IMG/VR virus record: IMGVR_UViG_3300038701_002017
Coordinates: 1-49,363 of that record
Source: a virus
Direction: 5' to 3' (one strand)
DNA length: 49,363 nucleotides
Notes under the pieces: model-generated
Told to the model about the DNA's origin: nothing
The model's input: only the letters and a program-made list of their open reading frames with translations
The model's database searches: none
Position numbers and translations under genes: made by a program
Part shown: piece by piece, positions 1-49,363 of the stretch
Position numbering within the stretch: position 1 is the stretch's first letter
Layout: each line of letters begins with the position of its first letter

Positions 1-190
1 GGAAGGAGAAACCCGAAAAACCGCTATTTATGAGCTGGCTGAAGGGCGGGTTGTTGTTTGGTATAGCCCGTAATACGGGGCTTCCCGAGAGGTGCCTAAA
101 GTAGCTATATTTTGCAGCGTTGCAAAACGCACGAAACAGGCGTAAAAATAGGCCAGTTTCAGCAAAAAACCAACGCAAAGGACGGGCAAC

Positions 191-313
191 ATGAAGCACT
201 TTATTCTAATCATGGCGGTTATTTTGAGCGGTTGCGCGAGTTACGGCAAACGAATTGACCCGCAAGCTGTAATGAAGATCGAGCAAGGCAAAACAACAGA
301 GCAAGAAGTTTAA
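191..313 (+). pseudogene. Short lipoprotein fragment, BamE/SmpA-like
   Basis: The 40-residue product begins with a lysine-containing n-region, a hydrophobic stretch and the lipobox LSGC (Cys15), so export and lipidation are likely. The residues after it, KIEQGKTTEQEV, resemble the short conserved segment of SmpA/OmlA (BamE-type) lipoproteins, but the frame stops there. After a +1 shift the next residues (IKVLVGT) loosely continue the pattern, so it may be a frameshifted or truncated copy of a longer phage lipoprotein. It converges on the leftward gene ending at 520. The preceding 190 bases hold only very short frames and nothing else I recognise. The 206 bases that follow carry no convincing gene. 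Confidence 0.4.
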
Positions 314-519
314 TTAAAGTGCTTGTTGGTACGTCTTTACTGTTCTTATACTGCCTGCTCATATCAAAACCTTTTTCGTGGCATCAGGTAAATAAATCAC
401 ATAACAACCACAGCCAGCGGAACTTCGTCCGCCGCTGTATTGGCTATAACTCACTAAAAATACCCAAAACTTCTTTTTCTATAACTAGCGAGCTCCTCCG
501 GCTCATCAAAACCATGCTG

Positions 520-1023
520 TCAGCAAGGCTTATTATCATCAAATACGGGGGATAGCTCGTGTAACGCTACAAGATATATGGCTTTCGCTTTCAGCTTCTT
601 AGCGTGCTGCGGTGAATACTCGCAAATCAGCGCAATGTCTCGATCACAAATATCAATCGGCAGCTTATGTGCTTTGTAAATCGACCTTGGCAAAAACAGC
701 ATAAATAACAATGTTTGCGCTCGCGGCGAAAACTCAGTTGCTAATAATTTTGTGATTGCTTTTACTCGTTTTTCAATTGTTTCTGTTCTGACTGCGCCGG
801 TAGGCGGTTTGCTCTTGCCTTGAGGCCTGTCCTGCTTTGCGTTTACCTTGGTTTTGAAGCCAGCCGGGTTATAGTTTTTACACGTATTCGCGCTTGCAAG
901 TATGTTGCCGCCGCTCGTTGTTGCGTAATATTCAAAGTCACCACGATTTAGGTATGTTAAAAACGCCCACTTAGTTAAAAGATCTTCTGCTTTTTGAATC
1001 CTGTACTCAGTGCCAGTTGTCAT
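520..1023 (-). CDS. Hypothetical protein, last gene of leftward early operon (possible late regulator)
   Basis: This 167-residue protein is unrecognised. It has a basic, proline-rich linker around residues 60-85 and a mostly helical C-terminal half rich in Leu and Ala. An AGGT-type ribosome site lies just upstream of the ATG. It sits right after the NinG-like gene and ends the O-P-Nin style operon, the position that holds the late antiterminator Q in lambdoid phages. I infer a possible Q-like role only from position. No zinc fingers or clear helix-turn-helix are visible, so the function stays open. Confidence 0.6.
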   Translation of the reverse strand: MTTGTEYRIQKAEDLLTKWAFLTYLNRGDFEYYATTSGGNILASANTCKNYNPAGFKTKVNAKQDRPQGKSKPPTGAVRTETIEKRVKAITKLLATEFSPRAQTLLFMLFLPRSIYKAHKLPIDICDRDIALICEYSPQHAKKLKAKAIYLVALHELSPVFDDNKPC

Positions 1024-1031
1024 TGGTTTAC

Positions 1032-1436
1032 CTACTGATAAGATACAAAATCTAATATGCCCGTTTCGCCGTTACTTCTTCGCTCTGTTAAAACCTTTAG
1101 TTGCTCCCGGTAGTGCTTTGCAATTTCTTTTTCTTCGATCTTTGATATTTTTAACTTTGTGTTTTTCTTCTCGATTAAAATATCCTCCCGGCCTTGGCCG
1201 TATTTCTCGACAAACCATAAACCTGCTTCAGTCGGGTTTTCGTGCCACCACCTGTGGCATGTGTGGCACTTCGCTATTGCGTTATCCGCACACCAGCGTA
1301 TCGTCCTGTGCTTGCGAGAGTGGATATGGCTACACTCTACCCGGCCAACTCTTCCGCACCTCGCGCACGTATGATCAAACGCTAAGTGAATGCAGTCTGA
1401 AAAAGCTTTATCTGCTGGCGAGATTTTAATTCCCAT
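1032..1436 (-). CDS. NinG/Rap-like HNH-type recombination protein
   Basis: The product is about 134 residues when started at the ATG at 1436, which overlaps the end of the previous gene by 11 bases and has AGGG upstream. An N-terminal C-x-x-C pair (TCARCG) is followed by CSHIHSRKHRTIRW and by CHTCHRWWHENP, the zinc-binding and HNH-like layout of lambda NinG (Rap). Rap is a structure-specific endonuclease that acts on recombination intermediates. The C-terminal third is charged and probably helical. Its place near the end of an O-P operon matches the nin region. A longer frame extends upstream to 1505 but would overlap the preceding gene by 80 bases. Confidence 0.75.
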   Translation of the reverse strand: MGIKISPADKAFSDCIHLAFDHTCARCGRVGRVECSHIHSRKHRTIRWCADNAIAKCHTCHRWWHENPTEAGLWFVEKYGQGREDILIEKKNTKLKISKIEEKEIAKHYREQLKVLTERRSNGETGILDFVSYQ

Positions 1437-1764
1437 ACATGCCCTGCTCTCTGCGTACATTTGCAGACTTGGTGCGCCAAATATCAACCCGCCGCTCTGC
1501 AACATTCATTCGGTGCTTTAAAGATTCGCTGTTCTCTACAGCCACTTTCAGCCCCTCTAGCAACGCAATATAATCAGGGTGTGAGTAAGCATATGTTTCT
1601 CGCTCCTGACCCGTTTTAAACCCCTTGGCTTCGGCTTCAGCCATAAGAATTGCTTTCTTGCTTTTGCGAAACTCTCTTAAATACTCTGCTTCAGCCTTGG
1701 CTTTGGCACATGCCGGGATCGCTTCTCGCCAGTCGTGAATTAATCGCTCGATTGACTCACTCAT
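1426..1764 (-). CDS. Small helical phage protein of unknown function
   Basis: The start is fixed by an ATGA overlap with the stop of the preceding gene (1761-1763), giving 112 residues. The protein is highly charged and alpha-helical, with Ala/Lys/Glu runs in the first half and ALLEGLKVAVENSESLKHRMNVAERR in spaced heptads in the second half, which suggests a coiled coil. The pattern (ALLEGLK, then an IWR motif near the C-terminus) looks familiar from hypothetical proteins in phage early operons, but I cannot assign a function. Confidence 0.7.
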   Translation of the reverse strand: MSESIERLIHDWREAIPACAKAKAEAEYLREFRKSKKAILMAEAEAKGFKTGQERETYAYSHPDYIALLEGLKVAVENSESLKHRMNVAERRVDIWRTKSANVRREQGMYGN

Positions 1765-1919
1765 ACCCGGGTACTCTTGTTTAGCTTGTGACTCTCCATG
1801 TTCGACTTGATCCACTCTTCGCCGTTGTGCCGATAAACAAATCCATTCCGGCCAATCTTGTAATACTGAAAAGCGATAACGTGAGTCGCGTCTTCCGGTC
1901 TAGCTCTTGTGAATAGCAT
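1761..1919 (-). CDS. Small phage protein of unknown function
   Basis: The ATG at 1919 gives 52 residues, beginning MLFTRARPEDATHVIAF and ending in a stop that overlaps the next gene by ATGA. An alternative ATG lies at 1946 but increases the overlap with the upstream gene to 47 bases. The composition (aromatic-rich, with YYKIGRNGFVYRHNGEEW) is typical of the small beta-rich proteins in phage early operons. No catalytic motif is visible. Confidence 0.6.
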   Translation of the reverse strand: MLFTRARPEDATHVIAFQYYKIGRNGFVYRHNGEEWIKSNMESHKLNKSTRV

Positions 1920-2166
1920 TCCAAACGTACCCTTTGCTTGCGTCATAAATCTCTACCGCAAAGCCATGCTCTTGTAAGACTTCAAGATCCTGCTGTACTT
2001 CGATCTCCCACAAGTCCAGCTCAAGCCCAAGATCCAAAACGCTCGAATCGCGCTGCTTTTTCAAATGAAAATAAATCATTCTCTGAGTCTCGCTGAAGTC
2101 GATTAGCTCGCCCTTGCAGTCGTAAGGGCGAGCTTTCTCTGGCTTCTCGCAGATAAAACAATTCAT
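1900..2166 (-). CDS. Small protein with N-terminal zinc-knuckle-like motif and winged-helix-like body
   Basis: The 88-residue product starts at an ATG that overlaps the upstream stop (ATGA at 2163-2166). Cys3, Cys6 and a later Cys in the first 16 residues (CFICEKPEKARPYDC) suggest a small metal-binding knuckle. The rest, with QRMIYFHLKKQRDSSVLDLGLELDLWEIEVQQDLEVLQEHG, has the helix spacing of a winged-helix DNA-binding fold, such as those in phage operon regulators. That reading is an inference and the target is unknown. Confidence 0.65.
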   Translation of the reverse strand: MNCFICEKPEKARPYDCKGELIDFSETQRMIYFHLKKQRDSSVLDLGLELDLWEIEVQQDLEVLQEHGFAVEIYDASKGYVWNAIHKS

Positions 2167-2459
2167 GCCGATTTTCTCATTTTGACTTTGCCAGCAAGGT
2201 GCATTTCAAGTTTGGCAATAATCCCGTCAATGCTGTCATCGCTCGCCGCCTGCGTTGCTCTGGCGTATATCTCACCGCGCTTGAAATCCTTGTTGCCAGA
2301 GGTCTTGATATGCGCCTTGATTGCAGTGTCCAAAGCTGCCAGTTTTTTATCCCTTGCCGCTGTGTAAATATCAAGCCACGATTTCATTAGCAGTTCAGTG
2401 CGCGGGGTGCTTCTTGCCATCCCTACTCGTTGCCAGTAATCGGTTAGGTTTTTGCTCAT
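2163..2459 (-). CDS. Hypothetical small early protein
   Basis: This 98-residue protein begins at an ATG overlapping the stop of the P-like gene (ATGA at 2456-2459), so it is translationally coupled to it. It is basic and helical, with TDYWQRVGMARSTPRTELL near the start and a lysine-rich tail. I do not recognise a family. Its place directly behind the O- and P-like genes suggests a role in replication or in modulating the host at early times. Confidence 0.65.
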   Translation of the reverse strand: MSKNLTDYWQRVGMARSTPRTELLMKSWLDIYTAARDKKLAALDTAIKAHIKTSGNKDFKRGEIYARATQAASDDSIDGIIAKLEMHLAGKVKMRKSA

Positions 2460-3007
2460 GCCTCAGTCCTCACTTTTCGACTTCCCATTTTTCCCAGCAA
2501 ATCATTCATCACTGTTCGCACTTGATCTCGACCGAACTTTTTGGTGTGAGTTGTGCCACTAGGATTTTCGATTTGTGGCCGCTCTTGAATTTTGAATACT
2601 TCGCCTGCCGCGATTCGCCTTACAGCATTTTCATAAATCGGCTTGAATCGCTTTCTCGCCTCGCTCTCTGCAAGTTGCCGCAAATCAAACCTGTGTTGTG
2701 CGAATAAAACCCTGAAGGCTTCTGGCATCATATTCCATTGTGCAAGGATCAGAGCGCGATAGGTCGCCTCAAATTCTGGCAAGCCAAGATCAACTGCCTT
2801 CGGCTTGCAATGATTTCGCATGATATTCAAACTCATATACGTTGATCCCGAGTTCTTGAAGCCGTGAAATCCTTTGACCAACTGCGCTTCTGAAAACTCT
2901 GATAGTTCTCTTGCCCAATAATCAAACGACGAACTGCCAGCCATGCCGTATTGATTCTTGAAAGCCGAACCAAGTTCATCGGTTAAGAGCTGCCAAAGCT
3001 TGGTCAT
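2456..3007 (-). CDS. Replication protein P-like helicase loader
   Basis: The sequence MTKLWQLLTDELGSAF, then YWARELSEFSEAQLVKGF and a later EFEATYRALILAQW, matches the layout of lambda P family proteins. These recruit the host DnaB helicase to the origin-bound O complex. The ATG at 3007 gives 183 residues and a 32-base overlap with the O-like gene. An upstream ATG at 3160 has a better ribosome site (GGGGAG six bases away) and would give 234 residues, the usual length of P, but would overlap the O-like gene by 185 bases. Both starts stay open. Its partner O lies immediately upstream. Confidence 0.75.
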   Translation of the reverse strand: MTKLWQLLTDELGSAFKNQYGMAGSSSFDYWARELSEFSEAQLVKGFHGFKNSGSTYMSLNIMRNHCKPKAVDLGLPEFEATYRALILAQWNMMPEAFRVLFAQHRFDLRQLAESEARKRFKPIYENAVRRIAAGEVFKIQERPQIENPSGTTHTKKFGRDQVRTVMNDLLGKMGSRKVRTEA

Positions 3008-3773
3008 CGCCAGCAGGTGGGCTTGCGTCAATTTGCCGTTGAAGCTCTGCTGCGTATGCTGCGTTGTGCAGTGTTGCTTGCTCGATGGTTGATAGTTTCG
3101 GCTGGCTAGTGAATTGATTACCTGGCTTGCCGTTTTTGTTGCGATAGTTGAGTTTGGCATTTAGCGCTCCCCAAATTTGTTTTTTAGGTGTGTCTCTTAG
3201 CTCAAGATCAAGTTGCGGATATTCAGAAATCAAATCCAGATTCGGAAACAATTCTTTGTGCCGCTGAAAGTCTTTCTGGTTAACGTTGAATTGCTCACCG
3301 TGAAATGCGTAATCGTCCAAACCGCCGTCAGGCGTTGTGGTTTCTTGTTTTTCATTCCCTGTTCCCTGTTCCCTGCTCCCTGTTCCCTGTTCCTTTCCGC
3401 CAGTGATCTGTCCGTGATCGCTCACTGAATTATCAGTGATTGGCTTGAAGCCCTTTATTTTACTGGGGTTTGGGCGATTCACTTTTTGATGTTGAGTGAA
3501 ATTCAGTATATGTCCGTATTGCTTACCGTCAGTACCCGTAAAAAGCGTTAAATACCGGGATTTTTCAAGCTGTTTGAGCAATCCGTGAACACTCAGTGAT
3601 TGATCACTGAAAGGAAAAACGGCAGCTTTTACCAAAGCTTCATGCGCTTTGAAATAGCCTTCGTCATCCGAATGATTTAATAAACCTATTGCCAGAAGCT
3701 TTGTTTTATCGTCAAGCATTGCAATATCTTCATCAGTCCAAAACTCCGGCTTTATTGATCTAATTCTTGCCAC
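2976..3773 (-). CDS. Replication initiator, phage O-like
   Basis: The N-terminus (ARIRSIKPEFWTDEDI, residues 2-17) is the hallmark of a large set of phage replisome-organiser proteins with an N-terminal winged-helix domain. The domain continues to about residue 120. A low-complexity linker rich in EQGTG follows, encoded by heptamer repeats, and then a C-terminal region likely to contact the P-like loader. The GTG start at 3773 has a G-rich stretch just upstream. Length (265 residues) and gene order O then P are as in lambdoid phages. As in lambda, the candidate origin lies inside the gene. Confidence 0.75.
   Translation of the reverse strand: MARIRSIKPEFWTDEDIAMLDDKTKLLAIGLLNHSDDEGYFKAHEALVKAAVFPFSDQSLSVHGLLKQLEKSRYLTLFTGTDGKQYGHILNFTQHQKVNRPNPSKIKGFKPITDNSVSDHGQITGGKEQGTGSREQGTGNEKQETTTPDGGLDDYAFHGEQFNVNQKDFQRHKELFPNLDLISEYPQLDLELRDTPKKQIWGALNAKLNYRNKNGKPGNQFTSQPKLSTIEQATLHNAAYAAELQRQIDASPPAGDDQALAALNR
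3355..3609. other. Candidate phage replication origin inside the O-like gene
   Basis: Five tandem heptamers TTCCCTG (one with a single change) run from 3355 to 3389, followed by a degenerate sixth to 3396. Next to them are CAGTGAT boxes at 3401-3407 and about 3434-3440, GTGATCGCTCAC between them, and a perfect palindrome CAGTGATTGATCACTG at 3594-3609. Lambda places its origin iterons within the O gene, and these clustered repeats occupy the equivalent place. Function is inferred from repeat structure and position only. Confidence 0.45.
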
Positions 3774-3866
3774 ACCACCCCCTACGATCTTTTAAACGCC
3801 TTCCCTTGGTTGCTATGATGACCTTGCTACAAACCACCACAATCAACCAACAGAAGGACTTAAACT

Positions 3867-4070
3867 ATGTCAGCTTTCGACAATTAAAATATCGAAATCA
3901 CCTGTACCAACTGCCAGAAGAAAAACCCAAAAACTATCGGCTGGATTAAGCGAAACAAGGACTTTGTTTGCGCTTGTGGCACCCTGATTAGTCTCAAGTC
4001 TGAACATCTTCTCAAAGAGATCAGGAGTGCCGAGAAGCAGCTCTCTGACCTTACAAAGAATATCTTCTGA
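3867..4070 (+). pseudogene. Zinc-ribbon protein gene interrupted by an in-frame stop
   Basis: From the ATG at 3867, preceded by AAGGA eight bases upstream, the frame reads MSAFDN, then a TAA at 3885-3887. It then continues without further stops for 60 codons to the TGA at 4068-4070. The continuation contains two C-x-x-C-like pairs (CTNC and CACG) separated by about 21 residues, followed by a heptad-rich helix, the typical plan of small phage zinc-ribbon proteins. The paired cysteines argue that this strand is coding. It lies antisense between two leftward genes. Possible -35 TTGGTT and -10 TACAAA sequences lie upstream. A real nonsense mutation is the simplest reading. Confidence 0.5.
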
Positions 4071-4205
4071 CGCCGTACCAAGTGCTTTTTTGAGCTGCTG
4101 TAGACATGCGTCGAAATTCTGCTTGTCTAGCTCTAATTCAATGCTTTGTTCCGTCACGTCGAAACCCCTGTTTCATTGACTTTCATGTACAAAATTTGAT
4201 CAATT

Positions 4206-4227
4206 AAAAGCCCGGACGAATCCGGGC
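4206..4227 (-). terminator. Intrinsic terminator behind the Cro-like gene
   Basis: On the leftward strand the stem GCCCGGA / TCCGGGC with a four-base loop is followed by four T residues. It lies just past the stop of the regulator gene, where lambda has tR1. The same 18-base hairpin recurs at 46372-46389. Confidence 0.7.
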
Positions 4228-4233
4228 GGTTGA

Positions 4234-4440
4234 TTAAGCTGCTGAATCGGATGGGAAAAGAATTTCTTCTAGCGACATTTCCCCTCCGCTGGCCATCTCT
4301 AATCGCTTGGCTAATCTGGCGGAAACGTTGCCATTAGCTAAAGCAATTTGTTGAAAGTTGCCAAAGGTGGTTTCTGCATCAAGACAAACCGCCTCGATGC
4401 GCTCTTTTGGGTTCGATTTGTAAAATTTATATGGAGTCAT
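4234..4440 (-). CDS. Cro/YdaS-like DNA-binding regulator, leaderless
   Basis: The 68-residue product carries a helix-turn-helix-like segment (VCLDAETTFGNFQQIALANGNVSARLAKRLEMASGG) followed by EEILFP, close to the YdaS/Cro pattern in which the recognition helix is followed by a LAKRLE...GG and a short Leu-Phe-Pro tail. It likely binds the TTAGTG-type operators in the adjacent intergenic region. The leftward -10 box ends seven bases before the ATG, so transcription probably starts at or within a base of the start codon. That would make the mRNA leaderless, as for lambda cI from PRM. A longer frame to 4476 would run into the promoter and is unlikely. Confidence 0.7.
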   Translation of the reverse strand: MTPYKFYKSNPKERIEAVCLDAETTFGNFQQIALANGNVSARLAKRLEMASGGEMSLEEILFPSDSAA

Positions 4441-4447
4441 GAAGCGG

Positions 4448-4476
4448 ATTATTAGTGTTTTACTAACTCTTGTCAA
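4448..4476 (-). promoter_or_regulatory. Leftward early promoter
   Basis: Read on the minus strand this is TTGACA (4471-4476), a 17-base spacer, and AATAAT (4448-4453). An operator palindrome fills the spacer, so repressor binding would exclude RNA polymerase. It would drive the Cro-like gene and, past the terminator, the replication operon. Confidence 0.75.
4452..4466. promoter_or_regulatory. Operator 1
   Basis: TTAGTGTTTTACTAA is an imperfect 15-base palindrome in the spacer of the leftward promoter. It matches the site at 4620-4634 at 13 of 15 positions. Confidence 0.65.
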
Positions 4477-4490
4477 CAGTGTATCACTAA
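4476..4490. promoter_or_regulatory. Operator 2
   Basis: ACAGTGTATCACTAA keeps one full half-site (TCACTAA) and abuts the -35 box of the leftward promoter. It lies 24 bases from operator 1. Confidence 0.5.
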
Positions 4491-4594
4491 TTTTTATTAA
4501 CTTTTTTTGAGGCTACAATTGACAGTATGGAACTGAAGGATAATAGCTGTAAGTAGCCCCCCGTGTAATAACAATTACAAATTACTTTATAAAA

Positions 4595-4609
4595 TTAGTA
4601 TTTTACTAT
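4595..4609. promoter_or_regulatory. Operator 3
   Basis: TTAGTATTTTACTAT is a diverged copy of the operator palindrome that touches the -35 box of the rightward promoter. It lies 25 bases from operator 4. Confidence 0.5.
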
Positions 4610-4637
4610 TGACTAATAATTAGTGATTCACTAATAT
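4609..4637 (+). promoter_or_regulatory. Rightward early promoter
   Basis: TTGACT (4609-4614), a 17-base spacer and TAATAT (4632-4637) form a near-consensus sigma-70 promoter with the perfect operator in its spacer. Transcription would begin near 4644, about 26 bases before the first gene of the rightward operon. Confidence 0.8.
4620..4634. promoter_or_regulatory. Operator 4, perfect palindrome
   Basis: TTAGTGATTCACTAA is a perfect 15-base palindrome (odd centre) inside the rightward promoter spacer. It is the best copy of the set and defines the half-site TTAGTGA. Confidence 0.7.
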
Positions 4638-4669
4638 TACCACATCAACAACAAAACAAGGCCCATTCA

Positions 4670-4957
4670 ATGAATCTACAGCAAGCACTTATTCAGGATG
4701 ATCAAGACGCGGCAATCGAGCAGTTTGCCGAGGGGATTATTGACGATCTAAAGCAGTTCGGCGAGGCAACTTACTGGATTCGCTGTAAAGAAGAAACCCT
4801 GACGTTCTCAGAAGTAGTTGAATCATGGGATTGCGAAATGGACGAAGTGTTTAAAGCATTTCACATGATGAGTATCAGCTCTTTGCAAGTGCGCGTAGAA
4901 ATGAACAAGCACATTAAAAAGCTGGCTTATGAGATCGCAGAGAGGGCTTTTAAATGA
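4670..4957 (+). CDS. First gene of rightward operon, hypothetical
   Basis: The 95-residue acidic protein is not recognised. It contains DDLKQFGEATYWIRCKEETLTFSEVVESW and a helical C-terminus. An AAGG ribosome site lies ten bases before the ATG. Its stop overlaps the start of the next gene. As the first product of the operator-controlled rightward promoter it takes the place that cro has in lambda, but the sequence shows no clear helix-turn-helix, so I make no functional claim. Confidence 0.7.
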   Translation: MNLQQALIQDDQDAAIEQFAEGIIDDLKQFGEATYWIRCKEETLTFSEVVESWDCEMDEVFKAFHMMSISSLQVRVEMNKHIKKLAYEIAERAFK

Positions 4958-5310
4958 AAGATATTAACGAAATCATGGATAAGCACCAAGCTTGGCTGAA
5001 TGGCGCCGAAAGCGGCGAACGTGCCAACTTGAGGGGTGCCAACTTGAGGGGTGCCAACGGCAATCTCAAGGAAATCAAATCGTTATTTTTGGATACGTAC
5101 CCTGTCACCTATACCTCAGAAATTGTGCAGATAGGCTGTCAAAGGCATTCTATTTCAGAATGGTTTGAATTTGATGACGACACGATATCAAGAATGGACA
5201 GCAAAGCTATCAACTGGTGGGTCTCGCATAAAGACTTGATCAAGCTTTCAATTGAGCTGTCGCCAGCCACTCCGACAAAGACTCAGGAAAAAAGTGAGAA
5301 AGCGGCATGA
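4954..5310 (+). CDS. Small protein with pentapeptide-like repeat
   Basis: The 118-residue product has a short A(N/D)LRG-type repeat (ANLRGANLRGANGN, residues 25-38), then a unique domain with DTYPVTYTSEIVQIGCQRHSI. Short pentapeptide stretches of this kind precede a conserved body in several phage early proteins. Two and a half repeats are too few to form a full beta-helix. It overlaps its neighbours by four bases on each side (ATGA), so it is co-translated. Function unknown. Confidence 0.7.
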   Translation: MKDINEIMDKHQAWLNGAESGERANLRGANLRGANGNLKEIKSLFLDTYPVTYTSEIVQIGCQRHSISEWFEFDDDTISRMDSKAINWWVSHKDLIKLSIELSPATPTKTQEKSEKAA

Positions 5311-5417
5311 TCTGGATCGCTTTGTGGATAGCTGTTTTGGCTGGCCTTGTTTGGCTGGGTAAGAAATCAAAACAACGAAAGCCGTATTTCGGCAGGAGCA
5401 AAAACAATGAGTACTAA
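5307..5417 (+). CDS. Tiny single-pass membrane protein
   Basis: This 36-residue frame begins at an ATGA overlap with the preceding stop. Residues 2-18 form one strongly hydrophobic, tryptophan-rich segment (WIALWIAVLAGLVWLG), followed by a very basic tail (KKSKQRK), predicting an N-out, C-in membrane protein. The next gene starts within its last codons. Such micro-proteins are common in early operons and may act on the host membrane, but nothing identifies this one. Confidence 0.6.
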   Translation: MIWIALWIAVLAGLVWLGKKSKQRKPYFGRSKNNEY

Positions 5418-5682
5418 AATCGCGGTTTACATTGGAATAGGCAGATTAAACAAGGGATCGATTCACGCTCATGGAAGCCCTTACTCACTGGAAGAGGAAG
5501 TAGGGACAGTTTGCGGATCTGGTGGCACTGAAACCATGAAAATCTGCAACTCTGTTGTTGAACTCGGAGAATTACCAGATATCGACGCACTGGTTGAAAA
5601 ACGCCGCGAAGAATTAAAACAGGCAGAAAAAGACCGTCACGCCGAACGAATGGCAGAGCTAGACAAAATTCGGGCAGCTTGA
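5407..5682 (+). CDS. Hypothetical early protein with C-terminal charged helix
   Basis: The ATG at 5407 is preceded by AGGAG at good spacing and gives 91 residues. The N-terminal half looks beta-rich and contains CGSGGTETMKICNSV. The last 30 residues are a continuous charged helix (KRREELKQAEKDRHAERMAEL). No family is recognised. A hairpin with a T-run follows the gene. Confidence 0.65.
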   Translation: MSTKIAVYIGIGRLNKGSIHAHGSPYSLEEEVGTVCGSGGTETMKICNSVVELGELPDIDALVEKRREELKQAEKDRHAERMAELDKIRAA

Positions 5683-5699
5683 GGCAGCAACCCAAGTTT

Positions 5700-5729
5700 A
5701 GCGGTGAAGTTTGCAGTACCGCTCTTTTT
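5700..5729 (+). terminator. Terminator-like hairpin
   Basis: AGCGGT pairs with ACCGCT across a 12-base loop and is followed by CTTTTT. It separates the small leading genes from the helicase, so it could limit downstream transcription unless antiterminated. Confidence 0.45.
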
Positions 5730-5740
5730 AAAGGTGATTT

Positions 5741-7108
5741 ATGAATTATCAGGATTTTATTGCATCAAAAGAGATTGATCATATCAAGGCTGGCTTTGAT
5801 GCGCATGAATATTGGACACCGGATCAAATCATGGAATTTCAATACGATATCGTTATGTGGGCTTGTCGGCGTGGTCGATCTGCACTGCTTGCCGATACCG
5901 GACTTGGAAAAACACTGATGCAGCTAACATGGGCAAAGATTATATCTGAGCATGAGGTTAAACCAGTATTAATTTTGTCGCCTCTTTGTGTGGCACAACA
6001 AACAGTTCGTGAAGGCACTAAATTTGGAATTGAAGCAGTTTATATGCGAATTGAAACAGATACATCTTGCAAAATTCATGTCACAAATTATGAAATGCTA
6101 AAAAACTTTAATCCAGCTCACTATTCTGGGATCGTAGTTGACGAATCATCAATTCTGAAAGGGATGAACGGCAAGACTAGGCAGACAATAACTGACTTTG
6201 CAAAAACAATTCCATATCGTTTGAGCTGCACCGCCACGCCAAGCCCAAATGATTTTATGGAGCTTGGAACTCAGAGTGAATTCTTAGGAATCATGTCTCA
6301 AGTAGAAATGCTGGCAACGTTTTTTATCCATGATGGTGCAGATACGTCTAAATGGCGATTGAAAGGCCATGCGAGGCGCAGATTTTGGGAATGGATCGCT
6401 ACATGGGCATGTGTTGTTCGCGATCCATCCGATCTTGGATACACGGATGCAGGATACGATTTGCCTCCGTTAAATCTAATTGAACACGTTATTGAAACTG
6501 CACCCACATCCGATATGTTTCCAACTATTGCTCAAGGATTACAGGATCGAAACCAAGCAAGACGCGAGTCAATTGATGCACGATGCGCTAAAGCTGCCGA
6601 TCTCATGAAAGATTGGAATTGTGCAATCGCATGGACAAATCTTAACGATGAATCGCAGATGATCAGCCGACTTACCAATGCAGTAGAGGTTACAGGTTCA
6701 CAGGACGTTGACACCAAAGAGCAGCTGATTATGGATTTTACAAATAATGGCGGTTTATTGGTCACAAAGCCAAAAATCGCAGGATACGGACTCAATTGGC
6801 AGCATTGCAATAAAATGGTTTTTATCGGTCTTTCAGACTCATTTGAATCATTCTATCAGGCTATTCGTCGATGCTGGCGGTTTGGACAAACAAAGCCAGT
6901 CGATGTTCATATAGTTATTTCGGATCGCGAAGGCGCTGTATTAGATAACATCAAACGTAAACAGGCACAGCATGATCAAATGAGTTCTGAAATGTCGTCA
7001 GTTATGCGTGATTTGACAATAGCTGAAATAAATGGAGCAACTGTCGAAAAAACAGACTACGCGCCAATCGAGAAAATACAACTACCGGAGTTTTTTAAAT
7101 GCGCGTAA
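5741..7108 (+). CDS. SNF2-type DEAD/DEAH helicase
   Basis: The 455-residue protein is an SF2 ATPase of the short phage SNF2-like class. Walker A is DTGLGKT (residues 52-58), the Walker B box is DESS (134-137), motif III-like SCTATPSPN is at 162-170, and the C-terminal arginine-finger motif is QAIRRCWRFGQ (373-383). Such enzymes translocate on duplex DNA, and phage copies may remodel DNA during replication or recombination. It overlaps the following methyltransferase gene by ten bases, and this pairing recurs in many phages, so the two may work together. FKVGDL-like ribosome signals are weak, but AAAGGTG lies seven bases before the ATG. Confidence 0.85.
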   Translation: MNYQDFIASKEIDHIKAGFDAHEYWTPDQIMEFQYDIVMWACRRGRSALLADTGLGKTLMQLTWAKIISEHEVKPVLILSPLCVAQQTVREGTKFGIEAVYMRIETDTSCKIHVTNYEMLKNFNPAHYSGIVVDESSILKGMNGKTRQTITDFAKTIPYRLSCTATPSPNDFMELGTQSEFLGIMSQVEMLATFFIHDGADTSKWRLKGHARRRFWEWIATWACVVRDPSDLGYTDAGYDLPPLNLIEHVIETAPTSDMFPTIAQGLQDRNQARRESIDARCAKAADLMKDWNCAIAWTNLNDESQMISRLTNAVEVTGSQDVDTKEQLIMDFTNNGGLLVTKPKIAGYGLNWQHCNKMVFIGLSDSFESFYQAIRRCWRFGQTKPVDVHIVISDREGAVLDNIKRKQAQHDQMSSEMSSVMRDLTIAEINGATVEKTDYAPIEKIQLPEFFKCA

Positions 7109-8055
7109 TCAATCAGGAAATCACATCAGACTATTCAATTTATAATGTTGATACTGTTGAGCTGGCGCAATCTCTACCTTCAGAATCAGTCGATTACTCT
7201 GTTTTTTCTCCACCATTCGCCAGTCTTTATACCTATTCAAATAGCGATAGAGATATGGGCAACGTAAAGTCATATCAGGAGTTTTGGGGTCACTATCAAT
7301 TCTTGATAAAAGAGCAATTTAGGGTCATAAAATCAGGCAGAAGTGTGTCAATACACTGCATGAATCTGCCAAGCTCAAAGCAGAATGACGGATTTATCGG
7401 AATAAAGGACTTTCGAGGCGATCTAATACGCGCATACCAGAATGAGGGGTTTATTTTTCACTCTGAGGTTGTCATTTGGAAGAATCCAGTAACGGCAATG
7501 ACCAGAACCAAAGCATTAGGATTGCTGCATAAAACAGTCAAAAAAGATTCGATCATGTCTCGAATGGGTATTCCTGATTACGTTATAACAATGCGTAAAC
7601 CTGGCACTAACAAACGGCCTGTGGCTGGTGAATTTAAGTATTACGTTGGCGACATTCCACCATCAGGCTTTAAAAGAATAATTCGCGATGACGGGACTCA
7701 TTTTTGGATGCCAGGAAATGAAAATACCAGCATTGACGTTTGGCAGAAATACGCGAGTCCTGTATGGGATGATATTAACGAGACAGATACTCTCAATTTT
7801 CGAGAGGGTAGAGAGTCGGATGATGAGCGCCATATATGTCCTCTGCAATTAGATGTTATTGAGCGATGTTTACAGTTATGGAGTATCAAAGGTGATGTGG
7901 TGTGGACTCCATTTATGGGCATTGGATCAGAAGTTTACATGGCCATAAAATTAGGACGCAAGGCGATAGGCGCTGAGTTAAAAACGAGTTATTACAATTT
8001 AGCGTTGCGTAACATTCGGCTCGCTTCTAGCTCTCAATACGACATGTTTGGGTGA
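7099..8055 (+). CDS. DNA methyltransferase, N4/N6 beta-type order
   Basis: This 318-residue protein has the catalytic motif IV as SPPF (residues 37-40) and the S-adenosylmethionine-binding motif I near the C-terminus as TPFMGIG (270-276), followed by AIGAEL. Motif IV before motif I is the beta-class order of amino-methyltransferases. The Ser in place of Asp in S-P-P-F is more usual for N4-cytosine enzymes. It probably modifies phage DNA against host restriction, or regulates transcription. No restriction endonuclease gene is adjacent. Translation is coupled to the helicase gene upstream. Confidence 0.85.
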   Translation: MRVINQEITSDYSIYNVDTVELAQSLPSESVDYSVFSPPFASLYTYSNSDRDMGNVKSYQEFWGHYQFLIKEQFRVIKSGRSVSIHCMNLPSSKQNDGFIGIKDFRGDLIRAYQNEGFIFHSEVVIWKNPVTAMTRTKALGLLHKTVKKDSIMSRMGIPDYVITMRKPGTNKRPVAGEFKYYVGDIPPSGFKRIIRDDGTHFWMPGNENTSIDVWQKYASPVWDDINETDTLNFREGRESDDERHICPLQLDVIERCLQLWSIKGDVVWTPFMGIGSEVYMAIKLGRKAIGAELKTSYYNLALRNIRLASSSQYDMFG

Positions 8056-8058
8056 TTT

Positions 8059-8256
8059 ATGCAATCAGTTTACAAGCAGATCGAAAAAGAATTTGGATCT
8101 TTCAAAGGAGCCAAAAAGCATGGCAATCCTGATCAGTATATTCAGGGCGTGATCGACTGCAAGGCGGGTTTAAAGGCGCTATCACAACACCCTGATTATG
8201 TGAAAGGGTATCAAATGCAGTACAACTTTGAAGAATTGAGCCGGGGGATATTGTGA
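8059..8256 (+). CDS. Hypothetical small protein before the annealase gene
   Basis: The 65-residue product (KQIEKEFGSFKGAKKHGNP, then GVIDCKAGLKAL) is not assigned. It follows the methyltransferase by three bases and overlaps the Erf gene start (GTGA). Its basic, compact composition and position suggest an accessory of the recombination genes, which is inference from context only. Confidence 0.65.
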   Translation: MQSVYKQIEKEFGSFKGAKKHGNPDQYIQGVIDCKAGLKALSQHPDYVKGYQMQYNFEELSRGIL

Positions 8257-8951
8257 GCACAGCAATCAAAAAAATAGAACAAATCGCAACGCCAGCAACG
8301 CTGCTACAGACTGCCGTTGAGCAAGGCGCGGATCTTGATAAGCTAGAAAAGCTAATGTGTTTACAAGAACGCTGGAACGCAGAGCAAGCCCGAAAATCAT
8401 ACTTTGAAGCATTTACCCACTTTCAATCTATCGTGCCAGCTCTGAAGAAAACAAAGCAGGCACACAATTACAAATACGCGGCGCTATCTGATATTGCCGA
8501 GCAAATAAAACCAGCCATGAATGAATGCGGCCTCTCTTATCGTTTCGAGCAAAAGACAGTTGATAGTGCTATCGAAATCACCTGTCTTGTAAGCCATGTT
8601 GATGGGCACACTGAGCGCAACACAATGCAAGGCGCACCCGATACCAGCGGCAGCAAAAACGGCATTCAATCAATTGGGTCAACCGTGTCCTATTTGCAGC
8701 GCTACACACTAATAGGCGCGCTCGGAATCACCACCGCTGATGAAGATATGGACGGAAGACTAGCGCTGGCCGGGGGTAATTTTATTTCTAATGATCAGAT
8801 AGCCAAACTTGAAACGCTGGTTGGTCAACTGGCTAATCGCGATAAGTTTATGACTCATTTCAAAATCAAAGAAGTGAAAGATTTGCCAGCCGCTCAATAC
8901 GTGCAAGCAATGTCAATGCTACGAAATAAAATAATGAGGGATAAAGCGTGA
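8253..8951 (+). CDS. erf: ERF-family single-strand annealing protein
   Basis: The GTG start overlaps the preceding stop. The 232-residue protein carries the ERF core: YAALSDIAEQIKPAMNECGLSYRF (about residues 76-99), then GAPDTSGSKNGIQSIGSTVSYLQRYTLIGALGI, then DEDMDG. ERF proteins such as P22 Erf anneal complementary single strands and circularise phage genomes. The C-terminal 60 residues form a separate helical domain. The exonuclease immediately downstream would supply single-stranded tails, giving a two-component recombination system analogous to Red. Confidence 0.9.
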   Translation: MSTAIKKIEQIATPATLLQTAVEQGADLDKLEKLMCLQERWNAEQARKSYFEAFTHFQSIVPALKKTKQAHNYKYAALSDIAEQIKPAMNECGLSYRFEQKTVDSAIEITCLVSHVDGHTERNTMQGAPDTSGSKNGIQSIGSTVSYLQRYTLIGALGITTADEDMDGRLALAGGNFISNDQIAKLETLVGQLANRDKFMTHFKIKEVKDLPAAQYVQAMSMLRNKIMRDKA

Positions 8952-9565
8952 TTATTGAAACATTCGCTCAAGGATCGCAGGAGTGGCTTTCTGCCAGGCT
9001 AGGAATTCCAACCGCTTCTCAGTTCGACAAGATTATCACCGCTACCGGCAAGCCATCATCACAAGCTGACGGGTATATGTGCAAGCTGGTAGCCGAATAC
9101 CTCACAGGCGAATCAGAGCCTTTCTTTGCAAATCAGTGGGTCGAGCGAGGCAATTTGTTAGAGCCAGAGGCGCGACAAGCTTATGAATTTTATTCAGATT
9201 ACGAAGTCGAAGAAGTCGGCATTGTCTATCTGAATGATCAAAGGCTTGTTGCCGGTAGTCCTGACGGTTTGATTAAGGGCGAAAAGATAGGCTTAGAGAT
9301 TAAATGTCCAGCGCCTCACACGCATGTTGCAAATGTTCTATCTGGCGCAATGCCAAGCCAGTACAAACAGCAAGTGCAGGGCAACATCTGGATTTGCGAG
9401 GCTGATCATTGGGATTTTATGTCCTATCACCCGCATATTTCGCCGCTTATCGTGCGGATAGATCGAGACGATAAATATATCAAAACCTTGGCTGAGTTAA
9501 TGGACGAATTTACCGACCGAATGCTTGCGGCAAGAGAAAAACTTTCACTTTTACAGGTAGTATAA
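8948..9565 (+). CDS. YqaJ/lambda-exonuclease-type recombinase nuclease
   Basis: The 205-residue protein starts with GTG, overlapping the erf stop. It shows the PD-(D/E)XK layout of this family: [17 protein letters not shown] (residues 8-24), [17 protein letters not shown] with the metal-binding Asp, and LEIKCP with the Glu-x-Lys pair. A QVQG motif follows. The enzyme degrades one strand of duplex DNA from its ends and works with the annealase upstream. The SSB gene follows after two bases. Confidence 0.9.
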
Positions 9566-9567
9566 TC

Positions 9568-10110
9568 ATGGCTCGTGGAATCAATAAAGTAATTTTAATA
9601 GGTAATTTGGGTAATGATCCTGATTGTAGGACAGCACAAAACGGCACCATGTTTGCAAATCTATCTGTAGCAACTGACGAAAGCTACAAAGACAAACAGA
9701 CCGGCCAGATTGTACCTAAAACAGAATGGCACCGGGTTATATTTTCGGCTCGCATGGCTGAAATCTGTCAGCAATACCTGAAGAAAGGATCAAAGGTTTA
9801 TATTGAGGGCAAGCTGCAAACTCGCAAATGGCAAGATCAGTCAGGGCAGGATCGCTATACAACTGAAATCCGAGGCTTTGAATTGCAAATGCTCGACAGC
9901 AAGCCCGAAGGCCAGCAACCACAACAGCCACAGCCAGCGCCCCAGCAAAGCTACCAACAGCCAGCACAACAGCAAGGCCGCGCCCAACCATCGCCAATGG
10001 CGAACAATCCGAGAGGGCCAGCCCATCAGCCAATGAATAACGGCGTGCCTCCTGCCGTGGATGATTTTAGCGATGACATTCCGTTCGATAAATACGTCCC
10101 GGTTGTTTGA
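9568..10110 (+). CDS. ssb: Single-stranded DNA-binding protein with extended C-terminus
   Basis: The N-terminal OB fold starts [19 protein letters not shown] and runs to about residue 110 ([13 protein letters not shown]). A Gln/Pro-rich linker follows, then the acidic tip DDFSDDIPF. Bacterial SSB normally ends at the Phe, which docks replication and repair partners. Here seven further residues, DKYVPVV, follow before the stop. SSB protects single strands made by the helicase and exonuclease encoded upstream. The stop codon lies within GGTTGTTTGATATG, the last phage sequence before the accessory genes. Confidence 0.95.
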
Positions 10111-10111
10111 T

Positions 10112-10297
10112 ATGTCTCTTTCTCACGAGCGCGAATGCCTAATGATTTACCTGAATCACCACGTTTCAGAGCTTAAATTTCTTGATAAAGAATTGGCTGA
10201 TATGTGGCTACAAGGGCAAGCGGTTTACGATGAATACCTAAAGCAAGGCATGGAGAATTTAAAAAAATGCACTTGGAGCGAAATCAGTATTTTTTGA
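10112..10297 (+). CDS. Hypothetical small protein after ssb
   Basis: The 61-residue acidic, helical protein starts two bases after the ssb stop with ATG and ends one base before the next gene. No ribosome site stands out, so it is probably coupled to ssb. It contains HHVSELKFLDKELADMWLQGQAVYDEYLKQG. No family recognised. It lies outside any cassette with a visible attC site on its left. Confidence 0.55.
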   Translation: MSLSHERECLMIYLNHHVSELKFLDKELADMWLQGQAVYDEYLKQGMENLKKCTWSEISIF

Positions 10298-10298
10298 A

Positions 10299-10475
10299 AT
10301 GATGAGATTGAAAATGTATAGCTGTTACAGAGTGATTTTGATTGCAGAGGATGGCGAGTATGTTTTGTCCGAATGGCAAACTGAAGAAAACGCATTCAAA
10401 GAATTAAACAAAATCAAGGGTCAATACGGCGATGGTCAGTATTTGACTATTCGCCAGGTCAACAGGACATTTTGA
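10299..10475 (+). CDS. Hypothetical 58-residue protein at the left edge of the cassette array
   Basis: The frame from ATG at 10299 encodes MMRLKMYSCYRVILIAEDGE, then YVLSEWQTEENAFKELNKIK and a C-terminus DGQYLTIRQVNRTF. The fold is probably a small alpha/beta domain with an alternating strand pattern. Its stop lies two bases before the first attC-like site, as in the true cassettes. No left recombination site is evident, so it is either a phage gene that acquired a cassette array behind it or the first cassette with a degenerate left edge. Confidence 0.6.
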   Translation: MMRLKMYSCYRVILIAEDGEYVLSEWQTEENAFKELNKIKGQYGDGQYLTIRQVNRTF

Positions 10476-10476
10476 C

Positions 10477-10530
10477 ACATAACCACAAGCACAACGGCGC
10501 GATAGCGTCCGATGATGCGCCTTGTTAGGC
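10477..10530 (+). other. attC site 0 (left edge)
   Basis: R'' ACATAAC (10477-10483) and R' GTTAGGC (10524-10530) enclose CAAGCACAACGG and CCGATGATGCGCCTTG, which fold as a stem. It is nearly identical to the site at 13847-13894. Confidence 0.8.
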
Positions 10531-10545
10531 GCAGGAGATTAGACA

Positions 10546-10920
10546 GTGAAGATAGTTTCAAATGAAGAAATGAACAAGCTATTTGCTGAGATTGATGCCG
10601 AAAAGCTAAGGCTTGCGGAAAAAATGCCAACAGAACAAGACGCCATTAATCAAATCCAAGAAGCGTATACAAGGTTAAAAGATCTGGGTTGGAATGATGC
10701 GATTTATAGCCCAAAAGATGGCAGCTGGTTCTCTTCGATTTCGGTAGGGAGTACAGGCATACACAAGTGCTGCTATTCAGGTGAGTGGCCTAAAGGCGGC
10801 TGGCATGTATGGGATGGTGATTTATGGCATTCTCAACCTTGCCTTTGGAGACCACGCAAGGATAGTGACCCTGAAATAGACCTAGGACTAGCTACGGACT
10901 ATAGATGTTGTGACGCCTAA
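10546..10920 (+). CDS. Cassette 1: Trp-rich hypothetical phage-type protein
   Basis: The GTG start has AGGAG nine bases upstream, and the TAA is part of the R'' box. The 124-residue product has a helical N-terminal 50 residues and then a tryptophan-rich domain: AIYSPKDGSWF, GSTGIHKCCYSGEWP and GGWHVWDGDLWHSQP. This pattern resembles small proteins I associate with phage and prophage early regions, but their function is unknown to me. The cassette runs from 10525 to 10969, with TTAGGC at its left end complementary to GCCTAAC at its right. Confidence 0.75.
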   Translation: MKIVSNEEMNKLFAEIDAEKLRLAEKMPTEQDAINQIQEAYTRLKDLGWNDAIYSPKDGSWFSSISVGSTGIHKCCYSGEWPKGGWHVWDGDLWHSQPCLWRPRKDSDPEIDLGLATDYRCCDA

Positions 10921-10975
10921 CCTTTCTATTTTACGGCAGCGTCTTTTCGCTATCCGAAAGAATGGGTTGTTATAC
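10915..10975 (+). other. attC site 1
   Basis: R'' GCCTAAC (10915-10921) and R' GTTATAC (10969-10975) enclose TTTTACGG and CCGAAAGAA arms. Crossover is expected between G10969 and T10970. Confidence 0.8.
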
Positions 10976-11005
10976 GAATTTATTTATTAATTTAGGAGAA
11001 TAATT

Positions 11006-11251
11006 ATGTGCTACTGCACACCTGCTATTAGATGTATTTGTTGTGGTAGGCCTGATTGCCATCCAAAACAAAATGTAACTCATATTGAAGACCATAAACC
11101 GCATTTAACTGTAAATTGTGGTGAAACTGTTCATGTGATACCTGTTTCACTCATTGAAGCTGTAATAGCAGGTAAGAAAGACTTTACTCAAATAGATGAC
11201 TGGGAAGACTTATTAAAAACCATATTAAGAGATTGGATTAATAGCGTATAA
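11006..11251 (+). CDS. Cassette 2: Cys-rich small protein
   Basis: TAGGAG lies eight bases before the ATG. The 81-residue product starts MCYCTPAIRCICCGRPDCHP, with six cysteines in the first 20 residues that look metal-binding, followed by an acidic helical C-terminus. Short proteins starting MCYCTP are familiar to me from phage genomes, with no known role. The TAA overlaps the R'' box. Cassette ends TTATAC and GTATAAC are complementary. Confidence 0.75.
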   Translation: MCYCTPAIRCICCGRPDCHPKQNVTHIEDHKPHLTVNCGETVHVIPVSLIEAVIAGKKDFTQIDDWEDLLKTILRDWINSV

Positions 11252-11294
11252 CCGCGCTATTCATCGGTTTATCCGCTGGAATGCTTTGTTATGT
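11246..11294 (+). other. attC site 2
   Basis: R'' GTATAAC (11246-11252) and R' GTTATGT (11288-11294). The left arm of the inner repeat is short, and the right arm contains ATCCGCTGGAATG, shared with the next three sites. Confidence 0.75.
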
Positions 11295-11318
11295 GATTAT
11301 CAATTAAGGAGGTGATTT

Positions 11319-11516
11319 ATGAAGAAATATATTACAGGGTTTTACTACACTATGATTTTGACATGGATAGGATTGTTTGGTGGAACATTTAGAGACAAGA
11401 AAAACGTCTACATCTTATGGCCGATTCACATTAGAACAAAAAGACAAGTGACTATAGAAAGGTGTAATTTTTACACGCTATATGAAATTAGATGTTTATT
11501 TCATTACCACATATAA
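11319..11516 (+). CDS. Cassette 3: small membrane-anchored protein
   Basis: The ribosome site is the ideal AAGGAGGTGAT, placed just before the ATG. The 65-residue protein has one hydrophobic segment (TGFYYTMILTWIGLFGG, residues 6-22) followed by a basic, aromatic-rich tail, suggesting an inner-membrane anchor with the tail in the cytoplasm. The stop lies in ATATAAC. No homologue recognised. Confidence 0.65.
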   Translation: MKKYITGFYYTMILTWIGLFGGTFRDKKNVYILWPIHIRTKRQVTIERCNFYTLYEIRCLFHYHI

Positions 11517-11574
11517 CCTTTTCATTCTGCGAGTCGCCGTCTCTTTGGCGATCCGCTGGAATGGGTTGATATGT
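11511..11574 (+). other. attC site 3, degenerate right box
   Basis: R'' ATATAAC (11511-11517). The right box is GTTGATATGT (11565-11574), off consensus, although its reverse complement (ACATATCAAC) is close to the left box CACATATAAC. The inner arms are GAGTCGCC and GGCGATCCGCTGG. Confidence 0.6.
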
Positions 11575-11611
11575 TACCGTCACGATAGAGGATTGATTGG
11601 AGTGATTGAAA

Positions 11612-11821
11612 ATGGTAGATGAAATCGAATTTATGCACATGGAGTTAGATAGAGACAGGAGCGAGAAATTTGAGTGTGATGAGTGCGAAAACGTAAGCTC
11701 TATTGACTGCGTTGAAGATCTAGAAGACGAACATTATGAAGCGTTACAGGCTGAAGGCTGGATTTACGATGACGGTAATATGCTTTGTGATGAATGCAAG
11801 GATAGATTGAAGAACTTTTGA
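11612..11821 (+). CDS. Cassette 4: acidic zinc-ribbon-like protein
   Basis: GGAG lies nine bases before the ATG at 11612. The 69-residue, very acidic protein has two C-D-E-C knuckles (FECDEC near residue 24 and LCDECK near residue 60), the two halves of a zinc ribbon. Acidic small zinc proteins can act as protein inhibitors or nucleic acid mimics, but nothing fixes the role here. The TGA stop precedes ACATAAC by one base. Confidence 0.7.
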   Translation: MVDEIEFMHMELDRDRSEKFECDECENVSSIDCVEDLEDEHYEALQAEGWIYDDGNMLCDECKDRLKNF

Positions 11822-11822
11822 C

Positions 11823-11946
11823 ACATAACGATTAAGTTCAGTGGCTACTAGCCAACACAAACCCTAAACGAAGAGGATGAAAGCAATGAATCAAAAGAAT
11901 GCTGGAAACGTCGCGGCTAGTAGTCCGCTGGAACGTATTGTTATGC
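11823..11946 (+). other. attC site 4, long form
   Basis: R'' ACATAAC (11823-11829) and R' GTTATGC (11940-11946) are 124 bases end to end. The arms are CAGTGGCTACTAGCC and GGCTAGTAGTCCGCTG, a long near-perfect stem. The loop carries a GAGG ribosome site and ATG at 11886 in frame with the next gene. Confidence 0.8.
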
Positions 11947-12146
11947 GTGAGGGCTATTGCTGCGATTGTAAAAACAACCCTGAAGAGACGCTGCCTATGG
12001 CCTCTAAAATCGAGGGCAATGGTTGTTGGTTCACAGACGATAAACAGAACTGGGTTTCTAAGAACGGGAAGCAATATTACACAGATGATGGAATGTTAAT
12101 GAACGGAAATGGTACAAGAAGTATATTCGATGATATAGATGCGTAA
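11886..12146 (+). CDS. Cassette 5 protein, readable from a start inside attC site 4
   Basis: Two starts are in frame. The ATG at 11943 lies in the core box (GTTATGC) and gives the cassette's own 67-residue protein, MREGYCCDCKNNPEETLP onward. The ATG at 11886 lies in the loop of the preceding attC site, has GAGG nine bases upstream, and adds 19 residues encoded by the recombination site. The body has a C-C-D-C cluster and a TDDKQNW/TDDG segment. The weak ribosome signal at 11943 suggests that the attC loop helps translation. The function is unknown. Confidence 0.65.
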   Translation: MNQKNAGNVAASSPLERIVMREGYCCDCKNNPEETLPMASKIEGNGCWFTDDKQNWVSKNGKQYYTDDGMLMNGNGTRSIFDDIDA

Positions 12147-12156
12147 CGCGCGTTGT

Positions 12157-12286
12157 GAGGGGCTGGCAATTTGGTAATGCTAGGAGATAGCTTTGTGATG
12201 AAAATTCTAGATAAAGTAATCGCTAAGTGCACGCACTCTGACCGGCATCGCACCGGTGTATGCGGGTTCGATTCCCGCACCCCTCT
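12157..12286 (+). tRNA. tRNA-like element with internal insertion (cassette 5)
   Basis: The 3' half is clear: T arm GCGGG-TTCGATT-CCCGC (12262-12278) followed by CCCCTC, which pairs with GAGGGG at 12157-12162. The D arm is GCA-AATTTGGTAA-TGC-like with the expected TG before it and GG in the loop. ACCGG-CATCGCA-CCGGT (12241-12257) is a five-pair stem with a seven-base loop in the anticodon place, but it lacks U33. About 59 bases separate D arm and this stem, far more than normal, so it may be degenerate, interrupted or a tRNA mimic. No encoded CCA. The amino acid is not assigned. Confidence 0.45.
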
Positions 12287-12292
12287 ACTTAC

Positions 12293-12344
12293 GCATAACC
12301 AATACAGCAGCACGGCGTAGCTCCGCTGGCTGTGGTCGTTATGT
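12293..12344 (+). other. attC site 5
   Basis: R'' GCATAAC (12293-12299), with CGCATAAC complementary to the cassette 5 left end TTATGCG, and R' GTTATGT (12338-12344). The right arm holds CTCCGCTGG. Confidence 0.8.
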
Positions 12345-12364
12345 GTGAATTTGAGGATTGATTG

Positions 12365-12562
12365 ATGGCGATGGTTGACTACAGGTGGTGCAACGTGTGT
12401 GGTTGTAAGGCATTTTATGACGCTGAATTATCCTATTGCGACGATAAACTTAGTGCACAAAACGGGCAACCGCTCCCTGACGGGCGTGTGGCAGATATGG
12501 CTTGTTTGTGTGATAGATGCATTAAAACTCACGAAATTATAGTTAAACATAAAGGCAGCTAA
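12365..12562 (+). CDS. Cassette 6: Cys-rich zinc-binding-like protein
   Basis: GAGG lies eight bases before the ATG at 12365. The 65-residue product has CNVCGC near the start, then a middle Cys, and CLCDRC near residue 50, enough ligands for one or two zinc sites. No DNA-binding helix is evident. The cassette left end is TTATGTG, but the right box is AGCTAAC rather than the expected complement, so this cassette may have a diverged or hybrid right end. Confidence 0.65.
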   Translation: MAMVDYRWCNVCGCKAFYDAELSYCDDKLSAQNGQPLPDGRVADMACLCDRCIKTHEIIVKHKGS

Positions 12563-12616
12563 CCCTTGCCATAAACGGCGAGTGAAACGAAGTCTGATTT
12601 AATGGCGTTGTTATAC
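12557..12616 (+). other. attC site 6
   Basis: The R'' box AGCTAAC (12557-12563) is off consensus, and R' is GTTATAC (12610-12616). The arms GCCATAAA and TTTAATGGCG pair. Confidence 0.65.
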
Positions 12617-12630
12617 GCTGGGAGATAAAA

Positions 12631-12888
12631 ATGAGTCACGACCCAAAGGAAATTATTAGCGATGAAGAAATTGAGCGCGTCCATGCGAACGCAAATTTTG
12701 GCAGCATGGACAAACGCACCGTGGTTAATCAAGGGGTGCTGAAATGCGCCAGCGGTTACTACCAAGGAAGCACATCAAACGCGATCATCAAAGAGCACGG
12801 CCTTGTAAATGACGCATATGAGCTGACGCCAAAAGGGAAGGCATATCTTTGGGCGGCTTTCGCTAACCCACCTGAACTGAGCGTATAA
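12631..12888 (+). CDS. Cassette 7: small hypothetical protein
   Basis: GGGAG lies eight bases before the ATG. The 85-residue protein has an acidic helical N-terminus (HDPKEIISDEEIERVHANANFG) and a compact C-terminal part with GVLKCASGYYQGSTSNAIIKEHGL and LTPKGKAYLW. The last segment resembles a winged-helix or phage regulatory small domain, but this is a weak inference. The stop overlaps GTATAAC. The nine bases GCGTATAAC are exactly complementary to the cassette left end. Confidence 0.7.
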   Translation: MSHDPKEIISDEEIERVHANANFGSMDKRTVVNQGVLKCASGYYQGSTSNAIIKEHGLVNDAYELTPKGKAYLWAAFANPPELSV

Positions 12889-12937
12889 CCACTAGCGAAG
12901 CGGGGCCGAAGGCCTCCGATTACGCGCCTTGTTAGGC
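12883..12937 (+). other. attC site 7
   Basis: R'' GTATAAC (12883-12889) and R' GTTAGGC (12931-12937). GGGGCCGAAGGCCTCC folds as a compact stem-loop between them. Confidence 0.8.
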
Positions 12938-12953
12938 GCGAGGATTGATAAAA

Positions 12954-13142
12954 ATGAAATATTTAGTTTATCAAGTTGGTTGCATTGAATGCGGTGTATC
13001 ATCGTATCCAGTAAAAACAGCCGATACATTAGAAGAAGCAAACGATATTGCCGATAAACACCCGTCAACTTGGGATTCAGAAGGTGGTGATGGGTATGTG
13101 ACAATAATTGATTTAGAAAACTGCTGCGAAGTAGAAAGCTAG
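12954..13142 (+). CDS. Cassette 8: small alpha/beta protein with Cys pair
   Basis: The ATG at 12954 has GAGG about ten bases upstream. The 62-residue product MKYLVYQVGCIECGVSS, then a TLEEANDIADKHP helix and GGDGYVTIIDLENCC, suggests a beta-alpha-beta fold with a C-x-x-C pair. Similar small proteins are known to me only as hypothetical. It ends 16 bases before the R'' box, unlike most cassettes here. Confidence 0.65.
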   Translation: MKYLVYQVGCIECGVSSYPVKTADTLEEANDIADKHPSTWDSEGGDGYVTIIDLENCCEVES

Positions 13143-13158
13143 ATTGATTTGTTTTGTC

Positions 13159-13276
13159 GCCTAACCCCAAGCTTTGCGGCTTGCATAGAAGGAATTAGAT
13201 ATGAGTGAAGAATTAGAAGTTAAAAATGAAGATGGCGCGAAGTGTGGCAAGTCCGACCAAGGGCGTGTTGTTATGC
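13159..13276 (+). other. attC site 8, long form
   Basis: R'' GCCTAAC (13159-13165) and R' GTTATGC (13270-13276) are 118 bases end to end. The arms GGCTTGC and GCAAGTCC pair. The loop contains a ribosome site and ATG at 13201 in frame with the next gene. Confidence 0.7.
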
Positions 13277-13488
13277 GCCATAAGCACGACTGTAGTAAAT
13301 GCACCCCTTTGGGTATTTTTGAAGATTACGACCTTTATTACTGCGACAGTACAGAGACTACATTAATTGCGAGATTTGGTGAAGACGGGGATTATAAGAG
13401 CGGACTTTGTTCCGGTGAAACTGGAATAGATCCTGTTTTGGCTATTGCTTACCACATGGCGAGAGCTAAGAAATTAATTGACGCATAA
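13201..13488 (+). CDS. Cassette 9 protein, started inside attC site 8
   Basis: AAGGA lies seven bases before the ATG at 13201, inside the upstream attC loop. The cassette proper begins at 13271, where TTATGCG gives an in-frame ATG at 13273. From there the protein is MRHKHDCSKCTPLGIFEDYD, with LYYCD and a helical tail (AIAYHMARAKKLIDA). The D-C-x-x-C...DLYYC...ARFG pattern recurs in small phage proteins of unknown role. The 24 extra N-terminal residues are encoded by the recombination site, the second case of this in the array. Confidence 0.65.
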   Translation: MSEELEVKNEDGAKCGKSDQGRVVMRHKHDCSKCTPLGIFEDYDLYYCDSTETTLIARFGEDGDYKSGLCSGETGIDPVLAIAYHMARAKKLIDA

Positions 13489-13530
13489 CCCGCACAACAC
13501 CGGCTTGTCCGGTGCTTGTGCTTGTTATGC
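13483..13530 (+). other. attC site 9
   Basis: R'' GCATAAC (13483-13489) and R' GTTATGC (13524-13530). GCACAACACCGG and CCGGTGCTTGTGC form a near-perfect stem around a five-base loop. This is the clearest site of the series. Confidence 0.9.
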
Positions 13531-13541
13531 TTTTTATTTGC

Positions 13542-13569
13542 TTGACTTGTTACGGTATTGCGTTACACT
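13542..13569 (+). promoter_or_regulatory. Promoter inside cassette 10
   Basis: TTGACT (13542-13547), 16-base spacer, TACACT (13564-13569). The expected start of transcription falls at or one base before the ATG at 13577, implying a leaderless message. Confidence 0.6.
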
Positions 13570-13576
13570 ATTCCCC

Positions 13577-13852
13577 ATGATTGAGAAAAAACAGTGTGAA
13601 AACAAAGAATGCGGCAAAGACTTTTACGGCACCAAGCGTGCTAAGTTTTGCAGCGATAAATGCAGAGTGACAAACTGGAGAAATACTATGAAAAAACGCA
13701 AAGTTGAATACACAATTTATGGTGAAAACGATGCGGTGCTAAAGCAAGGTGAATGCTTTGCGAGATATGGTGAATATGAAATGCAGGATATTTGTGACCA
13801 CGCTAATATTGATTTTGACGACGTGTGGAGTATGACAACTACCAACACATAA
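13577..13852 (+). CDS. Cassette 10: zinc-finger protein with own promoter
   Basis: The N-terminus has C-x-x-x-x-C followed by FCSDKCR (about residues 7-30), a small zinc finger like those in DUF2116-type proteins. The remainder is a beta-rich domain with VEYTIYGENDAVLKQGE and an acidic C-terminal part. An internal ATG at 13688 could start a second product. No ribosome site precedes the first ATG, which fits the leaderless promoter just upstream. Cassettes with private promoters often carry genes needing constant expression, such as antitoxins, but no toxin partner is seen. Confidence 0.65.
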   Translation: MIEKKQCENKECGKDFYGTKRAKFCSDKCRVTNWRNTMKKRKVEYTIYGENDAVLKQGECFARYGEYEMQDICDHANIDFDDVWSMTTTNT

Positions 13853-13894
13853 CCCCAAGCACAACGGCTCGTCCGTTGATGCGCCTTGTTAGGT
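13847..13894 (+). other. attC site 10
   Basis: R'' ACATAAC (13847-13853) and R' GTTAGGT (13888-13894). CAAGCACAACGG pairs with CCGTTGATGCGCCTTG. It is closely similar to site 0. Confidence 0.85.
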
Positions 13895-13922
13895 GCATTT
13901 ATTAACTGAAGAGGAAAACGAG

Positions 13923-14132
13923 ATGCTAATGTATGATGATGAAAGAGAAATAAAATATTACAACAACGATATTGCACAAGAAACAGTTTCAGTCGGTAAG
14001 GACGGTGTCACTAAAATCGAAGTTTACAAAGAGCACGGCAATGGTGACTTTATACCGTACTTAGCTGTTTGGAAGGGTAATGTTTTATTTATGAGAACCG
14101 CGGCAATAGGAAAAGAAATAGTATACGCCTAA
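13923..14132 (+). CDS. Cassette 11: small beta-rich protein
   Basis: GAGG lies about nine bases before the ATG at 13923. The 69-residue product is predicted beta-rich (IKYYNNDIAQETVSVGKDG, then TKIEVYKEHGNGDFIPYLAVW), ending in ...IGKEIVYA. A GTG at 13893 could extend it by ten residues into the core box. No family recognised. The stop lies within the R'' box. Confidence 0.65.
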   Translation: MLMYDDEREIKYYNNDIAQETVSVGKDGVTKIEVYKEHGNGDFIPYLAVWKGNVLFMRTAAIGKEIVYA

Positions 14133-14221
14133 CCTTTGCGTTAAGCGGTGAGTGAAAGTGGCGAAGCCAACTGTAACGAATCCGACGACCAAAGGGAGTG
14201 AATTTAAACGCGTTGTTAGGC
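14127..14221 (+). other. attC site 11
   Basis: R'' GCCTAAC (14127-14133) and R' GTTAGGC (14215-14221), 95 bases. Inner arms GCGTTAA and TTTAAACGCG pair near the ends. Confidence 0.75.
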
Positions 14222-14261
14222 GGTTTTGTCTGGCAATTTAATCAAAGAAAGAGGAAATACA

Positions 14262-14486
14262 ATGGATAATCAACACAAGAAAATTAAAGGCTACCGCGAT
14301 TTAAGTCAAGCTGAGATTGATGCTATGAACGCGGTTAAAACGAAAGCCGAAGAGGTTGGTGTTTTAATCGAAGAGCTACAAAGCAATAAACAGTTAGATC
14401 AACGATGGGTTGCTGTAGCTAAAACGGATTTACAAAAAGGCTTTATGGCTGCTGTGCGCGCTGTAGCACAACCAGAGAGTTTTTAA
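14262..14486 (+). CDS. acb2: Cassette 12: Acb2-like anti-CBASS cyclic nucleotide sponge
   Basis: The 74-residue helical protein fits the Acb2/Tad1 hairpin family: [19 protein letters not shown] at the N-terminus, [19 protein letters not shown] in the middle and [10 protein letters not shown] at the end. Acb2 proteins bind the cyclic nucleotides made by CBASS (and some related systems) and so stop abortive infection. Tyr11 and Lys26, which I recall as ligand-contacting residues in the studied Acb2, are present at the same numbers. GAGG precedes the ATG. It shares its cassette with the next gene, three bases downstream. Confidence 0.85.
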
Positions 14487-14489
14487 GTT

Positions 14490-14693
14490 ATGGCTACTGG
14501 TGATAAAGCTAGGATGCTGCAAAAGTTTGGCGAAGAGCTTTGCAAGGTTGCTAATGACCGAACAAGATTGCAAATAGCTTTCGAGAAAACGTTAAACAAG
14601 CTTGGTTTGCCAGATAGCCAAATAAATAAAATAGTAAAAGATGTCAGGGCGGCTGATTTTGACAGCTTACACAAAACGTTGAAATTGGATTAA
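14490..14693 (+). CDS. Cassette 12: second gene, small helical protein
   Basis: The 67-residue protein is all-helical and basic, with FGEELCKVANDRTRLQIAFE, then LGLPDSQINKIVKDVRAADF. It lies three bases after the Acb2-like gene within the same cassette, so the two move and are expressed together. A role as a partner or second anti-defence factor is inference from linkage. The cassette's nine-base right end CCGCCTAAC exactly complements its left end TTAGGCGG plus the core base. Confidence 0.65.
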   Translation: MATGDKARMLQKFGEELCKVANDRTRLQIAFEKTLNKLGLPDSQINKIVKDVRAADFDSLHKTLKLD

Positions 14694-14695
14694 CC

Positions 14696-14761
14696 GCCTA
14701 ACCTTTAAATTTGCGGTTGAGAGCCGCAGGCGAACAATCCGACAACATTTTGTTGTTATGT
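14696..14761 (+). other. attC site 12
   Basis: R'' GCCTAAC (14696-14702) and R' GTTATGT (14755-14761), 66 bases. TTTGCGGTTGAGAGCCGCAG gives an internal GCGG/CCGC stem, and AACATTTTGTTG lies next to R'. Confidence 0.75.
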
Positions 14762-14782
14762 TTCTACACTAGGAGTTTAAAT

Positions 14783-15196
14783 ATGTGGAGTCCACAAAGA
14801 GAGCTAGTTAAACATGCGGCTATTATTGCCTCTGACAAGCACCCCGAAGGGTACAACAAGCACCAGTTAATAGAGGCTTCGAGGGAGGTGTTTGGTGGTT
14901 TCGGAGCCAACCCTAATAAAAAAGTTAAAACACATGAACAGGCTGCGCATTACTCAAATTACCTTTCTGAGATAGATGGGGGATACCCTAGAGGGCTTAG
15001 TACATGCTTTGCAGTTGGAATATCCGGTAATTGCGGAGTTGATTGTGCTCAGTTTGTTGATGGCTTCTGCGAGACACCTAACTTTGATCTTGATGATGTT
15101 TTAGACACTCACGGCGAAACAGAAGGATTGAAAATAGCTGAGAGTTACGGGGAATTTGAAGACGAGCTTAACGCTCGATTTCCACTAGAAATATAA
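14783..15196 (+). CDS. Cassette 13: hypothetical protein
   Basis: AGGAG lies eight bases before the ATG at 14783. The 137-residue protein begins MWSPQRELVKHAAIIASDKHP, has a glycine-rich stretch (VFGGFGANPN), then CFAVGISGNCGVDCAQFVDGFC with four cysteines, and a very acidic C-terminal region. The cysteine cluster may bind a metal or a cofactor, but no family is recognised. The stop lies in ATATAAC, the left box of the last site. Confidence 0.65.
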   Translation: MWSPQRELVKHAAIIASDKHPEGYNKHQLIEASREVFGGFGANPNKKVKTHEQAAHYSNYLSEIDGGYPRGLSTCFAVGISGNCGVDCAQFVDGFCETPNFDLDDVLDTHGETEGLKIAESYGEFEDELNARFPLEI

Positions 15197-15314
15197 CACT
15201 TGATTCAGGGTCGCCATGTCGCGATATCCGCGATTATTTTTACAAAGCGACTTGATGTCGGTATATCCTGAAAAATATGTCTTGCAAAAATGCGCCCTGA
15301 GTGATAAGTTTTAG
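15191..15314 (+). other. attC site 13, long form and right edge of the array
   Basis: The left box is ATATAAC (15191-15197), and the most likely right box is GTTTTAG (15308-15314). Outer arms ACTTGATTCAGGG and CCCTGAGTGATAAGT pair imperfectly. The 124-base length equals that of site 4. The right box departs from consensus, as expected where cassette DNA meets phage DNA. Confidence 0.5.
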
Positions 15315-15337
15315 CTATTGTGCAACAAATCCCTCAT

Positions 15338-15371
15338 AAGCCCTGACCTCTCACGAGTTCGGGGCTTTTTT
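15338..15371 (+). terminator. Intrinsic terminator before the lysis genes
   Basis: AAGCCCTGA pairs with TCGGGGCTT and is followed by TTTTTT. It closes the early operon with the cassette array and would require antitermination for late transcription from upstream. Confidence 0.7.
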
Positions 15372-15386
15372 ATGCGCGGTGAAAAT

Positions 15387-15833
15387 ATGCTGAAAGCCGT
15401 TTTGGTTCGGATTCACGAAAACGACAAACAAACGCTCGGCAATTTTATTTTGTTCGACGGCACAGATATTGTTTTTAGTTGTAAATCGCTTGAGCTGCCG
15501 AACCATGGCAACGCAGAGTGGATAAGCTGTATCCCTCCCGGCGATTACATTTGCAGACGCCAGCATTCAACAAAGTTCGGTAATCATTTTGCTGTGAGAA
15601 ATCGACAGGGTGGCGAGGTGCCTTGCCGGAAATTCATCCTGATTCACAAGGGCAATTTTCACCGAGACATTCAGGGTTGTATTCTGTTGGGGCGCGACCA
15701 TGTTGACATTGATCTGGACGGGTACAAAGACGTGACCAGCTCAGCGGCGACCATGAACCAGCTTAACAATTCGGTAAATGATCTCCGCTTTGATTTTAGG
15801 ATAACCGACATGACAAGGGGGTTTAATGTCTAA
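15387..15833 (+). CDS. DUF5675 family protein
   Basis: The 148-residue protein has the DUF5675 pattern: a Cys-containing LELP segment, SCIPPGDY near residue 50, then ILIHKGNF and GCILLG. The conserved His-Gly-Asn and Cys residues suggest an enzyme, perhaps acting on the cell wall, and the gene often lies in phage lysis regions. It precedes the holin-like and spanin-like genes here. The ATG at 15387 is preferred over 15372, which lies at the terminator tail. Role as endolysin is unproven. Confidence 0.7.
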   Translation: MLKAVLVRIHENDKQTLGNFILFDGTDIVFSCKSLELPNHGNAEWISCIPPGDYICRRQHSTKFGNHFAVRNRQGGEVPCRKFILIHKGNFHRDIQGCILLGRDHVDIDLDGYKDVTSSAATMNQLNNSVNDLRFDFRITDMTRGFNV

Positions 15834-16029
15834 AGCCATCATGAAACAAAGACTACAATCAAAAACCTACATTTTCGGTGTAGTAATCATGGCGCTCGGC
15901 TTCGCACAGCAAAACATATCAATGCTTGGTGCGTTCTTGGGCGAGTATCAGGGTGCGATTAACTTTGCAATCGGCTTATCAGTTTTAATCTTGCGCGAAT
16001 TAACAAAAGCGCCACTGTCAGAAAAATGA
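15826..16029 (+). CDS. Holin-like small membrane protein
   Basis: The 67-residue product has two hydrophobic segments (about residues 15-33 and 42-58) separated by a short loop, with a basic N-terminus and charged C-terminus, as in class II holins. It overlaps the upstream gene by eight bases and is followed immediately by the spanin pair, the usual lysis order. Holins form holes in the inner membrane that time lysis. Confidence 0.65.
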   Translation: MSKAIMKQRLQSKTYIFGVVIMALGFAQQNISMLGAFLGEYQGAINFAIGLSVLILRELTKAPLSEK

Positions 16030-16268
16030 TAACCAAATTCAAGCTATACGGCGCGGCGATGTTAGCCTTTTTTTTATCGCTACTCACAGCAAAGTACTAT
16101 CAAAGCAAAGCTCGCAAGTATCAAAAAATTGTCGTTAAAGCCAAGGCCGAAGCCGACAACTTAAAAGCGCAACGTAACGCGGCAATCAAACACCAGCAGC
16201 AATATCAAAAAGAGATCGAGGACGCGGTTAAAAATGATTCGTATCTTGATTATTTTGATAAGTCTTAG
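16026..16268 (+). CDS. i-spanin (Rz-like)
   Basis: An N-terminal membrane segment (LYGAAMLAFFLSLLTAKYY) anchors a long charged coiled-coil region rich in Lys, Ala and Gln in the periplasm. Length is 80 residues. The gene overlaps the lipoprotein gene downstream in another frame, the classic Rz/Rz1 arrangement. Together they span the periplasm and fuse the inner and outer membranes at lysis. Confidence 0.75.
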   Translation: MITKFKLYGAAMLAFFLSLLTAKYYQSKARKYQKIVVKAKAEADNLKAQRNAAIKHQQQYQKEIEDAVKNDSYLDYFDKS

Positions 16269-16461
16269 CGCTTGCTCGACTACCTCAATCATTGTCCCTG
16301 TCGAAATGCCTCCGGCTATGTACGTAGGGACGGTCAAACGATCAAGCATTATTCAGTGTCCAGCCCCGGTGCAGATAGAGGTTTACAAGCACTTAATCAG
16401 GCGCGACCAATATATCCAAACGCTAGTTGATGTCATCGAAGCACACAACGGAAATAATTAA
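16234..16461 (+). CDS. o-spanin (Rz1-like lipoprotein)
   Basis: The 75-residue product begins MIRILIILISLSACSTT, with lipobox LSAC at Cys14 and no lysine beyond it until residue 35. This predicts an outer-membrane lipoprotein with a proline-containing periplasmic part. It starts inside the i-spanin gene, shifted by one frame, with 35 bases of overlap. Confidence 0.75.
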   Translation: MIRILIILISLSACSTTSIIVPVEMPPAMYVGTVKRSSIIQCPAPVQIEVYKHLIRRDQYIQTLVDVIEAHNGNN

Positions 16462-16483
16462 ATGAAACCGGCAGGATTATTAG

Positions 16484-16783
16484 ATGGAAACATTGCACGA
16501 TATTTGGAAAGAGGCACTGCCACTCATTCTAACTACGTTACTTGGTTACGGTATGTTTATGTACAAGCGCAAGTTGCAGAGGTTAGATAAATTGGAAGAA
16601 CGAGTTAGTACTTTAGAGCGACGTGCAGTTATGCGCGAAGATCTTGATAAACGACTCGCAGATGCACAATTGAGTGCGGAACGTAAATACGAGCAAGTTC
16701 ATTCAGAAATTTCGACAACACGTAAAGAGCTTTCAAACCAGTTATCCAAGATTTATGAAATATTAATAGGGGCGAAGCATTGA
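16484..16783 (+). CDS. Membrane-anchored coiled-coil protein
   Basis: One membrane segment (residues 10-27, LPLILTTLLGYGMFMY) is followed by a long charged coiled coil (KLQRLDKLEERVSTLERRAVMREDL and beyond). Proteins of this type are common in phage lysis regions and may be holin-like or scaffold-like, but the role is unknown. Its stop overlaps the TTG start of the next gene. Confidence 0.65.
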   Translation: METLHDIWKEALPLILTTLLGYGMFMYKRKLQRLDKLEERVSTLERRAVMREDLDKRLADAQLSAERKYEQVHSEISTTRKELSNQLSKIYEILIGAKH

Positions 16784-18264
16784 AGCACATACTCACCACC
16801 CTCGCTTTATTACTCTCACTCACAGCTTATGCCGTTGTTAACGGGGTTAATCAGACGTTATCCACTGCAACGCTTGTGCAGTGCAACAACGGCACGATAG
16901 AGCGGAACTGGACAAGCTGCCCGACTGGCTGGAGTGCCGGGCCGATACAGCTAAAGGCCTTCCCCGGCGCAGAGGGCTTTGGGAAAAACTCGGTCGGTGG
17001 GCGAGGCGGGACAGTAATCAAGGTTACAAACCTAAACGACTCGGGAGCAGGTAGTTTTAGAGATGCGGTCATGACTTCTGGAGCGCGTACTGTTGTATTT
17101 GATGTATCTGGAATTATCAATCTCGAATCTCAAATATTTGTTACCGAACCGTACCTAACTATTGCAGGTCAAACGTCACCCGGCGGCGTGATGGTAACAG
17201 GCTATACATTCTATCTTAATACGCACGATGTAATTATTAGACATATGCGATTTAGGGTCGGATCTCACAGAACTGCGTCACCCTATAATGCAAACCCAGA
17301 GACGCTTGATTCATTCGGAATTTGGGGCGATACAGTCCCGGGCGGTTCTAATGATGCCTATAACATTATTCTTGATCATGTATCAATAGGCTGGGGTGTT
17401 GATGAAAGTATTGGTATTTCGTATCGCGCTCATGACATAACAATTCAGCGCTCATCAATCTCTAATTCCTTGTCGCAAGCAGGCCACCCAAGCGGAGAGC
17501 ACAGTAAGGGGATGCTAATAAACGGCGAATTTGGCGGTGCTTCAAATGTTTCTGTTTATCGCAATTTCTTTGCCCATAACGTTGACCGAAATCCCAGAAT
17601 CGGCGGCGTAGAGTATGTTTGGGCAGATATCGTTAACAATGTCGGGTTTAATGGATATCACAATCAAGCTGGTGTCGTTATTGGCGAAAACTCGGGCGCG
17701 AATATTGTTCACAACTTTCTGAAAGCAGGCCCAGATACGACACTCGGAGTGTACGAGGCACACTACATGAACCCGGTTGGTTCTCCATCAGCAATGGTCT
17801 ACATGGAAGGGAACATTGGCGAGAACCGCACGTCACAATCTGATCCCGAATGGGCAATCAGTGATCGCTGGTATCAAACAGCGGCAACTACCGCACTACA
17901 GCGGTTAACGCCGTGGGATACGGCAGGATTTGAGCTACCCATTACCATCTCTAGTGTCGCAATGGCAGACGCAGTTGTGGCCGACGCAGGCGCGACAGTT
18001 CCTATTCGTGACTCTGTTGATCAGCAAAACGTTGATGATTATACCGCCGGAACAGGCACGTACACCCTTAATGTCACATTCCCTGACGACTTCCCAACGT
18101 TCACAACTCCTACACCGCCAACTGACTCAGACAATGACGGAATGGCAGATAGTTGGGAAGCGACAAACGGACTAAATGTTGGAGTTAACGACTCTGCAAC
18201 TGTCGCAAGCGGGGAAGCTTACACAAATATCGAGCGCTACATCAACGAATTGACAGGGAATTAA
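16780..18264 (+). CDS. Pectate lyase-like right-handed beta-helix protein with signal peptide
   Basis: The TTG start follows AGGGGCG. Residues 1-18 form a typical signal peptide (ILTTLALLLSLTAYA). The body has FPGAEGFG, GGRGGTVIKVTNLNDSG, then IRHMRFRVG, ILDHVSIGWGVDE and NVSVYRNFFAHN, the ladder of a family 1-like pectate lyase beta-helix. These cleave alpha-1,4 polygalacturonate. A DSDNDGMADSW calcium-repeat segment lies near the C-terminus (about residue 450). Being exported, it could act on polysaccharide outside the infected cell. A virion depolymerase is the alternative. Confidence 0.8.
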   Translation: MKHILTTLALLLSLTAYAVVNGVNQTLSTATLVQCNNGTIERNWTSCPTGWSAGPIQLKAFPGAEGFGKNSVGGRGGTVIKVTNLNDSGAGSFRDAVMTSGARTVVFDVSGIINLESQIFVTEPYLTIAGQTSPGGVMVTGYTFYLNTHDVIIRHMRFRVGSHRTASPYNANPETLDSFGIWGDTVPGGSNDAYNIILDHVSIGWGVDESIGISYRAHDITIQRSSISNSLSQAGHPSGEHSKGMLINGEFGGASNVSVYRNFFAHNVDRNPRIGGVEYVWADIVNNVGFNGYHNQAGVVIGENSGANIVHNFLKAGPDTTLGVYEAHYMNPVGSPSAMVYMEGNIGENRTSQSDPEWAISDRWYQTAATTALQRLTPWDTAGFELPITISSVAMADAVVADAGATVPIRDSVDQQNVDDYTAGTGTYTLNVTFPDDFPTFTTPTPPTDSDNDGMADSWEATNGLNVGVNDSATVASGEAYTNIERYINELTGN

Positions 18265-18266
18265 CA

Positions 18267-19343
18267 ATGCCTCAAATATCACAGATAGGTTTCGGTACAA
18301 ACGACTACGCTGATCTCCCGTCATGGGAGGCAGGGGAACAAAGCGCAAGCTACGGAGGCGCTCCCCCCGTTGCTGAGCTTTCGGGAAACAATGTATTAAC
18401 AGCTAATTTCCAAATCAGGGATGGGTTTGCAGATGGGGCCATCATCCGAGCAAACACAGGCGAAGAATTTGACGGAAATTTCGGGGGCGCTCACGCGAAG
18501 ATATCAGGGGCGTATAATTTTGATGTTCGCGTAGCGGATGTTGTTGTAGAAGGCATAGAAATCAGTGCCCAAGTGACTAATACAGGGGATACTTTAGACG
18601 GTTTAATATTCACCAACTGTGGACTTAGTAACCAGTTGTTCATAAGCTTGTTGTCTGGCACGATCACTATGAACAACTCTATCATTTGGGATAATAACGA
18701 CACATATAACCGGATAGTGTACATGCAGTCTACTTCCACACTTGTGTTGAGTGCATGTACAGTCATGGGGACAAATGGAGCTGGAAGTGCTGATTATGGA
18801 GCGATATATAACAGGGGCACATCTTCAATAACCATCAACAATACAGCTTCTTACTCAGTCACAGCGAAAGCATACGCAGAACATACGGGAGATTCGCCCA
18901 CTGTTGCAGGTAACTATAACGCAGGCAATGACGCAACGATGCCGGGGGCAAATTCTATTGCAACACTTGGGCAAGACGATTTTGAGGACTTTGCTAATCG
19001 CGATTTCCGAATCAAAAGCACGTCAGAGCTGGTAGGCGCTGGGTCGGGCGGCGGGGATATTGGCGCATTTGTTCAGCAGTCAGCTCCCACGATCACCAAC
19101 ATTGATACTGATAACATCATCGAACAAGGCCAGACAGACGTACAAATTAACACCACAGCTTTTCCGGCTACCGTCACAACTCTAAACGATATTGTCGTGG
19201 GGGGTACTTCTGACGGATCAACGATTACTGGCGGTACGTCGATGCTAAACCAGCGGTGGAACGGAGGACAGCCGTTATTTGATGCCCCGGCAGGATTGAC
19301 GATTGGCACTACGTTTGACGCTCACGTTGACTTTACAGAGTAA
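18267..19343 (+). CDS. Beta-helix adhesin-like protein
   Basis: The 358-residue protein lacks a signal peptide. It contains short repeated beta strands with Asn/Thr/Ser ladders (TNTGDTLDGLIFTNCGL, TITMNNSIIWDNNDTYN) up to about residue 260, and a separate beta-rich C-terminal domain from SAPTITNIDTDNIIEQGQ. It starts two bases after the pectate lyase. A virion appendage or surface-adhesion protein is likely. I see no enzymatic motif. Confidence 0.65.
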   Translation: MPQISQIGFGTNDYADLPSWEAGEQSASYGGAPPVAELSGNNVLTANFQIRDGFADGAIIRANTGEEFDGNFGGAHAKISGAYNFDVRVADVVVEGIEISAQVTNTGDTLDGLIFTNCGLSNQLFISLLSGTITMNNSIIWDNNDTYNRIVYMQSTSTLVLSACTVMGTNGAGSADYGAIYNRGTSSITINNTASYSVTAKAYAEHTGDSPTVAGNYNAGNDATMPGANSIATLGQDDFEDFANRDFRIKSTSELVGAGSGGGDIGAFVQQSAPTITNIDTDNIIEQGQTDVQINTTAFPATVTTLNDIVVGGTSDGSTITGGTSMLNQRWNGGQPLFDAPAGLTIGTTFDAHVDFTE

Positions 19344-19349
19344 CGGCTT

Positions 19350-21392
19350 ATGACTGTCATATCGTTTAGTAGCGTACAAGTTGTTGTTGCCAGTGATGTT
19401 ACCGCACCAGTTTTGTCGAGTCCGACAGCGGTACAGACCGGGCAAACGACTGCGAATGGTACGGTTACGACCGATGAAGGTAACGGCACTCTGTATTTTC
19501 TGGCTTCGCAGAATGCGTCAGAAAACGTTGCGACAATTAAGGCTGGATCGAGTCAGGCGGTATCGGCAACCGGCGCTCAGAATGTATCTATAACCGGACT
19601 GACAGCCAGCACAGCGTACTACTTACACTACGTCCACACAGACGCAGCGTCGAATGATTCTAACGTTGTCAGCTCGGCTCAGTTCACAACAGCGGCAGTG
19701 CCAAGCGGCAATACGATTGTCACATTCAGCAGCATACAAGTTGTCGCCCCCGTTTTCGGCGTTAGCGTAGACAACGCAAACCCGCAAGCCGGTAATCTGA
19801 TCACTTTCACGATCTCCAATGGCACAGGGCCTTATACGGCAACATTCGCGGGCGAGGCCATCACGCTTGACTCGCAGAATGCGACGACAGCAACGTACAC
19901 GTTTCACGATATCAAGACCTTTGGCGCTAAAACCGCACGATACAATGTTGCTCAAGATTTTATCTTCACAGATACAAACGACAGCGATACCGATACCGTT
20001 TCTGCTACGCCAGCGATACCAACCGGGTATGATTATTCGGATAACGTAGTCGGCGGTAGTTTTGCCAGTGTGCCGGGCTTTGTGGATGGCGATAACGTCC
20101 TTGGTTACTATTCGTCGGGTGCTGGTATAGCGGATTTGGCAACAGGCTCATTGTCCCCGGATGACGAAACAGCAGTCTTTACGTATTGGATTCAGGACGA
20201 CTCGGATAACGTTTGGGGGGCTTCAGGTCAAATTGATTGGGGCGTGTCCCCGGCTGGCACGGTCACGATTGATTCAATCGTCCCTGATCGTACAAGCGCA
20301 GTAATCACGTTTAGTTATCCCGGTGCTGACCTGACTGGTTTTCAGTACAATATTGGCGCTGGCTGGCTGTCTGCAATATCGCCACTGTCACTGACCGGAC
20401 TGACCGAAGACACGCTATACACAATTCAGATTCGCGCAGTTAACAATGCGACATTGGGCGCAATCACAAGCGACACGTTTACAACCACTTCGCAGGTCGA
20501 TACAACGCCGAATGCGTTTAGTTTTACCTCTCAGACTGGTGTAGCCCTCTCAGCAGTCACAGCATCCAATGCGATCACTGTACAGGGTGTTGATGCTGGC
20601 GTTGATATCCCGATATCCATAGCAAACGGTGAGTACTCGGTATCAACCGACTCAGGCGCAACTTGGGGCGCATGGACAGCCACGGCAACCAATGTCCGGC
20701 TTAACTACCAGATCAGAGTCAGACATACAGACTCGGCCACACATGCAACCGATACCGTCACTACTCTCACAATCGGCGGCGTAGTCGGCACGTTTACCAG
20801 CACCACCTTGGCAGATACGGTTGACCCGGTTATTACACTGGTCGGCGGTAATATGTCAGTCGCTCAGGGTAGCAACTGGATAGAGCCAGGTTATACCGCC
20901 ACAGACAATGCTGACGGTGATCTAACAGATAGCGTGATTGTTACTGGCTCAGTTAATACGGCGGTACTCGGCCCCCATACATTAGGTTATAGCGTCACAG
21001 ACGCAGCAGGCAATACCGGGTCTGCCACACGACTTGTTACAGTTGGGCAGATTAATGCGACAATCACATTGTCAGAGGGCGGGATAGTACTGGTTCAGCC
21101 AGGTGCAGCATATACAGACCAGACCGTATCTGCCACAGATTCTCTCAGCGTAGATGTGTCAAATACGGCCGTGTGGTCAGGCGACACGGTAGATTCAAAT
21201 GCCGACTTACTTAACAGAATCGAGTTAACCACAATCGCAGGCGTTATCAATAACGTCAGTGCGTCACAAGTTAGGTTTACGCCAGACGGCACTTTGCCAG
21301 CCGGTGTTTTTAAATACAAGGCCACGGCAAAAGACGAAAACGGCGATGAAGTTGAGTTCGCTGTTGGCGCTTACGTTGTGAGCAGTAACTAG
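19350..21392 (+). CDS. Ig-like and FN3-like multidomain virion protein
   Basis: This 680-residue protein has several beta-sandwich domains in tandem. Residues 15-120 look like FN3 (DVTAPVLSSPTAVQTGQTT, then TGLTASTAYYLHYV), residues 300-390 again (ISPLSLTGLTEDTLYTIQI), and about 490-580 is a DUF5011/HYR-type domain (DPVITLVGGNMSVAQGS, then AVLGPHTLGYSVTD, then AGNTGSA). Such repeats decorate phage virions and may bind glycans. It lies in the appendage block, four bases after a neighbour. Confidence 0.65.
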   Translation: MTVISFSSVQVVVASDVTAPVLSSPTAVQTGQTTANGTVTTDEGNGTLYFLASQNASENVATIKAGSSQAVSATGAQNVSITGLTASTAYYLHYVHTDAASNDSNVVSSAQFTTAAVPSGNTIVTFSSIQVVAPVFGVSVDNANPQAGNLITFTISNGTGPYTATFAGEAITLDSQNATTATYTFHDIKTFGAKTARYNVAQDFIFTDTNDSDTDTVSATPAIPTGYDYSDNVVGGSFASVPGFVDGDNVLGYYSSGAGIADLATGSLSPDDETAVFTYWIQDDSDNVWGASGQIDWGVSPAGTVTIDSIVPDRTSAVITFSYPGADLTGFQYNIGAGWLSAISPLSLTGLTEDTLYTIQIRAVNNATLGAITSDTFTTTSQVDTTPNAFSFTSQTGVALSAVTASNAITVQGVDAGVDIPISIANGEYSVSTDSGATWGAWTATATNVRLNYQIRVRHTDSATHATDTVTTLTIGGVVGTFTSTTLADTVDPVITLVGGNMSVAQGSNWIEPGYTATDNADGDLTDSVIVTGSVNTAVLGPHTLGYSVTDAAGNTGSATRLVTVGQINATITLSEGGIVLVQPGAAYTDQTVSATDSLSVDVSNTAVWSGDTVDSNADLLNRIELTTIAGVINNVSASQVRFTPDGTLPAGVFKYKATAKDENGDEVEFAVGAYVVSSN

Positions 21393-21400
21393 GGGGTTAT

Positions 21401-23104
21401 ATGACTATAGTAGCAACAGATTGGAGCGTTACACGCTCAAACGGCAATATCAGATATATCGGTGATGACCACGGCGGCGCATCCCCTTCTTACGCGACTG
21501 TTATTGAGCTTCACAGATGGCTTGGCGATCTGGCAGATGACGCCAGCTCAGCAGGTAATGATGAAATTGATATTACTGACGAATTGCCATCCGGTCGTTC
21601 GACTGACAACATCATTACGCTGTTAGGCAACTATAACATTGATGATACAGCGGCAGAGCATCTGTATGATGGATCTATCATTCAAGCGGCAGGCGCGGAG
21701 ATCTATGACGGCATCGTTAACTTCGGTAATGCTGACGTACAGATTCAGATTATTCAAAATGGTACCGTTCTCGCCGATGACTGGTGGAACTTTGGCGGGG
21801 GTGGCTTAAACGCAAATGCAGCGCAAGGCATCTCGCATCGTTTCATGATCAAAACCCGGACAGGCGGTGCGGATATAGACGGTAGGCGCTTGATTGGTAC
21901 ATCGCGCACGTTCGGTAACACCTATTCTGAATTCTCGATCAACGGTACGGCAAGGGGTAACAACGTCTTAGCGTTGACCGACTCAGCAGACCTAAATAAC
22001 CAAACCGTAGCAGGCACCGTTGCAACATGGACAACGATTACGAACACGGAAGGATTCAGACAGCTTGACGTTAACAACAACGGCTCGGATGAAGACTACT
22101 ATTCAGAATGGAACCGCGACGCTTACACGATTAACCAATTGTTTGAACGAGCAAAGTGGTTAACTAGAGATGGATCGGCAGAGACCATTTATGGCTTAAG
22201 CGGTGAGCTGTTTAGAGGTATTACGCACGAGATCAACATTGATACCAATACCGGTACATTTAGTGCTGTTGAAGCGGTAAGTTGGACAGGCGGCACAGGT
22301 CAAATGCTGGCGATTGATTCTACAACTGCCGGTACTAAAATGTGGATACAGCTATTAACAGGGGTCTCCCCTACTGATGGCCAGGTTATTACCGGAGGCA
22401 CGTCGTCAGCAACGGCAGCGGTTAACGTTACGGTTACTGACAGATCATCGACGCTATCTAAGCCCTTTATCGGTGTATCCACAGGCTCGGCAATTATCGG
22501 TGCTTACGGTGTTGGTATTGAGACCGCAGATCTATCAGCAACGGACAAAGTAACAGATCTGACCAATACCGTTATCAATCCTCCTAATGCTGTGACGTTT
22601 ACAGTAGGCGGCCTGGTAAATGGCGAAGACAGAGTACTCGTTGCGCCTTGGGATGGTTCGACGTTGGACGGCGAAGGCAACCCAGCTATCGACAAAGCAC
22701 AGGATACGATTAACGGCAGCTTAACAGGGGCGGCGGTTACTTCGGTTGTCACAACTACGGCGATCCCTTCAGATACCCCGTCTTCAGGTGGTATTCGTAT
22801 CGAGTTAGATGACGGCTCATACAAAGACGTGGCGTATACAAGCTATACAGGCAGTACGTATACTATTACCTCGACGGACTTCTCGGGCACAAATGCAACG
22901 ACTGGCAACAATATCTGGATTGCCTACATAGATGAGCTTGCGTCAGGCACAGTAGCAGCATTCTCGGCAATCTATAGTGCTGATCGGGATCTGGTTGTTA
23001 TTGTGCGGGACGGTGGTGTGAGCCCTATCAAGCAGTTTATTACCTCGGCCTCCCTTGGCAGTACAGGGGGATCGGTCACAACAATTCGTACTTCGGACGA
23101 ATAA
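21401..23104 (+). CDS. Putative virion structural protein
   Basis: The 567-residue acidic, Thr/Ser-rich protein has VTRSNGNIRYIGDDHGGASPSY near the start, followed by a WLGDLADD segment and a long beta-rich body containing repeated glycine turns. No enzyme motif is recognised. It is flanked by adhesin-like and structural genes, so a role in the virion appendage is inferred. The end (TTIRTSDE) resembles the SDE end of the two downstream paralogues. Confidence 0.6.
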   Translation: MTIVATDWSVTRSNGNIRYIGDDHGGASPSYATVIELHRWLGDLADDASSAGNDEIDITDELPSGRSTDNIITLLGNYNIDDTAAEHLYDGSIIQAAGAEIYDGIVNFGNADVQIQIIQNGTVLADDWWNFGGGGLNANAAQGISHRFMIKTRTGGADIDGRRLIGTSRTFGNTYSEFSINGTARGNNVLALTDSADLNNQTVAGTVATWTTITNTEGFRQLDVNNNGSDEDYYSEWNRDAYTINQLFERAKWLTRDGSAETIYGLSGELFRGITHEINIDTNTGTFSAVEAVSWTGGTGQMLAIDSTTAGTKMWIQLLTGVSPTDGQVITGGTSSATAAVNVTVTDRSSTLSKPFIGVSTGSAIIGAYGVGIETADLSATDKVTDLTNTVINPPNAVTFTVGGLVNGEDRVLVAPWDGSTLDGEGNPAIDKAQDTINGSLTGAAVTSVVTTTAIPSDTPSSGGIRIELDDGSYKDVAYTSYTGSTYTITSTDFSGTNATTGNNIWIAYIDELASGTVAAFSAIYSADRDLVVIVRDGGVSPIKQFITSASLGSTGGSVTTIRTSDE

Positions 23105-23106
23105 GT

Positions 23107-24657
23107 ATGACAGTTTCAGGCGGTTGGACTGAGTTTTCGCTAGGGGCTATTTCAGACCCAGCGATTACAACCTATTTCTGTACAGATTTGACGAATAATA
23201 CCTTTGGCACGAACGGATATTTTCATACGTGCAAGCCAACAAATAACGGCACAGGTATTACAGGAGCTTGGTTTTCTATCCCTTCCATTGATATGACGAC
23301 ATCGCAGCGGTTTTATTACGCTGACACAAATATCTCAGAAGCAATGGCGGCACTGAACGCAACAGATACGGGCATGGTCGTTCTGACTTCTGGCTCAGGT
23401 GCGAACTTAAAAGCCGCTTGTTGGAATGTAATCGGTGGGTCGGGTAATACTTACAAGCTGTATGACGGGGCGTGCCTTGTTAATGCTCAAAAGACGGATA
23501 CCGCAGCAGACATAGACGTAGGGTTTGACGCTACTGCTGTGACTGGCGTTGGTTTTGGCTATAAAGACACGAATAAATACGTGACAATGAATTACGCCAA
23601 GCCTGGTTATGTAGAGCCGTATGTTCTAACCGGCACAGGTATTGATTTTTCTGAAGTAGTTGATGCGGAAATATCGGACGGGCTGAAGGCCATTATATCG
23701 CCCACTCAGAATATACATGCTTGCCGTATCGGGTTTGATGTGGGCAACGGAACCACAGCAACAACTTTTACAGAAGAATTAAAGACCTGGGAATTTTATG
23801 GTGATTTTGACCTGACAAAACCAGATCTCGCTCAATCACACGTAAACGATAATGACATTGGTTTCAGGGTGAACGCCTCGGCTAGTGACAGTGTAACTTT
23901 TACGTTTTGTAACTGGCTCGGAGAGACACCATTCTTTTGGAAATCAGAGAATACCGCCACCTTAGTTGAGTATCATTTTTGTGTAGTTAGAGGGGCAGGA
24001 ACAACAATTCTTGACGATGATCATGAGTTTTTATCGAGCATTTTTGACAATTGCGGGACAGTGCAAACCACAGCGCCAACCATAGCAAACTCTGTGATTA
24101 AGAACGCAGTAACAGGGATTAGTATCGTTGACCCAACCGACTTTACAAATAACGATTTGCAAAATAATACAGTGGGAATGCTCTTTGATTTTGACAACAG
24201 CGACACTGTGACCTTAAGTGGGATTACATTTACAGGCAATACTACGGATGTTGAGTATACCGGCTCAGGCGTGCTGACCATACAACCGACTAACGGTACA
24301 GTCGTCGGCACGACTCTAGCAAGCGGGACAGGCTCGATAACGGTTGCAGCAAGCCCCGTCACGTTGAAAATAATTATTAAAGACCCTGATGGTAATTTGA
24401 TCACAGATAGTACGGTGAACGTTCTAGTCGAGGCGGATACTGGCGGTGATTTATCAGTGGGCACTGACATTATTAAAGGCTTCACAGATGCAAATGGTGA
24501 GGTGTCAGATACGAGAGCTTACACATCAAACCAGCCGATCAAGGGCTGGATTCGACGCAGCTCGACCACACCATTTTATAAGCAAGCAGAAGTATCAGGG
24601 ACAATTAATAGCGCTCAAGATCTTACGCTAGTGTTTTTGCTAGAAAGTGACGAATAA
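23107..24657 (+). CDS. Beta-helix virion protein, paralogue A
   Basis: The 516-residue product has an N-terminal cap, a beta-helical region with Asn/Thr ladders (around 290-390), and a C-terminal carboxypeptidase-regulatory-like fold (VTLKIIIKDPDGNLITDSTV, then GEVSDTRAYTSNQPIKGW). The next gene repeats nearly every segment, so the two arose by tandem duplication. The two genes share one base at the junction. Receptor or glycan binding is plausible. Confidence 0.65.
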   Translation: MTVSGGWTEFSLGAISDPAITTYFCTDLTNNTFGTNGYFHTCKPTNNGTGITGAWFSIPSIDMTTSQRFYYADTNISEAMAALNATDTGMVVLTSGSGANLKAACWNVIGGSGNTYKLYDGACLVNAQKTDTAADIDVGFDATAVTGVGFGYKDTNKYVTMNYAKPGYVEPYVLTGTGIDFSEVVDAEISDGLKAIISPTQNIHACRIGFDVGNGTTATTFTEELKTWEFYGDFDLTKPDLAQSHVNDNDIGFRVNASASDSVTFTFCNWLGETPFFWKSENTATLVEYHFCVVRGAGTTILDDDHEFLSSIFDNCGTVQTTAPTIANSVIKNAVTGISIVDPTDFTNNDLQNNTVGMLFDFDNSDTVTLSGITFTGNTTDVEYTGSGVLTIQPTNGTVVGTTLASGTGSITVAASPVTLKIIIKDPDGNLITDSTVNVLVEADTGGDLSVGTDIIKGFTDANGEVSDTRAYTSNQPIKGWIRRSSTTPFYKQAEVSGTINSAQDLTLVFLLESDE

Positions 24658-26249
24658 TGGCAACAATAACTGGCGGGCTAACTAAGGTAGATATTACTAA
24701 CGCAACGGATACAGCAACAATCGCCCTGCATCACATTACGCTAGCTGGGAATGCTGTAATACTCGGCATGACAAAAGGCCGGATTGTTAAGCCGTCTGGC
24801 ACATATACAGACAACACCAACGGTGGCGTAGTGTTTGAGTTTTCTGCCATTGATATGACTGTAGCACGACGGCTGTTTTATGCTGAAATGCGCGCAGACA
24901 AGGAGCTGGATGTGTTGGTTGATAGCACTGGCCCTTGTTTATTTGCACTAACCAGCGGTACGGGTGCAAATATGAAGGAGGCTTGTTGGGCAATTTGCGG
25001 AGGTAGTGGGGATACCCACGACACGCAACAGCTATCCCTAGCAGTTAGGGCTGATAAGTCAGATACCGCAGCGTTCTACAATGGTAGTTACGATCCAGCG
25101 GCGGTCTCAGGGGTTGGTATTGGATGCGACCTAAAGCTAAAAGCAGACGCACATCAAGTATATTTGGCTTACACTGGTTATTTAGATCCGTATGTTTTAA
25201 CGGGTGGAACAAGCGGTACACCTGCAACCTTTAAGGATATTACTGACGAAATTAAGCAAGGCAGTACTTCCACTATATTCTCACCAACCGAAAATATTCA
25301 CGCTTCAAGAGGGGCGTGGATAATTGGCGACGGAGCGACTGAGACACACTTTGACGAGACCTTAAAAGTCTTTGAGTTTTATGGTTCGTTTGATGCGACA
25401 CAATCATATATTAATCAATCGCACGTTGACGGAGATGATATAGGCTATGAGCGGAACGCTTCAGCCAGTGACAGCTCAACATTTACACTGTGCAACTGGA
25501 TTGATGACACAGCGTTTTTCTGGAATACAATAGGATCTACAGCGGCAAGCATTGAGTATGTTTCGTGTACTATTAAGGGGCCAGGACTTTCAACGATAGT
25601 TGACGGCCACACCTTTGATTTTTGTACATTTGACTCAAGAGACACAATCACAACTACAGCACCTACTATCACCAATTCAACAATTAAAAACAGCTCGGCA
25701 ACGGTGGCACTAGATATTGTTGATTCGGTTAATTTTACGGATAACACGCTAAGCAATAACACCACGGCAATGCGCTTTGACTTTGATGCAAGTGATACAG
25801 TTGTACTTGATAACATTACTTTCAGCGGTAACACGACAGACATTGAATATACTGGTTCAGGTGTATTAACGGTACAGCCGACCAACGGCACGACAATAGG
25901 CACAACGCTGGCAAGCGGCACAGGATCAATTGATGTTTCGGCTAGCCCTGTCACATTAAAGATCATTGTTAAAGACCCAAGCGGCAGCCTGATTACAGAT
26001 AGTAGTGTGAACGTGCTTGTTCTTGCAGACAGCGGCGGGGCTTTATCGGTAGATACGCAGATCATAAAAGGGCTTACAGACATTAATGGAGAAGTTTCAG
26101 ATACACGCGCATATACTGGAAACCAGCCGATTAAAGGGTGGGTACGTAAGTCGTCAGGATCACCCTACTATCGGCAGTTTAAAATCATAGGCGAAGTCTC
26201 GGCAGCAAATGGTCTGACGTTGACAGTAAAGATGGTGAGCGATGAATAA
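24657..26249 (+). CDS. Beta-helix virion protein, paralogue B
   Basis: The 530-residue product matches the preceding protein across its length, with the strongest likeness in the last 130 residues (QPTNGTTIGTTLASGTGS, SPVTLKIIVKDPSGSL, GEVSDTRAYTGNQPIKGW) and more divergence in the N-terminal cap. It overlaps the next gene by eight bases. Keeping two diverged copies may give the virion alternative or hetero-oligomeric receptor specificities. Confidence 0.65.
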   Translation: MATITGGLTKVDITNATDTATIALHHITLAGNAVILGMTKGRIVKPSGTYTDNTNGGVVFEFSAIDMTVARRLFYAEMRADKELDVLVDSTGPCLFALTSGTGANMKEACWAICGGSGDTHDTQQLSLAVRADKSDTAAFYNGSYDPAAVSGVGIGCDLKLKADAHQVYLAYTGYLDPYVLTGGTSGTPATFKDITDEIKQGSTSTIFSPTENIHASRGAWIIGDGATETHFDETLKVFEFYGSFDATQSYINQSHVDGDDIGYERNASASDSSTFTLCNWIDDTAFFWNTIGSTAASIEYVSCTIKGPGLSTIVDGHTFDFCTFDSRDTITTTAPTITNSTIKNSSATVALDIVDSVNFTDNTLSNNTTAMRFDFDASDTVVLDNITFSGNTTDIEYTGSGVLTVQPTNGTTIGTTLASGTGSIDVSASPVTLKIIVKDPSGSLITDSSVNVLVLADSGGALSVDTQIIKGLTDINGEVSDTRAYTGNQPIKGWVRKSSGSPYYRQFKIIGEVSAANGLTLTVKMVSDE

Positions 26250-26730
26250 TATCCCTTCAATCACATTAGCAGAAATCGAAGCACAGCTACCTTGCGGCTC
26301 CGGGCTTGATGAAGTGTATGCGCTGGCTCCGACAGATAAGAATGAGCGATTCACGCTACCGGCTAACTTGAGCTTTGAAGCGATGTTCTGGGTAGTTCGA
26401 TACCTGCCAGACTTTAATCCACTTTGGAAAGCCTATGCCAAATGGTGTGCTGGACATGTCGCTTTTCTGGTGACAGATGAAACGGTATTAGGCTATCTCA
26501 ACGATACTTCTTGGAACTCACTAAAAGATATTGAGCCAATAGAGACAGGTTTTAATCCAGCTAACAGGGCACTGAGAGAATCGAATAGAGAGCCTGAATG
26601 GGCGGCCTTACAGAAAACAATATTGTATGCGAAAAAGGCCATTGAATTACATGATCCTGCTTTAGTTGATGGCTTCAATGATCTAGTCGAAACCAAGCTA
26701 AGACAAGCATTCTTGACGGGTGAAGTCTGA
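26242..26730 (+). CDS. Hypothetical virion-cluster protein
   Basis: The 162-residue protein is mostly helical with a Trp-rich middle (FWVVRYLPDFNPLWKAYAKWC). No family is recognised. It overlaps the flanking genes at both ends, so it belongs to the same operon as the appendage proteins. It may be an assembly chaperone for one of them, which is inference from position. Confidence 0.55.
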   Translation: MNNIPSITLAEIEAQLPCGSGLDEVYALAPTDKNERFTLPANLSFEAMFWVVRYLPDFNPLWKAYAKWCAGHVAFLVTDETVLGYLNDTSWNSLKDIEPIETGFNPANRALRESNREPEWAALQKTILYAKKAIELHDPALVDGFNDLVETKLRQAFLTGEV

Positions 26731-26912
26731 TGGATGCGGCTCATAAAAACATACTGGCAATCAAGCAGCATTCTGAAGAAACAAGGAAGCTGTTTAGAGC
26801 GGTTGAGGCTAAAACCAATACCATCGACATGCTGGCGCTAAAAATAGAGCAGTTAGAGAAGCAAGTACAAGCATTACAGGTGAAACTATTCAGCGGGGGC
26901 GCAACTGAATGA
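26730..26912 (+). CDS. Small coiled-coil protein
   Basis: The 60-residue product is one continuous amphipathic helix (EAKTNTIDMLALKIEQLEKQ and on), a likely trimeric or dimeric coiled coil. It shares a base with the upstream stop and overlaps the next gene by four bases. A bundling or tail-fibre-linker role is plausible, but there is no family match. Confidence 0.55.
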   Translation: MDAAHKNILAIKQHSEETRKLFRAVEAKTNTIDMLALKIEQLEKQVQALQVKLFSGGATE

Positions 26913-28171
26913 TTACCGTCAACTATGCAGACCCTAACAACCTGATTATCAATATTCCGCGCAATGACATGACGTTGATCCAGTCTAACCCAACAGAGAT
27001 TAGGCAGCTTGACTTGAATGCTTTTAGACTTGAACTGAAGTCAATCGAGGATAGCTCAGAAGGGATAGCGTTTCCAAGAACTCATAATCACAACACCACA
27101 GTCACAGTCGGCGGAGTGGTACTTGCGAGAGTAATTGAAATACTTGATCCTTACACGATTACGTTTGAGGATGGTCAGTATGCGGTCAACCTGGTTGGCG
27201 CTAACAGTAACGTAGGCGACAGAGTAAACGTTAACCAAGTGTCCGTCAGATCAACGAACTCAGCAGGCTTACAGGATCTAAGCACCCTATTGTCTTCGGC
27301 TTACGCTGGTAAAGTTTCTGTTGATCCGGTTGACGGACAAGCCGGAACATCTACACCTTTGGGCACCAGAAATATCCCGGTTAATAATCTGATTGACGCA
27401 ATCACAATTGCAGATAAAAACAGCATTAAGACCTTACAAATCTTAAATAGTATGACGATTGATATTAGCGATTTTTCGAGGGGCTTTACGTTTGTAGGGG
27501 ATAACGTTGCTACAGTCGGCATTGTTCTTGATGCCTCAACAAACGTTAATCGGTGTCAGTTCAAAGATCTCACGGTATCAGGGACATTAGACGGCGATAA
27601 CGTACTAAAGAATTGCTCAGTCAAAACCGTTGAACACGTTCATGGCGAAATGATTGATTGCGGTATTGATGAGCAAATCACACTTACCAGCGGTGAAAAA
27701 GCCAGTCTGATCAATTGCTATAGCGTGGTCGTGAATGGGCCGAAGCCAATTATTGATATGGATGGCGGGGGCTATTTGAGTCTGCGAAATTACAACGGTA
27801 CAGTACATCTTAGAAACTGCACGACAGGCGAGGCTATTTTGGATATGGCGTCAGGCACAGTAGTCATAGACCCAACCGTGACAGGCGGTCTAATTACTAT
27901 CAGGGGCGTAGCAAATGTTGTTGACAATTCAGTGGGTGCAACCGTTGTTGATCAGACCGTCACACCATCGCTATTTAATTACATCATGGAAAATGGTGAG
28001 AGCTTTCAAGAAGCAGTCCGCTTGATTCGAGCATTCGCAGCCGGAGACGTTGAAGACGATGGAGCAGGCAATGCGGTAATCAAGTCGCTAGATGGTCTGG
28101 TAGACCGGATCACAGCAACATATGATCGAAACACAGGATCTCGCACAGTGACAGCGACTAATGCGGCTTAA
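26909..28171 (+). CDS. Phage appendage protein with beta-helix domain
   Basis: The 420-residue product has an N-terminal virion-attachment-like domain (MITVNYADPNNLIINIPRND, residues 1-90), then a beta-helix segment (about 190-340, with TFVGDNVATVGIV and LRNYNGTVHLRNCTT), then a helical C-terminus ending in ATNAA. It resembles upper parts of fibre or baseplate proteins. It lies directly upstream of two small structural-type genes and the terminase genes. Confidence 0.6.
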   Translation: MITVNYADPNNLIINIPRNDMTLIQSNPTEIRQLDLNAFRLELKSIEDSSEGIAFPRTHNHNTTVTVGGVVLARVIEILDPYTITFEDGQYAVNLVGANSNVGDRVNVNQVSVRSTNSAGLQDLSTLLSSAYAGKVSVDPVDGQAGTSTPLGTRNIPVNNLIDAITIADKNSIKTLQILNSMTIDISDFSRGFTFVGDNVATVGIVLDASTNVNRCQFKDLTVSGTLDGDNVLKNCSVKTVEHVHGEMIDCGIDEQITLTSGEKASLINCYSVVVNGPKPIIDMDGGGYLSLRNYNGTVHLRNCTTGEAILDMASGTVVIDPTVTGGLITIRGVANVVDNSVGATVVDQTVTPSLFNYIMENGESFQEAVRLIRAFAAGDVEDDGAGNAVIKSLDGLVDRITATYDRNTGSRTVTATNAA

Positions 28172-28478
28172 TTATCTTTTATCTGGCTTTTACGGCAGCG
28201 GATTCTTTGGCAGTAGTCGAAATCCAATTACATGGCTTTATTTTAGTCAGTACGAAATAGAAAAAGACTTTTTTTACTTCGCTAATGCAGATTACGAGAA
28301 CGTCTTAGCTTACTTGCAAACACTCAGCAATGCGGCAAATGCCTCGTTGTTTAATCTGCAATCAAAGATTAAGCACAAAGGGTATAAATCTACGCTAACA
28401 AAAGGCATAGGATCACAATTGATAGCACAGAGTTATCAATCAAAAACGTCAAGTATCGGGGCCAAATATGTCATCTAA
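28161..28478 (+). CDS. Hypothetical structural-cluster protein
   Basis: The 105-residue protein begins with an aromatic- and glycine-rich segment (LLSGFYGSGFFGSSRNPITW) and continues with a basic helical region. It overlaps both neighbours (11 bases each). The GFYGSGFFGS stretch could be a flexible or membrane-interacting segment. Function unknown. Confidence 0.5.
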   Translation: MRLNYLLSGFYGSGFFGSSRNPITWLYFSQYEIEKDFFYFANADYENVLAYLQTLSNAANASLFNLQSKIKHKGYKSTLTKGIGSQLIAQSYQSKTSSIGAKYVI

Positions 28479-29067
28479 CATTGATATCAGTCGGCAGCAA
28501 GGATCAACAGCGCAAATGCTGTTTACGATCACAAATGAAAGTGGTGCACTGGTTGACATTAGCAACTGGACAGACTTTGAATTAACGCCCTACATTGACC
28601 CGGCGCGTGAGTTTTCGCGCACTGTGACGTTTAACGATACCGCAGGCGGGACGTTTAGCGATACTGTTATGGTGATTGTCTGTAATTATACATTGCTGCT
28701 ACCTAAGCAAGTAACAAGGGTCGCGAAGTCAAGCAGGGTTATTACCTATCATAACGGCAGGGATATCCCAACAAGCTATCCGAAAGATCCAAATAGCGAT
28801 ATATGGCTTGGCTTTGAAATGCTTGGCTTTGAAGATGACGAATGGATACAGGCGCACTCGATCTTAATAGATGGTGTCGTTGTTGCAAAAGGTGAAACGG
28901 TTAACGGCTTGACATATGTCGACTCAAAAACTAACGGTCTAAATATTGTTGGCGTAAGAGTTAAGGATGGCAATGAAGGTAATACTTCAAGGGTCACACT
29001 GAGATACACCACCCAATATATACCAAGCGATGATCGTTCTCAGGACTTTGAGATTAAGACGCTGTAA
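28468..29067 (+). CDS. Phage structural protein with baseplate-like N-terminus
   Basis: The 199-residue product opens with DISRQQGSTAQMLFTITNES, like the N-terminal beta-sandwich of BppU-type baseplate proteins, where a short strand is followed by an I-T-N-x-x-G-x-x-V-D-I-S turn. The C-terminal half is an additional beta-rich domain (WIQAHSILIDGVVVAKG). It ends two bases before the terminase small subunit gene. A virion attachment role is inferred. Confidence 0.55.
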   Translation: MSSNIDISRQQGSTAQMLFTITNESGALVDISNWTDFELTPYIDPAREFSRTVTFNDTAGGTFSDTVMVIVCNYTLLLPKQVTRVAKSSRVITYHNGRDIPTSYPKDPNSDIWLGFEMLGFEDDEWIQAHSILIDGVVVAKGETVNGLTYVDSKTNGLNIVGVRVKDGNEGNTSRVTLRYTTQYIPSDDRSQDFEIKTL

Positions 29068-29069
29068 GC

Positions 29070-29594
29070 ATGACAAGCCAAAAGGAGAAGCAAGACTGTT
29101 GGCTAAATCTCAGGCAAGCAGCGCAAAGCCTTGAAATTTCTGATACAGCCTTTTCAAAATGGAAAGTAAGGCCTGTCGCAAGGATAGGTAGAGAGTCATT
29201 TTTCACAATGCGTGACGTTCTGGATAACAGGCTACAGCACCAGCTAGAAAGCCAGCGGCAAAAGGGCGACGAAGACGCAGAGGGGCTAGAGTTTGAGCGC
29301 TTGAGACTAACCAGAGCGCAGGCAGACGGGCAAGAAATCAAGAATGAGATATCTCGCGGGAAAACAGCACCGATTGAGATTGTTCAGGTCGTTTTATCAA
29401 GAATAGCAGGCGAAGCGGCAGGCGAGCTGGATAGTATTCCTTTAAATATTAAGCGTAAAAATCCAGATATTGATAATTTGATTATCGAGGATATCAAGCG
29501 ACATTGCGTCAAAGCTCAGAACGCAATTGCTCGATGTGACGATACGCTAGACGATGTATTAGATGACTATATCACTGACACTACAACAGGTTAA
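29070..29594 (+). CDS. Terminase small subunit, DUF1441 (Nu1-like)
   Basis: The 174-residue protein has an N-terminal helix-turn-helix (LRQAAQSLEISDTAFSKWKV), as in Nu1-type small subunits that recognise the cos site, and a helical C-terminal part (IVQVVLSRIAGEAAGELDSI) that contacts the large subunit. It overlaps the large-subunit gene by 32 bases. Presence with a GpA-type large subunit implies cos-type packaging. Confidence 0.75.
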   Translation: MTSQKEKQDCWLNLRQAAQSLEISDTAFSKWKVRPVARIGRESFFTMRDVLDNRLQHQLESQRQKGDEDAEGLEFERLRLTRAQADGQEIKNEISRGKTAPIEIVQVVLSRIAGEAAGELDSIPLNIKRKNPDIDNLIIEDIKRHCVKAQNAIARCDDTLDDVLDDYITDTTTG

Positions 29595-31464
29595 AAACCT
29601 CAAGAAGTCAGTCAGAGAAGGCCTAAAAACATTCGAGCGCCCTGAGCCTATGAGCTTGTCAGAATGGGCAGACGAAAACTTTTATCTGTCTTCTGAATCC
29701 TCATACACAGAGGGTAGGTGGAAGTCATTGCCGTTTCAGGTGGCGATATTAAATGCTATTGGTCACGACGACATAAGAACAATTAACTTTATAAAGTCGG
29801 CGCGGGTAGGGTACTCGCAGATGATACGGGCGGCAGTCGGCTATTACACAGAGCACAAATCGCGCAATCAGTTGCTATTTCAGCCGACAGACGCAGCGGC
29901 AAGCGGCTTTATGAAAGCTCACCTAGAAACGATGATTCGCGACGTGCCGGTGGTGAAGGCGTTAGCGCCTTGGATCGGAAAGAAGCACCGCGATAACACC
30001 ATGGACACTAAGCGCTTTTCAAACGGTAAGCAGCTTTGGTGCTTTGGTGGCACGGCGGCGAAAAACTACCGGGAAAAGTCGGTTGATGTTGTTTATTACG
30101 ATGAGCTGGCAGCGTTCGATGACGATATAGAGAAAGAAGGGTCGCCAACGTTTCTAGGCGATAAGCGAATTGAAGGCTCGGTTTTTCCCAAATCAGTCAG
30201 GGGGTCAACGCCAAAAGTATTGGGTCAATGTCAGATAACCAAAGCGGCCGATGAATCAGATTACTTCTTTAAGTTCTATATCCCATGTCCTCATTGCGGC
30301 AACGAGCAACCGTTAGAGTGGGGCGGTAAAGACTGTAAGCATGGCTTGAAGTGGTTTGATAACAATCCTCGCACTGTACGGTATGCCTGTATTGAGTGCG
30401 GAGCGTTATCAGAGCAGCGAGAAATGAACCCGATGCAGAAGCAGGGCGTTTGGCGCGATGGCGACACATGGACAAAAGACGGACTAGCTTACTATACAAA
30501 CAATGACAAAATTGAATCCCCGGAAGCGGTTAGCTTTCACTTATGGACGGCTTATAGCCCGTTTACGACATGGACTCGAATTGTCCAGGATTTCCAGAAA
30601 ACTAAGAAAGACCCAAGTAAATTAAAAACGTTCGTGAATACAACGCTTGGCGAATGCTGGGATGATACGGAAGGCGAAAAGATAGAGCCACACGCTTTGT
30701 ATATGCGTCGAGAGTTTTATCAGCATTCTATACCTGTAGAGAAGTGCGTACTCACGGCGGCGGTTGACGTTCAAGATGACCGAGTTGAGATTAAGGTCAA
30801 GGCATGGGTCGCAGGGGAAGAAAGCTACAACATATCTTACGAGCGTCTATATGGTGATCTTTCCCGGTCTGAGATATGGGAGCTACTGGCTAGAAAGCTA
30901 CGACAGCAATACACGCTGCCCTCGTCATTGAAGACGGATATTAGGCTAGCCCTAATCGACTCAGGAGGACACTTCACTGACGAAGTATATCTGTTCTCTA
31001 AAAAGTACGGAGCACAACGTTTTATACCCATTAAGGGTCACTCAATAATGGGCAAGCCTATTGCCGACTTTCCACGAAAGCGCAATAAGCAGGGCGTATA
31101 TCTAACCATGATTGGCACCGATACCGCCAAAGAGGTGATCACAGGTAGGCTGTTGATCCCTGTCCCTGGTGAGGGGTTTATACACTTCCCTCAGAGTGAA
31201 CAGTTTGATGAACAGTATTTTGAGCACCTGACCAATGAGCGGCGAGTGTCCAAGATTGTGAAAGGTAGGCGTGTCATTGTCTGGGATGCTGGCGGCAGAC
31301 GTAACGAGCCGTTTGACCTTGAGGTTTATAACTTGGCAGCAGTTCGTATTTTGCAACAGCACTTCGGCATCAACCTCAACAACTATTCAGTGCAAGAAGC
31401 TGCTAGCCCGGCAAAGCCGAAATCGAAAAAACGCCCTAAGAAAATGCTGGATCTGGAGAGCTAA
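29563..31464 (+). CDS. terL: Terminase large subunit, GpA family
   Basis: The 633-residue protein has Walker A KSARVGYSQM (residues 78-87) and Walker B VVYYDEL (about 176-182), the spacing of lambda gpA. Zinc-like pairs CPHCG and CIECG follow (about 243-281). The nuclease domain starts with AAVDVQDDRVEIKV, an RNase H-like fold cutting concatemers at cos. The C-terminal tail is Lys/Pro-rich and may bind the portal. The size is close to that of lambda gpA (641). Confidence 0.95.
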   Translation: MTISLTLQQVKNLKKSVREGLKTFERPEPMSLSEWADENFYLSSESSYTEGRWKSLPFQVAILNAIGHDDIRTINFIKSARVGYSQMIRAAVGYYTEHKSRNQLLFQPTDAAASGFMKAHLETMIRDVPVVKALAPWIGKKHRDNTMDTKRFSNGKQLWCFGGTAAKNYREKSVDVVYYDELAAFDDDIEKEGSPTFLGDKRIEGSVFPKSVRGSTPKVLGQCQITKAADESDYFFKFYIPCPHCGNEQPLEWGGKDCKHGLKWFDNNPRTVRYACIECGALSEQREMNPMQKQGVWRDGDTWTKDGLAYYTNNDKIESPEAVSFHLWTAYSPFTTWTRIVQDFQKTKKDPSKLKTFVNTTLGECWDDTEGEKIEPHALYMRREFYQHSIPVEKCVLTAAVDVQDDRVEIKVKAWVAGEESYNISYERLYGDLSRSEIWELLARKLRQQYTLPSSLKTDIRLALIDSGGHFTDEVYLFSKKYGAQRFIPIKGHSIMGKPIADFPRKRNKQGVYLTMIGTDTAKEVITGRLLIPVPGEGFIHFPQSEQFDEQYFEHLTNERRVSKIVKGRRVIVWDAGGRRNEPFDLEVYNLAAVRILQQHFGINLNNYSVQEAASPAKPKSKKRPKKMLDLES

Positions 31465-31466
31465 AA

Positions 31467-31649
31467 ATGACTGCCCAACAAATGTATGACAAGTATCTCG
31501 CGGCTGAACTAAAGATCTTGGAGGGACAAGAGGTGCGATTCGGTGAAAGATCATTAACACGAGCAGACCTCGCAGAAATTCGAAGAGGGCGCATTGAGTG
31601 GGAAAGAAAGTTGATAGGTAAAAGTCATTCACTGGCGAGTTTTTCATAA
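31467..31649 (+). CDS. gpW-like head-tail joining protein
   Basis: The 60-residue product (MTAQQMYDKYLAAELKILEG, then RADLAEIRRGRIEWER) fits the small helical gpW family that seals the filled head before the tail joins. It lies between terminase and portal, as in lambda, and shares one base with the portal start. Confidence 0.85.
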   Translation: MTAQQMYDKYLAAELKILEGQEVRFGERSLTRADLAEIRRGRIEWERKLIGKSHSLASFS

Positions 31650-33115
31650 TGAATATGTTAGATGCTTTAATCCGACCTCTTTCGCCCTCATGGGCGCTTA
31701 GACGGACGCAGGCAAGGCAATTATTAGCGGCTTATGACGCGGCCACACCTACACGCACGAGGCGTAATCCAAAAGATAATGCGTCAGGCAATGCGCTTAC
31801 CGCAAAGGCGGGTGAAACTTTACGGGGTCAGGCTAGATACCTTGAGCAAAATCACGATCTTTGTCGCGGCATTTTACAGACAATGGTATCTAATATTGTC
31901 GGGCCTAAAGGTATAGGTATCGAGCCGCAGGTTTTCAATAAGTCCGGCGAAATAGATAAGGAGTTTTCTAAGCAGATTCAAAAGCTGCTTAAGAATTGGG
32001 CGCGAAAGCCTGAGACTACTCAACAAATGTCATGGGCAAAAACGCAGCGAATGGTTGCGCGGTCTTGGCTTCGTGATGGTGAGTGTTTATCTAAGGCGGT
32101 TATCGGCAATATCCAGACCTTGCGGCATGGTACGACTGTGCCGTTTTCAATCGAGTTGCTGGAAGCGGATTTTATTTCCGAGATTAGTGACGACAAAAAC
32201 GTTATACAAGGGATAGAGACAAACGGCTGGGGCCAACCAATTTTTTATCACTTATACGACCAGTACCCTTCTGACAAATTTATATACAGCATGAAAACGC
32301 GCAAGGTCAGCGCCGGTGTGATTGACCATATTAAGTTCGCTGACAGGTTCAAGCAGGTCAGGGGCGTGTCTATTTTTGCTGCAGTGTTGAGCAGGCTAAA
32401 CGATTTAAAAGACTATGAGGAATCAGAGCGCATAGCGGCCAAGATTGCGGCGAATATGGCAGCGTATATTAAGAAAGGCTCGCCAGACTCTTATATCAAA
32501 TCTGATGATGATGAAGACGACAGGGATTTCTCAATGGGCGCAGGGATGATCTGGGATAATTTATTGCCAGGTGAAGACGTTGGCACTATCCAAAGCAATA
32601 GACCTTCAGCACAACTAGAGCCATTCAGGAATGCAATGCTGAAGGCAATCGCTTCTGGCACTGGCGCGGGTTATTCGTCCATATCGAAAACCTATGACGG
32701 CACATATTCAGCGCAGCGCCAGGAGTTGGTCGAACAATGGATTGTTTACGCCACACTCTCTGACGAATTCATTCAGCAGTTTGTTGAGCCGACCTATATC
32801 CGTTTCGTGAAGACAGCAATTAGTTCAGGGGTGCTAGCTGTCCCTGACAATATTGACCAAGACACACTATTCGACGCTGATTATCTGACACCTTCAATGC
32901 CTTGGATTGATCCCAAGAAAGAAGCAGACGGCCATGAAAAACAACTGCAATTGAAAATCACTTCGCCACAGAAAATTATTAGGCAGAAGGGCGACAATCC
33001 TAATGAAATATTAGACCAGTGGCAAAAGTGGGATGAGGCGCTCGATGAGCGAGGTCTAAAGATCGAAGAGGTCGATCCTCCCCCTAACAACCAACCAAAT
33101 ACAGAACCCGCTTAA
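31649..33115 (+). CDS. Portal protein, lambda gpB family
   Basis: The 488-residue protein has the typical features of lambda gpB: an N-terminal ALRRTQARQLLAAYDAATPTR helix, then RGQARYLEQNHDLCRGIL, ...IGIEP and the late SAQRQELVEQWI segment. Twelve copies form the DNA channel at one capsid vertex. The stop codon lies in the loop of a terminator hairpin. The start follows gpW directly. Confidence 0.9.
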   Translation: MNMLDALIRPLSPSWALRRTQARQLLAAYDAATPTRTRRNPKDNASGNALTAKAGETLRGQARYLEQNHDLCRGILQTMVSNIVGPKGIGIEPQVFNKSGEIDKEFSKQIQKLLKNWARKPETTQQMSWAKTQRMVARSWLRDGECLSKAVIGNIQTLRHGTTVPFSIELLEADFISEISDDKNVIQGIETNGWGQPIFYHLYDQYPSDKFIYSMKTRKVSAGVIDHIKFADRFKQVRGVSIFAAVLSRLNDLKDYEESERIAAKIAANMAAYIKKGSPDSYIKSDDDEDDRDFSMGAGMIWDNLLPGEDVGTIQSNRPSAQLEPFRNAMLKAIASGTGAGYSSISKTYDGTYSAQRQELVEQWIVYATLSDEFIQQFVEPTYIRFVKTAISSGVLAVPDNIDQDTLFDADYLTPSMPWIDPKKEADGHEKQLQLKITSPQKIIRQKGDNPNEILDQWQKWDEALDERGLKIEEVDPPPNNQPNTEPA

Positions 33116-33128
33116 CGCGGGTTTTTTT
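33105..33128 (+). terminator. Terminator after the portal gene
   Basis: AACCCGC pairs with GCGGGTT, followed by TTTTTTT. It overlaps the portal stop and lies 20 bases before the protease-capsid gene. Confidence 0.7.
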
Positions 33129-33147
33129 ATGCCCAGAGGAAAAGCAA

Positions 33148-35121
33148 ATGGCTAAAAACTGGTACGAAATCAAAGCGCAGCGAGATAGTGCAGAGATCTC
33201 AATTTACGACGAGATCGGCGCTTGGGGTGTTAGCGCCAAAGACTTTATGGACGAGCTTAAAAAGGTTGAAAGCAAGCGCGATCTTACCTTGAGAATTAAC
33301 TCGCCGGGCGGCTCTGTTTTCGATGGCATGGCTATCTACAGCCAACTTAAAGCAAGCAAGGCGCAGATCACCGTTTATATCGACGGTTTGGCGGCGTCCA
33401 TGGCGTCAGTGATTGCAATGGCGGGCGATCTAATCGTTATGCCTGAAAACGCCATGATGATGATCCACAACCCTTGGTCAGTCGCAATCGGTGACGCAGA
33501 TGAGCTGCGCAACAACGCTGACCTGTTGGACAAAATCAAATCAACAATGATCGGCGTCTACTCGAAGAGAACCGGCCTATCTGACGACGAAATCAGCGCA
33601 ATTATGGACGCAGAAACATGGCTTACCGGTGCAGAAGCGTTAGAGCAAGGTTTCTGTGACGAAGCATACGAGGCGCTAGACATGGCGGCTTGCGTAAAGA
33701 GCTTCGATTTATCCCTTTTCCAAAACAACCCATTTCAAAAAGCGTCGGCGGTGGCTGACAACAAACCCCAAAAGGAGACTTCTATGCCTACTGAAAACAA
33801 GGCCACCGAAACGGTGGATAACAAAGAGACCATTGATACCGCAGTACAGGCAGCAATGGACAAAGAAGCAAGCCGGAAGAAAAGCATTGTTGCCTCATTT
33901 GGTGACTTCGCGAAAGATCACGGCGAGCTATTGACAGCGTGTCTAGCTGATTCAGAAATCTCTGTTGAAGCGGCACAAACCAAGTTGCTCGATGCTATCG
34001 GCAAAGATGAAAAGCCGTTTACAGGGTCTATTGAAGTTGGCAAATCAGGGAATGAGCGGTTCCTTGAAGACGCAACGGCGGCGTTAGCAGCAAGGGCAGG
34101 CGTTGGCACTGTTGACTCAAGCAACCCTTTGCGCGGCTGTAAGCTGGAAGACCTTGCCAAGCGATCACTTGAGCTTTCGGGTATGAGTGTTGGCGGTATG
34201 GACTCTCGTAAGATTGTCGGAGCGGCATTTACACAGACTACAAACGACTTTCCTGTACTTCTTGAGAATACAATGCACAAGGTACTTCAGAATGCCTATG
34301 CAACCCAAGAGGACACATGGAGTCGTTTCTGTGCAATTGGCTCGGTGGGCGATTTTAGAGCGCACAATCGTTACCGTACTGGTAGCTTTGGCAATCTGGA
34401 CTCCCTGAATGAAGCGGGCGAATACCAGAACAAAGCAATTCCTGATGGTGAGAAATCACAAATCACGGCATCCACAAAAGGTAACGTTATCAATCTGACT
34501 CGACAGGCGATTATCAACGACGATATGAGCGTGTTTACCAGCTTGGCATCAAACCTTGGGCGCGCAGCTCGTCGTACCATTGAGACAGATGTTTATGCCT
34601 TGCTTGGTGAAAATAGCGGTCTCGGCCCCACCATGTCTGATGGCAACACGCTTTTCCATGCTAACCACGGCAACATCGGCGGTGGCGCTGCGATTTCTGT
34701 CGCAGCTATTGAAGCGGATCGTGTATTAATGGGATCTCAGATGGATATCAGCGGCAATGATTACCTTGATCTACGCCCAGAAATCTTGTTGGTAGGGCTT
34801 GGGCTTGGCGGTACAGCCAGAGTAATCAATGACGCTCAGTATGATCCTGATACCGCCAATAAGCTGCAACGTCCTAACATGGTGCGCGGCCTGTTTAATG
34901 ACATTGTTGATACACCACGATTAAGCGGGACACGCCGTTATATGTTTGCGAATCCTTCGCTGGCCCCAGTGATCGAGGTCGCATTCCTGAATGGCGAGCA
35001 ATCACCTTTCCTTGATTCTGAAGACGGGTTCTCTGTTGACGGTATTCGATGGAAGGTGCGTATGGATTACGGTATTGCAGCAATTGATTATCGCGGCGCG
35101 GTAACAGACGCAGGCGCTTAA
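33148..35121 (+). CDS. Fused ClpP-like prohead protease and major capsid protein
   Basis: The first 210 residues form a ClpP-type serine protease: NSPGGSVFDG (51-60), IDGLAASMAS with nucleophile Ser84, and IHNPW with His107. A charged linker (about 210-310, scaffold-like) follows. From about residue 330 on, the protein is a major head protein of the GpT-like group (NDDMSVFTSLASNLGRAARR, then NTLFHANHG). Release of capsid subunits would need cleavage in the linker by the protease. Lambda instead encodes protease and capsid separately. Total 657 residues. Confidence 0.85.
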   Translation: MAKNWYEIKAQRDSAEISIYDEIGAWGVSAKDFMDELKKVESKRDLTLRINSPGGSVFDGMAIYSQLKASKAQITVYIDGLAASMASVIAMAGDLIVMPENAMMMIHNPWSVAIGDADELRNNADLLDKIKSTMIGVYSKRTGLSDDEISAIMDAETWLTGAEALEQGFCDEAYEALDMAACVKSFDLSLFQNNPFQKASAVADNKPQKETSMPTENKATETVDNKETIDTAVQAAMDKEASRKKSIVASFGDFAKDHGELLTACLADSEISVEAAQTKLLDAIGKDEKPFTGSIEVGKSGNERFLEDATAALAARAGVGTVDSSNPLRGCKLEDLAKRSLELSGMSVGGMDSRKIVGAAFTQTTNDFPVLLENTMHKVLQNAYATQEDTWSRFCAIGSVGDFRAHNRYRTGSFGNLDSLNEAGEYQNKAIPDGEKSQITASTKGNVINLTRQAIINDDMSVFTSLASNLGRAARRTIETDVYALLGENSGLGPTMSDGNTLFHANHGNIGGGAAISVAAIEADRVLMGSQMDISGNDYLDLRPEILLVGLGLGGTARVINDAQYDPDTANKLQRPNMVRGLFNDIVDTPRLSGTRRYMFANPSLAPVIEVAFLNGEQSPFLDSEDGFSVDGIRWKVRMDYGIAAIDYRGAVTDAGA

Positions 35122-35138
35122 AGCTAACAACTGAATCT

Positions 35139-35167
35139 ATGCCTTTCGCACGAGAGGCATACTTTTA
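35139..35167 (+). terminator. Hairpin after the capsid gene
   Basis: TATGCCT pairs with AGGCATA over a nine-base loop and is followed by CTTTT. It may attenuate transcription or stabilise the capsid message. Confidence 0.45.
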
Positions 35168-35190
35168 ATCTTTTATTAAGGTGAATTTTC

Positions 35191-35553
35191 ATGGCTACTA
35201 ATTATGTGAATGAGGGCTTGTCCCTTACTTATACAAACTCAGGCAGCGCAATCTCTAGCGGAGATATTGTGGTTGCTGGCAATCAAATCGGCGTTGCACT
35301 GGTGGACATTGCTAACGGCGCAACTGGTGAAGTTGCGGTACAAGGCGTTTATACCGCCTCCAAAGTTTCCGCAGCGGTCATTGCCCAAGGCGAGAGCGTT
35401 ATTTATGACGTGTCAGCAGGGGCGTTTGATGATAACGCGGCGACACCAGCAACAGGCGATGTTTCTGGTTGTTGTGTTGCAATGGAGGCGGCAGGGGCCG
35501 GTGTACTGACAATCAAAGTTAAATTGAATGTTGGAATTGGCACTGTAGCGTAA
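35191..35553 (+). CDS. Capsid decoration protein, DUF2190
   Basis: The 120-residue beta-rich protein has the DUF2190 pattern: NEGLSLTYTN at the start, SGDIVVAGNQIGVALVDIANG, then GVYTASK and a long AVIAQGESVIYD stretch. Members coat the capsid as cement proteins. It follows the major capsid region and precedes a strong terminator. Confidence 0.85.
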   Translation: MATNYVNEGLSLTYTNSGSAISSGDIVVAGNQIGVALVDIANGATGEVAVQGVYTASKVSAAVIAQGESVIYDVSAGAFDDNAATPATGDVSGCCVAMEAAGAGVLTIKVKLNVGIGTVA

Positions 35554-35558
35554 ATGAG

Positions 35559-35579
35559 AAGGGGGGCAACCCCCTTTTT
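35559..35579 (+). terminator. Terminator after the decoration gene
   Basis: AAGGGGG pairs with CCCCCTT around GCAA, followed by TTTTT. Confidence 0.75.
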
Positions 35580-35593
35580 ATTGGGGTGATCGC

Positions 35594-35887
35594 ATGTTTG
35601 AAGACTCTTTAACAGATTTATCAGCGGCAATATTCGGGGCGTTTTCCGATCAGGCGCTATTCAATAACGCTTATGTCGTTAACGTGATTCTGGATAAAAA
35701 TGTTGAAAGGACGGCAGAGTATGGAGAAGTGATTTTTAACTCTTATGAGATTACGGTGAGCCATCAAGAAGTTGACCGCGTGACGATCAACGACACGTTT
35801 GACGTAGGCAGCGATAGTTACAAGGTTACAAAGATAATGGTTTCTGATGATCGGCTGACGGTTGCGGCGGTAGTAAAAACGTCATGA
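35594..35887 (+). CDS. Head-tail connector-like protein
   Basis: The 97-residue product is beta-rich (VVNVILDKNVERTAEYGEV, then VTINDTFDVGSDSYKVTKIM). Its size and its place between the decoration protein and gpZ match the gpFII-type head-tail joining proteins that bind the portal ring. Assignment rests on position and fold impression. Confidence 0.6.
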   Translation: MFEDSLTDLSAAIFGAFSDQALFNNAYVVNVILDKNVERTAEYGEVIFNSYEITVSHQEVDRVTINDTFDVGSDSYKVTKIMVSDDRLTVAAVVKTS

Positions 35888-36441
35888 ATCTTGACCGGCA
35901 GATAGAAAAGCTAAACGGCACACTGGACGCGATAATCAGGAAAGACGTGGCCAGAAGCGTATCAAGAGCACTAAACCGGACAGCCACAAAGGTTCAGTCT
36001 GAGACAGTTAAGAGCGCTAGCGCAGAAACAGGCATAGCGCAAAAATATCTTAGACCAAGGGTTTATATACAGAAGGCGACCATTTATGAGCCTATTGCTT
36101 ATTTGCGAGTGTATCGAAAAGCGATAAACGCGATAAACCTGAATCCTACCCCGCAAGCGCGAGGATTTAAAGTAGCAAAGAAACAAGAAAAGCGGACGTT
36201 TATTGCGGCACACCATAAGAGTATGAAGATATTTTTATGGCAGCGGGACGAAATTACTACGCGCAAATTTCGACTACCACAAAATAGAAAGGGCAGAAGC
36301 TATCCAATCCGTCCAGTTAAAGTGAAGGTTTTCGACGCACTTACTCGAAATGTTTTAGCGATCAGGGATCAACAAATGGCCACAACATATCCAAAACGGC
36401 TTGACCACGAATTAGAGCAGAGCTTAAAGGCGTATGGCTAG
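35884..36441 (+). CDS. Minor tail protein gpZ-like
   Basis: The 185-residue basic, helical protein (ARSVSRALNRTATKVQSE near the start, then YLRPRVYIQKA) fits prophage minor tail protein Z. In lambda, gpZ is required at a late step of tail-head joining. It overlaps the previous gene by four bases and the tail terminator gene by eight. Confidence 0.75.
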   Translation: MNLDRQIEKLNGTLDAIIRKDVARSVSRALNRTATKVQSETVKSASAETGIAQKYLRPRVYIQKATIYEPIAYLRVYRKAINAINLNPTPQARGFKVAKKQEKRTFIAAHHKSMKIFLWQRDEITTRKFRLPQNRKGRSYPIRPVKVKVFDALTRNVLAIRDQQMATTYPKRLDHELEQSLKAYG

Positions 36442-36808
36442 ACAACAAGTTAGATCGGCATTTGCTAGCGCGGTGAATTCAGTTTTCACTGACCCGGTTT
36501 TTTCAACACGAATTACAGACGGCAGAGAATATTCTAGTTTTGTGATGATCCATATTAGCGGCGGCAGCTTTACGCCCTTATTAAATGGCACTCAGTTTGA
36601 AACAAGGTGTGATGTTTACGTTTCTATCTACAAAAATTCGGCAACAGACGAGCAGCTAGACGTAATTTCAGAAAGCATTATCGCCGCAATATCCAACAGC
36701 GCAGACATCAAACAATACTGCAAACGCCCTCTGCCGGTCTCTTTTGAGTATGACCAGCAGAACGACGACTACAACGGATTGACGCTAATTTATAGCGCGA
36801 TTTTCTAA
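36434..36808 (+). CDS. Tail terminator protein, gpU-like
   Basis: The 124-residue product has VRSAFASAVNSVFTD near its start, then LNGTQFETRCDVYVSIYKN, the pattern of the small alpha/beta tail-terminator family. The protein caps the tail tube. It lies just before the tail tube gene, as in lambda, and is followed by two hairpins. Confidence 0.7.
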   Translation: MARQQVRSAFASAVNSVFTDPVFSTRITDGREYSSFVMIHISGGSFTPLLNGTQFETRCDVYVSIYKNSATDEQLDVISESIIAAISNSADIKQYCKRPLPVSFEYDQQNDDYNGLTLIYSAIF

Positions 36809-36828
36809 CACTTATCAATGATCGAATG

Positions 36829-36851
36829 AGCCGCTTAATTGCGGCTTTTTT
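36829..36851 (+). terminator. Terminator before the tail tube gene
   Basis: AGCCGC pairs with GCGGCT and is followed by TTTTT. A second, weaker hairpin with TTTTTT follows at 36862-36885. Confidence 0.65.
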
Positions 36852-36904
36852 GTTTCTAACTGGTCGCTTTTGTGCGGCCTTTTTTATATCAAGAGGTTGG
36901 CATT

Positions 36905-37321
36905 ATGGCTACAAACGCATTTTATTCAGGAGTGGTTTTTTCATTAGGTGACGGCGGTGGCCCTGAGGTCTTTACGCCACTTGAAGAAGTGACCGAAATT
37001 TCAGGGCTTGGCGAAAACACAGAGCTTATCGAGGTAACGCATTTTGGCTCAGGCGGTAGCAAGGAATATATTGCTGGCCTTGCGGACGGTAAAGAATTTA
37101 CTGTCTCATGCAACCACATTATTGATGCTGCCCAGCAGGTGTTTGCCAAAGGCAATAAAGGCAATGCTGGTAATGTCAGGGTTGCTTATGACGATGGCTC
37201 GGCTACCGAGACTTATGATTTTGAAGTTGTTTACATGGGCTGGGAATTAGCTCCAAGTAATAGCGATAAAAACGCTATCACATTAACGTTCAAAATCAGC
37301 GGCGGGATTACTGAATCATGA
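36905..37321 (+). CDS. Major tail tube protein
   Basis: Starting at the ATG at 36905 with AGAGG upstream, the 138-residue protein shows the tail-tube pattern: VFSLGDGGGPEVFTPLEEVT, GLGENTELIEVTHFGSGGS, then NAITLTFKISGG. Members of this fold assemble hexameric rings around the tape measure. It overlaps the chaperone gene by four bases. Confidence 0.8.
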   Translation: MATNAFYSGVVFSLGDGGGPEVFTPLEEVTEISGLGENTELIEVTHFGSGGSKEYIAGLADGKEFTVSCNHIIDAAQQVFAKGNKGNAGNVRVAYDDGSATETYDFEVVYMGWELAPSNSDKNAITLTFKISGGITES

Positions 37322-37641
37322 TCAATAACATAGAAGCGCTCAAGAAGTTATGCGCAGTTAAAGAGCATGTTGTCGAGATAACTGGAACAGGCGAAACGAT
37401 CAAGCTAAGAGAGTTGACCGTTGGCGATAGAGCTGATCATTTGAAATGGTGCAAGGAATACCCGGAGCAATTTCATTTGATCGGCGCAATGCTTGTTGCT
37501 CGATCCTGTCCTGACTTAGCAGATTCGGATGCAGAAGAACTAATGTCGCTAGGGGCTGATTATATTCAAGATCTAAGCTCAGAAGTTCTAAAAGTGTCCG
37601 GCTTGCTTTCTGACTCGGTGGACGACGAAGTAAAAAACTAA
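37318..37641 (+). CDS. Tail assembly chaperone (gpG-like)
   Basis: The 107-residue protein (MINNIEALKKLCAVKEHVVE, then IKLRELTVGDRADHLKWCKE) is the gpG-like chaperone that binds the tape measure. The frame ends in GTA-AAA-AAC-TAA, in which A-AAA-AAC (37632-37638) is a canonical -1 slippery sequence. A -1 shift would bypass the stop and join the frame of the following gene, as in lambda G and GT. Confidence 0.85.
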   Translation: MINNIEALKKLCAVKEHVVEITGTGETIKLRELTVGDRADHLKWCKEYPEQFHLIGAMLVARSCPDLADSDAEELMSLGADYIQDLSSEVLKVSGLLSDSVDDEVKN

Positions 37642-37955
37642 GAGAGCGGCCAGAGGAAAGGTTCAAGTGTGAGCTTGCCCTTGCCCTTGGTCGCACCCTT
37701 TCAGAAATTGACGACATGAGTCACAAAGAATTTACGCGATGGATGGCGTTTTATTCGCTTCAGCCTTTTGGCCCGAGACGTGACAACATTCACGCGGCGA
37801 TGATTGCGTCAACAGTCGCAAATTGCCACAGCGAAAAACGCTTTACCACGAAAGATTTTATGATCTCGGATGAAGTTGAAGATAGCAAAAGCAAGACAAT
37901 GAACTTTATTGCCAACATTAGAAACCTAGCCGAAAAGAAGGGGCAGCATGAGTAA
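37318..37955 (+). CDS. Tail assembly chaperone fusion gpGT via -1 frameshift
   Basis: A shift at A-AAA-AAC (37632-37638) continues as LRERPEERFKCELALALGRT, then LSEIDDMSHKEFTRWMAFYS, exactly the T-domain pattern of lambda gpT and related DUF4035 proteins. The fusion would be about 212 residues. The T segment has only an ATG at 37716 of its own, without a good ribosome site, so frameshifting is its most likely route of expression. The fusion chaperone delivers the tape measure to the tail tube protein. Confidence 0.85.
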
Positions 37956-40122
37956 CGAACTGCAACAGTCTAAACTTATTGTCCAGCTAATCGGAGACAA
38001 CGAAGGTTTAAAAAAGACCGTCAAAGAGTCTCAGCGCAAAATAGAGGCATTTGGTAATAAAGTTCGCAGCTCGACAGGCAAGGGCGCGGCTGGATTTAGA
38101 GAAATGAATCGGGAAGCGCGGCAGGCTCAAAAGGCCATGGGCCAGATGAACAACCGCGTAAATAACTTCAGCTACCAAATGCAAGACGTTATCGTACAGG
38201 CGCAGGCCGGAGCTAGCGGCTTTACCATTTTGGCACAGCAAGGCTCACAGCTTGCTATGTCACTTGGCGCTCACGGCGCTTTAATCGGTGCTATATTGGC
38301 CTTTTCTGGCGCTATTGGCGGCGTACTGTATCGCGCTCTGACGAATACTTCAGCCGAAGCGGAGAAGCTAAGGGAAAAGCTGGATGACATGATCCCTAAT
38401 ACGCCAAGGGGTCAGATGAAAGACCTTAACGCGATGATTAAGGAGGCAACCAAGCAGGTAGAGGAATATCGGCAGGAGTTTGAAACACTTAAAGCACAAT
38501 CTGATAATTGGAAGCGTGTAAAAGAGAGCCTTGCGCCAGACGATAAGCAAAATAGACAGACGTTTAGTGAGCTGCAAACTAAGTCGATGGAGGGGCGGGT
38601 AAAAGCATTAGAAAAAATTGCTGACGCAGAAGATGTTTTAAATGTCTTGAAGGAAAAAAGAAAAAACCTGATAGGTGACGTTACCGGCGAAACAGAGACA
38701 AACAAGCGGCTTGATAAAATCCGCGAATTCGTCAAGACAGAAACAGAGATTGAGAACAGCCGTTACGCTGACCAGCAGAGGGATCTTGATAATGCTCTGA
38801 AAGGTAAAGCTGGCAAAGAAGAAGAATACCAAACTTTGCAGCTCAAATTAAAAGAAAAGCACCTTCAAAAACTGGCAGACCTCGATGAAAAAGCCATAGC
38901 AGATACGAACAAGGCATTCGACCTTGAGAAAAAACAAATGCTGGCGGCTATTGCCCAGATAGAGAAAGCAGGACAGTCGCCAGAGCATCGCGAAGATGCA
39001 AGGCACGATCAAGCGCTCAAGGTTCTAGAAAAATTCAGAGAATCAGGGCTTGATGTAGAGAATAAATATAACCAATTGCTAGAGGCGGAAAGGGCGCGAC
39101 ATAAAAATGCAATGGATAGCATTGATAATGCCAATAAAGCGAAAAAAGCCAGTGAGAAAGAAAAGGCCAGAGCGCCAGAAATTGAAAGACAATCGGCTTT
39201 TATGTCGGATATCAACAAAATAACCAGCGACCTGACATCAAGGGAAAATGCAGAAGCCCAAAGCTATAAAAGAAGACATGAGCTGTTGCGTCAATTTATA
39301 CAAAAGAACCCAGAGCTGCACAAGCAGGGACTCAAGTTAATCGAGGAAGAAGACGCAAGGCACAGAAAAGCTATGAGTGAAGCCAAGATTGCTGATCTTC
39401 AGCAGCAGGGCCAGCATGTCAGCGCGTTGATGGAGCGTTACAGATCGGAAGCGGCTAATTCAGCAGAATACTTTGATAATGTCATGGCGACTAGCCTTGA
39501 TAGCTTTGTGTCCAGCTTTGCCAGCGCGATGGCAAACGCGATTGTCTACGCTGATGACTGGCGCGATGCTCTTGATAACGTAGCAAAAGCAGCGATTGCC
39601 AATGTGATTTCAGGGCTTATTCAGATGGGCATACAAGTCCTTGTCCTCAAGGCTATTTCATCCTCAGCAAAAGTAGCAGAAACAGCGGAGGCCGTTGCAG
39701 CCGGTGCGACAATCGCGGCAGCATACGCACCAGCGGCAGCGGCAGCATCTTTGGCCACATCTGGCATGAACGCAGTCCCGGCGGCAGAGGGTGTGGCAAC
39801 AGTATTCGGCCTTACTTACTCACTTGCAGGCATGGCGCACGACGGTATAGCCAATATCCCCAGCGAAGGCACATGGTTGCTTGATAAAGGCGAGCGAGTA
39901 TTTAGCGCAGACCATAACGAGCGGCTGGTTAAGGCAATGGAGGGCGAGGGAGGCAGAGGGACGAATGTAACCAATATTTTCCAAATATCCGCAGGCGTGG
40001 CAGGCACAGTAAGAGCAGAAATTGAAAAAACACTACCAGCAATTGAGCGCATGACCAGATCCAGTGTTGAAAATGCCTTGCGTTCAGGCGGTCAACTATC
40101 CAGAGCGGCAGGGGTAAGATAA
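37948..40122 (+). CDS. Tape measure protein
   Basis: The 724-residue protein begins with the usual tape-measure start (SKLIVQLIGDNEGLKKTVKES), then VNNFSYQMQDVIVQAQAGAS and hydrophobic segments near residues 90-130 and 540-620. Long coiled coils fill the centre. By the rule of about 1.5 angstrom per residue it would span about 110 nm, a medium siphovirus tail. It overlaps the T frame by eight bases. Confidence 0.85.
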   Translation: MSNELQQSKLIVQLIGDNEGLKKTVKESQRKIEAFGNKVRSSTGKGAAGFREMNREARQAQKAMGQMNNRVNNFSYQMQDVIVQAQAGASGFTILAQQGSQLAMSLGAHGALIGAILAFSGAIGGVLYRALTNTSAEAEKLREKLDDMIPNTPRGQMKDLNAMIKEATKQVEEYRQEFETLKAQSDNWKRVKESLAPDDKQNRQTFSELQTKSMEGRVKALEKIADAEDVLNVLKEKRKNLIGDVTGETETNKRLDKIREFVKTETEIENSRYADQQRDLDNALKGKAGKEEEYQTLQLKLKEKHLQKLADLDEKAIADTNKAFDLEKKQMLAAIAQIEKAGQSPEHREDARHDQALKVLEKFRESGLDVENKYNQLLEAERARHKNAMDSIDNANKAKKASEKEKARAPEIERQSAFMSDINKITSDLTSRENAEAQSYKRRHELLRQFIQKNPELHKQGLKLIEEEDARHRKAMSEAKIADLQQQGQHVSALMERYRSEAANSAEYFDNVMATSLDSFVSSFASAMANAIVYADDWRDALDNVAKAAIANVISGLIQMGIQVLVLKAISSSAKVAETAEAVAAGATIAAAYAPAAAAASLATSGMNAVPAAEGVATVFGLTYSLAGMAHDGIANIPSEGTWLLDKGERVFSADHNERLVKAMEGEGGRGTNVTNIFQISAGVAGTVRAEIEKTLPAIERMTRSSVENALRSGGQLSRAAGVR

Positions 40123-40712
40123 TGGCAATTAATTTTCCTAATGTGTACGGCGTCTCAGAGTCATGGCAATTAACTGCTAATACGCGAGCATACGTTTCAG
40201 AGCTTACCGGCGCAGAGCAGGTTGCAAGTCTTCCCGGCGATAAGTGGATCGCCAATATCTCATTTAATAACCTGGTTAGATCTGATATCGGCAAGCTAAG
40301 AGCTTTTCTTGCAGCAATGAGAGGGAGGTCAGGCACTTGTTACCTATCACCGCAGGAGACCCCGTTAGGCACTGTTTCAGGCACCCCTTTGGTTAACGGC
40401 GCAAGTCAGACAGGCACGACCCTTGTGACAAACGGTTGGGGGGCTAGTGAAACCGTATTGATGGCAGGTGATTACTTTGAGGTTAACGGTGAATTGAAAG
40501 TTGCAACGGCTGACGTGGTGAGCGATGGAGCAGGCGCGGCAACGATCAATTTTGCGCCAGATCTTAGACAGTCCCCTGTCGATAATGAGCCAATAATTGT
40601 AAGCAATCCAAAGTGCACCATGAGGCTAACAGATGACAGTCAGGCGCAATGGCAGTTATCCCTTAGCCGCGTCTATGTTGTTGGACTTAGCCTTGTCGAG
40701 AGCATTGTTTAA
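40122..40712 (+). CDS. Distal tail or tail-tip protein
   Basis: The 196-residue protein (INFPNVYGVSESWQLTANTR, then RSDIGKLRAFLAAMRGRSGT) resembles small distal tail proteins that lie between tape measure and hub. It shares one base with each neighbour. Assignment is based on position and pattern. Confidence 0.65.
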   Translation: MAINFPNVYGVSESWQLTANTRAYVSELTGAEQVASLPGDKWIANISFNNLVRSDIGKLRAFLAAMRGRSGTCYLSPQETPLGTVSGTPLVNGASQTGTTLVTNGWGASETVLMAGDYFEVNGELKVATADVVSDGAGAATINFAPDLRQSPVDNEPIIVSNPKCTMRLTDDSQAQWQLSLSRVYVVGLSLVESIV

Positions 40713-41278
40713 TGCGCGATATTGAAGCGCTAGCACTCGCAGAATTAAGCGAGGATAACTTACGCTATATTTATCTGGTTGACCTGCAATTCGATAGTGG
40801 TAGTTTGGCGTTTAATTCGACGCTATCAGTCTATACATGGAACAGCACGACCTTTTTAGGGGCTGGCAATCTTGGCTCTGTCAGTAACCTTTCTGAAAGC
40901 TCAACGCTAGACCCTTCGAGCTGTAGCGTTTCTTTGTCAGGCATAAATGACGCACTACTGTCTGCCATTCTTGCAGAAGAATACTTGAATCGACCTGCAA
41001 TTATTTATATCGCCATGCTTGACAGCGTTAACCAAATTATCGGCACCCCTTTCATTTTGTTTGACGCATTAATGGACGGTATCGCGGTTGAGTACGGCAA
41101 AAAATCCACGATTACAGTGTCCTGCAAAGACCGACTTTCCGCATGGGATAGACGCAAAGTAAGGCTCTGGACAGACGCAGAACAAAAAGCAAAGTATCCG
41201 CTAGATAAGGGGTTTGAGCACTTGAACTTTATTGCTGATAAAGAAATTATCTGGCCCGATAAAGGATGGAACGGTTAA
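40712..41278 (+). CDS. Tail-tip hub-like protein, DUF2163-like
   Basis: The 188-residue product (IYLVDLQFDSGSLAFNSTLS, then SVSLSGINDALLSAILAEEY) fits the phage tail-tip proteins of the DUF2163-like kind, beta-rich with a C-terminal WDRRKVRLWTDAEQ helix. It links the distal tail protein to the large tip protein encoded next. Confidence 0.65.
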   Translation: MRDIEALALAELSEDNLRYIYLVDLQFDSGSLAFNSTLSVYTWNSTTFLGAGNLGSVSNLSESSTLDPSSCSVSLSGINDALLSAILAEEYLNRPAIIYIAMLDSVNQIIGTPFILFDALMDGIAVEYGKKSTITVSCKDRLSAWDRRKVRLWTDAEQKAKYPLDKGFEHLNFIADKEIIWPDKGWNG

Positions 41279-44031
41279 TGGGAAATTGGGTCACTGACAG
41301 ATGGGATGACTTTACAGATTCGGTGGAAGAATTCACCGACGCGGTGATTCACGGAGACTTTAGCAAAGCCTTTGAAATGACTGCCAAGGGAATGCTCGGA
41401 GCGGTCACTCTTGGCTTGTCTAATCGTAAATTCATGCCTGATACGCCAAATGTAGGCGTAGCAGCACAAGATAGAAAGATCACACACAGGAGTACTGTTG
41501 CACCTCATGAAATAGTTTACGGCGAAGTGAGAAAGGGCGGGAACGTTGTTTATATTGCATCTACAGGCGCAAATGACCGTTATATGCACCTTGTTGTTGT
41601 ATTAGCGGCGCATAAAATCAGCCAGATTGAAAATATATACTTTAACGACACGCTGGTTGCAGTAGGCATTCCCACTTTTTCCCAATTTCAATCTTTTACA
41701 ATTGAACTGGATTATAGCCAGAAATTATTTTGCTACGCATGCTTAGGAGGGCAGTCGTGGGTGCCTCCCGAAATACTTGATGAGACCCCGATAGGGTGGA
41801 CGTCAGAGCATATTTTAGAGGGACATGCTTACCTGTATATGAAACTGACCTATGACCGCGATCTGTATCGGAGCGGCATACCCAATGTAAATGTCACAAC
41901 AAAAGGGAAGATTGATATTTATGACCCCCGGACAGTTACTTATATCAACTCAGACAATCACGCCCTTTGTGTTCTTGATTATATTCTTAGCGACTACGGC
42001 CTGAACGCGCCTTCCAGTGAAGTGGACATGCAATCCATCATCGATGGGGCTAATTATTGTGATGAAATGGTTGGCACACCCTTGCAGCATTGGAGCGGGT
42101 TAACTGAAGAAAAACGCTTCACCGTTGCTGCTGTGCTTCGAGTCGAAGGCAAGCCGATAGACAACCTTGAGCAGTTGGTGATGGCCGGTGGTGCAATCCT
42201 GACATTTTTTCAGGGCAAATGGCGCTACATATCGGCAAAGTATACCGCGCCAGTTTTAAGTCTCAACGAGGATGACTTAATTAGCGGCGTGAGCTTTTCA
42301 CCTTCAGCCGGGCGTGATTCGAGGATTAACATTGCAAAAGGGCAATACATTAATCCACAAGAAGAATGGGAGCTTACTGACTATCCACAGGTGCGCGTTG
42401 ATTCTTATATTGCAAACGACCTTGAGGAGCTAGAAACCACCGTCGATCAGCCTTTTATTACATCGCCATATCGTGCTCAGCGACTTGCCAAGATTGCAAT
42501 GGAGCGCAGTAGATATGGGCAAACAGTTAAGGTTACAGCGAAGCTTAAAGCACTTCAATTAACTGTTGGTGACAGGGTATCGCTGACCGTTACAAAGCTT
42601 GGCTGGACGCCTAAAGTATTTCTTGTCTTGAATATTGAGCTAGATCTCAATTACGGCGTGACGCTGACGCTAAAAGAAGATCATTCCGACATTTACGACT
42701 GGAACGTAAACGAGCAAACGACTGTGACCGCGCCGCCAACGGTCAACCTGCCTGATATGTCGCCAGTCGCGCCGACAGACTTAACCATAGGCGAGGAGCT
42801 TTATACCACCACCACCATAGCAAACATTAAAGCAAGGGCATTGATAAGCTGGACAGGTGTTGACGTGCCTAAGCAGTGGTACGACTCACAATATAGAGTA
42901 AATGGTGATACAGAGTGGTTATGGATTGATTCATACTCGGAAGGTGAAGACGTTCATATTGATGACATCAAGCCAGAGACCTATGATTTTAGGGTTAGAT
43001 CCCAAAACGGGATAGGCAAGTACAGCGCATGGGCTGAAATAACCGCGCAGGTATTCGGCAAAACCGCACCGCCAGATGACGTTGAATCGCTGTTTCTCGA
43101 TGGGGATATTCTAAATTGGACTTACCCAAACCCGCCTTTAGATTTGGCAGGTTTTGAGATACGCATTCACCACGGCAACCGGCAGACATGGGCTGATGCA
43201 ACGCCTTTGCATGTAGGGATTGTCACCGCGTCAAAGTTTAATGTACTTGGATCGACAACGGGCGAAAAAACTTTTCTGGTCAAAGCGATTGATACCAGCG
43301 GCAACTACAGCGCAAACCCGGCTATCGTGGTGTTGGGCCTTGGGGATCCTGTTGTTGATAACGTGATTTTGACTTATGACTACAAGGCGAATACATGGCC
43401 CGGCACGATTACAGACGGATCAATCAACGGCTCAAACGAAATCGAAGCGGATCAGGTGGGTGTTTTTTACAACTCTGATCCAAATTCTATATTCTACGAC
43501 CAAAACGCAGCGAATGACTTTTATCAAAGCACCTATCTAAAAGTAGTATATGCCTTTGAATATACGGTAGCAGCGCAGGATGCAGGCTCACAGTTAACCA
43601 TTGACGCAACGATTGTTGGCGACTCTTTTCAGATTGATTATATACCGCCAAGCGGGGGCGCGACCTATGCGCCATTCCCCGGCTACATTCCGAAAGCTGA
43701 AGCAGGCCTGTATAAGTTCAAGATCTATATCCCCTCGCAATTCGGCGCAGTGGCGCCAAAGATCACAGCGTTATCTCTGAATCTGGACGTTGAAGACATT
43801 ACGGAGAATTTCGAGAATATAGCTATCGCAAGTGGTGGCACTCGCTTACCAATCACCAAGACTTATCGAGGCATTAAAAACGTCACGCTCACAATGCAAA
43901 CCGACGCGAGCGGCGTATCTGCTTTGAAAGTCACAGACAAAAATCACACATTAGGGCCGCTCATCTATGCCTATGACACAGGCGGGACAGCGGTTGCAAC
44001 CAATATTGACGCATTCGTAAGGGGATACTAA
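41278..44031 (+). CDS. Tail tip protein, gpJ-like host specificity factor
   Basis: Starting at the ATG at 41278 (TAATG overlap with the previous stop), the 917-residue product has a J-like N-terminal region (APHEIVYGEVRKGGNVVYIA and PNVNVTTKGKIDIYDPRT), then two or three FN3-like domains (about 490-680, with TYDFRVRSQNGIGKYSAWAE), and a C-terminal region that may bind a receptor. An earlier ATG at 41266 is possible but lacks a distinct ribosome site. It contacts the tail tip and probably defines host range. Confidence 0.8.
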   Translation: MGNWVTDRWDDFTDSVEEFTDAVIHGDFSKAFEMTAKGMLGAVTLGLSNRKFMPDTPNVGVAAQDRKITHRSTVAPHEIVYGEVRKGGNVVYIASTGANDRYMHLVVVLAAHKISQIENIYFNDTLVAVGIPTFSQFQSFTIELDYSQKLFCYACLGGQSWVPPEILDETPIGWTSEHILEGHAYLYMKLTYDRDLYRSGIPNVNVTTKGKIDIYDPRTVTYINSDNHALCVLDYILSDYGLNAPSSEVDMQSIIDGANYCDEMVGTPLQHWSGLTEEKRFTVAAVLRVEGKPIDNLEQLVMAGGAILTFFQGKWRYISAKYTAPVLSLNEDDLISGVSFSPSAGRDSRINIAKGQYINPQEEWELTDYPQVRVDSYIANDLEELETTVDQPFITSPYRAQRLAKIAMERSRYGQTVKVTAKLKALQLTVGDRVSLTVTKLGWTPKVFLVLNIELDLNYGVTLTLKEDHSDIYDWNVNEQTTVTAPPTVNLPDMSPVAPTDLTIGEELYTTTTIANIKARALISWTGVDVPKQWYDSQYRVNGDTEWLWIDSYSEGEDVHIDDIKPETYDFRVRSQNGIGKYSAWAEITAQVFGKTAPPDDVESLFLDGDILNWTYPNPPLDLAGFEIRIHHGNRQTWADATPLHVGIVTASKFNVLGSTTGEKTFLVKAIDTSGNYSANPAIVVLGLGDPVVDNVILTYDYKANTWPGTITDGSINGSNEIEADQVGVFYNSDPNSIFYDQNAANDFYQSTYLKVVYAFEYTVAAQDAGSQLTIDATIVGDSFQIDYIPPSGGATYAPFPGYIPKAEAGLYKFKIYIPSQFGAVAPKITALSLNLDVEDITENFENIAIASGGTRLPITKTYRGIKNVTLTMQTDASGVSALKVTDKNHTLGPLIYAYDTGGTAVATNIDAFVRGY

Positions 44032-45329
44032 TGGCATTACCAGCGGCAAACGTGCTGGGCAATCCAGCAACCACAACTTCAGCATTTCAAACAGCGATTG
44101 AAGATCAAAGGCAGTTTATTGAAGATCTGGTGTTTTCAAATATTGGAGGCCAAGCCACGGCGGGGCAAATTGCAACAGCGCTTGTGTCTGTCTCTGAGGT
44201 GAAGATTGGCACGAACGCTGGATTGACAAGCCAAACAGCGGAAGCTATTGCAATCGGACACAGTGCAGGACAGACCTCGCAGGGCGGCTATGCAATATCG
44301 CTTGGCTGGAGCGCAGGCAACGGCACGCAAGGCGCAAGTGCTATTGCAATTGGGCCGGACGCAGGAAACTACACGCAAGGAGCGAGCGGCGTATCTATTG
44401 GAGATCGAGCAGGAACAACCTTGCAAGGGAGCGAAGCTATCGCTATCGGCAGGCAGGCTGGGAACGCAAATCAATCAACTGATGCTATTGCTATCGGGCC
44501 GAGTGCTGGGCAGACAAGCCAAGGCGTTAACTCTGTCTCAATAGGATCGTCATCCGGCGCAAATAGTCAAGGAGCCTCAAGTGTTGCGGTGGGCTATAGG
44601 GCTGGCTGGAATCTTCAGTCGACTTCTGGAGTCGCGATTGGTCGCGATGCTGGCTACACAGGACAAGGCCAAGACTCGGTTGCAATTGGGTATGATGCTG
44701 GCTATTCAGGTCAGGGGCATAGCTCTGTTGCAATCGGATTATCAGCAGGTGAAACAAATCAGGGGAATTGGTCGGTTGCTTTAGGACATGCGTGCGGAGG
44801 GACAGGCGATTACTCTATTGCTATCGGATCGGGGGCGAGCACATCAACCTATTTAGGAGCGGTTGCTTTTGGCTATGGCACTAGCGTAACTGATAATTAC
44901 ATGGTGCAAATTGGCGGATCATTAACCACCACTTATGCTTATGGCGCTGTCCAGAATCGCTCGGACGAACGAGACAAGGCTGACATCGAAGATACAGACC
45001 TTGGCTTAGATTTTATTGCATCCCTTCGCCCGGTCAGTTTTAAATGGGATTATCGCGAGGACTACAAAACAGAAAGGGATCAACCGCTTTCAGAAGTTGT
45101 GAAGAATGGCTCAAAAGTGCGAAGCAGAAAGCATCAAGGTTTAATTGCTCAAGAAGTAAAGCTGGCAATGGACTTGCTTGGCGTTGACTTCGCAGGCTAT
45201 CAGGATCACTCAATCAATGGCGGCGATGATGTTAAGTCGATTGGGTATAGTGAATTAATCGGGCCAATGATCAAAGCGATTCAGGAGCTGAAAGCGGAAA
45301 TTGATGAGCTTAAACAAAACCATGTGTAG
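44031..45329 (+). CDS. Tail fibre with S74 intramolecular chaperone
   Basis: Residues 60-280 hold about a dozen copies of an 18-residue AIG-x-x-AG-x-x-x-QG repeat, the left-handed beta-roll (YadA-head-like) stalk of a trimer. The C-terminal 125 residues are a peptidase S74 chaperone: SDERDK (catalytic Ser311, Lys316), then GLDFIASLRPVSFKW and GLIAQEVK. The chaperone trimerises the fibre and is cleaved off by itself. It overlaps the tail-tip gene by one base. Confidence 0.9.
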   Translation: MALPAANVLGNPATTTSAFQTAIEDQRQFIEDLVFSNIGGQATAGQIATALVSVSEVKIGTNAGLTSQTAEAIAIGHSAGQTSQGGYAISLGWSAGNGTQGASAIAIGPDAGNYTQGASGVSIGDRAGTTLQGSEAIAIGRQAGNANQSTDAIAIGPSAGQTSQGVNSVSIGSSSGANSQGASSVAVGYRAGWNLQSTSGVAIGRDAGYTGQGQDSVAIGYDAGYSGQGHSSVAIGLSAGETNQGNWSVALGHACGGTGDYSIAIGSGASTSTYLGAVAFGYGTSVTDNYMVQIGGSLTTTYAYGAVQNRSDERDKADIEDTDLGLDFIASLRPVSFKWDYREDYKTERDQPLSEVVKNGSKVRSRKHQGLIAQEVKLAMDLLGVDFAGYQDHSINGGDDVKSIGYSELIGPMIKAIQELKAEIDELKQNHV

Positions 45330-45606
45330 TTCCAGAAACTGGATAGCAAGCGCCCTCGTGGCGCTTTTTTTATGTCTATCCGGTTGCTCAGTCTATACCG
45401 GCCTGTCGATCCATCCTGAAAGCCTGGATGCTCCCGAATTTAACGCACCAAACCCTATCGGCATATTAGGCGCAGAGTACAGGAAGGGGCGGTATACAGG
45501 TTTCTGTGAGCATAGAAGCTCGATACCTTATACTGAAGAGGGGTACGGCCTGAATGAATGCGGGGTGAAAATATCTCTTGATTCCCTCGGGGTAACTTTC
45601 CCTTGA
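45322..45606 (+). CDS. Phage lipoprotein
   Basis: The 94-residue product has a signal with lipobox LSGC (Cys22) and a small periplasmic domain with FCEHRSSIPYTEEGYGLNECGV, a pattern I associate with phage lipoproteins of unknown role. The ATG at 45322 overlaps the fibre stop. The hydrophobic core of its signal peptide is encoded by a perfect terminator hairpin plus T-run (45348-45371). Superinfection exclusion is possible but unproven. Its last codons run into the first iteron. Confidence 0.7.
   Translation: MCSSRNWIASALVALFLCLSGCSVYTGLSIHPESLDAPEFNAPNPIGILGAEYRKGRYTGFCEHRSSIPYTEEGYGLNECGVKISLDSLGVTFP
45348..45371 (+). terminator. Terminator hairpin inside the lipoprotein gene
   Basis: AAGCGCC pairs with GGCGCTT and is followed by TTTTTT. 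It probably ends late transcription, while its DNA also encodes SALVALF in the signal peptide. Confidence 0.65.
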
Positions 45607-45621
45607 TTCCCTTGGGGTAAC
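45578..45621. repeat. Iteron-like repeats 1 and 2
   Basis: TTGATTCCCTCGGGGTAAC (45578-45596) and TTGATTCCCTTGGGGTAAC (45603-45621) are 25 bases apart. They lie just past the lipoprotein and DUF1456 genes, which converge here. Confidence 0.8.
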
Positions 45622-45622
45622 T

Positions 45623-45904
45623 TTACCCTGAAATAGCCTCTAATGTGTTGCTTGGGAAGTTGAAAAGCATCACTCCCTGATCCGCTTTAAGGTCTCGGTA
45701 CTCAAAGAGTCCGATAAAGAAACCCTCAAGCACAACGTCAGACATGCGCGAGTGCCTTGGATTATCAACAGGCGTTCGCCATCCTCTCAGCTTGCCTTGG
45801 CTTGCAGTAATACCGCCAAGCGCAAATATCTCAAGCATTAAATCAATATCCCTCGATAACCCGGTAATTTGAATTATACTTTTGAATACATCGTTGTTTG
45901 TCAC
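45623..45904 (-). CDS. DUF1456 (YehS-like) protein
   Basis: From the GTG at 45904, with GAGG five bases upstream, the 93-residue protein reads TNNDVFKSIIQITGLSRDID, then EIFALGGITASQGKLRGW and MSDVVLEGFFIGLFEYRDL. This is one DUF1456 unit (YehS in E. coli normally has two), a family of unknown function most often chromosomal. Four 19-base repeats precede it and two follow, so it is bracketed by them. A longer frame from 45937 would translate one repeat and is less likely. Confidence 0.7.
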   Translation of the reverse strand: MTNNDVFKSIIQITGLSRDIDLMLEIFALGGITASQGKLRGWRTPVDNPRHSRMSDVVLEGFFIGLFEYRDLKADQGVMLFNFPSNTLEAISG

Positions 45905-45913
45905 AAAAACCTC

Positions 45914-46018
45914 TTGATTCCCTTGGGGTAACTTCACCCTAAACTTGATTCCCTCGGGGTAACTCCCCTTGATTCCCTTGGGGTAACATGGGCCAGATCT
46001 TGATTCCCATGGGGTAAC
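45914..46018. repeat. Iteron-like repeats 3 to 6
   Basis: Four copies of TTGATTCCCTTGGGGTAAC or its one- or two-base variants start at 45914, 45945, 45969 and 46000, at spacings of 31, 24 and 31 bases. Each contains an imperfect palindrome TT-n-CC-nnnn-GG-n-AA. Spacing varies by about a DNA turn or less, as with protein-binding iterons. Confidence 0.85.
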
Positions 46019-46332
46019 TTTGCCCAGATTTCGATCAAATGCGATAAGCTCTCATTTGCGAACACTCTCAAGTGAGACGAATTCTCATTTACCCGTCCTT
46101 CTGTGCGGCCATATAAGCGCCAAAACAAAAAGGCACACATTAGTACCCTGAATGCATGAAGCGCTTGTGTGCGCTTATTTTGCCTTGTGTGCGATATTAA
46201 AAGTAGCACCAGAAAGCAATACGCGCCACATGACAGCAAGAATTCGACCTTATACTATAGTACCTATTCAAATCAATACGGGTTACGCGCAACTATAGGG
46301 CGTTTAAAGGGGTCAAAGGGAAGGGTAAAAAC

Positions 46333-46363
46333 AAAAAAAGCGCCAGGTTGTTAAGCGAGGCGC
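46333..46363 (-). terminator. Second leftward terminator
   Basis: On the minus strand GCGCC pairs with GGCGC and is followed by TTTTTTT. It lies just beyond the terminator at 46364-46389, forming a tandem pair. Confidence 0.6.
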
Positions 46364-46389
46364 AAAAAAAAGCCCGGACGAATCCGGGC
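46364..46389 (-). terminator. Leftward terminator of the right-arm operon
   Basis: GCCCGGA-TTCG-TCCGGGC followed by eight T on the minus strand, identical in its 18-base stem-loop to the one at 4210-4227. Confidence 0.8.
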
Positions 46390-46406
46390 ATGTAGCTAGT
46401 TGTTAG

Positions 46407-46601
46407 TTATATTCTGGTTACTCGTAGCTCGATCATTCGCCTAATATTTTCTATAGTTAAGTCTTCCAACAAAAACTTGTACTCCTCAAAAATATAATCT
46501 GGTTTTAATTGTCTACAGAAAATAAAGAAAGGCTTTTCAATTCCGACGTATTGCAAGCCGGTTTGCTTGCCAAGTTCGCGTAGTTCCTGTTTTGTTTTCA
46601 T
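46407..46601 (-). CDS. Hypothetical small protein
   Basis: Starting at ATG 46601, a 64-residue protein MKTKQELRELGKQTGLQYVG, then FFIFCRQLKPDYIFEEYKFL and a helical end. The upstream gene stops one base away. No family recognised. Last gene of the right-arm leftward operon. Confidence 0.6.
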   Translation of the reverse strand: MKTKQELRELGKQTGLQYVGIEKPFFIFCRQLKPDYIFEEYKFLLEDLTIENIRRMIELRVTRI

Positions 46602-46602
46602 C

Positions 46603-47058
46603 TTATGCAGCCTCTTTTTGCAATTGATTAACACGCGCATAAAACCCGGTAACAGTATAAAGCGCCGTTTCAGCTGTGATTTCTTTCCATCTTGTTTGGT
46701 CGTAATAAAAAAATCTGGCATCCTCGTGATTACGTTTCGTGAATTCGATTGTTTCAATTTGTCCTTCGTAGCATTTATAAACTAATTCAGAGTTTTTCAC
46801 GTTCCCAAAAAGAAACGGCGACCAACCATAAAAATCATTCTGATAAATTTCTAGTGCCTGGTAAAGTTGGTCAATTTCTAACAAATACGTCCCACTATCA
46901 CGCGCAATTAAAATACACTCTTTGCAATCGCGCTTTTGTAGCACTTTTCTATCTATTTTCAAAAAATCATCCTGGTAATGGTTAACGATACTTAAAACAA
47001 TTGGCTTTATTGCTGAATAGGGTGTTTTGTCTGATAAGTGAATTTTTTTGTTTAACAT
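46603..47058 (-). CDS. Hypothetical protein
   Basis: AGGAAAGG lies just before the ATG at 47058. The 151-residue protein has DRKVLQKRDCKECILIARDS, with a C-x-x-C, and an aromatic-rich C-terminal half (RFFYYDQTRWKEITAETALY). Nothing assigns a function. Its leader shares AACTTCACAACGAGG with the small gene at 47679-47798, so the two may share regulation or origin. Confidence 0.6.
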   Translation of the reverse strand: MLNKKIHLSDKTPYSAIKPIVLSIVNHYQDDFLKIDRKVLQKRDCKECILIARDSGTYLLEIDQLYQALEIYQNDFYGWSPFLFGNVKNSELVYKCYEGQIETIEFTKRNHEDARFFYYDQTRWKEITAETALYTVTGFYARVNQLQKEAA

Positions 47059-47108
47059 TTTCCTTTCCTCGTTGTGAAGTTATGCGCCCAAAATAGGGCG
47101 CGTGTTGG

Positions 47109-47654
47109 TTAATAGTTTGCGTGAAAATAATGGCCGGAATCTTCAAGAAAATCATACGCCAGATCACGGCCTAGCCTTTCTGTGTCGATATACATATGAA
47201 TATTTTTTGGAATATCGCCAAAGCACCCTGACTCTAGATGATCGTCTGCCAGATCTGAATCAGATTCATAATAGCCATAATAAGCATCCTCGATTTTATC
47301 AAGAGGGATACCGCAAGCGATACCGGCTTTTATAGCGTCATTATCTAGATGTGACGATTCGACCAACTCCAGATAATCAAAAAATTCAGAATCAATAGAC
47401 CAGGTACCAACATATTCATCTGGAATATCTTCATAATCACAAACAATCCATTCTTCGTAGTCGTAAAAACAGTCAAGTTCTTTCTGTTTTCCTTCTGTTT
47501 CGAGTTTTTCTTTGTGACTTTCTGTCAGATTGTCGAGCCATTCCTGAATTTCTGTCAAATGATCGTCATAAGAACAACCAGACAATTCAAAAGACTCAGG
47601 AATTAGAATCCCGTTGTTGTAGTTTGATAATTCGTAATATGTAATTGATGGCAT
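47109..47654 (-). CDS. ardA: ArdA-like antirestriction protein
   Basis: The 181-residue, very acidic protein fits ArdA: CDYEDIPDEYVG, then GIPLDKIEDAYYGYYESDSDLADDHL and, near the C-terminus, HMYIDTERLGRDLAYDFLED with SGHYF. ArdA proteins mimic bent DNA by their surface acidity and block type I restriction enzymes on DNA entering a cell. AGGAG precedes the ATG by eight bases. They are typical of conjugative plasmids and some mobile elements. Confidence 0.85.
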   Translation of the reverse strand: MPSITYYELSNYNNGILIPESFELSGCSYDDHLTEIQEWLDNLTESHKEKLETEGKQKELDCFYDYEEWIVCDYEDIPDEYVGTWSIDSEFFDYLELVESSHLDNDAIKAGIACGIPLDKIEDAYYGYYESDSDLADDHLESGCFGDIPKNIHMYIDTERLGRDLAYDFLEDSGHYFHANY

Positions 47655-47678
47655 GATTTTAGCTCCTGTACATAACTG

Positions 47679-47798
47679 TTAATAATTTGCGGTAATTGTC
47701 CAAGCGCCGTTATGACGCGTGACAGTGATGTTTTTAGCGCTTTGCTCAATATATAAAAGAGCAACGGCAAGCGAGTTTTTTGTGATTGATACTCTCAT
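47679..47798 (-). CDS. Small conserved-looking 39-residue protein
   Basis: From the ATG at 47798, with GAGG six bases upstream, the frame encodes MRVSITKNSLAVALLYIEQS, then AKNITVTRHNGAWTITANY. It lies between the ardA-like and TrfB-like genes on the same strand. Alternating polar and hydrophobic residues suggest a small beta-rich fold. Unknown function. Confidence 0.5.
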   Translation of the reverse strand: MRVSITKNSLAVALLYIEQSAKNITVTRHNGAWTITANY

Positions 47799-47879
47799 TT
47801 TTACCTCGTTGTGAAGTTGTTTAAATTATTCAGCTCTTTAGCGTGCCTATAATGCCGTGTTGTTATAAACAAAACCTGC

Positions 47880-48521
47880 TTATTCTTTTTTGCAATATTG
47901 AGCGGCCCACTCTTGATAACTGTCAAAGCCCTTAATGCCGCCAGTCCAAAATTCACGACTAGCGACAGCAACGGCAAAAAGCTCTGGCATACTCAAATTT
48001 TCGAGCGCTTGCATAAAATCGCTTTCAGCCACGCCCCATTTTTCAAAAATGCCTGGTTCGTGATGCTTGGACTCAAGCAAAGAAAAACGGATTGAATCGA
48101 GCGAACGCGCAACATCAATGCTGCTAGCAACATCAAACTCACACAAATTTGCTCCGGGGTTCAAAACATCGCAACACAAAAGCAATTCGCCCGGTTTTAG
48201 CGCTACTTTTGAGCTGATCAACTCGCAAAAATTAACGCATAGATTTAATGCGCTCGATTGATCAGAGCCAACAATTCGCAAAAAATCGCGGGTCTGCACA
48301 GATAAAAACAGGCTTTCTTTTTTCGCCTTTTTATCTACGCCAGCGATCTTTTTTGCCAGCGTTTGTATAGATCGGCTAGCAGATGATCGCAAAATCCCGG
48401 CTTTGTCTGCTGCGTCTTTTATGTTCAAGCCATCGACTAGATGCAACCTGGCTGCCAGCAAGTTTTTTTCTGACATGCCGGGATGATCTATGATCATGTT
48501 TTCAAAGTCTGATAAATTCAT
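47880..48521 (-). CDS. TrfB/KorA-like DNA-binding regulator
   Basis: AGGAG lies eight bases before the ATG at 48521. The N-terminal 65 residues contain ARLHLVDGLNIKDAADKAGI, then LRSSASRSIQTLAKKI, the helix-turn-helix of TrfB/KorA plasmid regulators, in which V-D-G and A-A...G mark the turn. The rest (about 150 residues) is not KorA-like and has no recognised fold. KorA-type proteins repress plasmid replication and stability operons in IncP plasmids. Target sites are not identified here. Confidence 0.65.
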   Translation of the reverse strand: MNLSDFENMIIDHPGMSEKNLLAARLHLVDGLNIKDAADKAGILRSSASRSIQTLAKKIAGVDKKAKKESLFLSVQTRDFLRIVGSDQSSALNLCVNFCELISSKVALKPGELLLCCDVLNPGANLCEFDVASSIDVARSLDSIRFSLLESKHHEPGIFEKWGVAESDFMQALENLSMPELFAVAVASREFWTGGIKGFDSYQEWAAQYCKKE

Positions 48522-48523
48522 TT

Positions 48524-48988
48524 TTAAAGCTCCTGGTCTATACATGCAGCTTCATAAGCTGCTATCAATCTAGTCATTGTTTTGCAGCGATCATTTCTAT
48601 AGACGTGTATGTAAGCTTTGCTGTCAGAGTCATATTTAAAAAGTGATGTTCCATCTTTTCTATACTCATCAGTAAAGCGTACATACAAATCATGGCAAAC
48701 ATTCTCGATCACGCTATTTAATGTGCTTGTTCTAAGCTGTTCAACAGACATCATCAAGTTGTACTGAAAGCCGCCAAAATCGGGGTAGTTTTCTTTATGA
48801 TCGTCGATGTATTCATGCGCCCACGCGTACAAATAACTAATGATCACGCTCGCATTGTCATAGCTTAACGATTGCGGATAGTTGCCGTGCTGATTGCTAA
48901 TAAAAACATCGCGACGAAAATCCAGGTCAATATCTTTATTTAAAGAAAGATCATTTCTGAATTGCTTAACTAAAGACTGAGTATTCAT
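48524..48988 (-). CDS. Hypothetical protein, first gene of right-arm operon
   Basis: The ATG at 48988 has AAAGGTG six bases upstream and gives 154 residues. The body has LDFRRDVFISNQHGNYPQSLSY spread over two segments, then SVIISYLYAWAHEYIDDHKE-like helices and a C-terminal TMTRLIAAYEAACIDQEL helix. It ends two bases before the TrfB-like gene. No family recognised. A promoter candidate TTGCGC-N17-TACTAT lies near 49050-49085 on the minus strand. Confidence 0.6.
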   Translation of the reverse strand: MNTQSLVKQFRNDLSLNKDIDLDFRRDVFISNQHGNYPQSLSYDNASVIISYLYAWAHEYIDDHKENYPDFGGFQYNLMMSVEQLRTSTLNSVIENVCHDLYVRFTDEYRKDGTSLFKYDSDSKAYIHVYRNDRCKTMTRLIAAYEAACIDQEL

Positions 48989-49363
48989 TCTATTCACCTT
49001 TGCTCAGGTAGTGAGCTGCTGTTGAGTCAAGTTAATCTCAACTCATGACTACATAGTAACGCGTGACATAGATACGCGCAACTACTATCAATCAAATCGT
49101 TTAGATCAATTATTCATAACAGCCCGCCTTTTATAACAAGCCCGCAATCACGCCAGTATTAGAACGCCAGTGCATAACGGGAGGCAGGTTTATGCTTTTG
49201 TGTGGATATATAACCGCTTGATCCTAAAATACACTCGAATATAACCTGGCGCATTTAAGCGAGTGGAATGCAAATCATTCGTGTTTACAGGTGCGAATGC
49301 GAATGACTTGCATTTACAAAGGTACTCCTGTCGCATTTAGGGGCGCCTCCCTCCTTCTCTTCC
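48989..49363. other. Right-end non-coding region with inverted repeat
   Basis: No gene is seen. ATGCAAATCATTCG (49268-49281) and CGAATGACTTGCAT (49300-49313) form a 13-of-14 inverted repeat around an 18-base centre. GCATTTA occurs nearby twice (about 49252 and 49334). The region could hold a replication, packaging or partition site. The last bases (TTCTCTTCC) nearly complement the first bases of the window (GGAAGGAGAA). Confidence 0.4.

Follow-up and report, generated by a model that had tools for sequence, protein, structure and literature searches.

Integron-type attC sites with inverted gene polarity in the early operon of a phage

Known attC clusters in phages and bacteria

A cluster of attC sites lacking integrase is termed a CALIN. 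Such clusters have been described in virulent and temperate phages, namely TJE1, H101/PH101 and P12002L, and several attCs of TJE1, H101 and P12002L have been shown to be recombined by IntI1 (Qi et al. 2023, PMC9892861). The TJE1 cluster consists of three attCs and four ORFs (PMC9892861). With regard to orientation, the choice of the bottom strand by IntI fixes that of the cassette, and according to the textbook rule this choice places cassette genes in the correct direction for Pc (PMC8946536).

The window considered here is the whole 49,363-nucleotide stretch of the virus record IMGVR_UViG_3300038701_002017. Like the clusters reported by Qi et al., it contains attC sites without integrase in a phage genome, but it has 11 to 15 of them, against three in TJE1 and four that we detected in H101. 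The methyltransferase cargo of the published clusters also occurs in the phage arrays surveyed below. Genes reversed relative to attC are not mentioned by Qi et al. (PMC9892861); in our analysis, TJE1 is co-directional and H101 inverted. The window shares with sedentary chromosomal integrons the order R'', L'' with an extra base, L' and R', one short gene per cassette, and R boxes that match across genes. Unlike them, it has no intI and no recognised attI, its genes are antisense to attC, each attC precedes a ribosome-binding site, and the cargo is phage-related. The temperate Shewanella phage M16-3 also harbours an attC array, but this is a complete integron with IntI and co-directional genes. 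Since phage attC clusters have already been described and are functional with IntI1, an array of this type is in itself no novelty, although 13 to 14 cassettes make it long compared with TJE1 (PMC9892861). For the systematic inversion of genes with respect to attC in phage arrays, no report was found in the literature.

The attC array of the window

Sites were searched with a sequence detector whose training set comprised just 14 attCs, from class 1 integrons, Shewanella and Vibrio, and with an Infernal covariance model of 29 attCs, from whose training the window and metagenomic viral contigs were left out. The detector found nine distinct sites with a score of at least 34, all within 10477-13894, while none reached this score in 60 dinucleotide-shuffled versions of the window (maximum 33.9). 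The covariance model retrieved seven distinct sites at E<=0.05, every one within the array, against the minimum of three set by the preliminary description. Rfam contains no attC family, and a search of the window with it gave nothing at gathering scores. The detector and the covariance model agree, and the array is real. Its sites have R''/R' boxes (RYYYAAC/GTTRRRY) around L''/L' arms, with the extra base in L'', and, as in a CALIN, at least two attCs lie within a few kb without intI.

The attC run extends from 10477 to 14761, between ssb and the lysis-side genes, which start at 15366; the short genes in one orientation were thus correctly placed by the preliminary description. The number of sites needs correction: eleven score at least 28 with the detector, the site at 13159-13276 is weak, and three more (11512-11578, 12141-12158 and 15191-15315) are degenerate. 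Likewise, the array of short units is upheld, but it counts about 14 gene-attC units rather than thirteen cassettes, one of them with two ORFs and one with an RNA instead of a gene. Upstream lies a recombination module composed of ERF (8253-8951; Pfam ERF, 1.9e-20), a YqaJ exonuclease (8948-9565; 6.2e-26) and, as its final gene, ssb (9568-10110, plus strand; Pfam SSB, 1.4e-33), directly followed by the array.

All cassette genes are on the plus strand, and the canonical top strand of the sites is the minus strand unless stated otherwise. The first attC (10477-10530; score 42.7; covariance model 31.8 bits, E 9e-5) precedes an ORF at 10546-10920 with a Shine-Dalgarno sequence GCAGGAG, whose stop codon falls within the R box of attC 2 (10915-10975; 35.5 on minus versus 24.1 on plus). 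The next gene (11006-11251) belongs to the phage family phrog_30574 (5e-12), with a distant relative in Pseudomonas phage PS-1, and is followed by attC 3 (11246-11294; 44.3; 19.7 bits) and an ORF at 11319-11516 (AAGGAGG). The sequence then reads as a degenerate attC 4, with approximate bounds 11512-11578 and an R box GATATGT where GTTATGT is expected, upstream of an ORF at 11612-11821. The long hairpin of attC 5 (11823-11946; 53.2 on minus versus 26.6 on plus) holds in its loop the start of the following ORF (11886-12146), which is preceded by a Shine-Dalgarno sequence. A remnant of attC 6 (12141-12158; GCGTAAC....GTTGTGA) retains two R boxes and no arms, and the RNA cassette (12156-12285) leads to attC 7 (12293-12344), the only site of the window whose strand is ambiguous (+36.7, -35.1).

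Further downstream, the phrog_19621 gene (12365-12562; 1.3e-8), with relatives in Pseudomonas phages, and the phrog_18088 gene (12631-12888; 2.5e-11), with relatives in phages phCDa and RpAliso, flank attC 8 (12557-12616; 34.1; 20.0 bits). They are followed by attC 9 (12883-12937; 41.4; 31.8 bits), an ORF with a Shine-Dalgarno sequence (12954-13142), and the weak attC 10 (13159-13276; 21.9), whose boxes pair with those of its neighbours across genes and whose loop contains the start of another such ORF (13201-13488). Next come attC 11 (13483-13530; 45.5; 39.7 bits on minus versus 14 on plus), a zinc-finger/HNH-like gene (13577-13852; phrog_16925, 9e-5), and attC 12 (13847-13894; 49.0; 41.2 bits and E 7e-7 on minus versus 9.5 bits on plus). 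An ORF with a Shine-Dalgarno sequence (13923-14132), attC 13 (14127-14221; 30.5 on minus versus 26.8 on plus), the two-ORF cassette (14262-14486 and 14490-14693), attC 14 (14696-14761; 28.4) and a last gene (14783-15196; TAGGAG) complete the series.

At the downstream edge, a possible degenerate fifteenth site (15191-15315, minus strand; score 20.4) has an R box GTTATAT at 15191-15197, and no further attI feature was recognised there. Under canonical polarity, this edge corresponds to the attI side. A terminator-like plus-strand hairpin, AGCCCTGA...TCGGGGCT then T6 (15338-15367), can be read from the sequence, with a loop that exceeds the limit of the terminator scan. The promoter at 4609 to which expression of the array had been attributed was not borne out: only 9 of 12 positions match, and 17 such matches were found versus 25 expected in shuffled DNA. 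A promoter-like sequence with the same 9/12 match lies at 13542-13569, directly upstream of the zinc-finger/HNH-like gene.

A DNA search of INPHARED with the first 25 kb of the window returned no match, and hence no close named relative. Phages related through the lysis protein, ERF, TerL or methylase have single modules in common with it, and none retains a comparable interval flanked by ssb and lysis genes. Neither a close relative with other cassettes or an empty interval at this position nor an excised cassette circle was found.

Inverted polarity in the window and in other phages

The extra-helical base and the TAACAA and CGGA signatures of the window sites are found on the minus strand, so that the cassette genes are without exception antisense to the canonical top strand of attC. 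The initial naming of R'' and R' implied sites pointing the same way as the genes and has to be reversed. Contrary to the co-direction usual in bacteria, the gene-versus-attC tally of the window is 0 with and 6 against. On the minus strand, a unit consists of the R' cut point, the antisense gene, R'', L'', L' and the next R'; from the phage's side, attC sits just upstream of the ribosome-binding site of its own gene, and not 3' of a stop codon. Co-directional genes, although usual in bacteria, are not strictly demanded by the CALIN definition.

The survey of other arrays relied on two related attC patterns searched in IMG/VR, the same DNA pattern being used for bacterial arrays. In viral contigs, 98 genes ran against attC and 12 with it, compared with 6 against and 63 with in bacterial arrays (p~1e-28) and 1 against and 22 with in controls; a replicate with another pattern gave 17 against and 1 with. 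Ten phages having packaging genes, among them the cultured isolate H101, accounted for 41 genes against and a single one with. A Vibrio-type pattern, whose matches are mostly IMG/VR records with isolate-genome numbers, yielded 27 with and 2 against. In a check independent of ORFs, 64% of the inverted sites in phages and 8% of the bacterial sites had a Shine-Dalgarno complement no more than 28 bases 5' of R''; a Shine-Dalgarno sequence 3' of R' occurred in 5% and 37%, respectively. Thus, the inverted layout recurs in many unrelated phages; it is the rule in most sampled phage arrays and the exception in bacteria. Co-directional arrays do occur, in phage TJE1 and in two contigs (L160 and L202), so inversion is strongly favoured but not universal.

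Three trivial causes were discarded. Symmetric sites are at odds with a median strand score margin of 15-43 and with covariance scores of 41 versus 9.5 bits. Faulty ORF calling is contradicted by Shine-Dalgarno placement, by PHROG matches of the called ORFs and by the GenBank genes of H101, whose annotation gives the inverted layout. The sequence type of the attCs is not the cause either, the same pattern having opposite polarity in viruses and bacteria.

Cassette movement and origin of the array

In viral arrays, R-box mismatches amount to 0.67 out of 4 across a gene versus 1.59 within a site (permutation p 2e-4). The values are 0.67 versus 1.5 for the window alone (p 0.019), and 0.47 versus 1.72 in bacteria. 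R boxes that match across genes indicate that the cassettes moved as integron units. No tyrosine recombinase or integron integrase was found in the 49,363-base record, which may be incomplete; among 30 array contigs, one encodes IntI and 23 are without any tyrosine recombinase. Six array phages have no protein family common to at least three of them, and no dedicated recombinase in common.

On these grounds, with a probability of roughly two in three, we regard the locus as a CALIN in a phage early operon, made up of about 14 exchangeable cassettes in which the genes point against their attC, and served by a host IntI in trans. The preliminary description had likewise proposed an integrase-less array in an early operon, assembled by an integrase acting in trans; its first part is supported by the sites and the lack of a tyrosine recombinase, and its second appears probable. 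An integron integrase from the host or a co-resident element would recombine attC as its folded bottom strand, in this array the coding strand of the cassette genes, and could in this way add, drop and reshuffle cassettes, all of which would be expressed from the phage early transcript.

Other explanations have to be weighed against this scheme. The window could hold ordinary bacterial cassettes, a stretch of host integron inserted backwards by illegitimate recombination and now immobile. The sequence logos, nearly identical between attCs of phages and of bacteria, the missing integrase and the several degenerate sites would suit such an origin. The recognisable cassette genes, however, resemble phage genes, and block insertion flips genes and sites together and leaves their mutual orientation as it was; for polarity, this scenario is refuted unless the donor array was itself inverted, and overall we consider it very improbable. 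An equally slight chance is given to a role of the repeats in RNA, where sense-strand hairpins, attC-like by descent, would protect or process early mRNA or tune translation. The inverted layout does place the attC bottom-strand fold in the mRNA directly before each ribosome-binding site, but such a role predicts neither box pairing across genes nor conservation of the R' core, and the minus-strand consensus is that of bacterial attCs.

Somewhat less improbable, though still unlikely, is that attC-derived hairpins serve as homology linkers, genes being shuffled by phage ERF/exonuclease/SSB annealing with no integrase. Arrays adjoin ERF/exo/SSB genes in several phages, most array phages have no tyrosine recombinase, and a 119-base attC copy with 96.6% identity is present in both divergent arrays of one phage (G006). 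Nevertheless, R boxes pair across genes and not within sites, as exchange at the GTT core predicts, the sites within one array differ too much in sequence for ordinary annealing, and phage attCs keep the extra-helical base and spacers as bacterial ones do, which homology alone would not need. Seven weak pairs of homologous cassettes from different phages, compared to see which attC accompanies the gene, showed no difference (5' 0.54, 3' 0.53), and BLAST of one attC against INPHARED gave chance matches only. Polarity itself might result from transcription-coupled exposure, cassettes persisting in the orientation that makes their recombinogenic bottom strand the non-template one, which is single-stranded in early transcription or replication. 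This is the most serious of the alternatives, yet a doubtful one. attC bottom strands fold better when single-stranded (PMC8946536), and in four genomes (G001, G003, G006 and L193) each of the divergent arrays runs against its own genes; but this evidence is indirect, a replication origin between divergent arrays would look alike, and co-directional phage arrays exist.

Returning to the host-integrase reading, attC sets the orientation of a cassette inserted by IntI, so that a phage-type cassette at a bacterial attI would be antisense to Pc and silent. In the phage operon, a normal bacterial cassette would likewise run antisense. Phage and bacterial pools may thus be functionally separate though chemically exchangeable. 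We tentatively propose, at somewhat less than even odds, that phages keep an integron cassette class of their own, in which attC precedes a reversed gene, forming a counter-defence pool that is silent in bacteria and shuffled in trans by host integrase, host integrons being both enzyme source and silent storage. A large phage group appears to use attC sites with a gene polarity opposite to the textbook one. If so, a separate pool of exchangeable phage cassettes, at least in part counter-defence, would be misread by co-directional integron surveys, and it becomes testable how phages exchange anti-defence genes so fast and whether viruses exploit the integrons of their hosts, which are known to store accessory genes.

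Cassette contents

Where relatives were recognised, the cassette genes of the window resemble those of phages, and only one cassette has an assigned function. The 14262-14486 product matches the Acb2/Tad1 hairpin domain PF24729 with 76.6 bits (curated cut-off 27; 1.7e-21) and the Acb2 structure PDB 8h2j (1e-19), sharing its first 16 residues and covering the hairpin domain. Compared with the reference anti-CBASS cyclic-nucleotide sponges (PF24729; PDB 8h2j and 8ixz; T4 Vs.4), this homologue of 74 residues has about 20 middle residues fewer than 8h2j (93 residues) and is carried as an integron-type cassette. It is likely an anti-CBASS, and hence anti-immunity, gene. Other phage arrays carry DNA methylases and Lar, and the cargo may be largely counter-defence.

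The unit at 12148-12292 has no ORF of at least 45 residues and contains instead, on the plus strand (12156-12285), a tRNA-like RNA. ARAGORN was negative, and the complete structure of a tRNA or tmRNA was not recovered. The RNA has stems resembling acceptor, D, anticodon and T arms plus about 55 extra bases, a fold of -47 kcal/mol (z -2.05), and a T arm that matches the end of the tmRNA model (E 5e-4, under the gathering score).

attC sites in the window

The window, an IMG/VR virus record, carries packaging genes of the lambda/N15 type, with a TerL about 50% identical to those of Pseudomonas phages and N15, and encodes a capsid protein; no tyrosine recombinase was found in its 49363 bases. From ssb (9568-10110) to the lysis-side genes, short plus-strand genes alternate with attC-like sites. 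A detector weighted on 14 attCs only, from class 1 plasmid cassettes (arr-3, dfrA1, aadA1, aadA2 and others), Shewanella (the integron of phage M16-3) and Vibrio, gave nine distinct sites scoring at least 34, all at 10477-13894, and none when the whole window was dinucleotide-shuffled 60 times (maximum 33.9); two further array sites score 28 and 30. As a control, the attCs of phage TJE1, proven by experiment (PMC9892861), score 36-42. A covariance model was built on 29 attCs, most of them taken from contigs of bacterial genomes and none taken from metagenomic viral contigs or the window itself; it recognised seven window sites at E<=0.05, all within the array.

Polarity of genes and attC sites

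In known attCs the L'' arm has one extra base, and RYYYAAC-AA is found close to the stop codon of the gene. Sites defined in this way were co-directional with the genes in all controls, namely class 1, Shewanella, Vibrio and TJE1. In the window, the attC signatures lie on the minus strand, as at 11946-11823, which reads GCATAACAATACGTTCCAGCGGAC...GTTATGT on that strand, while all cassette genes lie on the plus strand; the covariance model gives the site at 13847 41.2 bits on minus versus 9.5 on plus. These plus-strand genes are real: most have a Shine-Dalgarno sequence ahead of them, and four have matches to phage protein families or to Acb2.

Viral and bacterial collections were both scanned with one degenerate pattern derived from the attC core, in addition to an earlier, first viral pattern, and arrays with at least three sites were tallied. 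In 33 viral arrays, 98 genes run against their attC and 12 with it, whereas in 16 bacterial arrays 63 run with and six against (Fisher p ~1e-28 by genes, 1e-8 by arrays); four of these six belong to one MAG contig, L329, whose array adjoins a phage-type integrase. A further viral pattern gave 17 against and one with. With a Vibrio-type pattern the counts were 27 with and two against; most of these came from IMG/VR records that bear isolate-genome numbers and may be host superintegrons next to prophages. Restricting the set to the ten phages for which there is evidence of a terminase, a portal or the like left 41 genes against and one with; it includes the isolated phage H101, whose attCs lie on the plus strand at 75919-77987 and whose GenBank genes at the same place lie on the minus strand. 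Without gene calling, the Shine-Dalgarno complement occurs within 28 bases 5' of R'' at 64% of the sites in inverted phage arrays versus 8% in bacteria, and a Shine-Dalgarno 3' of R' at 5% versus 37%. In genomes with two divergent arrays (G001, G003, G006 and L193), each array is inverted with respect to the genes it carries.

Co-directional exceptions among the phage arrays are TJE1 and contigs L160 and L202. The arrays of L202 (11415-12642) and L160 (4316-5035) carry PAPS-reductase-like genes, and L202 a Mom-like DNA modification gene. In the deposited record of Vibrio phage Va_90-11-286_p16 (L135, 14409-17585), the integron lies next to genes of the host, which encode ribosomal proteins L20 and L35, an initiation factor and threonine-tRNA ligase, so that the phage boundary of this record may be misplaced.

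Significance of the inversion

The choice of the bottom strand by the integron integrase IntI serves to orient cassettes for expression from the cassette promoter Pc (PMC8946536). In the inverted phage arrays, the recombinogenic strand would be the coding strand, and the cassettes are probably phage-adapted and expressed from the phage's own operon. If this reading is true, a phage-type cassette that entered a bacterial integron would not be expressed, nor would a bacterial cassette in a phage, and this mutual silence would hold the two pools apart. The polarity bias could stem from such an expression filter, or the coding strand could be the better exposed one. Seventeen phage CALINs (clusters of attC sites without integrase) were described by Qi et al. 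(2023), who showed several sites to be functional with IntI1 (PMC9892861); compared with these, the window is a long new member. As far as our searches of published open-access papers go, a systematic gene/attC inversion in phages is not described.

R-box pairing and the probable source of the integrase

Circles cut at G|TT should leave an R' that matches the R'' across the gene and not the box of the same site. Viral arrays average 0.67 mismatches out of 4 across genes versus 1.59 within sites (permutation p 2e-4), bacterial arrays 0.47 versus 1.72, and the window alone 0.67 versus 1.5 (p 0.019). The R boxes pair across genes in viral as in bacterial arrays, as predicted if cassettes travel as circles. 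One 119-base attC-containing stretch (L157, 4673-4795 and 13444-13562) sits in each of the two divergent arrays of phage contig G006; the copies are 96.6% identical and in opposite orientation, which suggests a recent exchange between the arrays. L118 and L126, which carry relatives of the window helicase-methylase pair, have inverted arrays upstream of the helicase, unlike the position in the window. They have two short stretches of cassette sequence in common (84-90% identity), set in differing contexts.

An integron integrase above the curated cut-off is present in one of 30 array-bearing viral contigs, and 23 of the 30 lack a tyrosine recombinase; no protein family is common to three or more of six array phages. 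Since integrases are rare in array contigs and the six phages have no such family in common, we infer that host IntI acting in trans is the likeliest enzyme source, bearing in mind that the records may be incomplete. The one exception is the temperate phage contig L112 (IMGVR_UViG_3300031616_000017), where an integrase with 55% identity to IntI1 adjoins six attCs (323-4471). Its cassettes are mostly inverted, and one carries a PAPS-reductase-like gene.

Cargo and neighbourhood

The window gene at 14262-14486 encodes a homologue (PF24729, 1.7e-21; PDB 8h2j, 1e-19) of the anti-CBASS sponge Acb2 (PMC12043709). It is followed in the same cassette by a gene for a 67-residue protein with no assigned function (14490-14693), a candidate partner counter-defence gene. 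Among 144 phage-array cassette proteins, Pfam names six N6_N4 and three MT-A70 methylases (counted per family, with possible overlap), two Lar restriction-alleviation proteins and the window Acb2; the majority receive no Pfam name. The window cassette at 12148-12292 has no long ORF and is tRNA-like, with acceptor, D-, anticodon- and T-like arms and about 55 extra bases; ARAGORN did not recognise it, and its T arm matches the end of the tmRNA model.

Arrays directly follow ERF, exonuclease or SSB genes in the window, G006 and L176, and follow them within about 1.3 kb in G004, L191 and L217. Inverted arrays downstream of these genes are found in unrelated phages, namely L157, L176, L152, L191, L217 and the window.
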